Shown here one piece after another: positions 1-63,623 of a stretch of 63,623 nucleotides of DNA. The DNA comes from Fictibacillus terranigra (lineage in GTDB: Bacteria; Bacillota; Bacilli; Bacillales; Fictibacillaceae). Below the pieces are notes generated by a model, which saw only the letters and a program-made list of their open reading frames with translations, was not told the DNA's origin and did no database searches. The DNA lies in assembly GCF_030412265.1 (NCBI RefSeq), contig NZ_JAUHLN010000010.1, positions 1-63,623 of the forward strand. Reading direction: 5' to 3'. Position 1 is the stretch's first letter. Each line of letters opens with the position of its first letter. Made by a program: the position numbers and the translations under genes.

Positions 1-68
1 AGTTAAGCTCTTCAGCGCCGATGGTAGTTGGGGGCTTCCCCCTGTAAGAGTAGGATGTTGCCAGGCAC
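1..68 (+). rRNA. rrf: 5S ribosomal RNA, 3' part only
   Basis: The first bases match the 3' half of a Firmicutes 5S rRNA, including the GTTAAGCTCTTCAGCGCCGA stretch and the closing GTAAGAGTAGGA...TGCCAGGC arm. The 5' half lies outside the window. A strong terminator follows directly, so this is the last gene of an rRNA operon. Confidence 0.93.
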
Positions 69-74
69 GAACGA

Positions 75-108
75 AGCACTGTTGGATTCATTCCAGCGGT
101 GCTTTTTT
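75..108 (+). terminator. rRNA operon intrinsic terminator
   Basis: A 12-bp stem (75-86 pairs with 92-103, with G-U pairs) has a 5-nt loop and is followed by a run of T. It sits directly after the 5S rRNA. Confidence 0.85.
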
Positions 109-331
109 ATATCGGTAACACGCTCATTTGAGATCAATCAAGTACGTATCCCATTCTGTATAAGCTGGTCAGCGAAAATGGGATATACAAAAGCGAATAA
201 TTTATTCTTAAAACTCGTTCCAGTTCGCGATGTAGCTTTTTAGGAATGGACGGAACAGTTTTTGGAATATAAGGACTGGAATTGTGTAATAACTGATCTT
301 TTTATTTTGTCCAAATTTACTGAAAATTAAT

Positions 332-360
332 TTGACAAGCCTATTAAGGTAGGATATGCT
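332..360 (+). promoter_or_regulatory. sigma-A promoter of the IclR gene
   Basis: TTGACA at 332-337 and TATGCT at 355-360 are separated by 17 nt. The predicted start of transcription, near 367, lies just upstream of the 16-bp near-palindrome at 386-401, as expected for repression. Confidence 0.65.
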
Positions 361-385
361 AAACTCGTAATAAATTACGAAAGAT

Positions 386-401
386 GTTCGCATATGTGAA
401 C
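386..401 (+). promoter_or_regulatory. Probable IclR-type operator, copy 1
   Basis: GTTCGCATATGTGAAC is a near-perfect inverted repeat. The identical 16 bases recur at 1242-1257 before the next gene, and the flanking TTACGAA is also shared. Its position between the promoter and the regulator start suggests autoregulation. Confidence 0.7.
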
Positions 402-418
402 AGCAGGGTGGATCAAGT

Positions 419-1204
419 ATGGGTATTGAAAAAGTGAACAAATCAGCAGCACGCGTGATGGATATTCTCCTTTTACTCTCTAGGGCAGAACGACCGTACA
501 ACGTGTCAGATATCAGCAGGGAACTTGGTGCCCCTAAAAGCAGCACATTCGAAATATTGTCGACAATGGTGGATAAAGGTTTTATTGAGGTCGATCCGTA
601 TTCCAAGCACTACAAGCTCGGTTTGAAATTATTTGAGGTAGGTGCGGCTTTTCTTTTTACAACCGATATTCACAAGGAAGCGCGCCCCTATCTGGAAGCC
701 TTGATGGAAAATACAGGGGAAACTGCCTTTCTGGCCATCGAGTCGGATGGTGAAATCGTATATTTGGATAAGGTGGAAGCTCCAACTTCGGGCAGGACAA
801 CTGCCATGCTTGGAAGCAGGAACCCGATGTATTCCACAGGGCTTGGGAAAGCCCTGCTCGCATCCTTTTCCGACAGCAAAGCAGAATTGATCCTTTCTAA
901 GCAAGTGTTTGAGAAAAAAGGAGCGAATACGTTAAAGAGTCCGGACGAAGTAATGAACGATTTGAGGGAAATCAGAAAACGCGGCTATTCGATTGATGAT
1001 GAAGAAAATGAAGAGGGCATCTATTGCAATGCGGCTCCTGTCTACAATGCAAGGAATGAACCGATTGCTGCCGTCAGTGTCGCGGCTTTGTTAAACAGAA
1101 TGACAAAAGATCATAAGGAAAAAATCAGCACCGAAGTTGTAAAGACAGCCCTGGCCATTTCCAAGCGGCTCGGCTATCAGAAAGACCGGCTTTTTGTTCT
1201 TTAA
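419..1204 (+). CDS. IclR-family transcriptional regulator
   Basis: This 261-aa protein has the two IclR parts: an N-terminal winged helix-turn-helix (about residues 8-65, with VSDISRELGAPKSSTFEILS) and a C-terminal effector-binding domain (about 80-255). Motifs typical of the family include ALMENTGETAFLAI, YSTGLGKALLA and the RGYSIDDEEN-EGIYCNAAPV stretch. Length is normal for the family. It is first in a run of co-directional sugar- or amino-acid catabolism genes, and the same palindrome lies before it and before the next gene. It therefore most likely controls itself and the downstream operon; its inducer is probably the operon substrate or a breakdown product. The ATG is preceded by AGGGTGG. 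Confidence 0.93.
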   Translation: MGIEKVNKSAARVMDILLLLSRAERPYNVSDISRELGAPKSSTFEILSTMVDKGFIEVDPYSKHYKLGLKLFEVGAAFLFTTDIHKEARPYLEALMENTGETAFLAIESDGEIVYLDKVEAPTSGRTTAMLGSRNPMYSTGLGKALLASFSDSKAELILSKQVFEKKGANTLKSPDEVMNDLREIRKRGYSIDDEENEEGIYCNAAPVYNARNEPIAAVSVAALLNRMTKDHKEKISTEVVKTALAISKRLGYQKDRLFVL

Positions 1205-1241
1205 CAAAATGTCGTTTTTTTTACCCAATTTTACGAATGGT

Positions 1242-1257
1242 GTTCGCATATGTGAAC
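1242..1257 (+). promoter_or_regulatory. Probable IclR-type operator, copy 2
   Basis: This is identical to 386-401 (GTTCGCATATGTGAAC), again preceded by TTACGAA. It lies 16 bp upstream of the ATG of the first enzyme gene and overlaps its leader, fitting a repressor site for the catabolic operon. Confidence 0.7.
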
Positions 1258-1273
1258 AAAAGGGAGGGGTAAC

Positions 1274-2362
1274 ATGGATACACCCGCACTTGTCATTGAT
1301 AAAAGGAAGATGGATCAAAACATTCGAAAGATGGCAGACATTGCGCAAAAGCAACAGGTCGGTCTAAGGCCACATATTAAAACACATAAAATTCCGCTGT
1401 TAGCAATGCGGCAGCTCCAAGCAGGGGCGACCGGCATTACGGTTGCAAAAGTAACCGAAGCTGAGGTGATGGCAGAACACGGCATTCAAGATATATTCAT
1501 TGCTTATCCACTCGTTTCCGGGATGAAAATCCAAAAGGCGGTTGAATTAAGCAAAAACATCAGGCTGATCACTGCCTTTGACAGTCTGGAAGGAGCAAGA
1601 AAACTGGCAGCGGCAGCGGATCAGGCAGAACTAGAGCTCGAGGTTCGTATGGAAATTGATACCGGACTACGTAGAACGGGGGTTCTTTATGACCAGGCCG
1701 TGGATTTAGCTAAGAAAGTAAAGGCGCTTTCCCGTTTGAATTTGACGGGGATCTATACATTCCGAGGACCGATTCTGGATGGGAAACCGACACTCGACAT
1801 TGAAGAAGCAGGACGACAAGAAGGGCGCCTGATGGCGGAGTTGGCGGATAAACTGCGAAAAGAAGGAGTGGCGGTATCCGATGTCAGCGTTGGGTCAACT
1901 TCCACCTCGGCTTCCGCGGCAGGAGTTGAAGGGATAACAGAAATTCGGCCCGGAACGTATGTCTTTTATGACAGGATGCAAGAAAAGTACCAGTGCTGTT
2001 CGCCGGAGGAACGTGCGGCTGCCATCCATGTCACCGTTGTCAGTAAGCCATCGGAATCCCTTCTTATCGTAGACGGCGGAAGCAAAACGTTTGCTACCGA
2101 TGTCCAGCCAGATCAGCCTCCCATCTTTTTAAAAGGGTTCGGGGAAATTGCCGGACATCCTGAAATGGTGTTGGAGCGCCTGACGGAGGAGCATGGAATG
2201 ATTACCGTCGCTGGGAAAACCGATGTACAGATTGGTGATGTCCTTCAAATCATTCCAAACCACATTTGCAGCACGTTGAATCTGCACAATGAAGTTTTTT
2301 TGCAAAACGAGGATGGAAGCCTGGAAAAGCAAGCTGTGCTTGCCCGAGGAAAACTACAGTAA
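1274..2362 (+). CDS. D-threonine aldolase / D-serine dehydratase-like PLP enzyme
   Basis: This 362-aa fold-III PLP enzyme has an alanine-racemase-like N-terminal barrel. The PLP lysine is in GLRPHIKTHKIP (about residue 38), followed by MEIDTGLRRTG. A C-terminal beta domain ends in PNHICSTLNLHNE, which matches the metal-binding His/Cys pair of D-serine dehydratase (DSD1) and D-threonine aldolase. Relatives cleave or dehydrate D-hydroxy amino acids, and D-glucosaminate dehydratase activity is known among such enzymes. The neighbours (deacylase, RidA, sugar-acid kinase, KDPG aldolase) make ammonia removal from a D-amino sugar acid or D-amino acid plausible, but the substrate is not proven. The RBS is GGGAGGGG. 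Confidence 0.85.
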   Translation: MDTPALVIDKRKMDQNIRKMADIAQKQQVGLRPHIKTHKIPLLAMRQLQAGATGITVAKVTEAEVMAEHGIQDIFIAYPLVSGMKIQKAVELSKNIRLITAFDSLEGARKLAAAADQAELELEVRMEIDTGLRRTGVLYDQAVDLAKKVKALSRLNLTGIYTFRGPILDGKPTLDIEEAGRQEGRLMAELADKLRKEGVAVSDVSVGSTSTSASAAGVEGITEIRPGTYVFYDRMQEKYQCCSPEERAAAIHVTVVSKPSESLLIVDGGSKTFATDVQPDQPPIFLKGFGEIAGHPEMVLERLTEEHGMITVAGKTDVQIGDVLQIIPNHICSTLNLHNEVFLQNEDGSLEKQAVLARGKLQ

Positions 2363-2374
2363 GGGGGATTTTAA

Positions 2375-4005
2375 ATGCTGGATCTAGTGATTAGAAATGG
2401 CCGAATTGCAGACGGGTCTGGGAATCCTTGGTTCTTTGGAAGCGTGGGCATCAAGGACGGAATGATTGTGGAGGTTGGAAGGGTGGAGGGTGAGAGCCGG
2501 GAAACCATTGATGCGGGACGAAACATCGTTTCCCCCGGATTTATTGACGGCCACTCCCATTCGGACCTGCTTGTCCTCAATAATCCGAAGATGGATATGA
2601 AGCTGCAGCAGGGTGTGACAACAGAGGTGGTGGGTAACTGTGGGCTTGCGCCAGCTCCCTTTGTACCCCATTACGGATCGCTGTTGAAGGAATATATTCA
2701 GCCTGTCATCGGCGGAACTGAGTGGGAATGGACGTGGAACTCTGTTGAAGACTATATCGGAAAATTAGATAAAGCAGGGATTTCAGAAAATGTATCTACC
2801 TATGTGGCACACGGCGCACTAAGAATTGCGGCCATGGGATTTTCAGGGCGATCAGCTGACAAGCTGGAGCTTATGGCCATGAAAGAAATGCTCGAAGAAG
2901 GAATGAAAGCAGGAGCCATTGGGCTGTCGATTGGACTGCTGTATTCTCCAGGGAGATATGCCTCAAAAGAAGAACTGGCTGAACTGTGTCAGGTACTTCC
3001 AAAGTATAACGGCATCTTATCGACACATATCCGGGGAGAGGGGAACAATCTTATTCCTTCCATAAAAGAAGTGATCTGGATCGCAGAAAAAGCTGGTGTC
3101 CCTCTTCAGGTCAGCCATTTGAAAGCAGCTGGCAGAAGAAACTGGGGAAAGGTGCTGGAGGCAATGGAACTGCTTGAAGAAGCAAGTGCGAGGGGAATGG
3201 ATGTCACCTGTGATGTTTATCCGTACGATGCGGGGTCCACCTCTCTTACTACGCTCCTCCATGGAGTTTGGAGGGGGGAATCCCGGCCTGTCTTGAAAGG
3301 ATAAGAGAACCCATTACCCGTCGGCAAATAAAGGAGGAACTCGGACAAGAGCAGGAGGACTGGGACAATTTGGTTGTTTCCACAGGATGGGAGAATGTGG
3401 TCGTTTCTTCCCTTGCCCGACGGAAGGAATGGGAAGGAAAAAGCATAGAAGCGATTAGTAGAGAAACGGGACAGAGTCCATCTGACGCAGCGCTTGATCT
3501 TCTACTGGAGGAGGACGGAATGGTTTCAATCGTTTATTACCACATGTCCAATAAGGATGTTTTGCAAGTTGTGAAATGGGACCGTTCGCTCGTGATTTCC
3601 GACAGTTTGGGATGCGAGACTGGAAAGCCGCATCCAAGGTCATACGGAACCTTTCCCCGCCTTTTTTCAAAATATGTGCGGGAGGACAAGGTCCTATCGC
3701 TCGAGCAGGCCATTAGAAAGGTAACTTCCTTTCCTGCCCAACGGTTTTCTCTCGGAAAAAGAGGACTTATCGTTCCGGGTTATCATGCGGATCTGACCAT
3801 ATTTAACGAGAAAGAAATTCAGGATACGGCGACCTATCAAGACCCGGTCCACCATCCGGAAGGCATATCCCACGTAATTGTAAATGGAATGTTGACCATC
3901 AAGAACAAAGAAAACCTCAGGCAGTCGGGCGGAAATGCAATTAAAGCCGCGGCGACAAAATGCCTGTGCCAAAGACATATGAAACAGGAGGCCGCTCATG
4001 GGTAA
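2375..4005 (+). pseudogene. N-acyl-D-amino-acid deacylase, frameshifted
   Basis: This D-aminoacylase (amidohydrolase superfamily) is split between two frames. Part 1 (2375-3304) carries the metal site GFIDGHSHSDL, then TEVVGNCG, THIRGEG and VSHLKAAG. Part 2 (about 3268-4005) continues with the family sequence LEGGIPACLERI and the C-terminal RFSLGKRGLIVPGYHADLTIF. The break is at about 3255-3262, where CTCCTCCATGG stands for an expected Leu-Leu-Pro-Pro-Trp, so 1 or 4 bases are missing. Joined, it gives about 540 aa, normal for the family. It removes N-acyl groups from D-amino acids or related N-acyl compounds. All other genes of the operon are intact, so a recent mutation or a sequencing error are both possible. 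Confidence 0.85.
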
Positions 4006-4459
4006 AATTGAACAAAAACTGAAGGAGTTAAACATTGAATTAGGAAAAGTACCGGCACCGGCAGCTGTATACGTACCAGCAAAGACCGTAGGTAATCTGG
4101 TGTACACGTCAGGTGCCGACTGCAGAATCAATGGGGAACTCATGTTCAAAGGCAAGGTGGGGTGCGACTTGACCGTAGAGCAGGGGTATGAAGCGGCAAG
4201 ACAGGTCATGATTAACCTCCTTGCAGTTCTAAAGGAGCATCTTGGTGACCTCGACCGGATCAAACAAGTGGTAAAGCTGCTTGCATTCGTGAATTCCGCG
4301 GACGGTTTTGTGGAACAGCCCTTTGTGATCAATGGGGCGTCTGAATTGCTTGAAGAAGTATTTGGAGAAAAAGGAAAGCACGCGAGGTCGGCCATTTCCT
4401 CAAATGAGCTTCCATTTAACACACCGGTAGAAATAGAGATGATCGTAGAGTTTGAATAG
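3998..4459 (+). CDS. RidA family (YjgF/YER057c/UK114) enamine/imine deaminase
   Basis: This 153-aa protein resembles the long RidA subgroup: KLKELNIELGKVPAPAAVYVPAKTVGNLVYTSG at the N-terminus and GKHARSAISSNELPFNTPVEIE at the C-terminus. The latter contains the Arg (in KHARSAI) that binds the substrate carboxylate. RidA proteins hydrolyse reactive enamines/imines released by PLP dehydratases. Its place directly after a PLP dehydratase/aldolase-like gene and a deacylase supports the idea that the pathway makes such an intermediate. The start overlaps the end of the deacylase by 8 bp and has its own AGGAGG. Confidence 0.92.
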   Translation: MGKIEQKLKELNIELGKVPAPAAVYVPAKTVGNLVYTSGADCRINGELMFKGKVGCDLTVEQGYEAARQVMINLLAVLKEHLGDLDRIKQVVKLLAFVNSADGFVEQPFVINGASELLEEVFGEKGKHARSAISSNELPFNTPVEIEMIVEFE

Positions 4460-4493
4460 AAAAAATTCAGCATGAATAAAAGGAGCGTCTACT

Positions 4494-5135
4494 ATGCCTT
4501 TGCTTGACAGGTTAAAGAAAGAAAAGCTGATCGCAATCGCAAGAAATGTGCCGGAATACCTGCTGGATCAAACGGCGGAAAGCTTGCTGAAAGGAGGGAT
4601 CGTATTTATTGAAATCACGCTCAATACGCCTGACGCACTGCCTGCCATTGAACGGTGGAAACGCTCTTTCGGCGATGAAATACTCGTTGGCGCCGGGACG
4701 GTTTTGGATCTGCAGATGGCCAGAGATGCACTTTCAGCGGGGGCAGAATATTTAATCACACCAAATCTTGATGAAGAGGTAGTTGAATTTGCCACAGGCA
4801 GGGGGATTGACGTATGGCCAGGAGTCATGACACCGACAGAGATGGTAAAGGCGACCAAGGCCGGTGCCCGTGCGGTTAAATTGTTTCCGTCCGGGACTCT
4901 CGGCAGTCAGTACATAAAAGATGTAAGAGGCCCGCTCCATAATATCCCCCTAATCGCGACTGGGGGCATCCATCTGGGTAACCTGAAGGAATTTTTGGAC
5001 GCGGGTGCCACAGCTGCCGGACTTGGAAGCAGCCTTGTCGACAACACCTTGATCAAGAATGGCAATTTTGATGAGATTACGGACAGGGCCCGCCGGTTTA
5101 GGGAAACGGCAAAAGAAGAAAGCGGGGTGGCATGA
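4494..5135 (+). CDS. eda: KDPG/KHG aldolase (2-dehydro-3-deoxy-phosphogluconate aldolase)
   Basis: This 213-aa class I aldolase cleaves KDPG to pyruvate and glyceraldehyde-3-phosphate, or KHG to pyruvate and glyoxylate. Visible motifs are the catalytic Glu in FIEITLNTPDAL, GAGTVL, ITPN, PGVMTPTE, the Schiff-base Lys in AVKLFPSG, and IATGGI. Length is typical. The stop overlaps the start of the sugar kinase (ATGATGG at 5132-5138), so the two are translationally coupled; together they form the lower half of a 2-keto-3-deoxy sugar acid pathway. GC-rich RBS AAAGGAGCG precedes the ATG. Confidence 0.92.
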   Translation: MPLLDRLKKEKLIAIARNVPEYLLDQTAESLLKGGIVFIEITLNTPDALPAIERWKRSFGDEILVGAGTVLDLQMARDALSAGAEYLITPNLDEEVVEFATGRGIDVWPGVMTPTEMVKATKAGARAVKLFPSGTLGSQYIKDVRGPLHNIPLIATGGIHLGNLKEFLDAGATAAGLGSSLVDNTLIKNGNFDEITDRARRFRETAKEESGVA

Positions 5136-6082
5136 TGGATGTGGTGACGATTGGAGAAACCATGATTCTCTTAGAAGCGATTGATCAGAAGCCCCTGAAA
5201 TATACGCCTTTCCTAACGAAATCCGTCGGCGGTGCTGAGTCGAATGTAGCGATCGGCCTTTCTCGGCTTGGTAAAAGCACAAGATGGATCGGAAGGCTTG
5301 GAAATGATCCGTTTGGAGGTATGATCACCTCTATTCTTGCAGGGGAAGGGGTGGATGTTTCACATACACAAAGGGATGATAAGCATCCGACCGCTGTCTA
5401 TTTTAAGGATAATTTTGGAGCTGGAGATCCGGATATTTATTATTACCGAAAGGGATCGGCCTCCAGCTGCTGGTCCCCAGAACACATAAGGGACAAGTGG
5501 TTTGAGGGGGGCCGCCATCTTCATATGACCGGCATTACACCGGCACTTGGGGAGCATTCCTTTGCCTTTACGAAGGAATGTATGAAAAGAGCAAGAGCGA
5601 AAGGAATGACCGTTTCATTTGACCCGAATATTCGGTTTAAGCTTTGGGAAGAGAAAAAGGCTAGGTCGGCCCTGCTTGAGTTGATTCCCTTATGCGATTA
5701 TTTTCTCCCGGGGCAGGAAGAGGCAGAATTTTTATTTGGGGAAGGAGAAGCAAAGTATCTCGCCGAACGTGCCATTCAGCTCGGTGTAGAAGCCACTGTC
5801 ATAAAAATGGGAGAGAAAGGCTCATTCGGTATGCTGAAAAATGGACAATATGTGTATGCTAATCCAGTACAAACAGAAAAAATAGTGGATACAGTAGGAG
5901 CAGGAGACGCATTTGCTGCAGGCTTCCTCTCATATGCGATAGAGGGACTGACGGCTAGTCGCTTAAAATATGCAATGGAACGGGGAAACCTGTTGGGCTC
6001 ACTGATCGTCCAGTCCAAGGGGGACTGGGAAGCTTTGCCCGTTATTGAAAGGATAGAAAATAAAAAAGTGATCGTCCGTTAA
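5132..6082 (+). CDS. kdgK: PfkB-family sugar kinase, probable 2-keto-3-deoxygluconate kinase
   Basis: This 316-aa protein has the ribokinase/PfkB N-terminal motif GGAESNVAIGLSRLG and the C-terminal signature DTVGAGDAFAAGF, in which the Asp is the catalytic base. KDG kinases phosphorylate 2-dehydro-3-deoxy-D-gluconate to KDPG. Coupling to the KDPG aldolase gene makes that substrate the best guess. Length is normal. The operon order suggests it acts just before the aldolase. Confidence 0.88.
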   Translation: MMDVVTIGETMILLEAIDQKPLKYTPFLTKSVGGAESNVAIGLSRLGKSTRWIGRLGNDPFGGMITSILAGEGVDVSHTQRDDKHPTAVYFKDNFGAGDPDIYYYRKGSASSCWSPEHIRDKWFEGGRHLHMTGITPALGEHSFAFTKECMKRARAKGMTVSFDPNIRFKLWEEKKARSALLELIPLCDYFLPGQEEAEFLFGEGEAKYLAERAIQLGVEATVIKMGEKGSFGMLKNGQYVYANPVQTEKIVDTVGAGDAFAAGFLSYAIEGLTASRLKYAMERGNLLGSLIVQSKGDWEALPVIERIENKKVIVR

Positions 6083-6140
6083 CAGAGGGAACAGTTTTGC
6101 CTATAATTGACCGAAAATTCAGCAAAAGGGGAGAAGGAAA

Positions 6141-7637
6141 ATGAACAGTAACCAGGGGATTTATTTAGGGGTTTTTATTGTTTTTACCATTCTTATGATT
6201 ATTGTTGGCCTTTGGGTTTCCAGAAAGGTAAAAAGTGGCGAAGACTTCCTAATGGGTGGCCGGGGCTTAAGTTTGCCTCTGCTTATCGGAACCACCATTG
6301 CTACGCTGGTTGGAACCGGCTCGAGCATGGGTGCGGTCGGCTTTGCTTACTCAAACGGATGGGCGGGTGCCCTTTACGGCATAGGCGGCTCCATAGGAAT
6401 GTTCATCCTGCTGCTCTTATTTGCCGATGTCCGAAAGTATAACTTCATGACTTATTCCGAAGAATTAAGCTTTTATTTCGGAGGAAACAAATTAATTAAA
6501 GGCCTCACATCTATAATTTTGTATATTGCCTCGATCGGCTGGCTCGGAGCCCACATCATGGGCGGAAGTCTATACCTGTCCTGGATCACTGGGATGGATC
6601 CCTTGATGGCCAAAGTTATTACTGCCCTTGGATTTGCCGTTTATACGTTTATAGGAGGATATCTCGCTGTCGTTTATACGGACACCATCCAAGGGGTCAT
6701 CCTTTTTCTCGGATTTATTCTTCTAACTGTACTCACCCTAGTAAAAATTGGCGGCTATGGCCAGATATCCCATGAAGCCCCCGCCGAGATGGTTTCTTTT
6801 CTTGGCGTTGACAAAATGGGAGTAATTCCTGCTATTTCCCTGGCGGTTGTTATAGCTGTCGGTGTATTAGCCACACCTTCCTACAGACATAGAATATACT
6901 CTAGTGACAGCACAGCAACTGTAAAAAAAGGCTTTTTAGTATCGGGTATCCTTTTTGTCATTTTCTCTTTTTTTCCATCCATTATTGGGATGGCAGCACA
7001 CATTATGAACCCCGACATTGAAGCGGGCTACGCATTTCCTTATCTCGCAACGGAAGTGTTTCCCGTCTGGATCGGTGCCATCGTCCTGACAGCCGGATTA
7101 AGTGCTACCATGTCATCGGGAAGCTCGGATTTCATTGCTGCGGTAACCATCCTACTTGGGGATGTGTATCAGGTTTTCACAGGGAAAAGCCCGAAAAAAG
7201 AAAAGATGATCGTTTATTCACGGATCGCCCTTGTGGCTACTCTAGTGCTTGCATTTGTGTTCACTCTTGGATCAAACAGTATTATCGGCTATATTTCCAA
7301 CTTTATTTCCACCGTCATGTCAGGGCTGCTCGTAGCGTCCATTTTAGGCAAATTTTGGCCTCGCATGACCTGGCAGGGGGGACTAGGCAGCCTGCTCTGC
7401 GGGTCAATTACCTCTTTTTATTTGCTGAACAGTCCGAGTCTATTGGCGTATTGGGGAAATCCCATCCTTCCGTCACTAGGTGCAGCTTTTATTGCTGGAG
7501 TAGCGGTCAGCCTTTTAACTCCGCAAAATACCTTGTCGGAAGAAGAAATCATGAAAAAATTGGCAATGGACCGGGAAATGATCAATTCCTCCCCGGTGGA
7601 AGAAGTGCTCAGCAAAAAGCAGGTAACACTAGATTAA
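6141..7637 (+). CDS. Sodium:solute symporter (SSS family)
   Basis: This 498-aa membrane protein has about 13 predicted hydrophobic segments and typical SSS features: GEDFLMGGRGLSLPLLIGTT near the N-terminus, the helix with GTGSSMGAVGFAYSNGW, the conserved YTDTIQGVILF, and ATPSYRHRIYSS. It probably takes up the operon substrate with Na+. As the last gene of the IclR-controlled operon it is followed by a terminator at 7677. Substrate cannot be told from sequence; sugar acids, amino acids and N-acyl compounds are all possible. Confidence 0.9.
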   Translation: MNSNQGIYLGVFIVFTILMIIVGLWVSRKVKSGEDFLMGGRGLSLPLLIGTTIATLVGTGSSMGAVGFAYSNGWAGALYGIGGSIGMFILLLLFADVRKYNFMTYSEELSFYFGGNKLIKGLTSIILYIASIGWLGAHIMGGSLYLSWITGMDPLMAKVITALGFAVYTFIGGYLAVVYTDTIQGVILFLGFILLTVLTLVKIGGYGQISHEAPAEMVSFLGVDKMGVIPAISLAVVIAVGVLATPSYRHRIYSSDSTATVKKGFLVSGILFVIFSFFPSIIGMAAHIMNPDIEAGYAFPYLATEVFPVWIGAIVLTAGLSATMSSGSSDFIAAVTILLGDVYQVFTGKSPKKEKMIVYSRIALVATLVLAFVFTLGSNSIIGYISNFISTVMSGLLVASILGKFWPRMTWQGGLGSLLCGSITSFYLLNSPSLLAYWGNPILPSLGAAFIAGVAVSLLTPQNTLSEEEIMKKLAMDREMINSSPVEEVLSKKQVTLD

Positions 7638-7676
7638 TAAAAGCAGTGCCCCTCCTATTTGTTTTTGGCTGAACCG

Positions 7677-7703
7677 CTCCATCAGCAGATGGGAGGTTTT
7701 TTT
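7677..7703 (+). terminator. Terminator of the IclR-controlled operon
   Basis: CTCCATC pairs with GATGGGAG (one bulged G) around a 4-nt loop and is followed by seven T. Confidence 0.75.
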
Positions 7704-8088
7704 GTTCAAAGTCTCGATTAGGAGCGATTAATTTTTCAAGATAGGCTAAAGGCAGAATGGAAAAGAATAAAGGGGGAATTAGAACATAACAAATAGCCAA
7801 TTTAGAAATGAAAGAGATAGTTGGAAAAGTAGTCATAAAGATTGATAATAAAAAAGATATCAAGTTAAGTGAAATCGAATAAGAAAGCGCTCGATAATCT
7901 TCAGTGCTTATGTCACACAAGCCACTAAAATGGAAGATAAATAAACCGATGAAATATCCCCACCCAAGCTCTTTTAATTGAATGCCTCCGCCTTCAAAAA
8001 TAACTATAGAGTTGAAAATTAGTGTATGTAAAAAAAGAGGAACAATGTCGCGTTCAAGAGGGTTAACTACAACAAGCATCTCTAACAA
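7690..8088 (-). other. Doubtful membrane-protein ORF, probably a remnant
   Basis: The minus strand stays open from 8088 to 7609 and reads as a membrane-protein-like sequence with three or four hydrophobic stretches (GYFIGLFIFHFSGLCD, SLNLISFLLSIFMTTF, LAICYVLIPPLFFSILPLAYL). There is no good ribosome binding site before the TTG. The last part runs through the symporter terminator and into the symporter gene, so the true C-terminus is not here. It is either a decayed gene or a chance open frame. Confidence 0.3.
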
Positions 8089-8446
8089 CCATATAAACGT
8101 ATATAGAAATATTTACACATGTGTATACGTTTTTGTTTTCGTCTTCTTTTATTGCCACGGTTCCTATTGTTAGTTAGCAAGCTTTGTGAAAGGATTGATT
8201 ACTTAAAGGGCTTTACTTATTTAATGGTTGGCTCTCAAAATACTGGAAAATCAGGTTAGACAAGCTGTCAGTACTAGTGAGCTACGCTACTATCTTAATG
8301 TTGAAGTTGAATACAATTTTAACAGGAAAAAGGACTCAAGTTTATAAAATGATCTAAGACTCATGTAATTCTTTCGTAATAATTAAAGGAATATGTTGGG
8401 ATTGATCGAATTTATACTTATCTTAGATAAAAGAGGAGTGAAATTC

Positions 8447-9631
8447 TTGAAAAAAGTACATAAAGCACTAGGTACTTCCTTATTGGCCGCTGCTGTTTTA
8501 TTGGTCCCTCAGACTAGTCTGGCAGAAGGCCCAAAACCAGCTTCTGGAGAAACATTATCAATTAACGGATTTATTGATTATGCAGAAATGAATAAAACAT
8601 TAACCCAAATTGAAAAAAATAGCAAAGGCGCCATCAAGATTGAATCAGCAGGCAAAACCAACCAGGGAAGAGATATATTTACAGCTAGAGTGGGAGAAGG
8701 AAAAAAGGTTTTATTAGTAGAAAGTGAAATTCATGGAAACGAAAAAACAGGAACTGTAGCGCTTTTAAATCTGCTCCAGTATCTTGGGTCAAGCCAGTCG
8801 AATGAAGCAAAAAAAATAAGGGAAGAGCTTACGATTGTGGCTATTCCGATGCTCAACGCGGACGGATCAGAGCTTGACCGCCGCGCCAATGATATGGACT
8901 GGAGTGAAGCGGTAGCTGATTTCCCGCAGTTGGCTTCTGCAAAACCAAGCTGGAACTACTATACGAAGACTCTCCAGGGAGATGACTATGCAAGTAATCC
9001 CGGTTTTGATGTCAACCGAGATTTCAACCCTGATTTAAATTACGTTCCACAGGCAAAAGACTTTCCGGGAGCTTCCAATCAGCCAGGCTGGTTTATTACT
9101 CCAGAGTCACAAACCGTAAGGGATGTTTACAAAAAGCTTCAAAATGAATTTGGTCGAGTGGATGTATTCCTGGATCTGCACCACCAGGGATTTTACAAAA
9201 TTGAGGGCACTGATGAAGATGTAACGATGTCCATTTCCGCGCAATTTGTTCCAGATCCTCGAACAGCACAAGGAGGCAAATATGCTCAATTTGCCGAAAA
9301 CTACCGCTATGACTACTCAAGACAACTAAATCTCGCACTGTACAACGCTCTTCAGGCAAAAGGTTCTTCTGTCTTCTCGAACATTTCTCTTTATGACCAA
9401 GGGCTTGATCTTCCAGGTACCGCTTTAGGCTCATTTGCGTTGAATGGGAGCGGAACCGTTTTATTTGAAGTAAAAGGGCAAACCCACAGTTTGGGCCAAA
9501 AACAAAAAGGCATGCTCGTCAACACAGTAGAAACCGGAATAATGGGAATTCTAAATGGCGTGGCAGATGGCAGTGTTTATAATCTTAACCCTGGTGATTA
9601 TGAAAGGATTCCAAACCGGGTAAATCCCTAA
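8447..9631 (+). CDS. Secreted M14-family zinc carboxypeptidase
   Basis: This protein is about 394 aa. The TTG at 8447 is chosen because GAGGAG lies 8 nt before it and it begins a clear signal peptide (KKVHKALGTSLLAAAVLLVP, then a cleavage region SLA-EG). The mature part has the M14 zinc site HGNEKTG (His, Glu) and the third ligand in DLHHQG. The catalytic Glu is in TVLFEVKGQ, and DVNRDFNPD is also typical. It removes C-terminal residues from peptides outside the cell. Alone in its transcription unit, with a terminator at 9655. Confidence 0.88.
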   Translation: MKKVHKALGTSLLAAAVLLVPQTSLAEGPKPASGETLSINGFIDYAEMNKTLTQIEKNSKGAIKIESAGKTNQGRDIFTARVGEGKKVLLVESEIHGNEKTGTVALLNLLQYLGSSQSNEAKKIREELTIVAIPMLNADGSELDRRANDMDWSEAVADFPQLASAKPSWNYYTKTLQGDDYASNPGFDVNRDFNPDLNYVPQAKDFPGASNQPGWFITPESQTVRDVYKKLQNEFGRVDVFLDLHHQGFYKIEGTDEDVTMSISAQFVPDPRTAQGGKYAQFAENYRYDYSRQLNLALYNALQAKGSSVFSNISLYDQGLDLPGTALGSFALNGSGTVLFEVKGQTHSLGQKQKGMLVNTVETGIMGILNGVADGSVYNLNPGDYERIPNRVNP

Positions 9632-9654
9632 GAAATCACACATAACTTACAGTG

Positions 9655-9683
9655 AGGCACTTGGTTATCCCAAGGGCCTTTTT
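9655..9683 (+). terminator. Terminator of the M14 peptidase gene
   Basis: AGGC-A-CTTGG pairs with CCAAG-G-GCCT (one internal mismatch) and is followed by TTTTT. Confidence 0.65.
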
Positions 9684-10355
9684 CACATGCACGTCATCAC
9701 TTCAGATACCTCGATTAACCCCCTAACTCTGCAAAGTAATTGGTGGATGAAGTAAAGGTAATCAGAAGATCACAGCTACAAGGAAGATGTTTTAAGGTAA
9801 AGGAAACGTCATAAAAGTGGAACAGACCAAAGAAGGTAAAAAAGTCTGCTATGTTTCATTTTGCGGTATGAACAGAGAGGCTGTTTTATATAACAACGAC
9901 TTATTGATTGGCATTAACCTTAGATCTTTAACACTGAAACATTTTAACCGCATATAATGATTACATTAACGAAGATAAGAGGTATTTAGTCGAAAAGGCC
10001 CTATTGGGTCTTTTTTCATTGTGATGAGGATTGAAGAAGAAAAAAGACAAACGCCTCTATATAAAAGATTATAAAAAAGTTTACTGCTCTAATGTTCTAG
10101 GTAAAACTTACGGAAAAAAATTGTGGAATTTTAGAAGATTATTAGTGCCAATAAAGAATGTTATAAATGAAGCATCGATATCAAAGGAAATTCTTAATCA
10201 CTCTCCTAAAACCCCCACTTAGATGAAGAAAGTTCATGCCTCAAGACTATTCAGCCAAACAATGAAATCCATCCAGATCATTAAACTGCTGCATTAGTGC
10301 AAAATGTTTAATTGTACAAGCTCAAGAAAATACAAATACTTACAAACGTTCATCT
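9684..10355. other. Intergenic stretch with a possible coding fragment
   Basis: No supported gene. On the plus strand 9799-9956 stays open (it reads KVEQTKEGKKVCYVSF and so on) but has no start or ribosome site. A hairpin AAGGCCC-TATT-GGGTCTT with T-run at 9995-10016 may be its terminator. A 63-codon TTG frame at 10031-10222 has no convincing ribosome site. Confidence 0.4.
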
Positions 10356-10409
10356 TTGGAAACAACGGTACCTCAAAAGACACTAATTAAAAGTAGAAGG
10401 GATGTTTTT

Positions 10410-11371
10410 ATGAAGGCCGATGTGGTGTTTATGAATGGTGAAGTTATAACAGTAGATGAAAGAAATACTGTAGTTGAAGCTGTAGCTGTAAAGGCAAATC
10501 GTATCGTAGTGGTCGGATCGAATGAGGAAGTAAAAGAATTAATCGATCCACACACCAAAGTATTTGACCTGCAAGGAAAAACGCTCCTTCCAGGAATCAT
10601 CGATTCCCATCTTCATCTTATCTTATACGGCGTTAACCAGTTAGCGGTCAGCTGTAAAGCTGAGCACATCCATTCTGTCGAGGATGTTTTAAATGACCTG
10701 CGAAATAAAGCGCTGGAAACTCCAAAAGGTGAATGGATACGTGCCTGGGGTTTTAATGAGACGGCAGTAAAAGAAAAACGTTATCCGACGATTGATGAAC
10801 TGGATGCCATTTCAGTAGAACATCCTATTATCGTTTCCAGAACTTGCGGACATATCAGTGTAGTTAATCACAAGGCTTTAAAGCTAGCGCAAATTAACGA
10901 TAATACAGAGGATCCTATTGGAGGAATTATTGAGCGGGATGAGCGTGGAAGGCTGACTGGACGATTGATTGAAGCAGCAAACATGTCAATAAATGAGGTT
11001 TCAAATTATACACATAGTGAATTAAGAAAGGCTGTGAAAATTGCTTCAGATCATTTCATTGCAGCTGGCATCACAAGTATTCATGACGCAGGCGGACATG
11101 GTTCGGACAGTTACCGACTGCTCCAGCAAGCTGTGAAGGATAATGATATCCTTGTATTACACCCGGTACGGATGAAACGTTCGCTGCAGAAATCGAAAGA
11201 ACAACCAAAGCTTACAAAGATAAAATGAAGGAAGCAATCTGTTATTTGGCGGAAGCAAGGAACATGATGGTTCAGCTTGAGGATCTTAAATGTATAAGAA
11301 ACTCTGCTATTTCTGTTGGTCTTTATGGCATAATGGAAGAGATAAAACTGATCTTGAAACAAAATAAGTAA
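10410..11371 (+). pseudogene. YtcJ-type amidohydrolase, truncated and joined to another gene remnant
   Basis: The ATG at 10410 has AGAAGGGA before it and starts ADVVFMNGEVITVDE, a typical metal-dependent amidohydrolase N-terminus. The metal motif GIIDSHLHL is present. The match continues to about 11145 (ITSIHDAGGHGSD, LLQQAVKDNDI), about 245 of the roughly 530 residues usual in the family. Beyond this the amidohydrolase sequence is lost. A different frame, 11163-11371, then reads as an unrelated charged C-terminal tail (ETFAAEIERTTKAYKDK and so on) ending just before a terminator. An internal deletion that joined two genes is the simplest reading. Confidence 0.75.
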
Positions 11372-11382
11372 AACCTTACAAG

Positions 11383-11406
11383 TAGAGCTAACCAGCTCTA
11401 TTTTTG
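11383..11406 (+). terminator. Intrinsic terminator after the fused remnant
   Basis: Perfect 7-bp stem TAGAGCT/AGCTCTA with AACC loop followed by TTTTT. Confidence 0.75.
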
Positions 11407-11654
11407 CATACTGTTAGTTTAAAGCATCGAATAGGTGTATTCAGTTGATGCTGTTCACGATCAAATTGATAAGACACAATACAATCCTCGATGAACGCTC
11501 GTTTCCTCCATCCAATGATGCTGGATTAGTGGATGATTCCTCGCCTTTTTTTCCCGGCCTGAACTGCATGGTCAATCGGTTGTATTCGCCGACTTTTTCT
11601 CCGAGCGGAAGGAAGTAGAAGAGTTTAATCAAAAGATTGTTTAATAAATAGTAA

Positions 11655-11704
11655 ACCCTGTAAAGCGAACAGAACCATTCGGGCTTTACAGGGTCTTTTT
11701 TTTG
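11655..11704 (+). terminator. Strong terminator
   Basis: A perfect 12-bp stem ACCCTGTAAAGC/GCTTTACAGGGT with a 16-nt loop is followed by ten or so T. It reads on the plus strand and faces the end of the minus-strand TOMM cluster. The plus-strand stretch before it (about 11490-11610) looks like a gene 3' end but is not recognised. Confidence 0.8.
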
Positions 11705-11762
11705 TAATATTGGAATTTACTAGGTTTCTGTTAAAGGAGTTAATCTATCATAGGTGGCCGCA

Positions 11763-13328
11763 TCAGCCATGCAGGCTTCCCTGTAATCTTGGATGGGGCC
11801 GGAAGCAGCCCAAAGGGATTTGGAGCAGGCTGGTTTTTCCCTTTTCACTCAGTTTATAGAGGCCATCATAGGATTGGACATCAAATCCGAGAAGGGGGTG
11901 CCCGCCCATATTTAATGCCGAAGCGGCCAGAAGCAGATGCTGGGACAGAATTCCAGCTTCCATGTGCTGAATACGATGTCCCCTGTATCCATAAGCGCTT
12001 TGGTAATGATCCTTATGGCCAGAGATCGTGAAGGAAAGTGGAACTTGAGACATGTTTACAGTATCAGCAAGCAGTCCGTCTTGCAGTCGGCATCGGAAAT
12101 CACCATCTTGAATAGGCTGTAATGCATGATTGGATTCATCATAAAAATAAGAGCCGTTTGGTAAACCTTCGATATTATACATACAGCAATAGAGTGAGAT
12201 ACGGTAAGGTGAATGATGAAAATTATGATCAAGATCATTTCGGTAAGAAAAAGTGGAGAAGGCTTCGAATAGAAGGGCTGATAAGGTTTGTTGGTTTATG
12301 GGTTTCTGAACAAAGTCCATTCCGGGCGAATATCGATTTCGGCAGGCGGAAGAGAAATCATACGATAACCGGTCCACACGAGGCAGCAGGTGGAACGAGG
12401 GTGCCAACTCTTCTTTCTTTTCTTTTTCCATTTCCTTATGAGTTGGAACCGAGTCCAACCTGCATGCTTCATTCATCTTCATTAGCATGGGATATTCGCT
12501 GATTTTCCTAGAACGGACGTAATGTTGATGCTCAAGTGGTTCCATTTCACGGCATAACGAAGCAGCAGTGGAGGATTCCTCTGTTTCATCACTCGTAAAC
12601 CAGTTCATGGCTGGATCAACGGAAAGAGGAATCACCGCATAAACATTTTCTTCTTGCTCGGATATTCCTAAAAGGTGATGAAGGGCGCGGTCAAGAAAAT
12701 GGTAATACACCCCCGTCTCAAAACCGATGCGTCTTCCTGTTTCCAGCAGCTGACCGATCACAAAGCCGGTATCCAGCCCTTGCAGACGGTAAGAGAAGTT
12801 ATGGTATTTGAAAAAATTCTTCCAAAAAAACGTGGAGATCAATACGGTGCCAAAAGAGGAGGACACGTCACAGCGATTACCCAGAGCTCTGTTCAAGTAG
12901 CTGTCAAAATTCCCTTCTCTTAAACATACTAAACGATGGTGTGCGGCGTCATAGTGATAAATGCCTTCAGGAATCTCCTCCATTTTTAAATAGATATAAA
13001 GTTCGTTCGGATACAGTGCACCGCCGGATGGGACAAAGCGCCGGCATGCTGTGCATTCTTCTGTTTGATCAGTAAAAAACATGGTTTGGCTTACTTGTGT
13101 AAGCCCGAAGGTATATTTAAGAAAGTGACCAATTTCCTGGAGATTCGGTATTGGATTTCTTTTCTTTTGTTCGAGATGGAGCGGAAGATCTGCGTTTAAT
13201 TCCACTACAGGCAAACCCCTGTAAAGCTTATAGGGAAGGGGGGCGTCGTCCCAGTCCACCACCCAGTCCCGGGGTTTTACTTTGTCAGATTCATAATGCA
13301 GCTTATGCAAAAATTCTTCGAGGTTCAT
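11763..13328 (-). CDS. SagB-type FMN dehydrogenase of the TOMM cluster
   Basis: This 521-aa protein contains two nitroreductase-like halves. The first, about 40-240, has RRFVPSGGALYPNELYIYL. The second, about 325-515, has YDFSSACRNRYS and MEAGILSQHLLLAASALNMGG. SagB-type enzymes oxidise thiazolines and oxazolines to thiazoles and oxazoles with FMN. The two-module length fits the form found in heterocycloanthracin-type clusters. It is the last gene of the minus-strand cluster, 21 bp after the YcaO gene, with GGGGG before its ATG. Confidence 0.88.
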   Translation of the reverse strand: MNLEEFLHKLHYESDKVKPRDWVVDWDDAPLPYKLYRGLPVVELNADLPLHLEQKKRNPIPNLQEIGHFLKYTFGLTQVSQTMFFTDQTEECTACRRFVPSGGALYPNELYIYLKMEEIPEGIYHYDAAHHRLVCLREGNFDSYLNRALGNRCDVSSSFGTVLISTFFWKNFFKYHNFSYRLQGLDTGFVIGQLLETGRRIGFETGVYYHFLDRALHHLLGISEQEENVYAVIPLSVDPAMNWFTSDETEESSTAASLCREMEPLEHQHYVRSRKISEYPMLMKMNEACRLDSVPTHKEMEKEKKEELAPSFHLLPRVDRLSYDFSSACRNRYSPGMDFVQKPINQQTLSALLFEAFSTFSYRNDLDHNFHHSPYRISLYCCMYNIEGLPNGSYFYDESNHALQPIQDGDFRCRLQDGLLADTVNMSQVPLSFTISGHKDHYQSAYGYRGHRIQHMEAGILSQHLLLAASALNMGGHPLLGFDVQSYDGLYKLSEKGKTSLLQIPLGCFRPHPRLQGSLHG

Positions 13329-13349
13329 TCTTTTCCCCCTTTGGCACTG

Positions 13350-15290
13350 TTATGGAAATGGATGGGGATGCGGGTTAAGCTGTCCATATGTCAACGGCTT
13401 TCTCACATATCCGAGTTTCGCTGGTACGTTCAATACTCGGTTCAACCCTTGCAGCCGGGTAAGGTGATGTCCAAATGTCATGGGCAGCATCCCGGGTATC
13501 ACTACTTTTACACAATGCAGCCCGTTTCGTTTCAGTTCAGGACTGGTTTGGTCCACAACAATGACCTCCAGCTGAAGCTGCCGAAAAACTTCCAGGATTC
13601 CCGTTACATCATCCAATAGATCAGCTGATTTACGAATGGGACGGAATTCCTGTTGAAGGCTCCTTTCCGGGCGCTCATCAAGCAGAAAGGATAAGCGTTC
13701 TTCGGCTTCTTTTAACCCGTATAGCATCGAATGGTCTTCCATCTGATGAACGAGAAACGAATCATGATACATCTGCAGGTATTTCTCCCGGTCTTTTTCC
13801 AGCTTATCGTCCATGGTGAGAAGCATCCCTGATAGCTCTTGAACAGCTCCTTTTACCGCTCTTAATGGATCAATGTGAGCTCCAGCTGCACACAAGAGAT
13901 TCATGCCCGTCTGCTTCGTATTTTTGGCGAGAGCCCAAATGCTCGGAATGACGTTCTCGGTCGTCGAATTAAATAAATGAACCTCATATCCGGTCACTGC
14001 GTGCAGGCGCTGGATCATGAGTTGAAGCTCCCGGTCGTCAATGGATGATAGATCAAGACGAGGAATAGGGAGCTGGCCGTACCAGGTCATTAAAAAAGAA
14101 TCCCGTTCAACAATTTCGAAAATACCGTAAAGAATCGCTTCCTCCATGCTACCGCCGAGTGCACAGCCGTTAGAGGTTTCATAAACAAAGCCTTCTCCGC
14201 CACCCAGGCTGTAATAGGCAAACGTCTCCGGAACCAGGATGGGCCGGTTCTGTGATAACGAATATCCCCAAACCCAATGAATGGGCCGGTCGGGGTCCAA
14301 TGGCCTGAAAGGAAATCCGGGCATGTCATATTGTTCCTTTGTATGGAGTCCTATGGATCGAGGGTTAAGCGCATGCTTTTCCACCATGGAATACGGCTCA
14401 TAAACCATTGTCCGTTTACCCCTTGGGGCATAGCCGCAGTATCTCTCAAGTCCTTCCAAAATGGCTGATTGTTCACTATGAGCATAAGAATGGCTGCGCC
14501 CACCCGTTAACTCATTGCCTGATAATAAAGGAAGATTGACAATCGTATCGGCAAAAGGGGAGATGAAGTCATATCTTTTATGATTAAGAAGACCCGTTCT
14601 GCTATCCAAGTAATCCTTGCCCAGAACCTTCTCGAGATCTTCCAGAGAGCGGCAGCGGTAGCTATGGATAGAGGTTTTTGGGCATGGTTTCAATATGATC
14701 TCTGTGGGGTCCGCTGTATCCTCTGGAAGATCGCCACACACAGGGCAATAGGGGTCAGGCAAAAAGAAATGATAAGATAGCCGGAGCGTATTTAACTGTA
14801 GAAGAAATACATGCTCATACGTGCGGGGTTTTTCTCCTTTTAAAATTCGATGAAGCTCTTCTTGAATGAGATAGGAAGTTTGCAATAACCCCAGAGCTGA
14901 AGCCCAAGGATCTTGCTCGATACCGGGTTGATCCATTTTGTATTCTTTCATTTGGAATTGTTCTCTCCGGTCAGAGCCCGCCATAAAACGGCGCCTATCC
15001 GCGCACTGAGAACACCCTTGTTTGTCAGGAAGAACAAGCGGTCCAATGTTGGCTTCACCAAAAGATACGAATCCCCGAAGCCATGGGATGCCACTGGACT
15101 TAAAGACCTCATCGGCTTCTCTGTGTTCAGACGGAACCCAGGAATCGTGGAGCACTAATGCCAGATTGCCTTGATTCGGAACGGCTTCTTTTACAGAGGC
15201 CATGCGTGTAACGGAATAGAGCCCGCTCAATTGTTCGCTTACCGTATCAGCTAACCTTCCGTTTCCGATGATGATGATGGAGTGGCTCAT
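13350..15290 (-). CDS. TOMM cyclodehydratase, YcaO (SagD-like) protein
   Basis: This 646-aa protein has an N-terminal ThiF-like, leader-binding region with zinc-type Cys pairs (CSQCADRRR and CPVCG). A C-terminal YcaO domain follows (from about 255; SEQSAILEGLERYCG, ETSNGCALGGSMEEAILYGIFEIVERD). It ends in a proline-rich tail, NPHPHPFP, like the PxPxP tail of azoline-forming YcaO enzymes. It uses ATP to cyclise Cys/Ser/Thr of the precursor to azolines. Its start overlaps the stop of the preceding maturation gene by 4 bp, so both are made together and likely form a complex. Confidence 0.9.
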   Translation of the reverse strand: MSHSIIIIGNGRLADTVSEQLSGLYSVTRMASVKEAVPNQGNLALVLHDSWVPSEHREADEVFKSSGIPWLRGFVSFGEANIGPLVLPDKQGCSQCADRRRFMAGSDRREQFQMKEYKMDQPGIEQDPWASALGLLQTSYLIQEELHRILKGEKPRTYEHVFLLQLNTLRLSYHFFLPDPYCPVCGDLPEDTADPTEIILKPCPKTSIHSYRCRSLEDLEKVLGKDYLDSRTGLLNHKRYDFISPFADTIVNLPLLSGNELTGGRSHSYAHSEQSAILEGLERYCGYAPRGKRTMVYEPYSMVEKHALNPRSIGLHTKEQYDMPGFPFRPLDPDRPIHWVWGYSLSQNRPILVPETFAYYSLGGGEGFVYETSNGCALGGSMEEAILYGIFEIVERDSFLMTWYGQLPIPRLDLSSIDDRELQLMIQRLHAVTGYEVHLFNSTTENVIPSIWALAKNTKQTGMNLLCAAGAHIDPLRAVKGAVQELSGMLLTMDDKLEKDREKYLQMYHDSFLVHQMEDHSMLYGLKEAEERLSFLLDERPERSLQQEFRPIRKSADLLDDVTGILEVFRQLQLEVIVVDQTSPELKRNGLHCVKVVIPGMLPMTFGHHLTRLQGLNRVLNVPAKLGYVRKPLTYGQLNPHPHPFP

Positions 15291-17194
15291 GGAAGTTCCT
15301 CCCCGCTTAGCGCAATCCCATAAATGCCAGCCGTGTTCTCTTTAAAAACGGATTCCAGATGAAGTTCAAAGATGTGAACTTGTTTTTTTCTCTGCCTTAA
15401 TCGATGTATTGCGGAATGGAAGGTTTCATCCAACGGCTTCTCTTCAAAAGAAGGAACCGGAACCTTCTTTTGAGCATCCTTTTGCGATGTAATGGAGGAA
15501 ACCACAACCCCATAGGGATAATGTAAGGTTTCTTGATTTTGAAAATCCATCACAGCCGTTTGTAATGCTCTGCTTAAAGCCATCTTCATATTTAATCCAA
15601 CGCTTCCATACCATTTGCCGTTTGATTCAACCCAAACGACAGGGAATCCCAGCACATCATGGCCCCAAAAAAGTTCTGGTTCAGACTTCCTGGTTCTCAA
15701 AGCCTGCAGAAAAAATCGGCAGCGATGATCATTTACAAGACTTACATCTAATGTGGCTTTAGTAGCACCGTGATCTGCTTGCTTCACAAATTCTTCATGA
15801 AGTGTGTTTTGCAATGCTCTGCATAACCCTTCCGCAGGGGTTTTGCCTGTTCCTATACCACTTGGTGAAGAATGCTCACTGAAACACTCATTCCCAAAAC
15901 TTCTGACATACGTTTCAATTCCAAAAAGACCTGCCTCCAGGCGAGCTTCTTCATGCGTGAGTCCTGAACAGACGGTCTCAGGATAGAGCTTGGCAGGGCC
16001 TTCTGAACGCGGATCAGCAACTTGGACTTTGCATTGGGATAACGGCAGCTGGAGTAAATCTGCTTCCTCCCAAAGATGAAAAACACCACATTCTTTTGAA
16101 GTAATCCGGTAAAACAATGAATGTAAATCCATTTGTTGATGATTGCATGTTTCAAGGAATTTAACAGGGTCCTTAATGGGCTCTGCATAAACACGCCCAG
16201 TAACCAGTGGGTGGGGGATAAAGGTATGCCAGCTTCCTTCGAGCGTTTCCAGGTTAAGCAAGTAAAATGGTCTTTCTTTTTTATCCTCATGTACCCCCGT
16301 GATTTCTTTAAAAAGCTCAAAAACCGCCACATTGGCTAATAGCGCACCCGCTGTTTGTGAGAAGGTTCGGGAACCATTGCTTTTTTCATTCGGCCGCTGG
16401 TGCAATCGGCGAAAGGCAGACTCCCAGCACGAATCGGATTCAGGAGAAACGAGCGGGCCCGTAAAGGCTAAATCTTTTAAAAAAGTAACGGGAAGAGCTT
16501 TCTTCTTTTGTTCCTTGCAGATGGTTAGAATGGTACGAAGTTGAGCTAAATCACTGTCCTTGAATCCATATATTATGGAATCAAACGGCTCTAGAGTTTC
16601 TCTCCATGAATGTTTCTCGGGACGTAAGATCGTGATTTCCGTTTCAGGCTCTGATTTGCGTGCTTCAACGATCATGTCATTTAACCGGTGCTGAGCATCC
16701 TGGCGGGAATCAGTTAGCAGGATGCTGAAAGAAGGAAGCCCTGACTGAATCAATGCTCGAACGAGAGAGAGGAGAAGTGAATCAGAACCGATCACCGCAA
16801 CTCTTGCCTGTCGGTAAACTTGAAATCGGTATGCGCCAGAATCTCGAAAAGAATTTAAATATTCAATTTGGGAGGTGTATTTCATAAGAATGCGATCAGG
16901 AAGCTGATGGGGGACATCCTGGCTTACATCACGGACAAAACCGTTTTCGTACAGAACTTGTGCGATCTTATACACTTGTTCTTTATAAGCATCTGGTAAA
17001 CCGTTTGTTACAGATTCAAGAGTATGGGTTCCGTCGAAAATAGGAATTAATTTTTCCAGCCATCGGTCAATGGTGCTGCCTTCCATTCTTAAAGATTTTT
17101 CGTTATTCCGGAGATATACACCTTCGGCTGAAACCGGAAAAACAAACGTGTCTCTGTTCACTTTTAAACACATAGAAGGATTTAATATTTGCAT
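15287..17194 (-). CDS. Thiazole-containing bacteriocin maturation protein (ThiF-like partner)
   Basis: This 635-aa protein is counted from the ATG at 17194, which has GAGGAGGG five bases before it; an upstream in-frame start at 17224 lacks this. The N-terminal winged-helix/peptide-clamp region (about 1-110; TIDRWLEKLIPIFDGTHTLE) and the Rossmann-like stretch (RVAVIGSDSLLLSLVRALI) resemble the E1-like partner proteins of heterocycloanthracin clusters. A C-terminal half resembles YcaO-type folds (TPAEGLCRALQNTLHEE). It probably binds the precursor leader and presents it to the YcaO enzyme. I rely on remembered family architecture for the name. Confidence 0.82.
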   Translation of the reverse strand: MQILNPSMCLKVNRDTFVFPVSAEGVYLRNNEKSLRMEGSTIDRWLEKLIPIFDGTHTLESVTNGLPDAYKEQVYKIAQVLYENGFVRDVSQDVPHQLPDRILMKYTSQIEYLNSFRDSGAYRFQVYRQARVAVIGSDSLLLSLVRALIQSGLPSFSILLTDSRQDAQHRLNDMIVEARKSEPETEITILRPEKHSWRETLEPFDSIIYGFKDSDLAQLRTILTICKEQKKKALPVTFLKDLAFTGPLVSPESDSCWESAFRRLHQRPNEKSNGSRTFSQTAGALLANVAVFELFKEITGVHEDKKERPFYLLNLETLEGSWHTFIPHPLVTGRVYAEPIKDPVKFLETCNHQQMDLHSLFYRITSKECGVFHLWEEADLLQLPLSQCKVQVADPRSEGPAKLYPETVCSGLTHEEARLEAGLFGIETYVRSFGNECFSEHSSPSGIGTGKTPAEGLCRALQNTLHEEFVKQADHGATKATLDVSLVNDHRCRFFLQALRTRKSEPELFWGHDVLGFPVVWVESNGKWYGSVGLNMKMALSRALQTAVMDFQNQETLHYPYGVVVSSITSQKDAQKKVPVPSFEEKPLDETFHSAIHRLRQRKKQVHIFELHLESVFKENTAGIYGIALSGEELP

Positions 17195-17273
17195 GATCGC
17201 CCTCCTCTTCAGAAAGCTCCACATTTTTTACATTATTTAACTCTATGGATGCCTTGTGTCCTTTATGTCTAAA

Positions 17274-17305
17274 CAAAAAAAGCCCCACAGAGGGATATGC
17301 AGGGC
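17274..17305 (-). terminator. Hairpin between TOMM precursor and modification genes
   Basis: On the minus strand GCCCTGCA...TGTGGGGC forms an imperfect stem followed by TTTTTTTG. It lies between the precursor gene and the maturation gene. Partial read-through here would yield much more precursor than enzyme, as in many RiPP operons. Confidence 0.65.
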
Positions 17306-17341
17306 AAACCATTTTGAATTCCTGTTAATGTGAGTCGGAGC

Positions 17342-17686
17342 TCAACGACCGTCGCGATGACCTCCGCAACGACCTCCGCAACCACCGCAGCCGCCACAAC
17401 GGGCACAGCCGCCACAACCACCGCAACGGCCAAAGCATCCGCCACAGCCGCCACAGCCACCGCATACACCAAAGCCACCGCATACACCAAAGCCACCGCA
17501 TACACCAAAACCACCGCATACACCAAAGCCACCACATACACCAACACAGAAACCAATGCCAAGGCCAACACATAGACGAGCGGGATCACTCATCTCTTGG
17601 TCCTGGGGATAATTCGGGGTAACATTGCTGACCTTTACACCATCAGTGTGCAGCCCCTGAAGATCCCACTTGAATTCTTCATTCAA
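17342..17686 (-). CDS. Heterocycloanthracin/sonorensin-type TOMM precursor peptide
   Basis: This 114-aa precursor starts at TTG 17686, with AGGAGG 8 nt upstream. Residues 1 to about 38 form a hydrophilic leader (NEEFKWDLQGLHTDGVKV...). The rest is a Cys/Gly core with 17 Cys, made of four GGFGVC repeats (18-nt tandem DNA repeat, about 17459-17548) followed by CGGCGG-type repeats. This is the layout of heterocycloanthracin and sonorensin, whose Cys residues become thiazoles. The modification genes follow on the same strand. No dedicated exporter or immunity gene is visible nearby. The CGG-rich DNA also produces long open frames in other phases, which are shadows. Confidence 0.92.
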   Translation of the reverse strand: MNEEFKWDLQGLHTDGVKVSNVTPNYPQDQEMSDPARLCVGLGIGFCVGVCGGFGVCGGFGVCGGFGVCGGFGVCGGCGGCGGCFGRCGGCGGCARCGGCGGCGGRCGGHRDGR

Positions 17687-17788
17687 TAAAAAAACCTCCT
17701 ACTTTCTTTTACGGGTTTAATGAGCTGAGAAATCGCCAGAACACAAACGTTTCTTCTGGAAAAGTACCCTCAAAATAAAATATGGGAC

Positions 17789-18040
17789 GTGGTTGTCCCA
17801 AGTTACTGTCCCTATACGGTTGGGATCGAGGAAGTATCCTTTGAAAGAATGATTTGGCGGGAGAAGATTTCAGGGACTCGTACCATTGTTGAAAATGATT
17901 TAGAAAATTATGGGGTACTCTCTCATATGGGAAATTACATGGAATTAGGCAGTACACAGTCTATTAAAGGTGCTGTAGTGGCTAATTTAGGTATAAGCAT
18001 TTTGTCTATATGTCTTTACTCCAGGAGTTGGAAAAGGGAA
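17789..18040 (+). pseudogene. LysR-type regulator, C-terminal fragment
   Basis: The frame reads VVPSYCPYTVGIEEVSFE, then SGTRTIVENDL and MELGSTQSIKGAVVANLGISILS. This is the end of a LysR effector-binding domain. The DNA-binding part is missing and a few residues between WREK and SGTR seem lost. No start signal. Remnant only; it lies next to the TOMM precursor and could once have been its regulator, but that is a guess. Confidence 0.7.
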
Positions 18041-18087
18041 CATTACACAAATTAAGAATTAAAGGTTTGCCGCATCCTTCGGGATGA

Positions 18088-18117
18088 GGAGACATGTATA
18101 AGCATGTCTCCTTTTGG
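18088..18117 (+). terminator. Terminator after the LysR remnant
   Basis: Perfect 9-bp stem GGAGACATG/CATGTCTCC, 6-nt loop, followed by TTTTGGGTTT. Confidence 0.7.
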
Positions 18118-18542
18118 GTTTAAATTATGCATAAATAACATTAGTAGCCGCATTTTTAGTTTATAAGTTATAATTTTATTTATTGACAGAATATTTCGTA
18201 ATATTCATTGTTTTATGGCGGTATCTTTCGTTGTTAAACCACAAACGATAGATATCATTCTAGAAAAATAAAAAAAGAGTGAAGTATTTTTTAATGGTAA
18301 AAAAGCGATGTAAAGGAATATGAGTAAGAAGTTCTATTTACCGACAAATCCTATAGTGAAGTAAAAGTTGATTTTTAAAAGTAACAGTCAGAAGAAATTG
18401 CGAAAATGGAGAACAAACATTATTGGGCATAATGCGGTGCCGGATTGGTCAGAGGATGTTTTCGAAGTTGCAAAATGATGTTAGGACGACTCTTTAAATC
18501 TAACAGAGATCGCTTAATAAATTTTTAAAGGGAGGAACTATT
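18118..18542. other. AT-rich intergenic stretch
   Basis: No supported gene. Around 18250-18520 short plus-strand frames broken by stops suggest an old coding remnant, not recognised. Confidence 0.4.
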
Positions 18543-19352
18543 ATGCCATACTTAAGAATAGAAAGTGAAGAAATATATTACCACTTAGAATCGGGGGAGT
18601 CTGATAAAACGATCGTACTCCTGCATAGCTTAGGAACTGATCATCGAATATGGAAATACCAGGTTGAGGCATTTTCTGAAAAAGGTTACAACGTTATAGT
18701 CCCAGATATTCGTGGTCATGGGAAATCGTCCTGTCACAATGGAGTAAGTGTTGATCATTGGGTTACAGATCTCCTTCATTTACTAGATCATTTAAAAATA
18801 GAAAAATCCATTTTATGCGGAGTTTCTATGGGAGGGGTAATGGCAATAGCCTTTACGCTCAAATACCCAGAGCGGGTACAAAATTTAATTTTGGCTGATA
18901 CATTTGCTAAGATTAGTCCTTCTTCAGTATCAGAAAAAATTGAGTTAACGGCTGGAGTTGCCAAAGAACAGGGTATGGACCAATATGCAGATACATATCT
19001 GGATAGTACGCTTTCTAATTCGCCTTCAGCCAAAGCAATACGTCACTCGTTACGACAAGCCATTTCAGAAATGCCTCTTTGCATATATGAATCTTCTGCA
19101 GAGTCTTGTTTTCGTGTGAATTTAGAAGAACAATTAAGTAGGATAGCCGTTCCATCATTGGTTCTGATTGGTGAAGAGGATTTTAAGACCCCGATTCGTC
19201 TATCAAAATTGATAGTAAGTAAAATTCCAAAGGCTGAACTACGCATAATTCCGAAGGGAAGGCACCTTTCGAATGTTGATGAGCCAGATTACTTTAATAG
19301 GTCTGTTATTGAATTTCTAAATATACAAGAAAAAGCGTACGAAGAAGCATAA
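18543..19352 (+). CDS. Alpha/beta-fold hydrolase (PcaD-like)
   Basis: This 269-aa protein has the alpha/beta hydrolase elements in order: oxyanion HSLGTDHRIW, the DIRGHGKSS turn, nucleophile elbow GVSMGG (Ser near residue 98), Asp in LVLIGEEDFKTP and His in GRHLSNVDEP. It resembles 3-oxoadipate enol-lactonase and related small-molecule esterases, but no aromatic catabolism genes are nearby, so the substrate is unknown. AGGGAGGAAC precedes the ATG. Confidence 0.88.
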   Translation: MPYLRIESEEIYYHLESGESDKTIVLLHSLGTDHRIWKYQVEAFSEKGYNVIVPDIRGHGKSSCHNGVSVDHWVTDLLHLLDHLKIEKSILCGVSMGGVMAIAFTLKYPERVQNLILADTFAKISPSSVSEKIELTAGVAKEQGMDQYADTYLDSTLSNSPSAKAIRHSLRQAISEMPLCIYESSAESCFRVNLEEQLSRIAVPSLVLIGEEDFKTPIRLSKLIVSKIPKAELRIIPKGRHLSNVDEPDYFNRSVIEFLNIQEKAYEEA

Positions 19353-19730
19353 GGAATTGGTTAATACTAGTTAAGAGTATCATCGAAGTATATTGGATCA
19401 ATCGTTGCTGTGAATAAAGCTATCTTCTCTAATGATAAAAGGGTGGTGGCTTTTTCTGATTATACAAACCTTTTTGGTAGTGGTTGGAGGAGAGTATATT
19501 GGATTTAGAATCATAATGCGACTAAAGACACAATTGGATATCTTCTTACTTAATCCATGTATAAAGAGATAACTTTTTCAATGGTTGGTTCAAATGGAGA
19601 AATGTGAGGACAGATAACTGAGAAGATCACACAACTTCCCATTGTTTATTTGTTTGTCTGACCGATTTCACTTTCCTTTTTCTAACTTTTATTATATAAT
19701 TTCAGAAAAATATGACAACTTGGTGATATT
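19353..19730. other. Intergenic stretch without supported gene
   Basis: Only short broken frames. TTATTATATAAT at about 19689-19700 may be part of the promoter of the following membrane-protein gene. Confidence 0.4.
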
Positions 19731-21107
19731 ATGAGAAAGTTTCTTTTTTGGCTATCCATTATTCTTTATTTACTATCTATAGTAAATCCATTTCCCTTTT
19801 TGCAATTCACTTTATCCCTCGTGAGTTTATGCGTTGTGGTTGTAACTTTCACCAAGGTATCCAGGGCTATTCAAATCATGAGTAGTTTCTTTTTGATCAG
19901 CGGAATTTTAATGTTAGCCACAAACGGAGCAACAACGAAAGATTACGTACTTTCGTTCGGACCAATGATGAATCTACTCGCGCTATTTGCGGTGGTCCCA
20001 ATCTTGGCAGTTCCTATTCAAATCGGTAATTATGTTCAATCCATTGAAGAACTTATTTTCAGGAGAATTCACAACTCCAAACAATTGTACTTTCTCACTT
20101 CCGGAATATCTTATTTTTTTAGCAGTTTTATGAATCTCGCGAGTTTGCCTATGACCTACTATACGGTTCGTTCGTCCGTCACCACCTATCAGGTTCAGCA
20201 TGAAGTACGATTTATGAGCAGAGCGATAACCCATGGCTTTGCCATGCCTTTGCTTTGGACACCGGTCACTCCTATAGTAGGGATAGTGGTCGATATGACC
20301 GGTGTATCATGGGTAGCGATGTTGAAGTATCTCATTCCGTTAAGTGTAGCCGGCCTCTTATTGGATTGGTTCATTGCATCCATGATCTTTCGAAAAAGAT
20401 ATCGGAACCTGTTAAAAGGAGAAAATGAGGTAGCGACCGGTTTATTGGAAAAAGCAGGACAAGCAGGGAGCCGAAAGTTCTTTCAAATATTGATTGCCAT
20501 TGCCCTATTTAATGGATTGGTGATCTTGGCAGACTTTCAATCTTCGTTTGATTTTCTTTACATTGTTAGCTTACTCGTCATTCCCTTTGCTTTTTGTTGG
20601 AGCGCCTTTCTTGGAAAGAGGAAATCGTTCATAAAAGAGCTAAAAGAGCATTTTTCCTCTCATATCCTAAAATTAAGCGGACAGTTTGTCATTTTCTTGT
20701 CTGCCGGTTTTTTTATATCTTCCATGAAGTTCTCTCATGTTGATCACTTTTTCAACCAGGGGTTACTGATGGTAAAGGAAGAAGTAGGGAGCCTTCTTTT
20801 TTTAATTCTTATTCCGTTGGTTCCTCTCGTTTTAGCGTTTACGGGTCTACACCCGGCAGTTGGGCTTGCTTTGATGGCTGAAGCTTTAGACCCGTCGTCT
20901 CTCCACATTTCCACTTCTTTATTGACGTTGGCGATGCTCGGAGGAGCGGTGGGAGCCTTCTTAATGGGACCTTTTAATGCTACCATTGGAATGATGGCTT
21001 CAATTACGGATGAAAGTCCTTACCGCATATCCAATTGGAATACCGGTTTTACCTTTTCATATCTCATACTCTTGATGATTCTTTTACTCTTTTTACAAAT
21101 GATTTAA
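19731..21107 (+). CDS. Polytopic membrane protein, possible ion-transporter superfamily
   Basis: This 458-aa protein has roughly 11-12 hydrophobic segments. The pattern of paired helices with interrupted segments (GFAMPLLWTPVTPIVGIV in the first half; GGAVGAFLMGPFNATIGMMAS in the second) recalls the ArsB/NhaD, CitMHS and DctM ion-transporter superfamily. I do not recognise a specific family. It is a single-gene unit: a strong terminator follows and the next gene is on the other strand. Confidence 0.75.
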   Translation: MRKFLFWLSIILYLLSIVNPFPFLQFTLSLVSLCVVVVTFTKVSRAIQIMSSFFLISGILMLATNGATTKDYVLSFGPMMNLLALFAVVPILAVPIQIGNYVQSIEELIFRRIHNSKQLYFLTSGISYFFSSFMNLASLPMTYYTVRSSVTTYQVQHEVRFMSRAITHGFAMPLLWTPVTPIVGIVVDMTGVSWVAMLKYLIPLSVAGLLLDWFIASMIFRKRYRNLLKGENEVATGLLEKAGQAGSRKFFQILIAIALFNGLVILADFQSSFDFLYIVSLLVIPFAFCWSAFLGKRKSFIKELKEHFSSHILKLSGQFVIFLSAGFFISSMKFSHVDHFFNQGLLMVKEEVGSLLFLILIPLVPLVLAFTGLHPAVGLALMAEALDPSSLHISTSLLTLAMLGGAVGAFLMGPFNATIGMMASITDESPYRISNWNTGFTFSYLILLMILLLFLQMI

Positions 21108-21110
21108 ATG

Positions 21111-21143
21111 AAAAGGACTTTCCCATTTGGAAAGTCCTTTTTT
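21111..21143 (+). terminator. Terminator of the membrane-protein gene
   Basis: 13-bp perfect stem AAAAGGACTTTCC/GGAAAGTCCTTTT with CATTT loop and T-run; it works in both directions and also ends the minus-strand gene at 21178. Confidence 0.85.
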
Positions 21144-21177
21144 AAGTATGATGTTGTGTTTATCCACTGAGAAATGA

Positions 21178-21510
21178 TTAGGAAACAGGTTCTGCGAGTA
21201 CAAGTTTGGAATATTTAGAGTCAGGGCCCGAACCCGAAGCCGCTACCAGTTCGTTCAATTCCTCTCTTGCAGCTTCTACCGTATCAAACGTTTCAAAGAA
21301 CTTTACCCTGATCTGATTGACGTACTCTCTTCCTTCATAATGTTCAGAGAGTTGAATTTTTACATTGTCGTTTGTAACTTTGGCAATCGTGTAAGTTGCT
21401 TTTACTTTATCAAAAAAGTAGAAATCATAGGTTTCGACCGGCTCCAGTCCTTCCCCTTTTACAGTGGTTTGATACGTGTCTTTGTTTGTTAACACAATAT
21501 ACTTGCCCAT
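21178..21510 (-). CDS. Conserved-looking 110-aa protein of the GntR regulon, function unknown
   Basis: I do not recognise this small, acidic, soluble protein. It has no signal or membrane segment. It is rich in beta-type residues in the first two thirds (YIVLTNKDTYQTTVKGEG, KIQLSEHYEGREYVNQIRV) and has a helical segment near the end (TFDTVEAAREELNELV). It is transcribed divergently from the ferredoxin/creatininase operon. A TTGTATACCA site matching the other GntR-type operators lies 44 bp upstream of its start, so it probably belongs to the diiron-oxidase pathway, for instance as a small regulatory or accessory subunit. AGGTGATTC lies before the ATG. Confidence 0.8.
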   Translation of the reverse strand: MGKYIVLTNKDTYQTTVKGEGLEPVETYDFYFFDKVKATYTIAKVTNDNVKIQLSEHYEGREYVNQIRVKFFETFDTVEAAREELNELVAASGSGPDSKYSKLVLAEPVS

Positions 21511-21553
21511 AGAATCACCTCAGCTTAAAGTATTTTTCACTATCTTTTGTATT

Positions 21554-21563
21554 TTGTATACCA
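21554..21563 (-). promoter_or_regulatory. GntR-type operator before the 110-aa gene
   Basis: TTGTATACCA, one of seven sites with the GTATAC core in 21.5-31.1 kb. Confidence 0.65.
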
Positions 21564-21665
21564 TATAGGTATCTTACCTCTGAAAATAATCCGAATCAAT
21601 AGTTTTTAGAATATTTAAATAGATTGATTTTCGTGTTTTTTCTATTTTTTTGCTCATATTTAGCA

Positions 21666-21694
21666 TTTACAAGTAAAAAATCCTTCGTTATAAT
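21666..21694 (+). promoter_or_regulatory. sigma-A promoter of the ferredoxin-creatininase-permease operon
   Basis: TTTACA (21666-21671), 17-nt spacer, TATAAT (21689-21694). No GTATAC site lies within it; the nearest is 103 bp upstream. Confidence 0.7.
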
Positions 21695-21758
21695 CAAAAC
21701 TATATTTACAAGTTTCAGAAAATTATAACATTTTAACACTTAAGAGAGAGGTGATTGT

Positions 21759-22091
21759 ATGCCATTTGTTCGTTTACTTCAGGATGGCCAATTGTATGAA
21801 CAAGAAGTAAAGGAAAATAGTAACCTAGTAGTCTTGGCTGGTATTAAAGAATTTCCAAAACTGCGTTATGGTTGTGGAATGGGGAAGTGTACCAAATGCG
21901 TATCTAAAGTGGTTAAAGGCGCTGAAACCCTTGATCCGCCGAATTGGAAGGAGGAAAAAATGCTAGGGAAACTCCTAGAAGAGGGATTTCGTTTAACGTG
22001 CCAGCTTACAGTTAAAGGAGATTTGGAATTAGTACAAGAAAAAAATTTTAACACAAAAGGTATACAATATTCCACAGCAGCCAATCGTTAA
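21759..22091 (+). CDS. 2Fe-2S ferredoxin
   Basis: This 110-aa plant/adrenodoxin-like ferredoxin has the cluster motif C-x4-C-x2-C in YGCGMGKCTKCV and the fourth Cys in RLTCQL. It carries single electrons to an oxygenase or reductase. It is the first gene of an operon with a creatininase-family enzyme and a permease, and upstream of a diiron oxidase gene that would need reducing power. A second, distinct ferredoxin lies at 30258. GAGAGAGGTG precedes the ATG. Confidence 0.9.
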   Translation: MPFVRLLQDGQLYEQEVKENSNLVVLAGIKEFPKLRYGCGMGKCTKCVSKVVKGAETLDPPNWKEEKMLGKLLEEGFRLTCQLTVKGDLELVQEKNFNTKGIQYSTAANR

Positions 22092-22128
22092 TGGTTACTA
22101 ACCCCCAATGTATAGGAGGAGATGTCGT

Positions 22129-22890
22129 TTGAGTGTATATGTTTTAGCAGATATGACGTATCCAGAAGTGCAGCACGCTCTATCCACCATTGATCTGGCG
22201 ATTATACCTATTGGAGCTCATGAACAACATGGCCCGCATCTTACCGAGAACTGTGATGCGGTTATAGCTGAAAAAATGGCCATTCGCTTGGGAGAAAGAC
22301 TATATCCCCATGCCGTTGTTGCTCCTACTATCAATATGGGCGTTTCATCCCATCATTTGAACTTTCCAGGAACTATCGCTCTTCAACCGTCCACTTTAAT
22401 TTCACTTATCCATGACATCGTTTATTCTTTAAAGCAGCACGGTATCACTCAGTTTTTATTGTTAAATGCCCACGGAGGCAACCAGTCTACCTTAAGTGTT
22501 GCCAGTACGGAATTGTCGCAAAAACTAGGTGTAAAGATCTATTTCGCAAAAACGACTGGATCTGCAAAACATTCGATTCAACGCCATATTCACTCTCCAC
22601 TATTTGGTCACAGCTGTGAACGGGAGGTATCTGAAGCCCTTTATCTGGCACCTTCTATTGTAAGATTGGACAAGCTCCAAAAAGGGGCGATCAAAGAAGG
22701 GACTTGGAAATATCTTCGCCCTAACAGTCCTGTACAGGGTCCTTATCAATATGAGGAAATGACAGCGAATGGATGTATCGGCGATGCCACTCAAAGCAGA
22801 GAAGATATTGGAAGAGAAATAGTAGAGGAAGCGCTAGAAAATTTAGAACTAACATTAAAAGATATTATCGGCACGACCATTAAGGCTTAG
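22129..22890 (+). CDS. Creatininase-family amidohydrolase
   Basis: This 253-aa protein is counted from TTG 22129; AGGAGGA lies 8 nt upstream, whereas the earlier in-frame ATG overlaps that site. Metal-ligand motifs of the family are visible: IPIGAHEQHGPHL, ENCDAV, NAHGGNQ, and the Glu in CEREVSEAL. Family members hydrolyse cyclic amides or formamides (creatinine, Fapy compounds, mycofactocin leader). In this cluster it probably opens a ring or cleaves an amide or N-formyl product; the substrate is unknown. Confidence 0.9.
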   Translation: MSVYVLADMTYPEVQHALSTIDLAIIPIGAHEQHGPHLTENCDAVIAEKMAIRLGERLYPHAVVAPTINMGVSSHHLNFPGTIALQPSTLISLIHDIVYSLKQHGITQFLLLNAHGGNQSTLSVASTELSQKLGVKIYFAKTTGSAKHSIQRHIHSPLFGHSCEREVSEALYLAPSIVRLDKLQKGAIKEGTWKYLRPNSPVQGPYQYEEMTANGCIGDATQSREDIGREIVEEALENLELTLKDIIGTTIKA

Positions 22891-22929
22891 TAGAATCACC
22901 TACTTTCAACCAATAGAGGGGTGCTAGGT

Positions 22930-24399
22930 ATGACTTTGACACTTGCACATGGTATGTATGCAATTGTTACAGTGTCCGTTATTGTTATCATGCTTTTTCG
23001 AAAGGGCATTGTTTTACCGACGCTATTAGGAACTTTACTTGTTGCCAGTATTTACACAGGATCGCTCGTTGGCGGTCTGAAGGCAGTGTTTAATGCAAAC
23101 TTGGTTGCCGCAAAAGAGTTATTCAGTATCTTTTTGATCATTACGTTTATGGTTGCTCTGCTCAAATCTCTTAAAGACTTAGGAGCCGATCAAAAAATGA
23201 TTGCTCCTGTTCAAAAGATCATGGTTAATGGTCATATTGCTTTTCTTTGCCTCGCGCTAATCACTTATGTTGTATCTTTGTTTTTTTGGCCGACCCCAGC
23301 GGTACCTTTAATTTGTGCACTGCTGGTTCCTGCTGCGGTAAGAGCAGGCCTTCCCCCTATGGCTGCAGCGATGGCGGTTGCTATGGCAGGCCAGGGTATG
23401 GCGTTGTCATCCGATTATATTATGCAGGTAGCTCCCATGCTTAGCGCGAAAGCTGCCGGCATTCCAACTGCTGCTGTCGCTTCCAAGGTTCTATTTCTTT
23501 CCCTTATTACAGGTTTGACAGCCCTAGGAATTACGTATGTTAGAGAAAGGAAAAATATCAAACAGCCTAATTACGCTCCTAATCTATCTTTAATTGACAG
23601 CATGTCTAATGACCAGATGAAAATGGAAGAGGAAATTAAATCTGAAGTTTCAGCCGCGTCTGAAATGTTTGTGTCAGAAAAAGAGCGGAACAGATGGGGA
23701 AGTATCTTTGCTGTGGTTGTTCCACTTTCCATGCTAGCAGTTATGATTTATATGTTCTCCGTGAAATTTTCCGGGAGTAAGATGACCGGCCTTGAAGGCG
23801 GGGACGGAGCCGCTTTTATAGGGGGTGTCGCCATTGTTCTTCTTGTTCTGGCCAGTGTTTCCTTTGGAAGATTACACGCATTTGAGAAGATTAGTGATCA
23901 TATTACGGATGGTTTTGTGTTCGCTTTTCGGGCTATGGGGCCTGTTATCCCAATTGCAGGATTCTTTTTTCTGGGCAGTGGTGATTTTGCTTCCGCTATA
24001 CTTTCTCTCCCAGTCGATGCTTCTAAACCTGCTTTTTTGTTTGATATTGTTCAATCGGCCCAGAACCTTATTCCCCAAAGCGGATTTATCACAGGGTTTG
24101 GTATTTTAGTTATTGGAATCATAACGGGTTTAGATGGTGCTGGTTTTGCCGGTTTGCCTTTGACTGGTGCGTTGTCGGGAGCCCTTCACCATGGGACAGG
24201 TGTTGATCCCTCCACGCTTGCTGCGATCGGTCAAATGGGTGCTGTTTGGACGGGCGGGGGAACGTTGATTGCCTGGTCTTCCTTAGTGGCTGTTGCAGGT
24301 TTTTGTGGGGTCTCAGTCATTGAGCTAGCGAGAAAGAATTTCTTTCCGGTCATCATTGGATTATGTGTTGCTACGTTAGCCGCTTTACTTATTTGGTAA
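22930..24399 (+). CDS. Permease of the ion-transporter/GntP-like type
   Basis: About 489 aa, counted from ATG 22930 (GAGGGG 8 nt upstream). It has about 12 hydrophobic segments, with a hydrophilic loop at about 215-255 (MSNDQMKMEEEIKSE). Motifs include FFWPTPAVPLICALLVP, GMALSSDYIMQVAP, LTGALSGALHHGTGVDPSTL and GGGTLIAWSSL. This looks like a secondary carrier for a carboxylate or a small organic ion. It follows the creatininase gene by about 40 bp and probably imports the substrate of the pathway. Confidence 0.8.
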   Translation: MTLTLAHGMYAIVTVSVIVIMLFRKGIVLPTLLGTLLVASIYTGSLVGGLKAVFNANLVAAKELFSIFLIITFMVALLKSLKDLGADQKMIAPVQKIMVNGHIAFLCLALITYVVSLFFWPTPAVPLICALLVPAAVRAGLPPMAAAMAVAMAGQGMALSSDYIMQVAPMLSAKAAGIPTAAVASKVLFLSLITGLTALGITYVRERKNIKQPNYAPNLSLIDSMSNDQMKMEEEIKSEVSAASEMFVSEKERNRWGSIFAVVVPLSMLAVMIYMFSVKFSGSKMTGLEGGDGAAFIGGVAIVLLVLASVSFGRLHAFEKISDHITDGFVFAFRAMGPVIPIAGFFFLGSGDFASAILSLPVDASKPAFLFDIVQSAQNLIPQSGFITGFGILVIGIITGLDGAGFAGLPLTGALSGALHHGTGVDPSTLAAIGQMGAVWTGGGTLIAWSSLVAVAGFCGVSVIELARKNFFPVIIGLCVATLAALLIW

Positions 24400-24427
24400 A
24401 CAATAGTTAGAAAATTCAATAAAGTTA

Positions 24428-24476
24428 TTGACAGCGGTCAGTAGGCAGGGTTAGTATAAACTCAAATGGTATACCA
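24428..24476 (+). promoter_or_regulatory. Promoter and GntR operator of the diiron-oxidase operon
   Basis: TTGACA (24428-24433), 18-nt spacer and TAGTAT (24452-24457) form a promoter. Just downstream of the expected transcription start lies the perfect 10-bp palindrome TGGTATACCA (24467-24476). A second half site follows at about 24483. The layout is that of a repressor roadblock. Confidence 0.75.
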
Positions 24477-24519
24477 AATACAATATACCGAGTGAACTAT
24501 TTTAAAGGAGGAGTTAAAA

Positions 24520-25239
24520 ATGGCTGAATTATTAACAAAAGATGAGTTTCGTAAACAGTTGGAGGAAGCAATCAAGGGCAATCATAGTCAAAAGGCGCCT
24601 TTTACAGAAGCATGGGCCACTGGAAAACTATCACGGGAGCATTTTGCCAGATGGGCAGAGAACCACTATCACTATGTCGGACCATTTGCTGATTATCTAG
24701 CTTATATTTACGCTCATACTCCGGAGAAGTACACAGAAGCGAAGGATTTTACCCTTCAAAACATGTATGAAGAGGAACTTGCAGCAGACAGGCATACCGA
24801 TCTTCTGATCCGTTTTGCGGAAACGTGCGGAACAACCCGGGAAAGAGTGGAGAATCCAGAAAACATGGCTCCTACCACATTAGGATTGCAAAGCTGGTGT
24901 TACTCCATTGCTATGAGAGAAAATTTCGTCGTTGCAACTGCTGCCCTGGTCGTTGGACTAGAATCCCAGGTCCCGGATATCTATCGAAAGCAAACACCAA
25001 TACTAAGAGAGAAATATGGATTTGACGACGAACAAATTGAATTTTTTGATTTACATATTGTGTCTGATGAGATTCATGGGGAACGGGGCTACAAAATCGT
25101 TCTGGAGTGTGCGGACACGGTAGAATTGCAGCAAAAATGTCTGGATGTCGTTAGAACAGGAGCCAAAATGCGCAGGATGTACATGGACGGCCTCTATAAC
25201 ACATATGTAGCTAAGGACCTTGAAACCGTCCAATCCTAA
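24520..25239 (+). CDS. Heme-oxygenase-like diiron oxidase (HDO; TenA/PqqC-like fold)
   Basis: This 239-aa all-helical protein would be labelled PqqC-like or TenA-like by fold. It carries the full set of iron ligands known from heme-oxygenase-like diiron oxidases: Glu85-x6-His92 (EELAADRH), Glu148 (GLESQ), and His179-x3-Asp183-x2-His186 (HIVSDEIH). PqqC and TenA lack this set, so an O2-activating iron enzyme is the better call. Known members cleave C-C bonds, desaturate, or oxidise amines and amino acids. It is first in an operon with an aldehyde dehydrogenase, which could oxidise an aldehyde product; two ferredoxins in the cluster could reduce the iron. The RBS is AAAGGAGG. Confidence 0.88.
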   Translation: MAELLTKDEFRKQLEEAIKGNHSQKAPFTEAWATGKLSREHFARWAENHYHYVGPFADYLAYIYAHTPEKYTEAKDFTLQNMYEEELAADRHTDLLIRFAETCGTTRERVENPENMAPTTLGLQSWCYSIAMRENFVVATAALVVGLESQVPDIYRKQTPILREKYGFDDEQIEFFDLHIVSDEIHGERGYKIVLECADTVELQQKCLDVVRTGAKMRRMYMDGLYNTYVAKDLETVQS

Positions 25240-25333
25240 GCCGATGTTTTTCATGTAAACAAGCAAATATCAGGCAGTTTCTCCAATAGAGAGGAACTGC
25301 CCTCATTTTTAATTGAAGCAAGGAGGTAACACC

Positions 25334-26794
25334 GTGCCAACAACTACAGCAGTAAAATCCTTTGGAAACTATATTAATGGTGAGTGGCTGACCGAAGAAC
25401 GTGTATTTCCAAGCATTAATCCGGCAGCTAAAAAAGAAGTTGTCGGTTATTTTCAAGCATCAAGTGAGAATACGGCAAAAAAGGCGTTAGATGCAGCAAG
25501 CGAGGCTTTCCGCTCCTGGTCTAGTACTGCACCTACCAAGCGCGCGGCCATGTTAACAAAAGCAGCTGATATTCTGGACAGCCGCTCCGAGCAAATTGCT
25601 GAAGAACTGACAAAAGAAGTAGGAAAACCATTTGGAGCGAGTTTAAATGAAGTAAAACGCTCTGCGGAAACCCTGCGATATTATGCAGTGGAGGGTGTCA
25701 GCTATACGGGAGAAACATTTCCAAACGATGACCCCAATCTAAGAGTTTATACCGTAAAGGAACCATTAGGAGTAATCACCGTCATTACGCCTTGGAACTT
25801 TCCTTTATCCATCCCTGCCAGAAAGATTGCCCCTGCATTGATAACCGGTAATGCGGTTGTGTTTAAGCCATCTTCCGACTCTCCATTGGTCGGTTACAGA
25901 TTGGTGGAAGCACTGCATGAGGCCGGTCTTCCTAAAGGCGTGCTGAATTATGTCACCGGCTCTTCAAGAGAAATTGGGGAGATTTTGGTCAAACATCCCG
26001 CGGTCAGGGGAGTCACATTCACCGGATCCACGAATGCAGGAGAACAAATCCACCGTTCAGTATCACTAACAACGAGAACACAGATGGAGCTTGGGGGCAA
26101 GAACCCGCTGATCGTAATGGAGGATGCCGATTTGGATGAAGCCGTCCAATTGACAGTGAATGGAGGGTTTGGTTTAAGCGGGCAGGCGTGTACAGGTACG
26201 AGCAGAGCCATTGTTATGAAAAGTATAAAAGAAGAATTTACGAACCGGCTTGTTCAGAAGGCAAAAGAGCTCAAGATTGCCGATGGGTTCACAAAAGGGG
26301 TATCTATGGGGCCGCTGGCCAATGAAAAGCAATTAAAGAATGTTCTCGACTATATACACATTGGGAAAAATGAGGGCGCGATGCTGCTTTGTGGCGGAGA
26401 ACAGCTAACGGGTACAGGGTATGATGAAGGATTCTATGTAAGCCCGGCAGTTTTTACCGATGTAACTCCCGGGATGAGGATCGAACAGGAAGAAATTTTT
26501 GGCCCTGTGATCTGTGTAATTGAAGCCGATGATTACGAAGAAGCCATTTCGATTGCAAATAATGTGGAATACGGTCTCTCCGCTTCCATTGTGACCAAAC
26601 AGCTAAACTATATCGAACGCTTTGTAAAGGAAGCCGAAGCCGGGACCGTAAAATCCAACCGAACCACTACGGGCAATCTCATGAATGCACCGTTTGGCGG
26701 TATTAAAAAATCAAGCACGTCGACATTCCGTGAATCTGGAAGAGTGGGCCTGGAATTTTTTACACAAACCAAAACCGTTTATTTTGGACATTAG
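25334..26794 (+). CDS. Aldehyde dehydrogenase (NAD(P)+)
   Basis: Counted from GTG 25334 with AGGAGG 7 nt upstream, this is a 486-aa ALDH. It shows TPWNFPLSIPARKIAPAL, the nucleotide-binding FTGSTNAG, catalytic Glu in MELGGKNP, catalytic Cys in SGQACTGTSR and EEIFGPV. The C-terminal GGIKKSSTSTFRESG is like 2-oxoglutarate-semialdehyde and related semialdehyde dehydrogenases. It likely oxidises an aldehyde or semialdehyde made by the preceding diiron oxidase. About 95 bp separate the two genes. Confidence 0.92.
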   Translation: MPTTTAVKSFGNYINGEWLTEERVFPSINPAAKKEVVGYFQASSENTAKKALDAASEAFRSWSSTAPTKRAAMLTKAADILDSRSEQIAEELTKEVGKPFGASLNEVKRSAETLRYYAVEGVSYTGETFPNDDPNLRVYTVKEPLGVITVITPWNFPLSIPARKIAPALITGNAVVFKPSSDSPLVGYRLVEALHEAGLPKGVLNYVTGSSREIGEILVKHPAVRGVTFTGSTNAGEQIHRSVSLTTRTQMELGGKNPLIVMEDADLDEAVQLTVNGGFGLSGQACTGTSRAIVMKSIKEEFTNRLVQKAKELKIADGFTKGVSMGPLANEKQLKNVLDYIHIGKNEGAMLLCGGEQLTGTGYDEGFYVSPAVFTDVTPGMRIEQEEIFGPVICVIEADDYEEAISIANNVEYGLSASIVTKQLNYIERFVKEAEAGTVKSNRTTTGNLMNAPFGGIKKSSTSTFRESGRVGLEFFTQTKTVYFGH

Positions 26795-26814
26795 AATGGG
26801 ACAGGGGGAACATC

Positions 26815-27294
26815 ATGAAAAAGACTATGAAACTTGAATTGAAGGAAGCAAGAATAATGATGGAAGCGGCTAAAAAAAAGGCAGAAGAAATCAATGTGCT
26901 TGAAACGATAGTCGTTGTCGATGATGGCGGATACCCCATTCTCCTGGAAAGGATGGATGGCGCGAGGATTACCGGTCCAGAAATTGCTATTGCCAAAGGA
27001 TACACGGCTGCCGGCCACAAACGGTCCACACATCTGTTTAATAAAGAACCGAACGGGCCTGCTTTACCAGGAAATGAAGCGTTTGGTATACAGCATATGC
27101 TCGACGGAAAGTTTGCTATTTTTGTAGGGGGATTCCCTGTCGTGGTCAATGGTGAGGTCATTGGAGGAATAGGCATTAGCGGAGGCAACGGTGAACAGGA
27201 TACAACGGTTGGTGTTGCTGCTCTTCAAGCATTGAAGGAACATCTCTCCAATGACGGATATGACGTAGTGGCAACCGCTGATATAAAACGATAA
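26815..27294 (+). CDS. GlcG/HbpS-family heme-binding-like protein
   Basis: This 159-aa protein resembles the GlcG/HbpS (DUF336) family: LKEARIMMEAAKKKAEEI, VVDDGGYPILLERMDGA, IAIAKGYTAA, and the glycine-rich FVGGFPVVVNGEVIGGIGISGG. Members bind heme, cobalamin-type or other cofactors and often sit beside catabolic genes, usually with unclear function. It is 20 bp after the aldehyde dehydrogenase gene and followed by an intercistronic hairpin. Confidence 0.88.
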   Translation: MKKTMKLELKEARIMMEAAKKKAEEINVLETIVVVDDGGYPILLERMDGARITGPEIAIAKGYTAAGHKRSTHLFNKEPNGPALPGNEAFGIQHMLDGKFAIFVGGFPVVVNGEVIGGIGISGGNGEQDTTVGVAALQALKEHLSNDGYDVVATADIKR

Positions 27295-27298
27295 TTGA

Positions 27299-27329
27299 AA
27301 GGGCTGCCAAGTTAATGGAGGCAGCCCTT
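27299..27329 (+). terminator. Intercistronic hairpin
   Basis: Perfect 10-bp stem AAGGGCTGCC/GGCAGCCCTT without a T-run. It may set mRNA stability or partial termination between the enzyme genes and the chrA-like genes. Confidence 0.5.
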
Positions 27330-27364
27330 CGTTGATTACTGTTATTTCTCGGAGGGGGATTTAA

Positions 27365-27961
27365 ATGAGAACGTATCTCGATTTAGTTGTTGGTTTTGCT
27401 AGGACAGGAGTTACAGGTTATGGAGGCGGGCCTTCGATTATTCCATTAATTGAATATGAAGCCGTAAAGAAATACAAATGGATGAATGAAGATGAGTTTG
27501 GTGAAACGTTGGCCCTGGCGAATACCCTTCCAGGTCCGATCGCCACGAAAATGGCAGCATATATCGGTTTCAAAGTGAAGGGTTCAGCGGGAGCGGCTGT
27601 AGCCATCTTGGCCCATATTCTCCCTTCGAGCCTTGCCATGATGGTCCTTCTTGGATTTTTATATTCGTTTCGGCATTCCCCGGTCGTAAAAGGAATGGTA
27701 ACCGGAGTGAGCCCGGTCATTGGTGTAATGCTTGCCGTTTTAGCATTTCAATTTTTAACGAAGAGCAAAAAAACGATGGGAAGCAAGTGGATGGCCGTGT
27801 TTGCAATTGTGTCTTTCCTGCTGCTTCAAGGGATCTCCCTGCATCCTGGTATTGTCATTGGCCTGTTTTTAGTAGGTGCATTTATTCTATCAACCTATAA
27901 GATTAAGAAAGATCAAGGATGGAAGGCTCCTGTGATGCAAGAAAGGGAACGACAACTATGA
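27365..27961 (+). CDS. Chromate transporter (ChrA) half, first of two
   Basis: This 198-aa short-chain CHR-family membrane protein has the duplicated-domain signature GYGGGPSIIPLIEYE near residue 20 and ANTLPGPIATKMAAYIGF, then three or four further hydrophobic segments. Short ChrA proteins work as pairs of opposite topology. The next gene overlaps by 4 bp (ATGA) and is its partner. In this operon the pair may export an anion product instead of chromate; that is an inference from context only. Confidence 0.88.
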   Translation: MRTYLDLVVGFARTGVTGYGGGPSIIPLIEYEAVKKYKWMNEDEFGETLALANTLPGPIATKMAAYIGFKVKGSAGAAVAILAHILPSSLAMMVLLGFLYSFRHSPVVKGMVTGVSPVIGVMLAVLAFQFLTKSKKTMGSKWMAVFAIVSFLLLQGISLHPGIVIGLFLVGAFILSTYKIKKDQGWKAPVMQERERQL

Positions 27962-28494
27962 TCTATTTACATATTTTTTGGGCATTCTTTGTCGCTAACT
28001 TGCTTGGCTATGGAGGGGGGCCCTCCACAATTCCGTTGATCCAAAATGAAGTGGTACAGCATTATGGCTGGATGACTAATAAGGAATTTGGTGATTTGCT
28101 GGCTATGGCCAATGTTTTGCCCGGCCCGATTGCAACAAAAATGGGAGGTTACATTGGATATGAGGTAGGGGGAGTGTTTGGGTCTATACTGGCATTGTTC
28201 GCAACCATAGGTCCTTCTGCAATTGCGGTCATACTTTTGTTTGCGTTTCAAAGCCGCTTTAAAGACGCCTTGCAGATCAAATGGATGACACGGTCCGTTC
28301 AACCGGTGATTGCTATACTCCTAGCCGTATTGGCATACCAATTTTTATTGTCTGCCTTTGAGTCAATGGGCTGGCTGCACTTGATCTTGCTCGCTGCAGG
28401 TAGCTACGTGGCCATGGAAAAGATAAAAATTCACCCAGCTGTCGTTATTGTCGCTTCCCTATTTTATGGCGGGATTTTTCTCTCCCACATATGA
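27958..28494 (+). CDS. Chromate transporter (ChrA) half, second of two
   Basis: This 178-aa partner starts at the overlapping ATG 27958. It repeats the family motif (GYGGGPSTIPLIQNE, ANVLPGPIATKMGGYIGY). It is clearly homologous to the preceding gene, about the same length, and the two are translationally coupled, so they should form a heterodimer. Confidence 0.88.
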   Translation: MIYLHIFWAFFVANLLGYGGGPSTIPLIQNEVVQHYGWMTNKEFGDLLAMANVLPGPIATKMGGYIGYEVGGVFGSILALFATIGPSAIAVILLFAFQSRFKDALQIKWMTRSVQPVIAILLAVLAYQFLLSAFESMGWLHLILLAAGSYVAMEKIKIHPAVVIVASLFYGGIFLSHI

Positions 28495-28537
28495 AAACAT
28501 TGGAAATATTGTTTCTTTAGATAAAACAAGATATAAT

Positions 28538-28547
28538 TGGTATACAA
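28538..28547 (+). promoter_or_regulatory. GntR-type operator before the regulator gene
   Basis: TGGTATACAA, 27 bp upstream of the regulator ATG, suggesting autoregulation. Confidence 0.65.
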
Positions 28548-28574
28548 TTTTTTAGACAGTAGGTGAGTAGCAAA

Positions 28575-29246
28575 ATGCAAAGCAAGTGGGTGGAGGAAGA
28601 CTTACTCTCAATACGTGAACGGGCTTACCGTTATTTAAAGGATATGATTTTAAATGGCGAGTACAAAGCGGGCGACCGGCTGGTTGAACGGGAATTGGCT
28701 GACAAGCTTCACATCAGCAGAACGCCTATACGTGAGGCGCTCTTCCGCTTGGAGTCACAAGGATTTGTGAAAACGGTTCCTCGTAAAGGAGTCGTGGTCG
28801 AACGGATCAGTGAAGACGAGGTAGTGGAAGTATTTACGATTTTATCATCTTTGGAAGTGCTGGCTGCAAAGCTTGCTGCTCAAAAAATGGATGACAAAAC
28901 ACAGTTGGAGTTCGATCAGGTCATCGTAAAGTTGCAAAATTTGGATGGGTTAACAGAAGCGGAAGTGTCGAAGCTTCATTTGGATACAAATCAGATCCTG
29001 CATAAAGCGGCAAAGAGCCCCAAGCTATACGAATTGTTGACTGGCCTGACAGATTACATTCGAATTTTCTCCAATACGAGTTATGAGACGCCAGGGAGAA
29101 AAGAAGAATCCATGAAAGAACATTTAGAAATCATGAAGGCGGTAAGGAATAAAGATGTGGAAATGGGAGAGTACTTAACAAAAATCCATATCGAAAATTC
29201 AAAGAGAGCCTACATTAATTATGTGAAACAAAATAAAAAAGGGTAG
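28575..29246 (+). CDS. GntR-family (FCD-type) transcriptional regulator
   Basis: About 223 aa, from ATG 28575, which has AGGTGA 8 nt upstream; a GTG 12 bp earlier is less well placed. The N-terminal winged helix includes LNGEYKAGDRLVERELADKL and ISRTPIREALFRLESQG. The C-terminal all-helical FCD domain (about 85-215) has the metal-binding His/Asp type positions (LDTNQILHKAA, EHLEIMKAV, HIENSKRAY). FCD regulators usually respond to carboxylic acids. The palindromic GTATAC sites around it are a likely match for this protein, since no other regulator lies in the cluster. Confidence 0.9.
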   Translation: MQSKWVEEDLLSIRERAYRYLKDMILNGEYKAGDRLVERELADKLHISRTPIREALFRLESQGFVKTVPRKGVVVERISEDEVVEVFTILSSLEVLAAKLAAQKMDDKTQLEFDQVIVKLQNLDGLTEAEVSKLHLDTNQILHKAAKSPKLYELLTGLTDYIRIFSNTSYETPGRKEESMKEHLEIMKAVRNKDVEMGEYLTKIHIENSKRAYINYVKQNKKG

Positions 29247-29280
29247 AAAACGAAGATTATTTCGTTTCCTGCCCTTTTTT
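29241..29280. terminator. Bidirectional terminator between gntR and aspartate dehydrogenase
   Basis: A 14-bp stem GGGTAGAAAACGAA/TTCGTTTCCTGCCC (two G-U type pairs) with T-run on the plus side and A-run (T on the minus strand) on the other. The genes converge on it. Confidence 0.8.
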
Positions 29281-30085
29281 AAATGCCGATCACCACTGGC
29301 GAAAACAAATGGGTCAAAGCTTTGATGACACTCATGGAGACAATATAGCTTGATTTTGGGTTTTCAGGAAAAGGTGTATTCTGGACCTCAAGTTTGATGC
29401 TGCCGAAATCCCCAATAGCCCTGACTTCATGTGTATTTTTGTCGATAGTAGGATCCACGTATACCTTCACTTTTGTTTCTTTAAATCCAAGGCCAGCGAG
29501 ACTAAGTGCAGCGGATACATTCACACTTTGAGGAAAAAGCATGGCCGACTCATTGGCGTTTCCTTCAAACACACAGACCGGCTCCTCTAGGGATGTAAGG
29601 TCGACTTTCTGTTCAACGAAGGTCCCTTTCCAAGCCCGCGGGGGTTTTCTTGTGACTAGTGTTACACTTTCCAACTTTCCCATTGAAGCCGCTGTTATCC
29701 GGTCAAGGCCGCCAATGGCTGCAGATGGAATGATTAATTTGGTTCCATTCGTCTTTGCGGTTTCTTTTAAAGTATGTAAAAGGGTTTCATCCCTCAAAGC
29801 ACCCACCGAAACGATGATCAGATGGGCACCAGATGCCAAAGCTTTTGCTCCTAATGACTCCAGGGCATTATGGCCGGCTGCTTCGATAATGACATCCAAC
29901 CCGCTTGCAAAAAATTCATCTGCGTTATTCGTAAGTATACACCCTGAGTTAGGAACATTCCGTATCTTTTCAGGGGATCGAACGAGGATTCCTTTCAAGG
30001 TGGCCTCGCCTTTAAAATAATCTTGAAAATAGGAAGCAATATCCTGACCGATTGCTCCGTAGCCAATGAGACCAACATTTATCAA
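29279..30085 (-). CDS. nadX: L-aspartate dehydrogenase-like enzyme
   Basis: This 268-aa NAD(P)-dependent enzyme has a Rossmann motif at the N-terminus (VGLIGYGAIGQDIASYF) and aspartate-dehydrogenase motifs: IPSAAIGGLDRITAAS, RKPPRAWKG, LFPQSVNVSAALSLAG, VYVDPTIDKNTHEV, and the C-terminal NPKSSYIVSMSVIKAL. The family deaminates L-aspartate to oxaloacetate or iminoaspartate. A GntR-type operator lies just upstream, and no NAD synthesis genes are near. A catabolic role in the diiron-oxidase pathway, acting on an aspartate-like intermediate, is more likely than NAD synthesis. Confidence 0.88.
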   Translation of the reverse strand: MINVGLIGYGAIGQDIASYFQDYFKGEATLKGILVRSPEKIRNVPNSGCILTNNADEFFASGLDVIIEAAGHNALESLGAKALASGAHLIIVSVGALRDETLLHTLKETAKTNGTKLIIPSAAIGGLDRITAASMGKLESVTLVTRKPPRAWKGTFVEQKVDLTSLEEPVCVFEGNANESAMLFPQSVNVSAALSLAGLGFKETKVKVYVDPTIDKNTHEVRAIGDFGSIKLEVQNTPFPENPKSSYIVSMSVIKALTHLFSPVVIGI

Positions 30086-30116
30086 CTTTTACACCCACCT
30101 TCACAGAATCAGTACT

Positions 30117-30126
30117 TGGTATACTA
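30117..30126 (-). promoter_or_regulatory. GntR-type operator before aspartate dehydrogenase
   Basis: TGGTATACTA, 32 bp upstream of the minus-strand start. Confidence 0.6.
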
Positions 30127-30215
30127 AAAGTATAACCGATGGGAGGACAGGGTCAATATAAATCGCAAAAATAGTGCAAATATTATAAAAACTCATTGTT
30201 TTATAGGGTAGTTAA

Positions 30216-30232
30216 TGGTATATTGTATACCA
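30216..30232 (+). promoter_or_regulatory. GntR-type operator before the second ferredoxin
   Basis: TGGTATATTGTATACCA: a full TTGTATACCA site with an extra TGGTATA half, about 26 bp before the ferredoxin ATG. Confidence 0.65.
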
Positions 30233-30257
30233 TAAGAAAATGAGGAGGTTTAAAATC

Positions 30258-30593
30258 ATGCCGAAACTTCATTTTATTACCAGTGATAAAGAGTTTGAAG
30301 TACCTGATCATTCAAGTGTGTTGAGAATGTCCTTGCGCTATGATGGGGATCTTCCAAACCGCTGTGGCGGGGGAACATGTGGGACATGCGTATGTAAAAT
30401 TGAAAGAGGTTTAGAAAATGTGGATCAAGTGAAACCTGCAGAGAAAAAAAAACTAGGTGAAGAGCTTTTGGAACAAGGGTATCGGCTGGGCTGCCAGACA
30501 TTTATAAATGGTGATGTTTCATTGTCATGGGACCCTAAAATCACCAAAATGGTGCAGAAGAGAAAGATCGTCAAAATGATTGCTACTAAGTAA
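30258..30593 (+). CDS. 2Fe-2S ferredoxin, second copy
   Basis: This 111-aa protein starts at ATG 30258 behind AGGAGG. It has the cluster motif C-x4-C-x2-C in RCGGGTCGTCVCK and the last Cys in YRLGCQTF. It differs clearly from the ferredoxin at 21759 (basic C-terminus VQKRKIVKMIATK), so it is not a recent duplicate. Its own GntR-type operator shows it belongs to the same regulon and could supply electrons to the diiron oxidase. Confidence 0.9.
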   Translation: MPKLHFITSDKEFEVPDHSSVLRMSLRYDGDLPNRCGGGTCGTCVCKIERGLENVDQVKPAEKKKLGEELLEQGYRLGCQTFINGDVSLSWDPKITKMVQKRKIVKMIATK

Positions 30594-30594
30594 T

Positions 30595-30789
30595 ATGAAT
30601 GAAAGGGATGAAAAAGCCGTGCTCGTATGTAAAAAACATATCGTGGATGGTGTCGGTAAGCTGGATGCTCCTCACGTGAAAAAGATTTTACCATTGCAAC
30701 CATGCTTTTTTTGCGGAAAACAAGCACATTATAAACTTTTTTATTCTCACTCGTTTACTTATCGGAGCAAAGAAAAATCCGCCATTTGA
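30595..30789 (+). CDS. Small CxxH/CxxC-type protein (YyzF-like)
   Basis: This roughly 64-aa protein has the paired motif CKKH near the N-terminus and CFFC about 30 residues later, the layout of the CxxH/CxxC family (YyzF) of Bacillaceae, which probably binds one zinc. The function of the family is not known. It starts 1 bp after the ferredoxin stop and is therefore probably co-transcribed. The start is uncertain: ATG 30595 has no clear ribosome site, and TTG 30580 is an alternative. The stop lies inside the terminator stem. Confidence 0.65.
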   Translation: MNERDEKAVLVCKKHIVDGVGKLDAPHVKKILPLQPCFFCGKQAHYKLFYSHSFTYRSKEKSAI

Positions 30790-30802
30790 CGGCGGATTTT
30801 TT
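30773..30802 (+). terminator. Terminator of the second ferredoxin unit
   Basis: AAAAATCCGCC/GGCGGATTTTTT, perfect stem with a 7-nt loop and T-run. Confidence 0.85.
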
Positions 30803-31490
30803 CTATTTTATGAGTTTAAATAAATTCTGAAATTTGCGATCGGCTAGTTGTTGGACTATTGTAGAGTAAAATAAATAATGGAACATATAGAATCCCCCCA
30901 CCAAAAGATTAATTTCATTATAATCCATTTTTAATTGATTATCAATATCATTCAGTCAAATGGTATACCGTTTGTTAATTTTTTTATAATTTCGGGTAGT
31001 ATTTTTTATTTATTTTACTAATTGTATACCAAATTGCTATTGAACCTCGTTAGGAATCAACTGAAAGGGTAAGCATTCTCAACAATAAATATAAAAAATC
31101 ATAAAGAGGAGTTTTTTCTTTGTGTGAACCGTTAGTAAGCTCTACTTCGAAAGAGATGATGAATTAACGTAATAATATTATTGTCAACTTTAGAAGCATA
31201 AGTTAAAGTAAAGAAAGGAATCACATTAATAAAACTTAGTGAATAATTCAACGCTAGTATTTGGTGCCCCTATTGCGTATAGGGTAAAACAAACAAGATT
31301 TGTTATATTACATATAGAGATATATACCTACCCAAAATATTGGAGATAATAGAATGATGAATACCGTTTTTTTAAAATCAGGTAAAGGAGCGACCAGCTT
31401 ACGGCTGTGATCAAGATATGGCATTAACTTCTCCCTTTTGATTCAGAAGTACTCCCCAGGAGAGGAAGGAATTGAATCAAGGGTATAGAA
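30803..31490. other. Non-coding stretch with two orphan GntR-type operators
   Basis: TGGTATACCG (30961-30970) and TTGTATACCA (31022-31031) match the regulon operators but no intact gene follows on either side. Either a gene of the regulon was lost here or the sites act at a distance. The rest is AT-rich with broken short frames. Confidence 0.55.
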
Positions 31491-31506
31491 TTGGTATAAT
31501 AAAGCC

Positions 31507-31660
31507 AGAATTAGCATAAGTTAATTACAAGCTGTACCGATAATAACATGGGGGAACAGCCACACGCCGTTAAGAAGGACGGCCACCGTTACAACTAAAC
31601 ACCTTTTAGACAAAAGAGTAATCTTAACTGTTGTGGTGGCAGGGGGGGATTACTTTTTTG
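31507..31660 (+). ncRNA. Predicted type I antitoxin RNA
   Basis: The promoter is strong: TTGAAT at 31472-31477, 17-nt spacer, TATAAT at 31495-31500. A terminator hairpin (AGTAATC...GATTACTTTTTT) ends at about 31657. No reading frame of note lies inside. The RNA overlaps the 3' end of the minus-strand toxin gene, the arrangement of Bacillus type I antitoxins such as RatA. Boundaries are inferred. Confidence 0.65.
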
Positions 31661-31757
31661 TCATCTCTTTGACAATAATAATCACTAAGTTGATTAACGC
31701 GATGATAAACATGGCTGTTGGTACATCTATTCCTGCGTTTGCTATCACTTCGGCCAT
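31650..31757 (-). CDS. Small hydrophobic peptide, probable type I toxin (holin-like)
   Basis: This 35-codon peptide begins MAEVIANAGIDVPTAM, has one hydrophobic helix (FIIALINLVIIIV) and ends in a charged KEMTKK tail, the form of small membrane toxins in Bacillus. AAAGGGGA lies upstream. The mRNA leader holds a perfect hairpin AGGGTGG/CCACCCT (31803-31820) and a TATAAT box at 31846-31851. A convergent RNA covers its 3' end. It differs in sequence from the toxin at 35885 but the locus design is the same. Confidence 0.68.
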   Translation of the reverse strand: MAEVIANAGIDVPTAMFIIALINLVIIIVKEMTKK

Positions 31758-31859
31758 CACCCGCTTTCCCCTTTGACATTAAGGCAAATCGGGGTAGAGA
31801 AAAGGGTGGCCGCCCACCCTGTCTATGTAGCTGTACCTACATATCATTATAAGTCTATC

Positions 31860-32439
31860 TGTTTAATTGGTTTAAAACAATTTATCAAATTTACTGTAAA
31901 TTACTTTCCACTGACCGTCTACTTTTTTTACATCTTAAGTAATTTTATAACGGTGTTCTTCTTGTTCCCATCCTTTTCTGTAGTAAGCACGATTTCAGCC
32001 GTGACACCATAGTTGCAAAACCCGTATTACATCTGCATACCCATCTTCAAAAGATTGATATGGATGTTGAGATTGTATCCCACAATTCGAAGCATCTTTG
32101 TAATTACGCTGATAAAGAATACCTTTTTATTCTCCCACTTTAAAGATGTTGTCCGTAACCGGGTGAAAACCGTACCTGGTTTATTTGGCATCATAACGAG
32201 GAGCCAGGCAATTTCCCCTTGGATCCCACGTTAGTAGGAATACAGGAATTGTTTTTATGGGAGCGTTGCCCTAACAATGTAAACTCTTGATAAACTTCAG
32301 CGGAAACATTACTACGGTGACTCAAAAGCCCGAGTCAAGAAGCGGACATTAATAAATCATGCGAAATAATAGGAAGATGGGATATATCAAGTACCAGAAG
32401 ACACTTATTACAAGCGCACCTTAAACATTAGGTGCTTTT
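31860..32439. other. Non-coding or decayed stretch
   Basis: Short plus-strand frames interrupted by stops, for example 32013-32234. I recognise no family. It directly precedes the IstB remnant and may contain more of the same insertion sequence. Confidence 0.35.
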
Positions 32440-32880
32440 TTCGATGGCCGCCGGGTGTCGCCAAAACTCACTTGGCCGTTGCCTTTTGCTTGTAAGCCAT
32501 CACTTAGGGAGCAACAGCGCTAATTTTAACGGCTGATTACGTGGCAGCCGAATGCCAAAAGGTAGAAGCCACAGGCACTCTTTCCCGGCTAATCGGCAAA
32601 TGTAGCCGGCCTGATCTTCTGATTAATGATGAAGTGGAATACTTTCCATTTGATGAACGGGCAGCTATAATGTGTTTTTCCAAGTCGTATCCCGTAGGTA
32701 TGAAAAGGGGGCTATTACTCTTACTTCCAATAAGTCGAGTGGTGAAAAGTATTTGACGATGATGTGCTGGCAACAGAACAGCCATGGACCCCCTGTTGCA
32801 TCATGCTGTTACATTTAACATCAACGGGTAGTCTTATCGTTTAAGATAAAAGAAGAAGGCGGGTATTTTTCCCGCCTCCG
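32440..32880 (+). pseudogene. IstB-like ATPase remnant (IS21 family)
   Basis: Pieces in changing frames match the IS21 helper ATPase: WPPGVAKTHLAVAFA (Walker A, with Gly to Ala), then PDLLINDEVEYFPFDERAAI (Walker B region), then FDDDVLATE and the end HLTSTG near 32830. Stops and frameshifts separate them. No intact transposase IstA or terminal repeats were found. It is a dead insertion sequence. Confidence 0.78.
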
Positions 32881-33198
32881 CACTAAAGTAACCGATAAAA
32901 ATGAGGATTTTTTTTCGGCTAAATTGGGGGGATATTGACATTTCACTCTTTACTGAGAAAAATTATTCTTTTTTGATGACTTTATCTACTAAATTACAAA
33001 GAATTCATAAACCCCCAAATTTTTAGGATACAGGATGTAAAAGTATTAAACGATGGTGGATTTATTTGGAGAAGCAATAGTGTAGTTTATACTTTGTCGG
33101 CAGGTTTTTAAAAAATTATAACGAATCTAATTTTGTAAGCGCATTTAATAGATTGTGCACAAAGAGAGAAGCAAACTTACAGATTAGGGGGGGTACTT

Positions 33199-33384
33199 AT
33201 GGATGAAATCAAAAAAGCAGTTATTGGAGAAAAAGTTTTGTTTGATGAAGGCATTATTGGTGTAGTGGAGAAAGCCAGTGACCATGCGGTGATTGTTAAG
33301 ATTATCAAAAATCCTTCACGTCAAGAATTTGCCAATGACAAAACCGTGGTCTCTCACCGCAAGTATAAAATAATCATAGACTGA
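33199..33384 (+). CDS. DUF2187 (YkvS-like) small protein
   Basis: This 61-aa protein reads KKAVIGEKVLFDEGIIGVVEK, then a C-terminal TVVSHRKYKII, as in the DUF2187/YkvS family of Bacillus, which is built like a KOW/Tudor-type small barrel. Function unknown. TTAGGGGGGG lies before the ATG. It stands alone among decayed sequences. Confidence 0.8.
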   Translation: MDEIKKAVIGEKVLFDEGIIGVVEKASDHAVIVKIIKNPSRQEFANDKTVVSHRKYKIIID

Positions 33385-33621
33385 GAGGAAGTTTCTGTAT
33401 ACATAGGTGATGTTTTACCAATTGTTCAGCATAGCCGTAATAAGTTGCTTAAGGGAAAATAAATAAATTACCTAATGGTGAAAATCGAACTATGGTTGTT
33501 TTTTGCACTCAGGCTTTAAATCGTCTTATAAAGCGAAATGGAAATACAGTACGCCGAAACCAGGATAAAACGGAAACGGGCTTAAAAAAATACAACGACG
33601 CGTTCAGTTGAATTAACACTT
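33385..33621. other. Decayed stretch before repeat copy 1
   Basis: A broken plus-strand frame at about 33460-33600 (LPNGENRTMVVFCTQALN and so on) is not recognised and has no start. Confidence 0.35.
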
Positions 33622-33897
33622 CATGATAGCATTCGCAACCTTAATCGTAATAATCATCTCAAACACAAAAAAGTAACCACCCTGTCTGGCCAGACGAATT
33701 AATGGGTGATTACTTTTTCTTCTCATGTTCGATTCGAGCCGCCGCACTTCTTGCGGGAAGCTGTAGAACTCTGATGTTCCCGCATCAGGGTTCTTTTTAT
33801 ATTATGCCTTCTCTAATCTAATTATATAATTTGTTTTTATCTTTTACAAGTAAAGGAATTAGCTAGGATTGGGCTCTATTTATTGTTCTTCAATTTT
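33622..33897 (+). repeat. 276-bp direct repeat, copy 1 (truncated toxin plus antitoxin region)
   Basis: By eye identical to 35914-36189, 2292 bp downstream. It contains the last two thirds of the toxin frame (MIAFATLIVIII...) and the full downstream antisense RNA region with its promoter (minus strand: -10 at 33821-33826, -35 at 33844-33849). The toxin start and leader are missing, and an extra T shifts the frame just before the repeat. It is therefore a possible orphan antitoxin. Confidence 0.85.
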
Positions 33898-34082
33898 CCT
33901 TGGTGTAAGTGTTGAGCATGGTACTTTGGAGCGATTCCAACCCGCATAAATTAAATTGTTTATTTGTACCCAAACGTAAACAATTGTGTTTTTATTATGT
34001 GTAAAATACTTTTTAATTTACTGGTACAGCTTCATTTGCAGGGTGGGAAGTGGCAATCCCTTAATTAGAGGGGGTGTCGCTG

Positions 34083-34229
34083 ATGGTTACTGTTACTGAT
34101 AAACCAATGCTCATGATTTCTTTCTCATCACTGAACGTTGTAGTAATAGCGGTTATCAACACAAAAAGTAACCCACCCTGCACGGCCAATGTAGGTATAG
34201 GTTACTTTTTTGTTGCCTTATTTACTTAG
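34083..34229 (+). pseudogene. Decayed holin-like type I toxin
   Basis: The frame begins MVTVTDKPMLMISFSSLN and continues VVVIAVINTK, matching the toxin family. One A is missing in the final A-run, so the usual NTKK-stop is lost and the frame runs on for about 20 more residues. The leader (CAGGGTGG at about 34039) and the matching CCACCCTG after the toxin are both kept, and so is the terminator-like AAAAGTAACC...GGTTACTTTTTT. Confidence 0.6.
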
Positions 34230-34267
34230 CCACTGCAATTCTTGCAGAATAGCTGTGCTTAGCAGTA

Positions 34268-34684
34268 TCAGTTAGTGGACGATGCCCGGTACTGACCGGG
34301 CATAAAGTGAATTGGCTGTGACTGGGGCTGCCCCTGCTGTCCAGGCACAAAATGTATAGGATGGGACTGATGCTGTCCCTGGTGCCCAGGTGTCCAATGT
34401 ACTGGATGAGTGTGCAAACCATGTTGTACAGGTGTCCAATGTACTGGATGAGTGTGCAAACCATGTTGTACAGGTGTCCAATGTGCCGGATGGGTGTGAG
34501 GATGAGGTACATGGTGTCCATGTGACCAATGGATATGATGGGGATGATGTCCATGCGGCCATTGAGCGTGCTGGGTGTGTGGCATGTGATGCTGACTATG
34601 CTGGCTGCTATGATGACTATGTTGTTGCTGCACCATTACTCCTCCTGGAATCCATGCGCCAGGCTGCTGGTGTCGATTAACCAA
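34268..34684 (-). CDS. His/Pro-rich repeat protein, possibly spore coat
   Basis: This 138-aa protein starts at TTG 34684 with GGGAGG 7 nt before. It is very rich in His, Gln and Pro and is built of repeats such as HPVHWTPVQHGLHT. Two exact 42-bp DNA units (34391-34432 and 34433-34474) are followed by diverged ones (GHQGQHQSHPIHFVP, GQQGQPQSQPIHFMP). Such low-complexity His-rich proteins occur among Bacillus spore coat and exosporium proteins. The position near other coat genes supports this, but no family is recognised. It may bind metal. Confidence 0.7.
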   Translation of the reverse strand: MVNRHQQPGAWIPGGVMVQQQHSHHSSQHSQHHMPHTQHAQWPHGHHPHHIHWSHGHHVPHPHTHPAHWTPVQHGLHTHPVHWTPVQHGLHTHPVHWTPGHQGQHQSHPIHFVPGQQGQPQSQPIHFMPGQYRASSTN

Positions 34685-34824
34685 TCAAAAACCTCCCTTC
34701 ATTCAATTTGAATTAGAAGGACTTCTCTATCAGTTTATAAACGTATAGAAAAACTGTTCTGATGATAATGCCTAAATCAAATGTAAAAATCAACAAAAAC
34801 AACATTTTTATTATTAAATTATAG

Positions 34825-34976
34825 TCTCTAAATCTCGATTTGTTGCCGCAATCAAACGTACATCAAATTACTTCAGTTCTGCCGACTCAGACTAACTCTT
34901 TTTGCTGCAGAACCCTCAACAGCTTAGCCTGGAGATGGTATATCATATCACCAAATTCATCTAGGAAATGGCGTTT
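34825..34976 (-). pseudogene. Fragment of a sigma-54-dependent activator
   Basis: The minus strand reads RHFLDEFGDMIYHLQAKLLR and VLQQKELV, then stops and frames further on resembling GRTEVI and ATNR. This is the Walker B/GAFTGA-following part of a sigma-54 AAA+ activator (RocR/NtrC type). Only about 50 codons remain, with stops. Confidence 0.75.
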
Positions 34977-35573
34977 TTTTGAATGTGTGAGAACTAATAC
35001 AACTCAAATAATCATGTTGTATGATCAAATATTTTACAATCGTATTTGCTTGCATATACGATTATGTGTACATTTGTATTTTGTCGAATAAACCATTAAA
35101 AGTTAGTAAAAAGGAGATTGGCTGTCTTTTTCCTCCTTTGTTCTTCCCAGTTATGCTCCATCATTGAATATTGAGGAATTCGTAGGATTTTAAATATGTA
35201 CCGAGTACTGGATATGTTCAACAAAAGGGCAAAGATCCGTTCCGTTAGCTGCCATTGGGTGGCGTAACAAGGAATGGTATTTATAAGTAATTGGAACATT
35301 AAATTTGGTTTAGTTGAAGAGATATTTTTTCCTACAGGTTTGTCCTGTAGCTGCAAAAACTAGAGGACCGGATCATTTTTATTGACCGTTGCTTAAATTA
35401 GTTTCATAAGACTAGAAGAAGTTTATCGTATTATGGAGAGATTTTCTTCGAATAAGAAAAGTGTGTGCTATAGCTATATATAGCTGTACTTTTACCAACA
35501 AGAATAGTGTATACTTAGAGCGTATGTTCGCTTTTTGTGCATATCATTCAAATAATATAGTAAATCGTTAATT
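34977..35573. other. AT-rich stretch without supported gene
   Basis: An 86-codon minus-strand frame (35096-35356) has no ribosome site and no recognisable family. Otherwise nothing. Confidence 0.4.
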
Positions 35574-35585
35574 GGAGTGTTTATG

Positions 35586-35765
35586 ATGTTAAGTATTGAA
35601 GGAGAAAAGGTTAGAGGGTTCTTATATGACTCGCTAGTAACTGCGAAGAGTGATTTAGGGAAAAATGAAACTATAGTTACAGAGGATCATATATTATTCT
35701 TTATTATTAATAATAGAGACTATAATAAAGTCAGTAATGCTGGTTATGTAAAAGTATCAAATTAA
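35586..35765 (+). CDS. Hypothetical small protein
   Basis: About 59 aa from ATG 35586, with GGAGTG upstream (35574-35579); the ATG at 35583 is an alternative. The sequence (LSIEGEKVRGFLYDSLVTAK, then EDHILFFIINNRDYN) looks like a real soluble protein, but I recognise no family. It lies just before the type I toxin unit. Confidence 0.5.
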   Translation: MLSIEGEKVRGFLYDSLVTAKSDLGKNETIVTEDHILFFIINNRDYNKVSNAGYVKVSN

Positions 35766-35884
35766 AACCCTGCCAAAATGGGGTCTTCCAGTTGATTTTA
35801 AGGCTGATATGGTATTGTATAATTAAAATGCAGTTACATAAGCAGGGTGGCGGTGGCATCCCCGAAAGAAGGGGGGTGTAACCG

Positions 35885-35968
35885 ATGATGACTACTTACG
35901 AAGCTTTAACACTCATGATAGCATTCGCAACCTTAATCGTAATAATCATCTCAAACACAAAAAAGTAA
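35885..35968 (+). CDS. Holin-like type I toxin peptide
   Basis: This 27-aa peptide (MMTTYEALTLMIAFATLIVI followed by IISNTKK) matches the putative holin-like toxin family (BsrG/YonT-type small membrane toxins). TATAAT at 35818-35823 and the G-rich ribosome site GGGGGGTG at 35871-35878 lie upstream. The leader octamer CAGGGTGG (35843-35850) is perfectly complementary to CCACCCTG right after the stop codon. Such 5'-3' pairing is known to block translation of the full-length mRNA in type I systems. A convergent antisense RNA is predicted over its 3' end. Confidence 0.85.
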   Translation: MMTTYEALTLMIAFATLIVIIISNTKK

Positions 35969-36189
35969 CCACCCTGTCTGGCCAGACGAATTAATGGGTG
36001 ATTACTTTTTCTTCTCATGTTCGATTCGAGCCGCCGCACTTCTTGCGGGAAGCTGTAGAACTCTGATGTTCCCGCATCAGGGTTCTTTTTATATTATGCC
36101 TTCTCTAATCTAATTATATAATTTGTTTTTATCTTTTACAAGTAAAGGAATTAGCTAGGATTGGGCTCTATTTATTGTTCTTCAATTTT
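35914..36189 (+). repeat. 276-bp direct repeat, copy 2
   Basis: Identical by eye to 33622-33897. It covers the toxin from its eleventh codon through the antitoxin promoter. Confidence 0.85.
35955..36106 (-). ncRNA. Predicted type I antitoxin RNA
   Basis: The minus-strand promoter is TTGTAA (36136-36141), 17-nt spacer, TATAAT (36113-36118). The RNA runs to the hairpin AAAAGTAATCACCC...GGGTGGTTACTTTTTT shared with the toxin mRNA terminator. It is antisense to the toxin 3' region. Confidence 0.7.
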
Positions 36190-36671
36190 ATAAAAAAGGA
36201 GCATTGGTGTAAGTGTTGAATTTTTTTTGACCATTCGAAATGGTAACTCGACTTGGGGAGCGTATTTCTATTATGGAGATGCACCAGTACGAAGATTTAG
36301 ATATTTTTAGACCTGAGTAAGGAATGTGAGCACTGATATTGAATACAATCCAGTGTGAATTTTTCAGATCTTTTTGTTTATTAAATTTAGCATTGAAAAA
36401 GCGATGGTTAGAATGATATTGGAAAATAATTAAGGCTGCACAATGAGACCTACTGATAAAGTTAAGTCTTCTTAATCAATAGTGGCTTTTTATGAGATAC
36501 ATACAGTTCCCCCTGCGAAAAAATCTATTTAACACCATATAGAATTCGTCAAATTAAAAAACACTCCCTGTTTCTATGAAGTGCTTTAACAAAACTGGTG
36601 CTTTACCTAATGCAATTTGTCAAAAATCACATACACTGATGAGGATTAGCGAAACCTTGAAGGAGGACACA
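36190..36671. other. Intergenic stretch
   Basis: No supported gene. A broken plus-strand frame at 36230-36310 (TIRNGNSTWGAYFYYG) is not recognised. Confidence 0.35.
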
Positions 36672-36971
36672 ATGAATAATCATAATTTGATAACAAACTA
36701 CGTTGATAACCCACAACAGGGGCTGGGGATGATCCTTCCACGGGAATTTCCGTATTGGGGTACGGCGCCATCAACAGGAAACGTACTTACAACACAGCAA
36801 TTACAACTGATTCAGCAACTTGTTGATTCCGGGACGCAGTCTCATCATAGTACAGGGTCTAACCCTGGTCACCATCCACCCGGACATTATAAAGGATATT
36901 ATTATGGTTATCCTGCAAACTATGGTTGCTACCCCGTTAATTGTGGATGTCCGTGGCATGGATGGATTTAA
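36672..36971 (+). CDS. Small Tyr/His/Gly-rich protein, possible spore coat protein
   Basis: This 99-aa protein starts at ATG 36672, directly behind AGGAGG. The N-terminal half is polar (NNHNLITNYVDNPQQGLGMI). The C-terminal tail is rich in Gly, Tyr, His, Pro and Cys (HHPPGHYKGYYYGYPANYGC, then CGCPWHGWI). Such tails are usual in Bacillus coat or crust proteins that are cross-linked through Tyr and Cys. No family recognised. Confidence 0.65.
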   Translation: MNNHNLITNYVDNPQQGLGMILPREFPYWGTAPSTGNVLTTQQLQLIQQLVDSGTQSHHSTGSNPGHHPPGHYKGYYYGYPANYGCYPVNCGCPWHGWI

Positions 36972-37106
36972 TAAAACCCGTGGGAAAAGTGGACAGACAG
37001 ATTATCAAATATCTATGGGGACCGTATGTGAAGGCAGCATCATGTTTTCTTACATACCGGTAAAGTAAAAATAAATGGGTCCCATGCTTTTTCTTTTACA
37101 TTTTAC

Positions 37107-38600
37107 TTATAACAATGGAGAAAGCAGGCGAGCTCCCTGCTGAATTATCCGTTGTGAAAGAGAGCGCTGTTGTAAATCCTCCATGGTCAACTGCAACGAA
37201 TCACTAAGATCAAGCTCGAATTGCTCTGTGAGATCCCGTGCTACATCGATACTGTAAACGACTTCACACACCTCGTAATTAAGCCGAAAGCTTCTCATAT
37301 CGTAATTTGCAGCGCCAACTTCAGCAATCTCCTCATCGACAATCATGACCTTCGCGTGTAACAACCCTTTGTCGTACAGGTAGATTTGAACCCCGGATTC
37401 CAACAGCTCTCCGTAAAAGGTGGGGCTTGCAAGACCCACGATTTTTTGATCTACGTGGCGAGGAACCAGTAGTCTTACTCGGACACCACGGGCCACAGCT
37501 GTCTTTATAGCAAGGATAATATCTTCATCGGGCACAAAGTAAGGTGTGGTGATATCAATGGTTTTGGTAGCTTGTGTCACCAGAATAAAGTAGGCCTCCC
37601 GGACGACCGGCGTTGGAATGCCAGGATTGCCTTCTAACGTTTGAATGTATGCTTTCTGCAATGGTTCCATCCTTGAGAAATTGTCTATACCCTTTAACGT
37701 GCCCATTTCAGTACGCCATTGTGCCGACCCTACGGAAACACCTGTCTTGCCCGGTATCTGCAATTTTGGAATGTTTTGATGCTTTTTTTGATCTTGTTGT
37801 GTCTTCGACTTGATCCTTTCCGGCGCTGCGATGTTCCAGTGGGTGTCGAAAATAGTCTGCAAATCGAAAGGCGCTTCACCTGTGATTCGCAAATGAGTGT
37901 CACGCCAGAATCCCACTCCTGGCTTTAAACCTGTATACTCATACCCTACGTTGATCCCACCTGTAAATGCTTCCTTTCCGTCGATTAGTACAATCTTACA
38001 ATGATCCCGATAATTCCAGTTGGAGAACATCCAAGGGAAACGCAATGGAAATATGGTCCGGCATTCAATCCCTGCATTCATCATCTCAGTGATCTTATGC
38101 TGTGGAAATTGACGGCTTCCAAAACCGTCTCTCACAAAGCGGATCTTCACGCCAGCTGCAGCCCGTTCTAGCAGCAGGTCCGTGAGCTGTCTGCCAATCT
38201 GATCATCCCGGTAGATGTAATATTCCAGATCAATCTTTTTTTGGGCGCTCTTCAGCGATTCAAGAAGCTTTCCATAGGTTTTAATACCGTTTATAAGTAT
38301 TTGGACTTTGCCGGCCCGAAGTCCATGCACGCTCAATTTCCCTAAAGCATGTGCGATGACCGAGGCAGAGGGGCTAAATGAATCAGGCAACTGGTGTGAT
38401 TCATGATGCGGAGAAGTCAATCTTTTTCGACGAATACGAACAGGGTTCGTTGTACTGAGATAAAGTCCAAAACCGATGATAGGCAAAATGAGGCAGAAAG
38501 CTAACCAATTCAAGGCCTTGGCTGGCCGGCGAACTTCACGAATCGCTATGATTAACATAAAGATCGTATTTATTATGTATAGCCAAAGAATCCACATCAA
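37107..38600 (-). CDS. cls: Cardiolipin synthase
   Basis: About 497 aa. It has two N-terminal membrane helices (WILWLYIINTIFMLIIAI, LNWLAFCLILPIIGFGLYLS). Two phospholipase D motifs follow: H-x-K-x4-D in DHCKIVLIDGKEAFTGGINVG and LLHAKVMIVDEEIAEVGAAN. It condenses two phosphatidylglycerol molecules to cardiolipin. The start (TTG 38600, also TTG 38603 or ATG 38597) follows AGGAGG. Cardiolipin synthase genes are often found next to spoVA-2mob loci. A decayed paralogue lies at 53269-54772. Confidence 0.93.
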   Translation of the reverse strand: MMWILWLYIINTIFMLIIAIREVRRPAKALNWLAFCLILPIIGFGLYLSTTNPVRIRRKRLTSPHHESHQLPDSFSPSASVIAHALGKLSVHGLRAGKVQILINGIKTYGKLLESLKSAQKKIDLEYYIYRDDQIGRQLTDLLLERAAAGVKIRFVRDGFGSRQFPQHKITEMMNAGIECRTIFPLRFPWMFSNWNYRDHCKIVLIDGKEAFTGGINVGYEYTGLKPGVGFWRDTHLRITGEAPFDLQTIFDTHWNIAAPERIKSKTQQDQKKHQNIPKLQIPGKTGVSVGSAQWRTEMGTLKGIDNFSRMEPLQKAYIQTLEGNPGIPTPVVREAYFILVTQATKTIDITTPYFVPDEDIILAIKTAVARGVRVRLLVPRHVDQKIVGLASPTFYGELLESGVQIYLYDKGLLHAKVMIVDEEIAEVGAANYDMRSFRLNYEVCEVVYSIDVARDLTEQFELDLSDSLQLTMEDLQQRSLSQRIIQQGARLLSPLL

Positions 38601-38924
38601 CAAAAATCCCCTCCTTTTTTTATTCTCTAACATGTGTAAATAGTTATGTAAGTATACAACTTTTGGTCATAGTGACAGAAGATGGAATTAATAACCAGGG
38701 GAGGATAGTGTTTTTTACGTTTTAGGGTTTTATCTGATTTTAAGGGATCGTTACTGAGAGGTAAGCGATTAAAACAGTTCGAAAAATTTAAGACAATCGC
38801 AAATGCTCAAGAGCTAACCTTTACGTTAAGCGAAAACCGTTTTATCCTCTCACGAACTAGATTAAAAAGTCAGGCAAGTCGTTGAGACTTTTGCTCTTGA
38901 TACATAAAATCAGTAACGTTGTTT

Positions 38925-39011
38925 CAAAACGGAGCCCAACAAGCCCAGACAATCGTGGATTCTTTGAATCCGCGCCTGCAAGATATTGAACAAGAATTTA
39001 GCTATTCATAA
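38925..39011 (+). pseudogene. DUF1657 protein, C-terminal fragment
   Basis: The plus strand reads AQQAQTIVDSLNPRLQDIEQ and is nearly identical in DNA to the end of the intact DUF1657 gene at 56815-57021. The N-terminal half is missing. With the nearby cls gene it mirrors the 53-57 kb region. Confidence 0.82.
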
Positions 39012-39535
39012 ATGTTTAATGCGATTTCCTGGCTTTCTTCTTTTATCTGGCCAATGACAGATATGACGGAACCGACCGCTTGTATCCAACTCCCTGTAAT
39101 AACCAAAGATTGGCTATCGCTAGATCGATCACAAGGATCATAATAATTATTGCTTGATTGCAGTTCGTACGCTCCCCCTAAAGCCTGTATAGAGTTTCCG
39201 ATAGCATGTAAAAGGTTACAGATAATATTTTCTGTTTGTCCCTGTCAGTACTGTCTTCAAATTCATCCGCCAGAGCAACAAGCCCTCCTAAAGCCTGAAT
39301 CCAATTGCCAGTAAAAATTTAAAGACTGCTTAGTTTTTTCCTCGAACTCGATTAGGATACCGGTAACTACTGTAAGATTTCCGTTCGATTGAAGCTCGTT
39401 TCCGATTAACTCCAGAGAAAAGGTGCCTTGTCCGTCAGCTTCAAGGGCATTCCCCGTTGCCTGTAAGACATTTCCCCACAGATTTAGATCCTCTTGAAAA
39501 TGGTTGTGACTGCTAATCCCAATAAACATCGTCAA
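39009..39535 (-). pseudogene. DUF6944-like repetitive protein, frameshifted
   Basis: The minus strand carries repeated units of the type GNWIQALGG and GNSIQALGGAYELQ and GSWIQAVGSVISVIG, as in DUF6944 proteins of Bacillus. The first part (39535-39263) reads MTMFIGISSHNHFQEDLNLW and so on. At about 39320 and again at about 39230 the reading frame changes. The end at about 39012 reads EESQEIALNIYE. It is probably dead. Confidence 0.65.
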
Positions 39536-39715
39536 TATAATAGATGGTTGTCACTGTTAACATGTTCGATAACCGCAATAATAACAACATTTCGAAAAGA
39601 TGCATGAACTAGGATATAGACGAAATAGGAAAGGTAACCGGCTATGAGTGTCGTTAAATGAGAAAAGAATAATTTATTGTTGGTTAATACATACTAACAG
39701 CTGGAGGAATATAAA

Positions 39716-39997
39716 ATGATGGAAAATTCGGCACGAATGCACCAAAATATGCATGTAGGGGACATCCCCCCACAACTGAATCATGGAGGACATGAGGTTT
39801 TTGATGTACACGAAGTCCTGTCAGGAACAGTAGGTACGCTTAACCAATACATGTTATTGCGTCCTCATGTAAAAGACCAAGAACTGTTAAATATCATTGA
39901 CCGTCAATATACGTTTATGCAAGATGAGTACAACATAACAGTGGAGTGTTTTTCCACCGGTCAAGATCCTCAAAGCCAACAAAAAGTTACAAGATGA
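39716..39997 (+). CDS. CotF-like spore coat protein, N-terminal type
   Basis: This 93-aa protein (GGHEVFDVHEVLSGTVGTLN, then LLNIIDRQYTFMQDEYNITV) resembles the four-helix ferritin-like part of CotF/CotX-associated coat proteins. It starts behind GGAGGAATATAAA. Its stop overlaps the next start (ATGA at 39994), so the two small coat proteins are made together and probably form the two halves of a CotF-like unit. Confidence 0.82.
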   Translation: MMENSARMHQNMHVGDIPPQLNHGGHEVFDVHEVLSGTVGTLNQYMLLRPHVKDQELLNIIDRQYTFMQDEYNITVECFSTGQDPQSQQKVTR

Positions 39998-40359
39998 ATC
40001 AGGGGAATGATTTCGTATATGGTTTAAAAACATCTCAGCCTAAAAAACCGCTTCAATCGGTGGAAGAAATTACAGACGAATGCATTTCCGGTTGCATGCT
40101 TGGATCAGTCAAGGCAAACGCTTCTGCCAAAACCATGGCAGCACTTGAAACAACAAACCCAGTTGTCCGTCGGGTACTTGCTGATTCGGTTCCAAACTGT
40201 ATTGAAATGGCGTATGAAATTTCACTATATCAGAACAAACATCATTATTACCAAGTACCACAGTTAGCACCGCAAGACATGCAGCAAATGCTAACTATGT
40301 ATGCACCTTCACAGGTCAATCAGCAGATGCCAAACAATAACAATAATATACCTCAATAA
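39994..40359 (+). CDS. CotF-like spore coat protein, C-terminal type
   Basis: This 121-aa protein starts at the overlapping ATG 39994. DECISGCMLGSVKANASAKT, NPVVRRVLADSVPNCIEMAY and HHYYQVPQLAPQDMQQML are typical of the second CotF-like protein. A low-complexity Asn/Gln tail ends it. Expression in the mother cell late in sporulation is expected from the family. Confidence 0.83.
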   Translation: MNQGNDFVYGLKTSQPKKPLQSVEEITDECISGCMLGSVKANASAKTMAALETTNPVVRRVLADSVPNCIEMAYEISLYQNKHHYYQVPQLAPQDMQQMLTMYAPSQVNQQMPNNNNNIPQ

Positions 40360-40423
40360 ATAAATTAATGGAGGATGCCAACTGTAATTGCTGCTCAATA
40401 ATGTCCAAAAGTTGATGGGGTTG

Positions 40424-40453
40424 TTTGTCCAGGAATTGACGGATATAATGTCC
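40424..40453 (+). repeat. Left inverted repeat of the transposon
   Basis: TTTGTCCAGGAATTGACGG followed 5 bases on by AATGTCC; pairs with 43344-43376 on the other strand. Confidence 0.7.
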
Positions 40454-40635
40454 TTAATAAGGCTGGAGAAAGGAAAAGACGCCTTCCATAATGTCGGCCA
40501 TTACCAGTGGCGCGACGGAAGACGTCCCTCAAAACAATATGATTATTGTCTCTCATTATATCATAGAAGAATGCGCCAATAAAGGCGTTTTTTATTCGGT
40601 GTACAGAAAGGGTTCCTTGTCCATGTTGTAACAGC

Positions 40636-41106
40636 TTGGATTTCAAGGTCATCGGTTCAAGAGAGCGAAAATTGAGAGATGATAGCGGTGTGTCCAGCAA
40701 GTTTATCATCAGGAGACTGCGCTGCAGACAGTGTGAGAAGATCCATCATGAGCTCCCTGACATCATGGTACCTTACAGACGCTATGGTTCCGAAGTTATC
40801 GAGGAGACTGTCCTCTCAGTAGCCCACCTGACGGTGGGTGCAGATGAATCTACCATCTATCGTTGGAGAAGCTGGTTTTTTGAGCTAATTGATTATTGGC
40901 TGTTCATCCTTCAATCGCTGCTCATTCAACTTGGATCAGATGAGACCTCGGCTATCGACCTGTCCAGTCGGAAGCTGCCTGTACATGAACGAATTGGACA
41001 ATGGTTTGGTGGAGCGTGCGGATGGCTGGCAAAAATTGTCCGTCCAGTCACCAACCACCATTTTTGGATACATACCCGTTCTGCCTTTTTGTCCATGAGC
41101 GATTAA
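40636..41106 (+). CDS. DUF6431 zinc-ribbon protein of the transposon
   Basis: At least 156 aa. In-frame sequence just upstream (from about 40612) reads VPCPCCNS, a zinc-ribbon Cys pair matched by RCRQCEKIHHELPDIMVPYRRY. No ATG, GTG or TTG is available before it after the last stop, so the true start is unclear and the TTG at 40636 gives a shortened protein. ESTIYRWRSWFFELIDYWLFI is typical of the family. It is the first gene of this transposon type and may bind the ends. Confidence 0.72.
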   Translation: MDFKVIGSRERKLRDDSGVSSKFIIRRLRCRQCEKIHHELPDIMVPYRRYGSEVIEETVLSVAHLTVGADESTIYRWRSWFFELIDYWLFILQSLLIQLGSDETSAIDLSSRKLPVHERIGQWFGGACGWLAKIVRPVTNHHFWIHTRSAFLSMSD

Positions 41107-41144
41107 TCTACACTTCAATTATCCAATGTGAAGGAGTGTGGAAG

Positions 41145-42500
41145 ATGGTTAGGTCAAAGGCGGAAGAAAAGGCGACCCATCGATTTCAGATGATTGCGCC
41201 ACTATTAGATGAAAAGCTAGATTCGCAGGAGCTGAATAAGCTTCGCACGCAGATCTGTGAAAGGCACGGTGTCTCTGAGCGCACAGTTCGGCGCTATGTC
41301 TCTCAGTTCAGAGACCTGGGATATGAGGGGCTGAAACAGAAACCTTACCGAACGATCCCCGGGAACTGCAGGACGATGTATTAGAAAAGGCCATCCTGTT
41401 AAGAAGAGAACTGCCGAGCAGGAGCATCGCCTCAATTATCCAAATCCTTGAGTGGGACGGCATCGTAGAACAAGGCACGTTGAAACGCTCCACCTTACAG
41501 GAACGATTGGCGAAGCGTGGCTACAGCGCTCGTCAGATGAAGATGTACCATGAAACCTCTGGTGCCGTACGACGTTTCCAAAAACGCTGCCGAAATGCCC
41601 TATGGCATTCAGATATTAAATACGGTCCGTTCATTCCCATCGGCCCAAATAGCACGAAAAAGCAGGTGTACATGGTCGCCTTTCTCGATGATGCGACACG
41701 TTTTCCTCTTCACGTTTCGTTTTATCCGATGCTCGATGCACGCTGTGTGGAGGACGCCTTCCGTGAATCCATTCGCAAGCACGGAGTTCCCGAAAGCGTG
41801 TACTTTGACAACGGCAAACAATATCGCACTAAATGGATGGCCAGAACTTGTTCAAGACTCGGCACCCGTCTCCTCTACGCCCGCCCGTATTCACCGGAAT
41901 CAACAGGAAAAGTAGAACGTTTTAACCGGACTTTTGATGAATTCCTTCAAGAGGTGAAGCTTCAAAATCCGCAAACGCTCGAAGAGCTGAAGGGAATGGC
42001 TCGAAGTGTGGTTGAAGGAGCGTTACATCCATAAGCCGCACAGTGCGATCAACGGCAAGACACCTTTTGAGGCGTTCCGTAGCGAATCCACCCAGATCCG
42101 TACCGTGTCGGCGGAGGAACTGGCGCATGCCTTCCTGCATGCGGAGACTCGAAAAGTGGACAAATCCGGCTGTATCAGTTTCCAGGACCATAAATATGAA
42201 GTTGGCATTAATTTCGTGGGCTGCCAGGTGGAGATCACTTTCGATCCCCAGGATACGAGCGAACTAATTGTCGATTACCCTGGCTTTGACAGTTGGAAGG
42301 CATCTGAGATGGTCATCTCGGAAAAAACAGGGAAAAGACCGTCGTTGCCAGAGAAGATGACAAAGGAACCTGTCGGTTCATCCCGTCTCCTCCAAGGTGC
42401 GAAAAAGGCAAATGAAAAACGAAAGGCATCTGCCATTACCCCAACTGTACCAGCGGTGAGCTTCCGGCATATCGGCAAAGGAGGCACGAACCATGTTTGA
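41145..42500 (+). pseudogene. DDE transposase (TniA/Mu-type), two frameshifts
   Basis: Three consecutive frames make one transposase. 41145-41355 has the helix-turn-helix (CERHGVSERTVRRYVSQF). About 41356-42000 has the catalytic core with Asp in LWHSDIKYGP, Asp in YFDNGKQYR and Glu in STGKVERFNRTFDEF. About 42003-42500 has the C-terminal barrel (WLKERYIHKPHSAINGKTPF, EVGINFVGCQVEI). Shift 1 at about 41355 lacks one G in CCCCGGGAA. Shift 2 is at about 41995-42010. As written it cannot give a full-length enzyme unless frameshifting occurs. Confidence 0.87.
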
Positions 42501-43293
42501 AGCCTTCTTTGAGATGTGCCAGACGCCGTTCTCTCGCAACATACCTACCAACGATCTGTACGAATCGAACCAGCTCGAAGAGATTATCGGCCGATTAAAT
42601 TACGCGGCAGAGCGACAGCTCTTCGCTGTGATGACAGGTGAATGCGGCCTTGGAAAGACGACTGCCATCCGCCGATTCACCGAACAGTTAGATCCGTCTC
42701 GCTATAAACTGCTTTATCTATCGGATTCAAAGCTGACGCCCCGACATTTTTACAAAGGTATGTTAGAACAGCTGGGGCTCGAGTCCAAGTTCTACCGGGG
42801 AGATGCCAAACGTCAGCTGCATCGTGAGATTGAACTGATGAAAGGGATACATAAACTCACCCCTGTCGTAGTGGTTGATGAGGCACATCTGCTTGATCGC
42901 GAAATGTTGGAAGAAGTGCGATTCCTACTGAATTTCCGTATGGATGCCCAGAGCCCAATGGCTCTCATCATGGTCGGGCAGACTGAGCTTTGGGAACGTC
43001 TCCAGCTCCAATCCTTCGCTGCAATCCGCCAACGTATTGACATCCAGTTCAAACTGCATCATCTCGATCGCTCGGAGAGCAAGCAATATATAAAGAAGCA
43101 TCTAACTTACGCTGGAGTGGGACGTGATATATTTAGCGAATCCGCCATTGGTGAGATCTTCAGTTACTCGAGTGGCGCTTCCCGTCTCATCAATAAACTG
43201 GCAACGCACTGCCTTCTATTTGCGGCACAGAATGGCAACAGAATCATTGATGATCGCATGGTCAAGAAAGTAATCGAGGGAGAACTGGCATAG
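42493..43293 (+). CDS. AAA ATPase of the transposon (TniB/ExeA-like)
   Basis: This 266-aa protein begins FEAFFEMCQTPFSRNIPTND. It has Walker A in GECGLGKTTAIRRF, Walker B in PVVVVDEAHLLD, sensor 1 in LIMVGQTEL, and the arginine region FAAIRQRID. Such ATPases deliver the transposase to target DNA. It overlaps the transposase end by 8 bp and appears intact. Confidence 0.9.
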   Translation: MFEAFFEMCQTPFSRNIPTNDLYESNQLEEIIGRLNYAAERQLFAVMTGECGLGKTTAIRRFTEQLDPSRYKLLYLSDSKLTPRHFYKGMLEQLGLESKFYRGDAKRQLHREIELMKGIHKLTPVVVVDEAHLLDREMLEEVRFLLNFRMDAQSPMALIMVGQTELWERLQLQSFAAIRQRIDIQFKLHHLDRSESKQYIKKHLTYAGVGRDIFSESAIGEIFSYSSGASRLINKLATHCLLFAAQNGNRIIDDRMVKKVIEGELA

Positions 43294-43343
43294 TTCTCCC
43301 TCGATTTCCTCTATATTATTGGACAAAAAAACCGTTAGGTTTG

Positions 43344-43376
43344 GGACAAAAAGAACTGTCAATTTCCGGACGAAAT
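43344..43376 (-). repeat. Right inverted repeat of the transposon
   Basis: On the minus strand TTTCGTCCGGAAATTGACAG then TTGTCC, matching the left end. Confidence 0.7.
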
Positions 43377-43385
43377 CTTATGTCA

Positions 43386-43940
43386 TTAACAGCCAACCTT
43401 CTATTTCCGATGGAGGGTGGTACTCTCCTTTTTTAATTACCTGGGGAAGTGGTGTTATCCGTTTTAAAGAGTAATTCTCAGGCAATTTGCGTATTCAGGT
43501 GATAACCAGTTGTGTTCTTAACTATTTCCTATAGGGTTGATGTGTGTTCAAATACCAGTTCGCCTCAAACATGATGAGACTGGGAACCGGGATGCAGGGA
43601 CAGGATCAACATCCGGTAACCAGTAATCCTTTACAAGGCAGACCATTGGACGGATTATTTACGGAAATTTAAGAAAATAGAATTTAGATATGCAGATATT
43701 TTTCACTCTCCCATTATTACCACTTATCATTTGGCAGCAATACCAACTCCAAACGCCTTTGTTCTATAATCATGTCAATCCGTATTTAAACTAAATATGG
43801 ATAAGAAAATTCCAATTAATTTAAAAGTCTCATAAACAGGCACTGAATTACGCAAAAACGATAGTAAATTAAGAAATTGATAAAGAGGATTTTATTAAAC
43901 AAGGGCTAGAATACTCACCAAGCCCAAAGGAGGCAATCAT
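43386..43940. other. Non-coding or decayed stretch
   Basis: A plus-strand frame at 43549-43673 (VQIPVRLKHDE or, in the next frame, FKYQFASNMMRLGTGMQGQD) looks like a gene end but has no start and is not recognised. Confidence 0.35.
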
Positions 43941-44765
43941 ATTAGTAAAATAGAACAAACGGTGGAGTCAATTCCAAGGTTATTGCATATGGAAGAGTTT
44001 ATTAATGAATTTAAATTGAATCCCTTAAAAGAGAAGGAAGATTTATTTATAAAATCATTTAAGTTATCAAAGGACGACTTAGATTCAATGTTATTTCTGG
44101 GCATGGTTAATTTGAATACAAATATCACTTTATTAGAAAAACAAGTACAGAGGATGCATCGATTTCAATTCGAATCTTTCATACAGAAAGAACTGGAAAG
44201 TTTACAACAAAAATATCCTTCGGGAAAACCTATTCAATTTGAGTTGTTTATTCTAGATGAGAATGATGACTTTATTAAAGATAAACTCGGCGGGGTTTCT
44301 GCTTTTACTGATTGGGAAGGTAAAATGTGTTTTATAGTTTATCCAAATGAAAAAATACGGTCCACATTAAAGTCAGAAATCGTTCACGAGTATCATCATC
44401 ATTGGAGAATAGCTAAGCTAGGAATCAGCGAAGATAACCAAACTTTACTTGACCGAATGATTTTAGAAGGTTTAGCAGAACATTTTGTAGGAGTTGTGTT
44501 AGGTGACGCATGTCTAGGACCTTATAAAGAAGCTTAACAGAGAAGCAAGCTCAATCTTATTGGGATGCAAAATATAAATTTCATATTTTTGATAAAGGAA
44601 GTTCTACTGATTCTTTTATGTTTGGGGATGAGCAACAGGGATTACCATTTTGGGGGGATATTCCATCGGTTATTTTTTAGTAAAATGGTTTATTGAAAAA
44701 CATAATGAAACGCTCATTGAGAATATGACATCGTTGCCTTCAGAGCAATTTTTAGCATATTAAAT
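43941..44765 (+). pseudogene. DUF2268 putative zinc protease, frameshifted
   Basis: The frame reads from 43941 (ISKIEQTVESIPRLLHMEEF) to 44537. It has the zinc motif HEYHHHW (HExxH) and the downstream ligand in EGLAEHFVGVVLG, as in DUF2268 proteases. The sequence goes on in another frame (TEKQAQSYWDAKYKFHIFDK, then FLVKWFIEKHNETLIENM) to about 44763, so at least two shifts interrupt it. AGGAGG stands 8 nt before an ATT codon in the place of the start. No ATG, GTG or TTG is suitably placed. Confidence 0.78.
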
Positions 44766-44839
44766 CCGATTTATTTTTACGATCAAGTCTTTAATGTTGA
44801 ATTAAAAGAGTTACCAAAAACCAAAACAAGAGAGAATTT

Positions 44840-45125
44840 CTAGGGAAGGACGTAGATGAACTCCCGTTCCCCCTGTCTTAAAATCGGAAAGATCAATTTC
44901 ATACTTATTACGAAGTTAATATGGTGGAATTTAAGCAATCCCTCTATAGAGAGTTAAATGATACAAAGGTTTGGGGGTATGAAGGCAGCTATCCGCCTAC
45001 AATTGAGGTGGAAAGTGGAGAGAAATTATTCATTAAATGCACCAACAATCTCCCCTCGAAGCATCTTTTTACCGGTTGATTATCCGCTACTTGGTGCCCA
45101 TTTGGATGTACCGGCGACAAAATAA
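44840..45125 (+). pseudogene. CotA-like multicopper oxidase, N-terminal fragment
   Basis: Pieces read KDVDELPFP, then YYEVNMVEFKQSLYREL, TKVWGYEGSYPPTIEVESGE, KLFIKCTNNLPSKHL and GAHLDVPATK. These match the first cupredoxin domain of the spore coat laccase CotA. The copper-binding His residues further on are absent. Two frame changes are visible. Remnant of a spore pigment oxidase. Confidence 0.75.
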
Positions 45126-45203
45126 AAGGAATATTTCACCTTCTTTCTAATCCGAGCTGGATTGACGAGAAGATAAAATAAACCTTGGAAAGCCCATTAA
45201 TTA

Positions 45204-45702
45204 CTAAAATAGGCCAAACCTTCTGTTGAACCCCGAATATCCCCCAAAATTCTGCTGGTGCTGCTGAACCAGTAAATTTGATGTTAAAAACACTCCAACT
45301 GGCGGCAAATTAGTACTACTAATGGGAATTCCGGTGAGAGCTGTTTCGGTCGTAGCAACCCAAGTTCCATACTCGCCTGCTTGTAAAGAGGGTGGCTTCA
45401 TAATAAGCCGTCCGCTTAAAATAAAATGCCGAATTTTAATCGGGGGATCATCATATATAGTTAAGTTACCAAAAAATGTGGCATAGGGTGAATCAAATCC
45501 TATTTGTTTGGTACTTTCATCCCAATATCCATTGATTTGAATGGGTGTTCCGCGAAAAATTAACCGTCCCAATAACCTTATTATCTGTAATAGAGTTAAT
45601 GATGAGCGCGCCCCAAACGATAGGTCTCGCAGCTATAGCAGCGTGGATACCCCACTGTGATGGGAATGGGATACTAACCATGGTTTGCTGTGCAGTTTGC
45701 AA
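45204..45702 (-). pseudogene. Unknown protein, one frameshift
   Basis: The minus strand starts at TTG 45702 behind GGGGAGAG: QTAQQTMVSIPFPSQWGIHA, then a region of beta-type residues. At about 45552 the frame changes (TVNF to FRGTPIQINGYWDE) and goes on to 45204 (GYSGFNRRFGLF). Restored, it would be about 166 aa with alternating hydrophobic residues as in a secreted or coat protein. No family recognised. Confidence 0.5.
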
Positions 45703-45908
45703 TGCTAAACTCTCCCCTAATTTAAAGTTTATATTCTGAAGAAAAAAGAAGGATTATATATGTTATTTACTCCCATGTTTAAAGGAACAATCCAGTATAT
45801 GCACCACGAGCAAAATAATCCATTAAACAATAGTACTTTATCCACTGTATACCTTAAGACATGAATGGCGTTTTATTCTAAGAGGTAGTTATTTGCGGAG
45901 GTTTTTCA

Positions 45909-46091
45909 ATGATACAAAGCGAGCATGCAGTAAAAACTTTACCTCACCATCTTGAGCCTTATTGGAAAGACTTTATCAATGGTCTAGATGAAGATATTGT
46001 ACAAGGTGAAGAAGATGAGGAGATCAGGGCACTTTTTTTTACTTTCAAGTATGTTAGTGTTCCCGTTAGGGATCTCTACCAACTCATGTAA
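45909..46091 (+). CDS. Hypothetical small protein
   Basis: This 60-aa frame has GGAGG seven bases before its ATG. It is acidic in the middle (LDEDIVQGEEDEEIRAL). It could be an intact small protein or the truncated start of a longer gene, since only decayed sequence follows. Not recognised. Confidence 0.45.
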   Translation: MIQSEHAVKTLPHHLEPYWKDFINGLDEDIVQGEEDEEIRALFFTFKYVSVPVRDLYQLM

Positions 46092-46109
46092 GCGACATCG
46101 CCAGTGTCT

Positions 46110-46830
46110 AATGTTAGAGTCACAACTTCTTCAGAAGTTCATAAAGATAGACTTATAAAAATTCAAGCGTACAGTGACCAGTATAAAATAAAGCCGATTA
46201 ACGCAAAAGTTGACCAAGTATGGAAGGCCATACCCGGGTATAATGGGTTGGGTTGGCTCTGTTAATCAATGTTGCAAACGAGTATATCTCAAGAATCATC
46301 AAAATTTTAAATGATCATCAAACCAAGGCAACCTTTTTCTTTGACGGAAGTTGGGTTTAAAAGAATCCTCATCTAGCTACGTTGATTAAAAAAGAGGGTC
46401 ATGAAATTGGGCAACCATGCTTATAGTCATCCCGATCTCAAACAACGCTCTAAGGATGAAACCATGGAAGAATTAAAAAAGACGCAATGATGCCATTAAA
46501 GAGAACCTTGATGTAAAACCTAAGTGGTTTGCACCACCAAGTGGGAGCTTTAATCAGGTAACGGTTGATGTGGCTGATCAACTCGACATGAAAACCATTC
46601 TATGGACGGTCGATACGGTTGATTGGAAAAAACCTACGCCTTCGGAAATGGTTAGGCATATTGTGTCGAAAGTAGAAAATGGATCAATAGTTCTTATGCA
46701 TCCCACAAAGGCTGTTGCTCAAGGGCTGAAAACCATGTAACCAATATTAAAGCAAAAGGGTACCAACTGGGTACCGTCAGTGATCTTATGAGGGAAAAAC
46801 GTATTATTAATTGCAGCTGGACGGTAAAGG
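46110..46830 (+). pseudogene. Polysaccharide deacetylase (YlxY/PdaB-like), decayed
   Basis: In alternating frames the plus strand reads IKPINAKVDQVWKAIPGYNG, SRIIKILNDHQTKATFFFDG, LATLIKKEGHEIG, NHAYSHPDL (the HxxxH metal motif), KWFAPPSGSFNQ, TILWTVDTVDWKKPTPSE and GSIVLMHPT. These are the NodB-domain motifs in order. Several frameshifts, and the loss of the catalytic Asp region, show it is dead. Relatives act on spore cortex peptidoglycan. Confidence 0.82.
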
Positions 46831-47270
46831 CAGATTGGGGAATTCCAAAAAGGAAAAATATTTAGTTCTACTACACCAAAGGAAACAGTGCTTTTTAAAT
46901 TGGATTTAAGAAGTGGAAGCGCTGATAAAATGAAAAAGGCTCAAAAATGGAGCGGTAACAGGGAAAAGGTACGGTATAGTCAGCTGTAAAGAGCATGATA
47001 TGACACGATAAGAAAGATCTGTAGTAATTATTCGAAAAAACCACACTCATACGACTTTTACATTAAATCATGTTATACGTTTATTTGTACATTTATCGTA
47101 TCAAATTTTTATCGTTGTTTCGGCTCATTAAACGGATCACTCATCTTCACAATAGCACTGGAAACATTAGCCAATTTCCATGGCACCCGGAGTAAACCGT
47201 ATTTCCTTCCTGATAGCCAGGGATTCCGTTTTCTGACTTGTTTTATTGTGAGGAAAAAGTTTATTTACCT
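46831..47270. other. Decayed stretch
   Basis: Short open pieces on both strands (for example minus-strand WLSGRKYGLLRVPWKL near 47150-47230) not recognised. Confidence 0.35.
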
Positions 47271-47459
47271 TTATCCAATTCGGCGACGTGATTTAAGTAA
47301 CTTAGAACCCAAAACGGCATAGGAAAAGGAAAACATCATAATAAACCAAGCTTGCACTAACGTAAACCCTATGTTCGGATAAAATATTATATTAAAACTC
47401 ATACAGAATCCAACTAACCAAGAAATTTGTACATTGAATTTTATAAGTTTGATTAACAT
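47271..47459 (-). CDS. Small membrane protein
   Basis: This 62-aa protein has AAAGGAG six bases before the ATG. It has two hydrophobic helices (VQISWLVGFCMSFNIIFY; TLVQAWFIMMFSFSYAVLG) and a basic C-terminus (KLLKSRRRIG). No family recognised. Confidence 0.6.
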   Translation of the reverse strand: MLIKLIKFNVQISWLVGFCMSFNIIFYPNIGFTLVQAWFIMMFSFSYAVLGSKLLKSRRRIG

Positions 47460-47851
47460 AGCTTACTCCTTTTTACTTATTCATATCTAATATTCGCGTA
47501 ATATAATGTAGATATACAATTAGAAAAAGGCATTCCCGTGTGGAGAATGCACAGTCCTGTGAAGAAATTGCTATAGCCCTCAGAGGCTTACTATTTGTCA
47601 CTCCATTTGGGTTCTCATCTGAAAGTCTGATAATTGTACGATTTGACTAGATAATAAAATATATAAAAAGATATATAAGAAATATTGAAAATCTGGATCT
47701 GGATGCACTTATTAAGGATCTCGCCGAAAAAACTTTACACCCTTACGGGTTGTTTCAAGTGGGGGCTTCTTGGGAAGTAGACACTTTTACTAGCTATCTA
47801 TATTTACCAAGCTATAAGGAGGACAGTCCCTGCCCCTATGGAAGATACCAT

Positions 47852-48360
47852 TTACATGGCTAGTTTTAGCAAGTTGATACTTGCATTTACATCTCTGTCA
47901 TGATGGCTGTCACATACTGAACAAGTCCATTCACGAAGGTTTAGATTTTTTACATCTTTGTTTTTATAACCGCAGCCAGAACATAATTGACTACTTGCAT
48001 AATTCTTAGGTGCGATGATCATATCACGACCTTTCCATACTGCTTTATAGTCAAGGTATTCTCTGAATTTAGATCAAGATACTTCACTGATGGCTTTGGC
48101 TAACTTATGATTTTTTTGCAGATTCTTCACTTTCAAGTCCTCCATCACAATGACTTGGTTTTCGTTTGTGATTTCATTCCTTATTTTGTGAAGAAAATCA
48201 TTTCGTTGATTCGCAATCTTTTCATTGAGTTTAGCGACTTGCCATCTAATCTTATTGCGATTGCTTGAACCTTTCTTTTTGCTTGACAAAGAACGTTGAA
48301 AAAAAGCTAATCTTTTTTCAACTTATCTCAACCATTTTGGATTTTCGTATTTCGTACCAT
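47852..48360 (-). pseudogene. tnpB: TnpB (IS200/IS605 family), C-terminal part, decayed
   Basis: The minus strand reads NRNKIRWQVAKLNEKIANQR, VIVMEDLKVKNLQKNHKLAK, then after a TGA in place of Trp, [20 protein letters not shown], the zinc finger CSGCGYKN...CSVC and the last catalytic Asp in [13 protein letters not shown]. The N-terminal half is absent and a stop is inside, so it makes no active nuclease. A guide RNA would be expected to overlap the 3' end (about 47780-47860). Confidence 0.85.
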
Positions 48361-48734
48361 TAGACAGTATTGCGAAATCTTTTTCAGCTTTCAGAAGTGT
48401 GGTAAAAATTGCAGGGAAATAGTTGTAGCAGTAAGAAAAAAGAGATATCATTCAACTTCCGCACCACACTTTCTCCAGAATATACGCAACTACCTACCTG
48501 TATAATAATTTAATTTATTTTTGGGATAATGAGTAAATTTTCCTGTTTTTAACCTGCAAATTGGAAAAGCCGCAAAAACGCGGCTTTAGAAACGACCATT
48601 ATCCTCTTCGTCATCTTGTTTGTGCTGACAGACAATTTAGCTCAATTGCGGGGAACTCCAATTCAAAAGGAACATTCCCGCCATCTGTCAAAATAATGAG
48701 CAGCTAAAGAATCGATACATATGGAGTGGTTTTT
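48361..48734. other. Intergenic stretch
   Basis: No supported gene. A perfect GC-type hairpin (AAAGCCGCAAAAACGCGGCTTT) lies at about 48568-48589, without a clear T-run. Confidence 0.4.
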
Positions 48735-49560
48735 ATGAAGCATTTAGATGGTGAATATTACGTTGATATTAACAATGTGAGGCACTGGGTAAAAATAGAG
48801 GGGAGGGGGGTTCTGAAAACAATCCCTCTTCTGATTATCCACGGGGGCCCTGGAGGAAATCATTATACTTTTGAGAGGACAGTTTATTATGAACAACGGG
48901 GTTGCGGAAGAAGCGACAAGCCGGAATCCGACGAGGCCTATACGATTCCTGAGTTAATTTGTGATTTTAACAAAATCATACAATGGCTGGGAGTCGAAAA
49001 AGTCGGTTTATTAGGCTACTATTTTGGTGCTGAATTAGTTATGGAATTCACTTATGCATATCCACAATATATTCGAAAAATGATTCTGTCTGCACCGAGT
49101 TTAATTTCATCCGATATCGGTCGATTGGTCCAAATCACAAGTTTTATGTCCATAGGCGATTCTAAATTGTCTAAACAGATTCATCAGTGGATGATTGAAG
49201 AACGTTTTGATATAAATACACTGTACAAAAAAGTATGGGACATGGCAGATACAGATACAGTAGATCGGCTATTGTTTGAAAATCAGGAAGTTGCAAAATT
49301 CAACCGGAAATTGTGGGAAGAAAGCGGTCTTGAAAACACAGGACTAATGATGAAGACTTTGCAAAAATGTCCCGTGCCATGCCCGCTAACAGACCGTCTG
49401 AAAGCAATAAAAACGCCAGCTTTAATTATGACAGGCATTCATGACCGAAATACCGGGCTGGCCATTTATAATCACATACGGAGTTAAAAAACAGTAAGTG
49501 GGTATTGTTCCAAGAAAGTGCGCATTTCCCTGATTTAGAAGAATCAAATATTGGGGAAGA
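48735..49560 (+). pseudogene. Prolyl aminopeptidase-like alpha/beta hydrolase, decayed
   Basis: The sequence starts at ATG 48735 and has LLIIHGGPGGNHYTFE and YYEQRGCGRSDKP, as in proline iminopeptidases. Between them about 12 residues are missing. The nucleophile elbow reads GYYFGAE where GYSFGAE is expected, so the catalytic Ser is Tyr. After codon 250 the frame shifts: SKWVLFQESAHFPDLEESN, with the catalytic His, is in another frame. It is most likely inactive. Confidence 0.8.
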
Positions 49561-49659
49561 TTTATTGTAATGCTCTCCTTCCCAGAGGTTAAATAGAGCA
49601 AGGTACCTTTTTTAGTCGGTGTAGCGTAAAAATTTGATATATCCCTTTTAATGCATACG

Positions 49660-49697
49660 AAAAGCCCTTAGATCATTTAAATCTGAGGGCTTTTTTG
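49660..49697 (+). terminator. Intrinsic terminator
   Basis: AAAAGCCCTTAGAT/ATCTGAGGGCTTTTTT, about 12-bp stem with one G-U pair, T-run. Confidence 0.8.
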
Positions 49698-49716
49698 AAC
49701 AACTATATTAATTAAC

Positions 49717-50580
49717 TCAACTTTCGCATGTTAAAACAGGAAGATAAGCCTTGATATAGTTGGGCAAACCTGTAATCCATTGCTGAAGTTGACTTTTAAT
49801 CATGTTCCTTATTTTCTTCGAGCTCTTTCCAAGTGCATCTTCAAGAAGCCCAAACAATTGTTGGTGGGCTTCTGCCCAATCAAGATCATGAATTTCGTCG
49901 CATAATTCATAAAACATCCCCCAAAGTGTTCGCTGATCTGTACTGCAGCGATTCTGCCAGGAACGGTACCTCGTAAAGACGATGGTGGATGGCTGATGAG
50001 AGAATCATAGGAACGTGTTTGAAACTCCTTCTGCAGCTTAAGCAGAGACTTGGTTGTTTTAAAAAAGACTTCAATGTCCCAGCGGATCCCGTAGATTTTG
50101 ATGATCTCTTCGTCACTTAGTGTACCGTCGGTACTGAGTATCGCAAGCCAGTCTCTCTTTTTGTTTCGATTTTGGACGAATACGATTTTAACCTCGACTC
50201 CGTTTGTCATCTCTGTATGAATGGAATGCAGAATCCCATCCATCCTTCCAGTAGGTGCAGTAAGCGATAGAGTTGCTTTAAATACTCCCCGCGGTATAAA
50301 TAGCGCTGTTTCGTATTTTTAACCATGCAAATGACATCGAGCCCTTGGTGAGTGATGGCTTGGATGAGGGGCTGTTGGGTAAACCATGTATCCATCAAGA
50401 AACGTACGAGGCCTCAATTCCTTCAGCGATGGCGCGCTTAAGCATGTCCGGAATGTGCCAGAAATGGAAGACCTGTTTCTGGTTTTTTAAACGAATTCGC
50501 AAAAATGATTAATCGTTTGATCCCGAATGCAGAATAATTACCAATGGTCTCCTTAGAATCAGGTTGATCCGGGTACATAT
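49717..50580 (-). pseudogene. IS4-family transposase, decayed
   Basis: Minus-strand pieces in different frames read FLMDTWFTQQPLIQAITHQG (first DDE Asp), LDVICMVKNTKQRYLYRGEY, VFVQNRNKKRDWLAILSTDG and IKIYGIRWDIEVFFKTTKSL (the Y-x2-R-x3-E/WxIEvfFK signature). Then, after a shift, SYDSLISHTTIVF-like sequence follows. Frameshifts at about 50245, 50120 and 49985. The ends were not identified. Confidence 0.82.
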
Positions 50581-50599
50581 CATTCTTGGAATCTTCATT

Positions 50600-51290
50600 A
50601 GGGAGAGTACTTCAATCCCTCGGTTCATTAATTTGCAAATGGGTTCACCATTTTATAACTTTGGATTATAAATATAATATATCATTAAAAAAAGTCCAAT
50701 TTTCAGAGCCACCCTCAATGGGTGGTTTTGTCAGTAAAAACCAATGCTCGACAAACGTAAGCTTCGGGATAGGCACCTTACATAATCAAAATCTCACATT
50801 AACTCATACAAAAAATCCTCGTAATGAAGACAGGTCATGTTTTTCTGATGCAAAAATATTCTTTTTTTCATTCTTTTTTGTTCAAAGATAAAAGAGGAAG
50901 TTCAAATTTAAAACAATATGATCAAATACGATTATTATCCTCTTTCAACAAACCACCCAGGCATCAACTAAAAACCATGCATTCCTTGAAGCGTCTCTCA
51001 CTTATGAAGCCAAAGCTAAACGCAATAAAATATGATGACCAATCGAGGATGTAAAGCGAAGCATCGTGTGAAGCAATGCCTGAAACATACTTCCACCTAA
51101 GACCATGGGATAAAATGTGAAATCTTGTCGGTATACCTTAGGCAGCAATGTATAAACAATGTTCCATCCCCTATCAACACTTTCCTCAATTTATGACTGA
51201 AGTGAAGATTCATAAAGAAAGGGTTAAAACTTATGTGAGTAAGTATGAAATACTGTTTTTTTGGTCCATAATAATTGTACGTTTTAAAAG
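50600..51290. other. AT-rich stretch without supported gene
   Basis: Only weak frames. No ribosome sites or known motifs seen. Confidence 0.4.
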
Positions 51291-51301
51291 AGGAGACACT
51301 T

Positions 51302-52009
51302 ATGGAATTTGTTTATCGAGCATTCATGATATTTCTGTTTGGGTATTTGTTTTTAAGATTTACGGGGAAAAAAGCTATATCTCAAATGCACAGTTTTGAT
51401 ATGCTTTTTATCTTAATTATTGGGAATGTGATCAGTCAGCCGCTTCAAAGGGATAGTGTTTGGCAAGCTCTATTGTATACGTTTATGATTGTGGTGTTTT
51501 ATAAAATCTTAATGTTTATTTCGATGAATAATAAATTACGATGGATTCTCTATGAAAGTCCTACTGTACTCATCCGGAATGGGGACATAGACCGAAAAGG
51601 CTTAAGGAAGGTACGTCTGCCAGTGGATGAACTGCTTGCACAATTACGGGTACATGGGCATACTGATACCCGGAATATCGCATTGGCGGCGATGGAAGAC
51701 AATGGTCAGATCAGCGTCATTCCAAAATCAAAATATAGGGCAGTGCAGCCGGGAGATCTTAAAGTAAAAGTAAAAAAGGAGTTCATTCCGATTCCAGTCA
51801 TTATGGATGGCCAAATTATCGACCATAACCTGAAGTATCTGCAATTAGATAGGGAGTGGCTTTTAAAGAGGGTAAAGCAAAAAGGTACTACTGTAAGAGA
51901 CATTATCCTGGCGACGATTACCGATTCCGGGACACTGCACATTGATACAAACAACCCTCATAATGAGGATAAAGGGCCATATTCCTACAAACCAGGTGAA
52001 GATAATTAA
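51302..52009 (+). CDS. DUF421 (YetF/YcaP) membrane protein
   Basis: This 235-aa protein starts at ATG 51302 behind AGAGGAG. It has three N-terminal membrane helices (about 5-80; FMIFLFGYLFLRFTGKKAIS). The cytoplasmic DUF421 domain follows: LRKVRLPVDELLAQLRVHG, PIPVIMDGQIIDHNL and a C-terminal TITDSGTLHID. Proteins of this family are part of spoVA-2mob operons and germination-related loci, where their job is not fully known. This one stands alone but lies in the same spore-related region. Confidence 0.88.
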   Translation: MEFVYRAFMIFLFGYLFLRFTGKKAISQMHSFDMLFILIIGNVISQPLQRDSVWQALLYTFMIVVFYKILMFISMNNKLRWILYESPTVLIRNGDIDRKGLRKVRLPVDELLAQLRVHGHTDTRNIALAAMEDNGQISVIPKSKYRAVQPGDLKVKVKKEFIPIPVIMDGQIIDHNLKYLQLDREWLLKRVKQKGTTVRDIILATITDSGTLHIDTNNPHNEDKGPYSYKPGEDN

Positions 52010-53268
52010 GAAAACGCAAAGGTGAGTCGTGATAAAATACAGCTAGGAACGGAAACGCTATAATGCAGGGATAATTAAATGCCTAAAAATGTATTGTTAA
52101 ATCGAAAATGTTCCACAAGTTTGATGAGGCTTTTTCTGCTTTTTAAAAAAGTGGGTCTAGGGGAAGAACTCGTAGTGCCAAAATCAAATGAAACGTTAGT
52201 GTATTGTTTACCGTATTGAAGTTAGCCATGATGCGTTCCAGAAGTAAAATCAAGCAGCATCAAACTTTGGAATGTGACCCAGGTAAGGAAGAATTCACGA
52301 TACCCCTCCCCTTGTTGGAAAGATTCATTTTACCTCTTTATTGAAAAACATCATCATCAAATCAGATGCGCATTTCTCATCTGTCCCCGCAAAAGAGCCG
52401 TCGAGGCATACGCATGTTTCCCAAGTACGACCTTAAATCCAAGAATTCTTAAGGTTCGATATCCTAGTTAATAATACTGGCATCTGCCGGGGTAATGATT
52501 ACAACGGTATCCCCTCGTTGCAGAACAGGCGGTTTAACTGCCCTCCATAACACTCCCTCTAAAAAATGGGGGTGTGGTACTTTGAGCTGACACTTTCTAA
52601 TATATCTTGCTATTTTTCTGATTTATTCCATAATGGATATCCAGTCAAACAATGATACAACTAGCTGCATCCGAACCAGCATAGCCCCCGAGGATATCGG
52701 TCGGATAATGCGGAAAACCACAAGGGAAGGGGAGAATACGCTCTCCCCCTCTCGCTACAACGATTCACGTACATAGGGGTTAGTAAGTTCGGGGGTGGGT
52801 CCTCAGAAAAAAAGTCTCCACTCTAAGAAGAATGGAGACGAATTAGGGGAATACTACTGATAGTATTGTTATGTATGGAACAAGGGAATTAGAATATAAA
52901 AAACCAAACTAAAGCGAACCACGTACAAGTTAAGTAGATTATGGAGCAGAGCACAGGGAATGGAGTAGAGCATAGAAGCGATCGGTTTATACGTTATCAT
53001 CACTTTCTAATAAATAAAATGATTAGAAACGCCTAGGCCTGTCTTCAACCCGACCTGTTCTGTTTACGAATTAGTTAAATCACACGTGGAAAAACAGTTT
53101 GGACAATGCGGTAATTGAGTCCTCCACTCAAATTTCATGAGTAATGATGGTGTGATTTTAAATTATTTAATGTTATATAAAGAAAGAAAAAAATTAGGCT
53201 AGTGCCAGGGAATTTTGGGCCAGCCGCCTAACGATGAGGTTTTATATGTGTCTCAAATCGCTATTATG
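52010..53268. other. 1.2-kb stretch without supported gene
   Basis: Only broken frames. On the minus strand 52480-52570 reads RAVKPPVLQRGDTVVIITPA and stops, like a gene end, not recognised. A minus-strand terminator (GTCTCCA/TGGAGAC with T-run, 52804-52839) may have ended the cls-like pseudogene. Confidence 0.4.
52804..52839 (-). terminator. Minus-strand terminator
   Basis: Stem GTCTCCA/TGGAGAC with T7 on the minus strand. Confidence 0.55.
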
Positions 53269-54772
53269 CTACAACAATGGAGAAAGCAGGCGAGCTCCTT
53301 GTTGAATGATGCGTTGTGAAAGAGAGCGCTTCTGTAAGTCTTCCATGGTCAACTGCACCGAATCAGCAAGATCGCGATCGAATTGCTCTGTGAGTTCCCT
53401 GGCCACATCGTTACTATACACCACTTCACACACCTCGTAATGCGAGGCGGAAGCTTCGCATATCATAGTTCGCAGCGCCAACTTCAGCAATCTCCCCATC
53501 GATAATCATAACCTTCGCGTGCAACAATCCTTTATCGTACATGTAGATTCGAACCCCAGCTTCCAATAGCTCTCCGTAAAAGGTGGGGCTTGCTAGGCCT
53601 ACGATTTTTTGATCTACGTGCCGAGGAACCAGCAATCTTACTTGAACACCACGTGCCACAGCTGTCTTTAGCGCCACGATAATATCTGTATCTGGTACAA
53701 AGTAGGGGGTGGTAATATCAATACTCTTGATTGCTTGTGTCAGTAAAATAAAGTAAGCCTCCCGGATGACTGGAGTAGAAACGCCTGGATTACCTTCGAA
53801 TGTTTGAATGTACGCTTTCTGCAACGGTTCTATCCTTGACCTGTCTGCATTGGCAGTTAATGTGCCCAACTCAGTACGCAATTGTGCGGATTTTACGGAA
53901 AGACCTGTCCTAACCGGTTTGGGCTTGTTCTGTGATTTTGGACCGTTTTGTTGTTTATGTTGATCTTGTTGTGTCCTTGACTTTATCTCCGGCGCCGCGA
54001 TGTTCCAGTGGGTGTCAAAAATAGTCTGCAAATCCGTAGGCGATTGGCCTGTGATTCGCAAATGAGTATCACGCCAGCACCCTACATCTGACTATAAACC
54101 TGTGTATTCATACCCTACGTTGATCCCACCTGTAAAAGCTTCCTTTCCGTCGATCAGTACAATCTTACAATGGTCCCTATAATTCCAGTGAGACAACATC
54201 CAAGGGAAGCGCAATGGAAAAATGGACCGGCATTGAACTCCTGCATTCATCATCTCAGTGATTTTATGATGCGGAAATTGACGGCTTCCATAACCGTCTC
54301 TCACAAAGCGGATTTTCACGCCAGCCGCAGCCCGTTCGAGCAGAAGTTCCGTGATTCGTCTGCCAATCTGATCATCCCGGTAGATGTAATATTCCAGATC
54401 AATCTTTTTTTGGGCGTTCTGTAGGGATTCAAACAGCCTTTCATAGGTTTTTATACCGTTTAATAGTATTTGGACTTTTCCGGCCCGAAGTCCATGCACG
54501 CTCAATTTCCCTAACGCATGAGCGATGAGGGAGGCTGAGGGGCTAAATGAATCCGGCAACTTCCCTTCTTCATGATGTTCAGAAGTCAATCTTTTTCGAC
54601 GAATACGTTCAGGATTTGTAGTACTGAGATAAAGTCCAAAACCGATGATAGGTAAAATGAGGCAGAAAACCAACCAATTCAAAGCCTTGGCTGGCCGGCG
54701 AACCTCACGAATCGCTACGATTAACATAAAGAACGTATTTATAATGTATAACCAGAAAATCCACATCAACAA
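53269..54772 (-). pseudogene. cls: Cardiolipin synthase, second copy, inactivated
   Basis: It is closely similar to the gene at 37107-38600 along its whole length, including the flanking 5' DNA. A TAG replaces a Lys codon after GGINVGYEYTGL (54092-54094), and at about 53445 a shift turns SFRLNYEVCEVVYS into SFRLALRGV. Both HKD motifs are still readable (DHCKIVLIDGKEAFTGG, LLHAKVMIIDGEIAEVGAAN). Two independent lesions point to real decay. Confidence 0.9.
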
Positions 54773-54789
54773 AAATTCCTCCTTTTATC

Positions 54790-55600
54790 CTCTAACATTT
54801 GTAAAGAGTTACGCAAGTATACAACTTTAATCATAGTCGAAAAATGGACAACCTGAGGAGGATAACTGATGCTTTCGGGCTTTATCTGCATTTTAAGGAG
54901 ATCGTTGCAGCAAATAAAAAACTATAAGGTAAAATTCAATTGCAATGATGAATAACACCTTGGATTAAACAAGTACAATTAATGAGAGGGAGACATTCTT
55001 GTCATTTGAAAACAGGTCGAGTGCTTGTTCGTAGAATCCATTCTTACTTCGTCTACCATAAATCTCCTTTGGCCATATATTCTCATAAGAACAAGCCTCC
55101 TCCCGTTTAACCAACAATATATGGAACGTATAGAAATCTGATGGTAAACCTCGAAACTGCAAAGTTTATATATCAAAGATGATAAAAAACAGCAGCTAGG
55201 ATGTTCGTAAAAATATGACAAGGTGCCCGTTGTTTTCGTGAACGATAGTGACAATGAACCCTTCAATCGTTTTGTCGGCCATCGGAATGCCGTCAATGTC
55301 GATATGCCCTGAAAGCATACGGTCAATGGCAATCTCGAGGTTCTCCGTCAATTCGACCTGCTGAATGCTGGTAGGTATACAGAACGGCCAGATGTAGGTC
55401 CAGTATTTAATAGAAGTTATATCCCAGCGATCGTTACAATGCAAAATATACATCGTACAACGTATTTATGGGGTTTTGAAAATAAAAAGTGGGCACCCTT
55501 TGCCAAATGATACATAGGATAGAGAGAGGACGAAAACCGTGGGAAACGGCAGATATGTTTTTGGTGACGGACGAAGTTATTTCCTTTTCGTTCGCATAAC
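54790..55600. other. Stretch without firmly supported gene
   Basis: 54780-54910 resembles the upstream DNA of the intact cls gene (38620-38770), so the duplication extends here. A minus-strand frame 55453-55196 (NLEIAIDRMLSGHIDIDGIP and so on) may be a gene end, not recognised. A short plus-strand frame at 55531-55602 (GNGRYVFGDGRSYFLFV) precedes a terminator. Confidence 0.4.
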
Positions 55601-55649
55601 ACAAAAACTCTGAATTTAGGCTTATTTGGCCGAATTCAGGGTTTTGTTT
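55601..55649 (+). terminator. Intrinsic terminator
   Basis: AAAACTCTGAATT/AATTCAGGGTTTT with a 14-nt loop; works on both strands. Confidence 0.7.
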
Positions 55650-56031
55650 GTAGAATTGCTTCCGGATTTCCTTCAGGTTAACTAGCTTGTCCTTTTTTAA
55701 TTGAACTATTGCGTAATTATGCAGCAGGGCAATCGTAGAAATCGCGAAAGAGGAGGCAATACAATTTCAGCTATTTTACAGCGGATTTCTGTCTTATAGT
55801 TGTTTTTAATAAGACTAAAATTGTTTTGAAAAATTAATTCAGGGAAGAAACATTGGAGTCTAACGTTATAAATGGTCTTATCACGTTTATTGTCCTTTAA
55901 CGAGCTAATAAAGAACACAGGACCACAGCAGAACAAAATTAATGAGTAAATACGCATGTTCTTTGTGGAATCGGGTTAATATAATTACGAGTATCTCGAT
56001 GCTCAAAAAATCGTGCGTGGAGTGATGCATC
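55650..56031. other. AT-rich stretch
   Basis: No supported gene; it contains the upstream region of the SASP gene. Confidence 0.4.
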
Positions 56032-56226
56032 TTGGCAAACAACAAACCTTTGGTACCTACTGCACAAAATTCATTAGATCAAATGAAGCAAGAAGTCGCC
56101 AACGAGATTGGAGTTCAACCTGGTGCAAATACTACCGCTCGAGCAAACGGTGCTGTTGGTGGCCACATGACAAAGCGTCTTGTGGCAATGGCAGAACAAC
56201 AACTTAGCAATCAACAAGGGCAGTAA
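56032..56226 (+). CDS. Small acid-soluble spore protein, alpha/beta type
   Basis: This 64-aa SASP starts at TTG 56032 with GGAGTG upstream. It has the DNA-binding family motifs ALDQMKxEVANEIGV (here SLDQMKQEVANEIGVQPG) and ARANGAVGGHMTKRLV, and the N-terminal protease site EVANEI used by Gpr at germination. These proteins coat spore DNA and protect it from UV and heat. Its own terminator follows. Confidence 0.95.
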   Translation: MANNKPLVPTAQNSLDQMKQEVANEIGVQPGANTTARANGAVGGHMTKRLVAMAEQQLSNQQGQ

Positions 56227-56240
56227 CTGTTAATTGCAAC

Positions 56241-56266
56241 AAAGAGACCCATTTTTGGGTTTCTTT
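56241..56266 (+). terminator. Terminator of the SASP gene
   Basis: AAAGAGACCCA/TGGGTTTCTTT with TTTT loop. Confidence 0.65.
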
Positions 56267-56814
56267 GATTTGTTTTTTACATATAATGGATGAACTCTTT
56301 TTATTAAAATGCAGCTTTCTAATAATCACTTGATAATACCTATGGTTAACTATCCGTGTATTTCGGAATACCCTACCCTTTTCTTAATAAAGGGGAAAAA
56401 ATCAATCACTAAATAGCCCCCTTTTCTCCCATATACTCTAAGATATCTCTCACATTTCCTTTTTTCATATAAACTCTCTCTTATGTCATTCATGGAATTT
56501 CAACATACTGTCACTCTTGTTGATCGTAAAAGAAAAATTCATTCTCTTTCAACCATGGTTGTCATATTTTTATTTTGCTCTGTTATCAATGAATTGTCAC
56601 GGTCTCACAATTAATTGTCCTTGAAATATATCCTCCAAAGAACACAGCTAAAGTAAAGCCAAATCTATATCCATCACATATCAACGGAACTCTTTATCCA
56701 GAAGAATTTAAATCATTCCTTACTTCTAAAAACCATATTTTGGATAGGATAATACCCATAGAAACTTGGTAACATAATGCTTGAACTTTGGTTCAAATTA
56801 AAGGAGGAAATCAA
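56267..56814. other. AT-rich upstream region of the spoVA-type operon
   Basis: No supported gene. It should contain the forespore promoter of the operon, but I could not place a convincing sigma-G match. Confidence 0.4.
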
Positions 56815-57021
56815 ATGACAGTCGCAAGCAATTTAAAAACAACCCTCGCAGGATTAAAAAGTGCTCAAGCTAGTCTTGAGACCTTTGCTCTTGATACTGA
56901 AAACCAGCAGGCAAAGCAATTGTTTCAAGACTGCGCCCAACAAGCCCAGACAATCGTGGATTCTTTAAATCCGCGTCTGCAAGAAATTGAACAAGAAGAG
57001 CCACAATATAAACAACAGTAA
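56815..57021 (+). CDS. DUF1657 protein (spoVA-2mob type operon, first gene)
   Basis: This 68-aa helical protein starts behind AAAGGAGG. It reads TVASNLKTTLAGLKSAQASL, FALDTENQQAKQLFQDCAQQ and ends EPQYKQQ, the DUF1657 pattern. In heat-resistant Bacillus strains this family begins the spoVA-2mob operon. A second copy lies at 59457, a third is fused to the DUF421 protein at 59688, and a remnant lies at 38925. Confidence 0.9.
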   Translation: MTVASNLKTTLAGLKSAQASLETFALDTENQQAKQLFQDCAQQAQTIVDSLNPRLQEIEQEEPQYKQQ

Positions 57022-57037
57022 ACGGATTGAAATCAGT

Positions 57038-57067
57038 GAAAAGGGTGATCATGTCATCCTTTTCCAA
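57038..57067 (+). terminator. Weak hairpin in the spoVA-type operon
   Basis: GAAAAGG/CCTTTTC 7-bp stem between DUF1657 and the lipoprotein gene; may only dampen transcription. Confidence 0.35.
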
Positions 57068-57104
57068 TTGCTTTACATAACATATTTCAGGAACAGGTGA
57101 TCGC

Positions 57105-57569
57105 ATGAGAAAAATTCAATCAAAGGTTATTCTGATTCCTCTTTTGGTTTTACTGCTACTGAATTCTGGTTGTAACAAACCGAAAGAGGAAAGTAAAAAA
57201 AAGAATGAAAATTCAACCACTCAAATTGCCTATGTCCAAACCAAACAGTCTGCTTCTCAAAAGGCGAAAAAAGAGATTCTTTCTATGGAAGAAATCATCG
57301 ATGTTAAAGCAGTAAACTCTGATAAGGAGATGTTTGTGGCCGCAAAGCCAAAACATCTGGAGCGCTTTCAGTTAAAAAGTCTACGAAAGAAAATTAAAAA
57401 ACGGCTTGAGAAACAATTTCCCGACCTGAAAGTGTATGTCAGTACCGATCAAAAGATCTTAAAAAAACTTGGGGAATTGGAAAATAAATTAGATGAACCG
57501 AAAATGAACACGAAAAAACTTGATAAAGAACTTCAAAAGATAAAAGCTAAAGCAACGGACGAAGCATAA
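57105..57569 (+). CDS. YhcN/YlaJ-like sporulation lipoprotein
   Basis: This 154-aa lipoprotein has a signal peptide VILIPLLVLLLLNSGC with the lipobox LNSGC, then a highly charged Lys/Glu-rich domain. VKAVNSDKEMFVAAKPKHLE and LEKQFPDLKVYVSTDQKILK fit the YhcN/YlaJ family. Located between DUF1657 and spoVAC, as in spoVA-2mob operons. It probably sits in the spore inner membrane. Confidence 0.88.
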   Translation: MRKIQSKVILIPLLVLLLLNSGCNKPKEESKKKNENSTTQIAYVQTKQSASQKAKKEILSMEEIIDVKAVNSDKEMFVAAKPKHLERFQLKSLRKKIKKRLEKQFPDLKVYVSTDQKILKKLGELENKLDEPKMNTKKLDKELQKIKAKATDEA

Positions 57570-57598
57570 AAATTCTTTTTGTAGAAAGGAATCTTTCA

Positions 57599-58075
57599 AT
57601 GGCTAATAACAACAAAGAAGTAACGCCTGTTCAACAAGAATATCAAAAATTTCAAGAAGAAAGGGAAACCAAACGACCCGTACTAACCAATTGTATTAAA
57701 GCATTTTTCGTGGGTGGTTTTATTTGTTTGGTAGGACAGCTGATTTCCTTTATGTATATCAATTATTTTGATTTCACAGAAAAAAACGTAGGGAATCCTA
57801 CTGTTGCGACGTTAATTTTCATTTCTATGCTGTTAACTGGATTTGGTGTCTATGACCGGATGGCACAATTTGGTGGCGCGGGTACAGCCGTTCCCGTTAC
57901 GGGATTTGGAAACTCCGTCATCTCAGCTGCAATCGAGCACCGGACAGAAGGATTCGTTCTGGGCGTCGGCAGCAACATGTTTAAGTTAGCTGGCTCCGTT
58001 ATTTTATTTGGAGTATTTTCTGCATTCGTTATTGCCATCCTTAAAACCCTTATTATACAATATGGGGGTTTTTAA
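57599..58075 (+). CDS. spoVAC: Stage V sporulation protein AC
   Basis: This 158-aa membrane protein has four hydrophobic segments and SpoVAC motifs: VQQEYQKFQEERETKRPVLT, NCIKAFFVGGFICLVGQ, GVYDRMAQFGGAGTAVPVTG and FGNSVISAAIEHRTEGFVLG. SpoVA proteins form the channel that moves Ca-dipicolinate into the developing spore and out at germination; SpoVAC acts as a mechanosensitive channel. The next gene starts immediately after its stop. Confidence 0.95.
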   Translation: MANNNKEVTPVQQEYQKFQEERETKRPVLTNCIKAFFVGGFICLVGQLISFMYINYFDFTEKNVGNPTVATLIFISMLLTGFGVYDRMAQFGGAGTAVPVTGFGNSVISAAIEHRTEGFVLGVGSNMFKLAGSVILFGVFSAFVIAILKTLIIQYGGF

Positions 58076-59089
58076 ATGTTAAATGGACATCGGACATGGG
58101 TGTTTGAAAATAAGCCTGTGATTATCTCAACCGGAACAGTCGGGGGACCTTTTGAAGCCAATGGGCGAATCGCTGATGACTTTGACCTCCTTCACGAAGA
58201 TTTATGGCTCGGCCAAGATTCTTATGAACAGGCACAGACGGTTTTGTTTGAAGAGTCTTGTGACACTGCGATTGAAAAAGCGGGTCTAAGAAAAGAAGAT
58301 ATTCAATTTATTTTAGCCGGGGATCTTATTAATCAGATTACGTCGACGAGTTTTGCGTGTAGAACACTGGAAGCTCCCTACTTAGGATTATTCGGCGCGT
58401 GTTCCACTTCAATGGAAGGTCTCGCTCTAGGTGCATTGATCGTTAATGGGAAAGGCGCGAAGTACTTATTGACTGGAACTGCAAGTCATAATGCGGCGGT
58501 GGAAAAACAATTTCGATACCCGACAGAATATGGCGGGCAGAAACCGCCAACCGCCCAATGGACGGTAACTGGAGCCGGAAGTGCCCTCTTAAGTGACAAG
58601 GGAAAGGGACCTCGCGTGACTTCTGCAACGATTGGTAAAGTGGTCGATATGGGATTATCTGATCCATTTAATATGGGCGGGGCTATGGCACCAGCAGCTG
58701 TAGATACCATTGAGGCACATTTAAAAGATCGTGGAATAGAATCTTCCTATTACGACCTGATTGTTACAGGAGATTTAGGTAAAATCGGCCATCATATCGC
58801 TCTCGACTTAATGAATAAACACGGTTTGTCTTTAAAGAAGGGTCAATTTCAAGATTGCGGAAAGATGATTTACCGGGAAGGACAACCTGTACTGGCTGGA
58901 GCAAGTGGCTGTGGATGTTCTGCAACGGTGGTTTACGGACATTTATTAAATCGAATGAAAAAAGGGGAATTTAAGAAAATGCTTGTCGTGGCAACAGGCG
59001 CTCTTCTATCTCCTTTAACTTTTCAGCAACAGGAAACGATTCCTTGCATCGCTCATGCGGTATCCATCGAATATGGAGGTGAAGAGTAA
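58076..59089 (+). CDS. spoVAD: Stage V sporulation protein AD
   Basis: This 337-aa thiolase-fold protein binds dipicolinic acid. Motifs are NKPVIISTGTVGGPFEANG, GDLINQITSTSFACRTLEAP, GACSTSMEGLALGAL, TGDLGKIGHHIALDLM and QDCGKMIYREGQPVLAGASG. It begins right after spoVAC and ends right before spoVAE, so the three are translationally linked. Length is normal. Confidence 0.96.
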   Translation: MLNGHRTWVFENKPVIISTGTVGGPFEANGRIADDFDLLHEDLWLGQDSYEQAQTVLFEESCDTAIEKAGLRKEDIQFILAGDLINQITSTSFACRTLEAPYLGLFGACSTSMEGLALGALIVNGKGAKYLLTGTASHNAAVEKQFRYPTEYGGQKPPTAQWTVTGAGSALLSDKGKGPRVTSATIGKVVDMGLSDPFNMGGAMAPAAVDTIEAHLKDRGIESSYYDLIVTGDLGKIGHHIALDLMNKHGLSLKKGQFQDCGKMIYREGQPVLAGASGCGCSATVVYGHLLNRMKKGEFKKMLVVATGALLSPLTFQQQETIPCIAHAVSIEYGGEE

Positions 59090-59443
59090 ATGGCAATTTT
59101 TTTCTGGGCTTTTGTCATTGGTGGGGCGATTTGCGTGATCGGCCAGATTATGTTTGACGTTTTTAAATTGACTCCAGCTCATACAATGGCCACGTTAGTT
59201 GTCGTGGGTGCGATTCTTGACGGGGTGGGCTTATATGAGCCTTTAATGGATTTTGCTGGAGCCGGTGCAACGGTTCCAATTACAAGCTTTGGAAATGCTC
59301 TTGTGGATGGAGCTATGGCAGAAGCGGAAAAACATGGCATTATTGGTGTGATCACCGGAATGTTTAAGGTAACAAGTGCGGGTATATCCGCAGCCATCAT
59401 TTTTGGAATGATAGGAGCATTGCTGTTTAAACCCAAAGGATAA
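59090..59443 (+). CDS. spoVAE: Stage V sporulation protein AE (AEb)
   Basis: This 117-aa membrane protein has [20 protein letters not shown], the shared SpoVAC/AEb motif [20 protein letters not shown] and [20 protein letters not shown]. It completes the minimal SpoVAC-AD-AEb channel set. Confidence 0.95.
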
Positions 59444-59456
59444 GGGAGGTGCGCAA

Positions 59457-59663
59457 ATGACAGTAGCATCCAATGTTAAACAATGTATGGTAACCTTAAA
59501 AGCGGCAGAAGCAACTCTAAGTAGTTTAGCGCAAAAATCTACTGAAGACCAAGCAAAAAAATTATTTCATGAGTGTATGTTAGAGGTAGGAAAAGCGATT
59601 TCAGATTTAAAGAAAAGAATCGCACAACTTGAATTCGAAGAACCACAATTTAAAGGAAAGTAG
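59457..59663 (+). CDS. DUF1657 protein, second copy
   Basis: This 68-aa protein is preceded by AAGGGAGG and reads TVASNVKQCMVTLKAAEATL, then LFHECMLEVGKAISDLKKRI. It has the same length as the operon's first gene but is clearly diverged. Its place after spoVAE is as in spoVA-2mob. Confidence 0.9.
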   Translation: MTVASNVKQCMVTLKAAEATLSSLAQKSTEDQAKKLFHECMLEVGKAISDLKKRIAQLEFEEPQFKGK

Positions 59664-59687
59664 AAACTCGATAAAAAGGAGATTGTT

Positions 59688-60551
59688 ATGTTAGATTGGG
59701 TAGATATTGTTGTACGTTCCTTTATTTTTTTGATCACCCTCTTTTTATTAACAAAATGGTTCCTGGGCAAAAAACAATTATCACAATTATCTTTTTTTGA
59801 ATATGTAACAGGGATCACCATTGGAAGTATTGCGGCGGAAGTCACGATGGGATTGGAACGAAATATCATGCATGGTCTCATTAGTATGAGCATTTGGTCG
59901 TTGGTTCCTTTTGCCATTGGACTTGTTTCCTTGAAAAGTAAAAAAGTAAGGGATTTTGCAGAGGGTAAGGCAAGGATTATTATAAAAGACGGTAAAATAA
60001 TGGAGGATAATTTAAAAAAGGAGCGATATACCATTGATGAATTGCTAGAACAGCTTCGTAACAAAAATGTTTTTGAAGTATCTGATGTTGAATATGCTGT
60101 ACTAGAGCCGAATGGACATCTGAGTGTTTTACTAAAAAAAGAAAACCAGCCTCTTACTGCAAAAGATCTTCAAATTAAAGTTGCCCCTATAAAAGAACCC
60201 CAAACTGTCATTATGGATGGAAACATTTTAGATGAGCCCCTGTCCAATCGTGGATTAAACCGAGGGTGGTTAAATGAGGAACTAGATAAAGCCGGAGTTT
60301 CTCTCGATAATGTCTTTTTGGCTCAAGTTGATTCATATGGCCAGTTAACGATGGATCTTTATGATGATAAAATCCAAGTACCTTCTCCTCAGGAAAAGCC
60401 ATTACTCTTAGCCTCCTTAAAAAAATGTCAGGCCGATTTAGAAATGTTTGCGCTGCAAACCGAATCTAAGGATGCTCAAAGAGCATACAACAAAAATGCT
60501 GATCGATTAACCCATATTATCAACAAGTTGAAACCAATGCTGCACGTTTAA
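59688..60551 (+). CDS. DUF421 (YetF-like) membrane protein with C-terminal DUF1657 domain
   Basis: This 287-aa protein has three membrane helices in residues 5-80 (RSFIFLITLFLLTKWFLGKK), then a DUF421 domain (RYTIDELLEQLRNKNVFEVS, PQTVIMDGNILDEPL). A C-terminal extension from about 235 (LLASLKKCQADLEMFALQTE, THIINKLKPML) is a third DUF1657 unit. The fusion suggests that DUF421 and DUF1657 proteins bind each other. AAAAGGAG precedes the ATG. It is the largest accessory gene of the operon. Confidence 0.9.
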   Translation: MLDWVDIVVRSFIFLITLFLLTKWFLGKKQLSQLSFFEYVTGITIGSIAAEVTMGLERNIMHGLISMSIWSLVPFAIGLVSLKSKKVRDFAEGKARIIIKDGKIMEDNLKKERYTIDELLEQLRNKNVFEVSDVEYAVLEPNGHLSVLLKKENQPLTAKDLQIKVAPIKEPQTVIMDGNILDEPLSNRGLNRGWLNEELDKAGVSLDNVFLAQVDSYGQLTMDLYDDKIQVPSPQEKPLLLASLKKCQADLEMFALQTESKDAQRAYNKNADRLTHIINKLKPMLHV

Positions 60552-60576
60552 AGGAATATAGGAGTGATTAATTTTG

Positions 60577-60696
60577 ATGAAAAATAAAAACAAAAGGCGA
60601 AAAAATAGTGAAATGGACTGGAATCATCTAGAATATTTGATGGGAACCTGGAAAAGAACTTATCAAAGAAAAAGTGGTGCTATCCGTCAAAAGTAA
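60577..60696 (+). CDS. Small basic protein at the end of the spoVA-type operon
   Basis: This 39-aa frame begins behind TAGGAGTG (TTG 60574 or ATG 60577). It starts strongly basic (KNKNKRRKNSEMDWNHLEYL) and continues MGTWKRTYQRKSG. The close spacing (26 bp) to the DUF421 gene suggests co-transcription. Not recognised; the sequence looks like a real small spore protein. Confidence 0.55.
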   Translation: MKNKNKRRKNSEMDWNHLEYLMGTWKRTYQRKSGAIRQK

Positions 60697-61410
60697 AAAC
60701 CAGAAGAGTGTCCTCTTCTTTATTAAGCAATGTAATTAGAGACGGACTTTCTTTCTTACTATTTATAACCGGTTTTCGTTCAAGAATATCAACGAGTTGG
60801 AACATAATGGTGGCCAGGATCGCAATAACGAATAGTCCGAGCAGGACAAGAGTGAAATAAATACTTGGAAACCATATATAATCAAGTAACCGATGCCTTC
60901 TTTGGCGACGAGAAACTCCCCCATGATCCACACCAACCCATGCCAGACCCACATTTACTTTTAAGACAGTAATGATGGTGGGAAAACTAGCGGGCAAAAT
61001 AACTTCTTTAAAACAATGTAATTTCGAACCACGCTAAATGTTTGGATAACTTTGAATAATTTTTCTCTACTTTTATAAATGCATTTATATACCACCATGA
61101 CGGTAATGATAATGGTAATGAAAATACCCATCCGAGGATGGACGTGAAATTTGTCCCCAGCGCGACAATTAAGATAAGACCAAGGGGAACCTTAGGTAGC
61201 GCATTTAAAACGACCAGATACGGATCAAGCACTTTGGATAAATTGGCAGCCACAAAAGTGAGGCAAAAGAAGTACCAAGTATGGTTCCTAACATGAAGCG
61301 GAAAATTGTTTCTATAGAGTAACTCCTATATGAGAAAATAAACTCATCAATGATCTTGTCCAAAAAAAGAATCCATATCCGTTTAGGTGAATTTATAATT
61401 CTATGCATCC
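60680..61410 (-). pseudogene. ABC transporter permease (SsuC/TauC type), decayed
   Basis: Minus-strand pieces in three frames read FRFMLGTILGTSFASLLWLP, YLVVLNALPKVPLGLILIVA (permease loop), LPASFPTIITVLKVNVGLAW, GEFLVAKEGIGYLIIYG and LVLLGLFVIAILATIMFQLV. These are the core of nitrate/sulfonate/thiamine-precursor permeases. Frameshifts at about 61225, 61000 and 60890. No ATPase or binding protein gene is nearby. Confidence 0.83.
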
Positions 61411-61454
61411 CTTATTTGAGAAAAATTCTCTTTTGGGAGAGCAAGGAGGTTTAT

Positions 61455-61491
61455 TTAAAACCAAAAAGCACTAGGGTGGGGATCCTAGCGC
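61455..61491 (-). terminator. Minus-strand hairpin
   Basis: AAGCGCTAGG/CCTAGTGCTT with TTTTTGG on the minus strand. Confidence 0.5.
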
Positions 61492-62050
61492 TTAATGGCT
61501 CAGAGAGTTTTCAGTGCCCCTTATAATCGGAGCTATTTTCAATTTTGCCCATTTTTTTCTGTTATATACTGAAAATGTGCCCCTTTAAAGAGCATGAATT
61601 ATATAGGAACGAGATATTACTTTCATACAAACACAATCGTTTACGGAAGTGAGCATGGATACAAAAACAAAAGTAATTTTATATGTGGGCTGGAAGGATC
61701 GATCCGATTTCCTTAAACATTCAGGGATGATTACGCTCCACCAAACGGTATAAAAATCCTGCTCATCTTATATTCATTCAGACGGTGCGGTACCTTAAGC
61801 AAAGAAGTACAGAACGAACATCATACGGATAGTTTTAAAATATAATTTCACGTACCGTATATCAATACGAATATGATGGATGATCTCAATTACAAAGCAA
61901 CGATGTTCATTTTCCCACAATCCGACTCTTTATTTACTTCATAGTCATCGAAATCTTGATGATCTGACAGAATGATAGATGAGCAATGAAACTGGATGGC
62001 CCGTATAATAGCTGATCGAAGGTGAATGAAAAATTTAAATAAGATTTAAA
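61492..62050. other. Stretch with a broken coding remnant
   Basis: A plus-strand frame from ATG 61656 (DTKTKVILYVGWKDRSDFLK) stops after 32 codons; later pieces (MMDDLNYKATMFIFPQSD, about 61870-61940) continue in other frames. Not recognised. Confidence 0.4.
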
Positions 62051-62053
62051 AAA

Positions 62054-62129
62054 AGAGCTGAAGATTTCTTTTTCAGACTTCAGCTTTTTGCCAAGTAAAA
62101 GAATCGCCCCTTTGAGAGACGATTCCTAA
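62054..62129 (-). terminator. Two hairpins ending the YjgB-like gene
   Basis: GAATCG/CGATTC (62101-62127) and GAGCTGAAG/CTTCAGCTT with T-runs on the minus strand (62054-62094). Confidence 0.65.
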
Positions 62130-62133
62130 TGAA

Positions 62134-62673
62134 TTACTGATCTGCGACTTCAACCGTATACATAGTCAATATTGGATCAGGGTTAATCCAGGCGCTGTCA
62201 AACACGAAAACCACCTTATATTTTGCATAACCAGTATAAGTGACATAGTAATTTCCTTCTTGTTCCACTTCACTTACAGGTTCACCAATCAATCCCTTCA
62301 AATCAGATAAGTGAATGGTTTGTAACTGCGGATCAAAATCTTCAATGGCGGTAATTGTTTGTCTACCTGTTGAATCGTCATAGAGAAATCGTACATTCCG
62401 GCTCCAATAATTGGCTGCTACAGTACTTAAATCCTCGGGTGGTCCCCAGGCTTTTTTGACTTTCTTTAATGAATCACCAACAGAAAAAGGTCCGCTGTTT
62501 ATCGATTGTTGGGATTCATATGCTAAACCCATAATTTTCCTGATCAAAAGATCGGGCTTAGACTGCGAGGATTCTGGAGCAGCCGCAGAAGCAAAAGCTG
62601 ACCCATTGAACATGAGAAATACAAGTGTTAAAAACATTATAAAGCGTCGAGTTAAAACATTTTTTTGTTTCAA
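62134..62673 (-). CDS. YjgB-family (DUF4309) secreted protein
   Basis: About 179 aa from TTG 62673, chosen because GAAAGGGTG lies before it and it starts a signal peptide (KQKNVLTRRFIMFLTLVFLM then SAFA-SAA). The mature part has the DUF4309 features GPFSVGDSLKKVKKAWGPPE, NYWSRNVRFLYDD and the second lobe IHLSDLKGLIGEPVSEV. Members are exported small proteins of unknown function, in B. subtilis linked to late sporulation. Confidence 0.85.
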   Translation of the reverse strand: MKQKNVLTRRFIMFLTLVFLMFNGSAFASAAAPESSQSKPDLLIRKIMGLAYESQQSINSGPFSVGDSLKKVKKAWGPPEDLSTVAANYWSRNVRFLYDDSTGRQTITAIEDFDPQLQTIHLSDLKGLIGEPVSEVEQEGNYYVTYTGYAKYKVVFVFDSAWINPDPILTMYTVEVADQ

Positions 62674-62739
62674 AATATACACCCTTTCCAATTTTTTAGA
62701 CATAATCAAAAAACTATGTTTGGATGAATTAAGAAGTTA

Positions 62740-63004
62740 ATATAACCTTCGGCGCACCACTCCTCCCCGTACTGTTAACTCTTTTCTTATTTAGACGTAA
62801 TATGATCGATAAAAGTCACAAAAGAAACAAAAAGAGGCGTGTTTTTTTCAATCCATCCAAATCAACTAAAAAAGTATGCCCATCAGCATTAATTGTGGGC
62901 ATGCGCGAAATTTGCATTTATTTAAGCTATCCATTCTTTAATTCTTTAATAAGAGCTCTGAGTAGAACTTATTAAATTGGTTATTGTTTCCTGAGAAATA
63001 ATTT
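62740..63004. other. Intergenic region with minus-strand terminator
   Basis: ATGCCCAC...TGGGCAT followed by CTTTTTTAG on the minus strand (62868-62902) ends the phosphotransferase remnant. Nothing else seen. Confidence 0.55.
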
Positions 63005-63480
63005 ACCTTTTTTTACTCACTTCCAATGATTCTCTTGCCATCTGCTCATACTCTTCCAAGCCTGAGATGATCGCAAACTCAGCCATCGCAACAGGTATGC
63101 TGCCTTAAGTTCAATGATTTGCTCCTTCATGGCCGGCCAGTAAATTCCTCCTGCTTCACGGTAATAGCTGATCAGTTTTTCCAGGGCTTCTTGTCCAAAG
63201 GCTTGGTACTGGAAAGTCGATTGACACACGGTTACTTTTGCTTCGGTCAAGTCAATTAAGCCGGTTTCGTTGGCATCTTTATCAATCATCGTGTGGCCAG
63301 CATGAACATAGTGTCGCAACATCGGCAGTTGATAATGAAGAGTGAACTGCTAAACATTCCGACAAGTTCTCCAGCTTTTTTATTAGAGAGGAATCGCTGG
63401 AGACGCCCGCAACTAAGCCGAACAACTGCTCGACAATACCGCCATGTTTTATAAAGCTGTGTCGGAGAGGGGCCATGTGT
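63005..63480 (-). pseudogene. Macrolide 2'-phosphotransferase (Mph-like), decayed
   Basis: Minus-strand pieces read DSSLIKKLENLSE, then [20 protein letters not shown] (the HGDVHAGH...D-x-T/W catalytic and Mg region), [40 protein letters not shown] and [11 protein letters not shown]. The HGD of the active site is broken ([10 protein letters not shown]), an expected Trp is Leu, and the frame changes at about 63330 and 63100. Not expected to give resistance. Confidence 0.82.
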
Positions 63481-63623
63481 TGCGATTACCAGATGGTCAT
63501 CGTCCAATAACCCATGTAGTTGCAAACTACAGATGGATAGAAAACAAGAAAATACACTGAAATTATGATGAGTAAAGATAATTAGATATTATCTTTACTA
63601 TCGATACAATAATTAACAAGTGA

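Follow-up and report, generated by a model that had tools for sequence, protein, structure and literature searches.

A conserved gene cluster around a heme-oxygenase-like dimetal oxygenase in Fictibacillus terranigra: a candidate ferredoxin-fed catabolic pathway

A contig of Fictibacillus terranigra (NZ_JAUHLN010000010.1, assembly GCF_030412265.1, genome size 4.97 Mb) carries a heme-oxygenase-like dimetal oxygenase (HDO) gene among genes for two ferredoxins, transporters, dehydrogenases and a GntR/FCD regulator, and raises the question of whether these form one functional unit and, if so, what it does. The window analysed here comprises positions 1 to 63,623 of the contig. The first-pass annotation had read 21178..31031 as a single oxidative pathway, and open reading frames and Pfam matches placed every gene that it named where it had put them (Table 1). 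Gene linkage, co-occurrence, predicted fold, conservation of ligand positions and conservation of operators were computed. No account of this gene set was found in the literature searched.

Table 1. Features of the cluster, with coordinates in the window and occurrence among 80 HDO relatives (loci)
Feature	Position	Strand	Basis and occurrence
Second permease, 458 aa, cluster neighbour	19731..21107	+	66/80 loci; no Pfam match
Orphan 110-aa protein	21178..21510	-	Model: six strands, one helix, last strand
Operator TTGTATACCA between orphan gene and Fdx1	21554..21563		Motif scan of window and genome
Fdx1, plant-type [2Fe-2S] ferredoxin	21759..22091	+	Pfam Fer2; 74/80 loci
Operator-like site, 1 mismatch, Fdx1 3' end, before creatininase gene	22058..22067		Motif scan
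Creatininase-family amidohydrolase	22129..22890	+	PF02633, 205 bits
Permease, 489 aa	22930..24399	+	76/80 loci
Operator TGGTATACCA upstream of HDO	24467..24476		Motif scan of window and genome
HDO, proposed catalytic core	24520..25239	+	Pfam Haem_oxygenas_2
Aldehyde dehydrogenase (ALDH)	25334..26794	+	Pfam Aldedh; 79/80 loci
GlcG/HbpS (DUF336), subfamily tied to this HDO	26815..27294	+	Pfam HbpS-like; 80/80 loci
ChrA-family transporter half 1	27365..27961	+	PF02417 Chromate_transp; 67/80 loci
ChrA-family transporter half 2	27961..28494	+	BLAST match to ChrA in other loci; 69/80 loci
Operator TGGTATACAA upstream of GntR	28538..28547		Motif scan of window and genome
GntR/FCD regulator, assumed operator reader	28575..29246	+	PF00392 and PF07729; 78/80 loci
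L-aspartate dehydrogenase family protein (AspDH)	29279..30082	-	Pfam Asp_DH_C
Operator between AspDH and Fdx2	30117..30126		Motif scan of window
Operator upstream of Fdx2	30223..30232		Motif scan of window and genome
Fdx2, second [2Fe-2S] ferredoxin	30240..30593	+	Pfam Fer2
Two further operator-like sites, downstream of Fdx2	30961..31031		Motif scan

Conservation of the cluster and its operators

A neighbourhood search anchored on the HDO recovered the combination of HDO, both ferredoxins and GntR regulator in many genera of two phyla, and no close homologue was found whose neighbourhood shared no other member of the set. HDO, Fdx1, Fdx2, GlcG and the orphan occur together in 71 of the 80 relatives, and with ALDH as well in 70. 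Among 150 genomes of the same order, the HDO, the orphan, Fdx1 (at least 62% identity) and GlcG (at least 75%) are confined to the same 13; the next-best matches are 42% identical for Fdx1 and 44% for GlcG, and no further orphan was detected in the 150 at an E-value of 0.001. The most faithful members are the HDO, GlcG, ALDH, the 110-aa protein and both ferredoxins. There are exceptions among individual loci: Fdx1 and the orphan are missing from L064, and the orphan from L079, in the stretches examined; ALDH was not found in the 20 kb examined around L104 and L106; ALDH, permease, GntR, creatininase and AspDH were not found across nearly the whole contig of a SAR116 genome (L072); and the Fdx1 gene of L070 sits just past the fetched flank. 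AspDH is present in 56 loci and absent from 24, five of which (L073, L074, L082-L084) carry an ornithine-cyclodeaminase-family (OCD) protein, and the creatininase is absent from 5, so that the steps of these two enzymes are not universal. The proposed functional unit around the HDO is supported, while AspDH, the creatininase and the ChrA pair, which had been counted among its members, are replaceable and not core. The second permease, a conserved neighbour, had been overlooked.

In a tree of 38 fetched HDOs and that of the window, the 15 Pseudomonadota sequences formed one group (100/100), with many inner forks open and long outgroup rows. Locus L013, whose record bears the title Chryseobacterium, is paired with Cytobacillus in this tree and is probably mislabelled.

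The genes had also been said to be tied by shared operators, and the motif TGGTATACNA bears this out. Over the window it has 29 strand-matches (at most one mismatch), where 11.0 would be expected, and none of 100 shuffles reached that number. Across the whole genome WTGGTATACMAW occurs at seven places, five inside the cluster and the other two inside ORFs. A control with the strict operator written backwards gives 15 genomic strand-matches, compared with 9 for the motif itself, so it is the placement that is unusual and not the number; once one mismatch is allowed, Bacilli genomes hold no more copies of the motif than of its control. Within the Bacilli set (68 loci), a half-site lies upstream of the HDO in all 68, as it does in 17 of 20 other loci, and also upstream of the creatininase (64/68), AspDH (47/49) and the second permease (58/65), although in this window no operator-like site lies directly upstream of the last. 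No shared gene was found beyond Fdx2 in four loci examined.

The HDO, its redox partners and GlcG

The HDO has a predicted heme-oxygenase-like helical fold, in agreement with membership of the HDO superfamily. A complete set of iron ligands had been attributed to it, in keeping with three histidines and three carboxylates (E85, H92, E148, H179, D183 and H186) that do not vary in any of 23 aligned rows, nor in the six rows of a set including more distant HDOs; they are putative metal ligands by alignment to CADD, using ligand numbers that we take to be those of that protein. CADD-type 4-aminobenzoate synthases (1rcw, 8va9, 9pj4) are the nearest solved relatives in sequence and fold and share the ligand pattern. 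However, the sacrificial residues of CADD, which we take to be Tyr27 and Lys152, align with T29 and Q158, so this pair is absent, and the present HDO, unlike CADD, shares what looks like a catabolic operon with two ferredoxins. Assignment as a CADD 4-aminobenzoate synthase was rejected on these replacements and on a TIGR04305 score of 101 bits (cut-off 200), and PqqC (44.7 bits, cut-off 240) and TenA (19.4 bits, cut-off 130) were likewise rejected.

Both ferredoxins keep their four cysteines in at least 97% of orthologues (C39, C44, C47 and C81 in 74 Fdx1 sequences; C42, C47, C50 and C85 in 78 Fdx2 sequences). A single reductase family, overlooked by the first-pass annotation, is found outside the Bacilli set in 12 of the 15 loci L070-L084, and in none of the 68 within that set. 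The one member scanned scored best against BenC (217/430 bits) and then MmoC (193/500), both under cut-off. A further hint of electron supply is that the HDO of L101 (44-47% identical) adjoins a Rieske-domain protein. The orphan matched no Pfam or NCBIfam family at an E-value of 0.001, and its model resembles no recognised fold. In Pseudomonadota it lies within 350 bases of Fdx1 on the same strand in 9 of the 12 loci showing both, and within 350 bases of Fdx2, again on the same strand, in 9 of 17.

The formaldehyde sensor EfgA is among the PDB relatives of GlcG, and the EfgA site residues K57, S114 and D121 align with K61, S122 and D129, all kept in GlcG. As far as the accessible part of the EfgA paper goes, these residues are kept across DUF336 proteins generally (PMC8153426), and their presence is therefore no proof that GlcG binds an aldehyde.

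A possible catabolic pathway and its alternatives

We consider it probable (roughly 60%) that these genes specify a catabolic pathway induced by its substrate, in which a multicomponent, ferredoxin-fed HDO oxygenase carries out the first or key step. Its catabolic nature is suggested by the permeases, ALDH, AspDH or OCD protein and GntR/FCD regulator, and its role is probably growth on a nitrogen-containing organic acid. We infer the flow of electrons, the roles of the orphan and GlcG, repression and the order of steps as follows. A permease would take up the acid, and the diiron HDO would oxygenate it with electrons that reach it from NAD(P)H by way of a reductase and the two [2Fe-2S] ferredoxins; outside the Bacilli set the reductase would mostly be the BenC/MmoC-like protein of the cluster, and an unlinked host enzyme is assumed in Bacilli. 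The orphan may be indispensable as an accessory or coupling component. GlcG may bind or hand over a reactive aldehyde, which ALDH would oxidise. An amidohydrolase, of creatininase type or other, would release the nitrogen end, and AspDH or the OCD protein, as an amino-acid or imine dehydrogenase, would feed the product to central metabolism. GntR/FCD would govern the set through TTGGTATACAA-like operators.

AspDH scores 244 bits against NF009828 (cut-off 177), a curated model that places it in the L-aspartate dehydrogenase family, and its best PDB match is the L-aspartate dehydrogenase 2dc1. ALDH has conserved C286 and E252 across loci, and its best NCBIfam match is alpha-ketoglutaric semialdehyde dehydrogenase (574 bits, under the cut-off of 770). 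The creatininase-family protein belongs to its Pfam superfamily and falls under the cut-off of all four NCBIfam models matched; Creatininase (103/235 bits), MftE (99/172) and FAPy deformylase (29/180) were rejected as equivalogs. The 489-aa permease has neither a family match nor a credible solved structure.

As a working guess, the chemistry would be the oxidative opening of an N-heteroaromatic acid. With pyrrole-2-carboxylate, for example, an N-formyl semialdehyde would be oxidised by ALDH to a dicarboxylate and deformylated to iminosuccinate, the substrate of AspDH. A hint of heterocycles comes from a distant relative (L107, HDO 35-36% identical) with UbiD decarboxylase, RutB/biuret-type hydrolases, an Asp/Glu racemase pair and an amidase as neighbours; no ferredoxin is labelled beside the distant HDOs that give this hint. 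The ORFs of L108 resemble those of L107 by eye. Only tentatively do we suggest a new architecture, in which an HDO diiron hydroxylase, fed by two distinct ferredoxins and joined by a DUF336 protein that handles the aldehyde and a coupling protein whose fold is unrecognised, would open an N-heteroaromatic acid at its ring. The ring would be five-membered in clusters where AspDH follows, and the architecture would extend over at least two phyla.

Ring opening may not be needed at all if the substrate is an N-substituted amino acid that the HDO hydroxylates on a carbon beside the nitrogen, so that the product splits into an aldehyde and an amino acid; we hold this alternative to be less likely. 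Such N-dealkylation is performed by Rieske oxygenases such as glycine betaine monooxygenase, and the HDO of L101 (44-47% identical) adjoins a Rieske-domain protein whose best NCBIfam match is GbcA (73.7/670 bits), tied with HcaE. It would explain ALDH and GlcG on one side, and AspDH or OCD on the other, as two branches after C-N cleavage, and the GlcG relative EfgA is described as binding formaldehyde in the accessible text (PMC8153426). Under this scheme, however, the creatininase-type hydrolase, found in 75 of the 80 loci, is unexplained except as a separate amide-cleaving entry step.

We regard as very unlikely an identity of the cluster with the operon for homarine (N-methylpicolinate) catabolism described in environmental bacteria in 2026, taken here by its description alone, or with a land relative of it. 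That operon, homABCDER, is reportedly from SAR116 and yields N-methylglutamate; for such a conversion an oxidation would be required, as would oxidation of an aldehyde, a deformylation and imine steps. The five-gene core is indeed present in a SAR116 genome (L072). The hom operon is, however, said to be common in Rhodobacterales, and among 385 alphaproteobacterial genomes an HDO above 50% identity occurs only in the seed SAR116 genome (next 47%), which counts against this reading. Mgd is described as having a part in homarine catabolism in the portion of the source available (Nat Microbiol 11:1531, PMC13236597).

It is also unlikely that the HDO produces or alters a small metabolite, or that the set detoxifies a reactive compound, with the ChrA and TauE/SafE-like proteins serving for export. 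The parts of the literature accessible describe HDOs in biosynthesis, and transporters recur in the loci, with ChrA halves in most and ORFs that we take to be TauE/SafE-like in L071, L073 and L078. Peptide, ATP-grasp and carrier genes were nevertheless not seen among the shared families examined, and the combination of two permeases with ALDH, AspDH and a GntR/FCD regulator is one typically seen in catabolism.

Significance and comparison with known systems

HDOs, a fast-growing enzyme class, are viewed as tools of biosynthesis; the accessible text of a 2026 paper reports one dedicated redox pair (PMC13185094). If correct, the catabolic reading would define a ferredoxin-dependent branch of a superfamily so far described mainly in biosynthesis, add an oxygenase architecture beside the Rieske, P450 and sMMO-type systems, and give DUF336/GlcG proteins a concrete functional setting. 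It would also point to a common, untraced nitrogen-containing nutrient of soil and sea, and since the compact unit comes with a likely regulator and operator already identified, the substrate is accessible to induction screening.

The proposed system would work in the manner of the multicomponent diiron monooxygenases (sMMO and the toluene monooxygenases) and of the Rieske oxygenases, with an oxygenase, a ferredoxin, a BenC/MmoC-like reductase and possibly a small effector. The proposed route also resembles the trigonelline pathway (TgnABCDE), in which the ring is opened to an N-formyl semialdehyde followed by a dehydrogenase and an amide hydrolase, but there the opener is a two-component flavin monooxygenase. 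EfgA shares the DUF336 family and three site residues with GlcG; it has no conserved context in the part of the paper available (PMC8153426), whereas GlcG here forms a subfamily of its own near the HDO in every locus. MboAB of the mangotoxin pathway, an HDO with a dedicated flavin/2Fe-2S reductase that its authors consider may be the first characterised such pair, differs in its single reductase, tripeptide substrate and biosynthetic role, and the accessible text describes no separate ferredoxins, orphan or GlcG; what it would have in common with the system proposed here is an HDO dependent on a redox partner of its own (PMC13185094).

Linkage and distribution of the cluster

Scanning the species-genome collection by pattern, we confirmed 495 relatives of the HDO (heme-oxygenase-like dimetal oxygenase) and counted neighborhoods for the best 80, a member being scored as present when it lay within the fetched flanks of the HDO and matched at least 60% of the query. 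In this sample, which is tilted toward close relatives, the HDO and the GlcG/HbpS protein (GlcG) were found in 80/80 loci, the aldehyde dehydrogenase (ALDH) in 79, the 110-aa orphan protein, the ferredoxin Fdx2 and the GntR/FCD regulator (GntR) in 78 each, the permease in 76, the creatininase in 75 and the other ferredoxin, Fdx1, in 74, followed by the ChrA transporter halves (67 and 69), the second permease (66) and the L-aspartate dehydrogenase family protein (AspDH, 56). The first-pass annotation had named co-occurrence of the HDO with both ferredoxins and GntR in several genera as support for a functional unit, and the counts agree with this. The set HDO, Fdx1, Fdx2, GlcG and orphan was complete in 71 of the best 80 loci; for one of the six loci that lack Fdx1 the flank was lengthened, and Fdx1 (57%) lay just outside the original stretch, adjoining the permease. 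The best 80 reach across Bacillaceae, Fictibacillaceae, Thermoactinomycetaceae, Sporolactobacillaceae and Alicyclobacillaceae on the Bacilli side, and Halomonadaceae, Saccharospirillaceae, Burkholderiales and Alphaproteobacteria including SAR116 on the Pseudomonadota side. One record, titled Chryseobacterium sp. ISL-80, has an HDO that pairs with Cytobacillus and the gene order of Cytobacillus loci, and is probably mislabelled.

Across 150 genomes spread over the order, the HDO occurs in 13, and a profile search (E 0.001) detected the orphan in exactly the same 13 and in none of the others; agreement among these genomes is inflated by kinship, yet they span 10 of 84 genera. Fdx1 is present in all 13 at 62–100% and GlcG at 75–100%; the respective searches gave 22 genomes (E 1e-6) and 31 genomes (E 1e-10), the extras being other ferredoxins (at most 42%) and other DUF336 proteins (at most 44%). 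The distribution is patchy: at E 1e-40 the HDO was found in 9/34 genomes of the family and 13/150 of the order, in 7/300 from the order of the proteobacterial locus L073 (two of them seeds), in 1/369 from the class of Billgrantia (the seed itself) and in 5/385 from the class of the SAR116 genome, where only the seed exceeded 50% identity. Linkage among these genes is exceptionally clear-cut, and their reading as one regulated unit is strongly supported.

Two further loci (L107 and L108) carry, at ~9.7 kb, an HDO of a second subfamily (35–36% identity) with all six ligand positions. Its neighbors, scanned in L107 and judged by eye in L108, are a UbiD decarboxylase, an amidase, RutB/biuret-type hydrolases and two proteins of the Asp/Glu racemase family; they may belong to a further heteroaromatic pathway not yet described.

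Operator-like sites and other features of the window

The operator-like palindrome, the assumed target of GntR, is over-represented within the window; in its strict form it occurs at seven places in the genome, five within the cluster and two inside ORFs. Half-sites of 8 bases were sought from 250 bases upstream to 20 inside each gene in the Bacilli set (L002–L069), and were found before HDO (68/68), orphan (67/67), AspDH (47/49), Fdx2 (63/66), creatininase (64/68), second permease (58/65), Fdx1 (55/67) and first permease (36/67). The inner controls gave 2/68 for ALDH, 0/68 for GlcG and 0/61 for ChrA, and single half-sites occur in ~6% of random 200-base windows of the same loci (39/680 and 45/680). 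GntR itself had a half-site in only 12/67, many loci having two GntR genes of which one was picked. Beyond the Bacilli set 20 loci were examined, of which 19 have a G+C of at least 55%; a site precedes HDO in 17 of the 20, and 18 of 64 sites lie there vs 0.83 expected by length. In Bacilli genomes the motif with one mismatch was not commoner than its backwards control; exact matches, among the matches listed, fell in the cluster's contig region in 4/4 and 4/5 cases (genomes G1096 and G1109).

Features of the window
Feature	Position	Strand	Remarks
3-hydroxy-D-aspartate aldolase BhcC relative	1274–2362	+	145 bits, under cut-off 690
Thiazole/oxazole-modified peptide locus	11763–17686	-	SagB-family dehydrogenase, SagD/YcaO, ThiF-like bacteriocin maturation protein
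Cys/Gly-rich short ORF	17342–17686		Just upstream of SagB/SagD/ThiF-like genes; no family match
Two operator-like sites	30961–31031		Downstream of Fdx2; no ORF of at least 80 aa close behind
Longer ORF similar to cardiolipin synthase pair	37107–38633	-	By eye
Transposition-gene-like ORFs	40636–43293	+	By eye
ORF	42493–43293		Sole match ATPase model TIGR03015, 151 of 324 bits
Two neighboring ORFs	53426–54772	-	Each matches a different half of the same cardiolipin synthase model

The sites downstream of Fdx2 may be what is left of a regulon gene that has since disappeared. Elsewhere, the Cys/Gly-rich ORF is a possible precursor of the modified peptide, and the pair of neighboring ORFs is apparently a broken cardiolipin synthase copy.

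Probable electron supply and candidate substrate

It is likely that the HDO receives electrons from the ferredoxins: together with the orphan they are among its most constant companions, a reductase of dioxygenase type accompanies them in loci that have a linked one, and an HDO relative of 44–47% identity adjoins a Rieske protein. The reductase family (Fer2, FAD and NAD domains, as seen on the one member scanned, which is nearest BenC and MmoC with a score under both cut-offs) occurs in 12/15 loci L070–L084 and in 0/68 of the Bacilli set. The Rieske-domain protein (277 aa) is divergent to its HDO (L101, 8929–10563), possibly another HDO fed by a 2Fe-2S protein. On the Pseudomonadota side, orphan and Fdx1 share a strand and are no more than 350 bases apart in 9/12 loci, as are orphan and Fdx2 in 9/17, and because of this order we read the orphan as part of the oxygenase or electron-transfer complex. 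In the Bacilli set, orphan and Fdx1 are instead divergent (same strand in 0) and within 350 bases of each other in 45/67, a count that includes L079.

The annotated order in Caballeronia is GntR, alpha/beta hydrolase, ferredoxin, hypothetical, ferredoxin, HDO, ALDH, heme-binding protein, 2Fe-2S protein (the reductase), ornithine cyclodeaminase family protein and MFS. The hydrolase varies, creatininase being the form in 75 of the best 80 loci, and a gamma-glutamyltransferase-like ORF occurs in five loci, alongside creatininase in four of these. An ornithine-cyclodeaminase family protein occurs in 5/15 loci L070–L084, and AspDH was seen in none of those five; enzymes of both families take amino acids or the corresponding imines as substrates. 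Near five proteobacterial clusters (L071, L073, L078, L119 and L120) are ORFs which we take to be TauE/SafE-like exporters, at the place of the ChrA pair in Bacilli, and which perhaps export an anion by-product.

We infer a nitrogen-containing organic acid as the substrate, and propose ring opening of a pyrrole-type acid. This would give an N-formyl semialdehyde, and the route would assign a step to every conserved enzyme, ending at iminosuccinate, on which AspDH acts; from a six-membered ring, an iminoglutarate would result instead. N-dealkylation in place of ring opening would explain almost as much.

Comparison with known systems

Relatives of GlcG in the PDB include 2a2l (of unknown function), NahX, 5cx7, which is the PduO C-terminal domain, and EfgA, which binds formaldehyde (PMC8153426). 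EfgA residues K57, S114 and D121 align with K61, S122 and D129 of GlcG, each of which is conserved to at least 97% among 80 GlcG orthologues; the three are common to both proteins, but are also widespread in DUF336, and the EfgA authors describe them as largely kept among its homologues (PMC8153426). Since these residues are kept and some DUF336 proteins are, by the same authors' account, found in microcompartments whose pathways produce toxic aldehydes (PMC8153426), an aldehyde role for GlcG is plausible. The mangotoxin paper describes other HDOs as driven by chemical reductants or mediators, and MboAB as perhaps the first case of an HDO with a dedicated redox partner (PMC13185094).

A literature search found no description of this gene set. 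A 2026 study (Nat Microbiol 11:1531) reportedly concerns homarine catabolism and could overlap with this cluster; even then, the form with AspDH and creatininase present in Bacilli would count as a variant.
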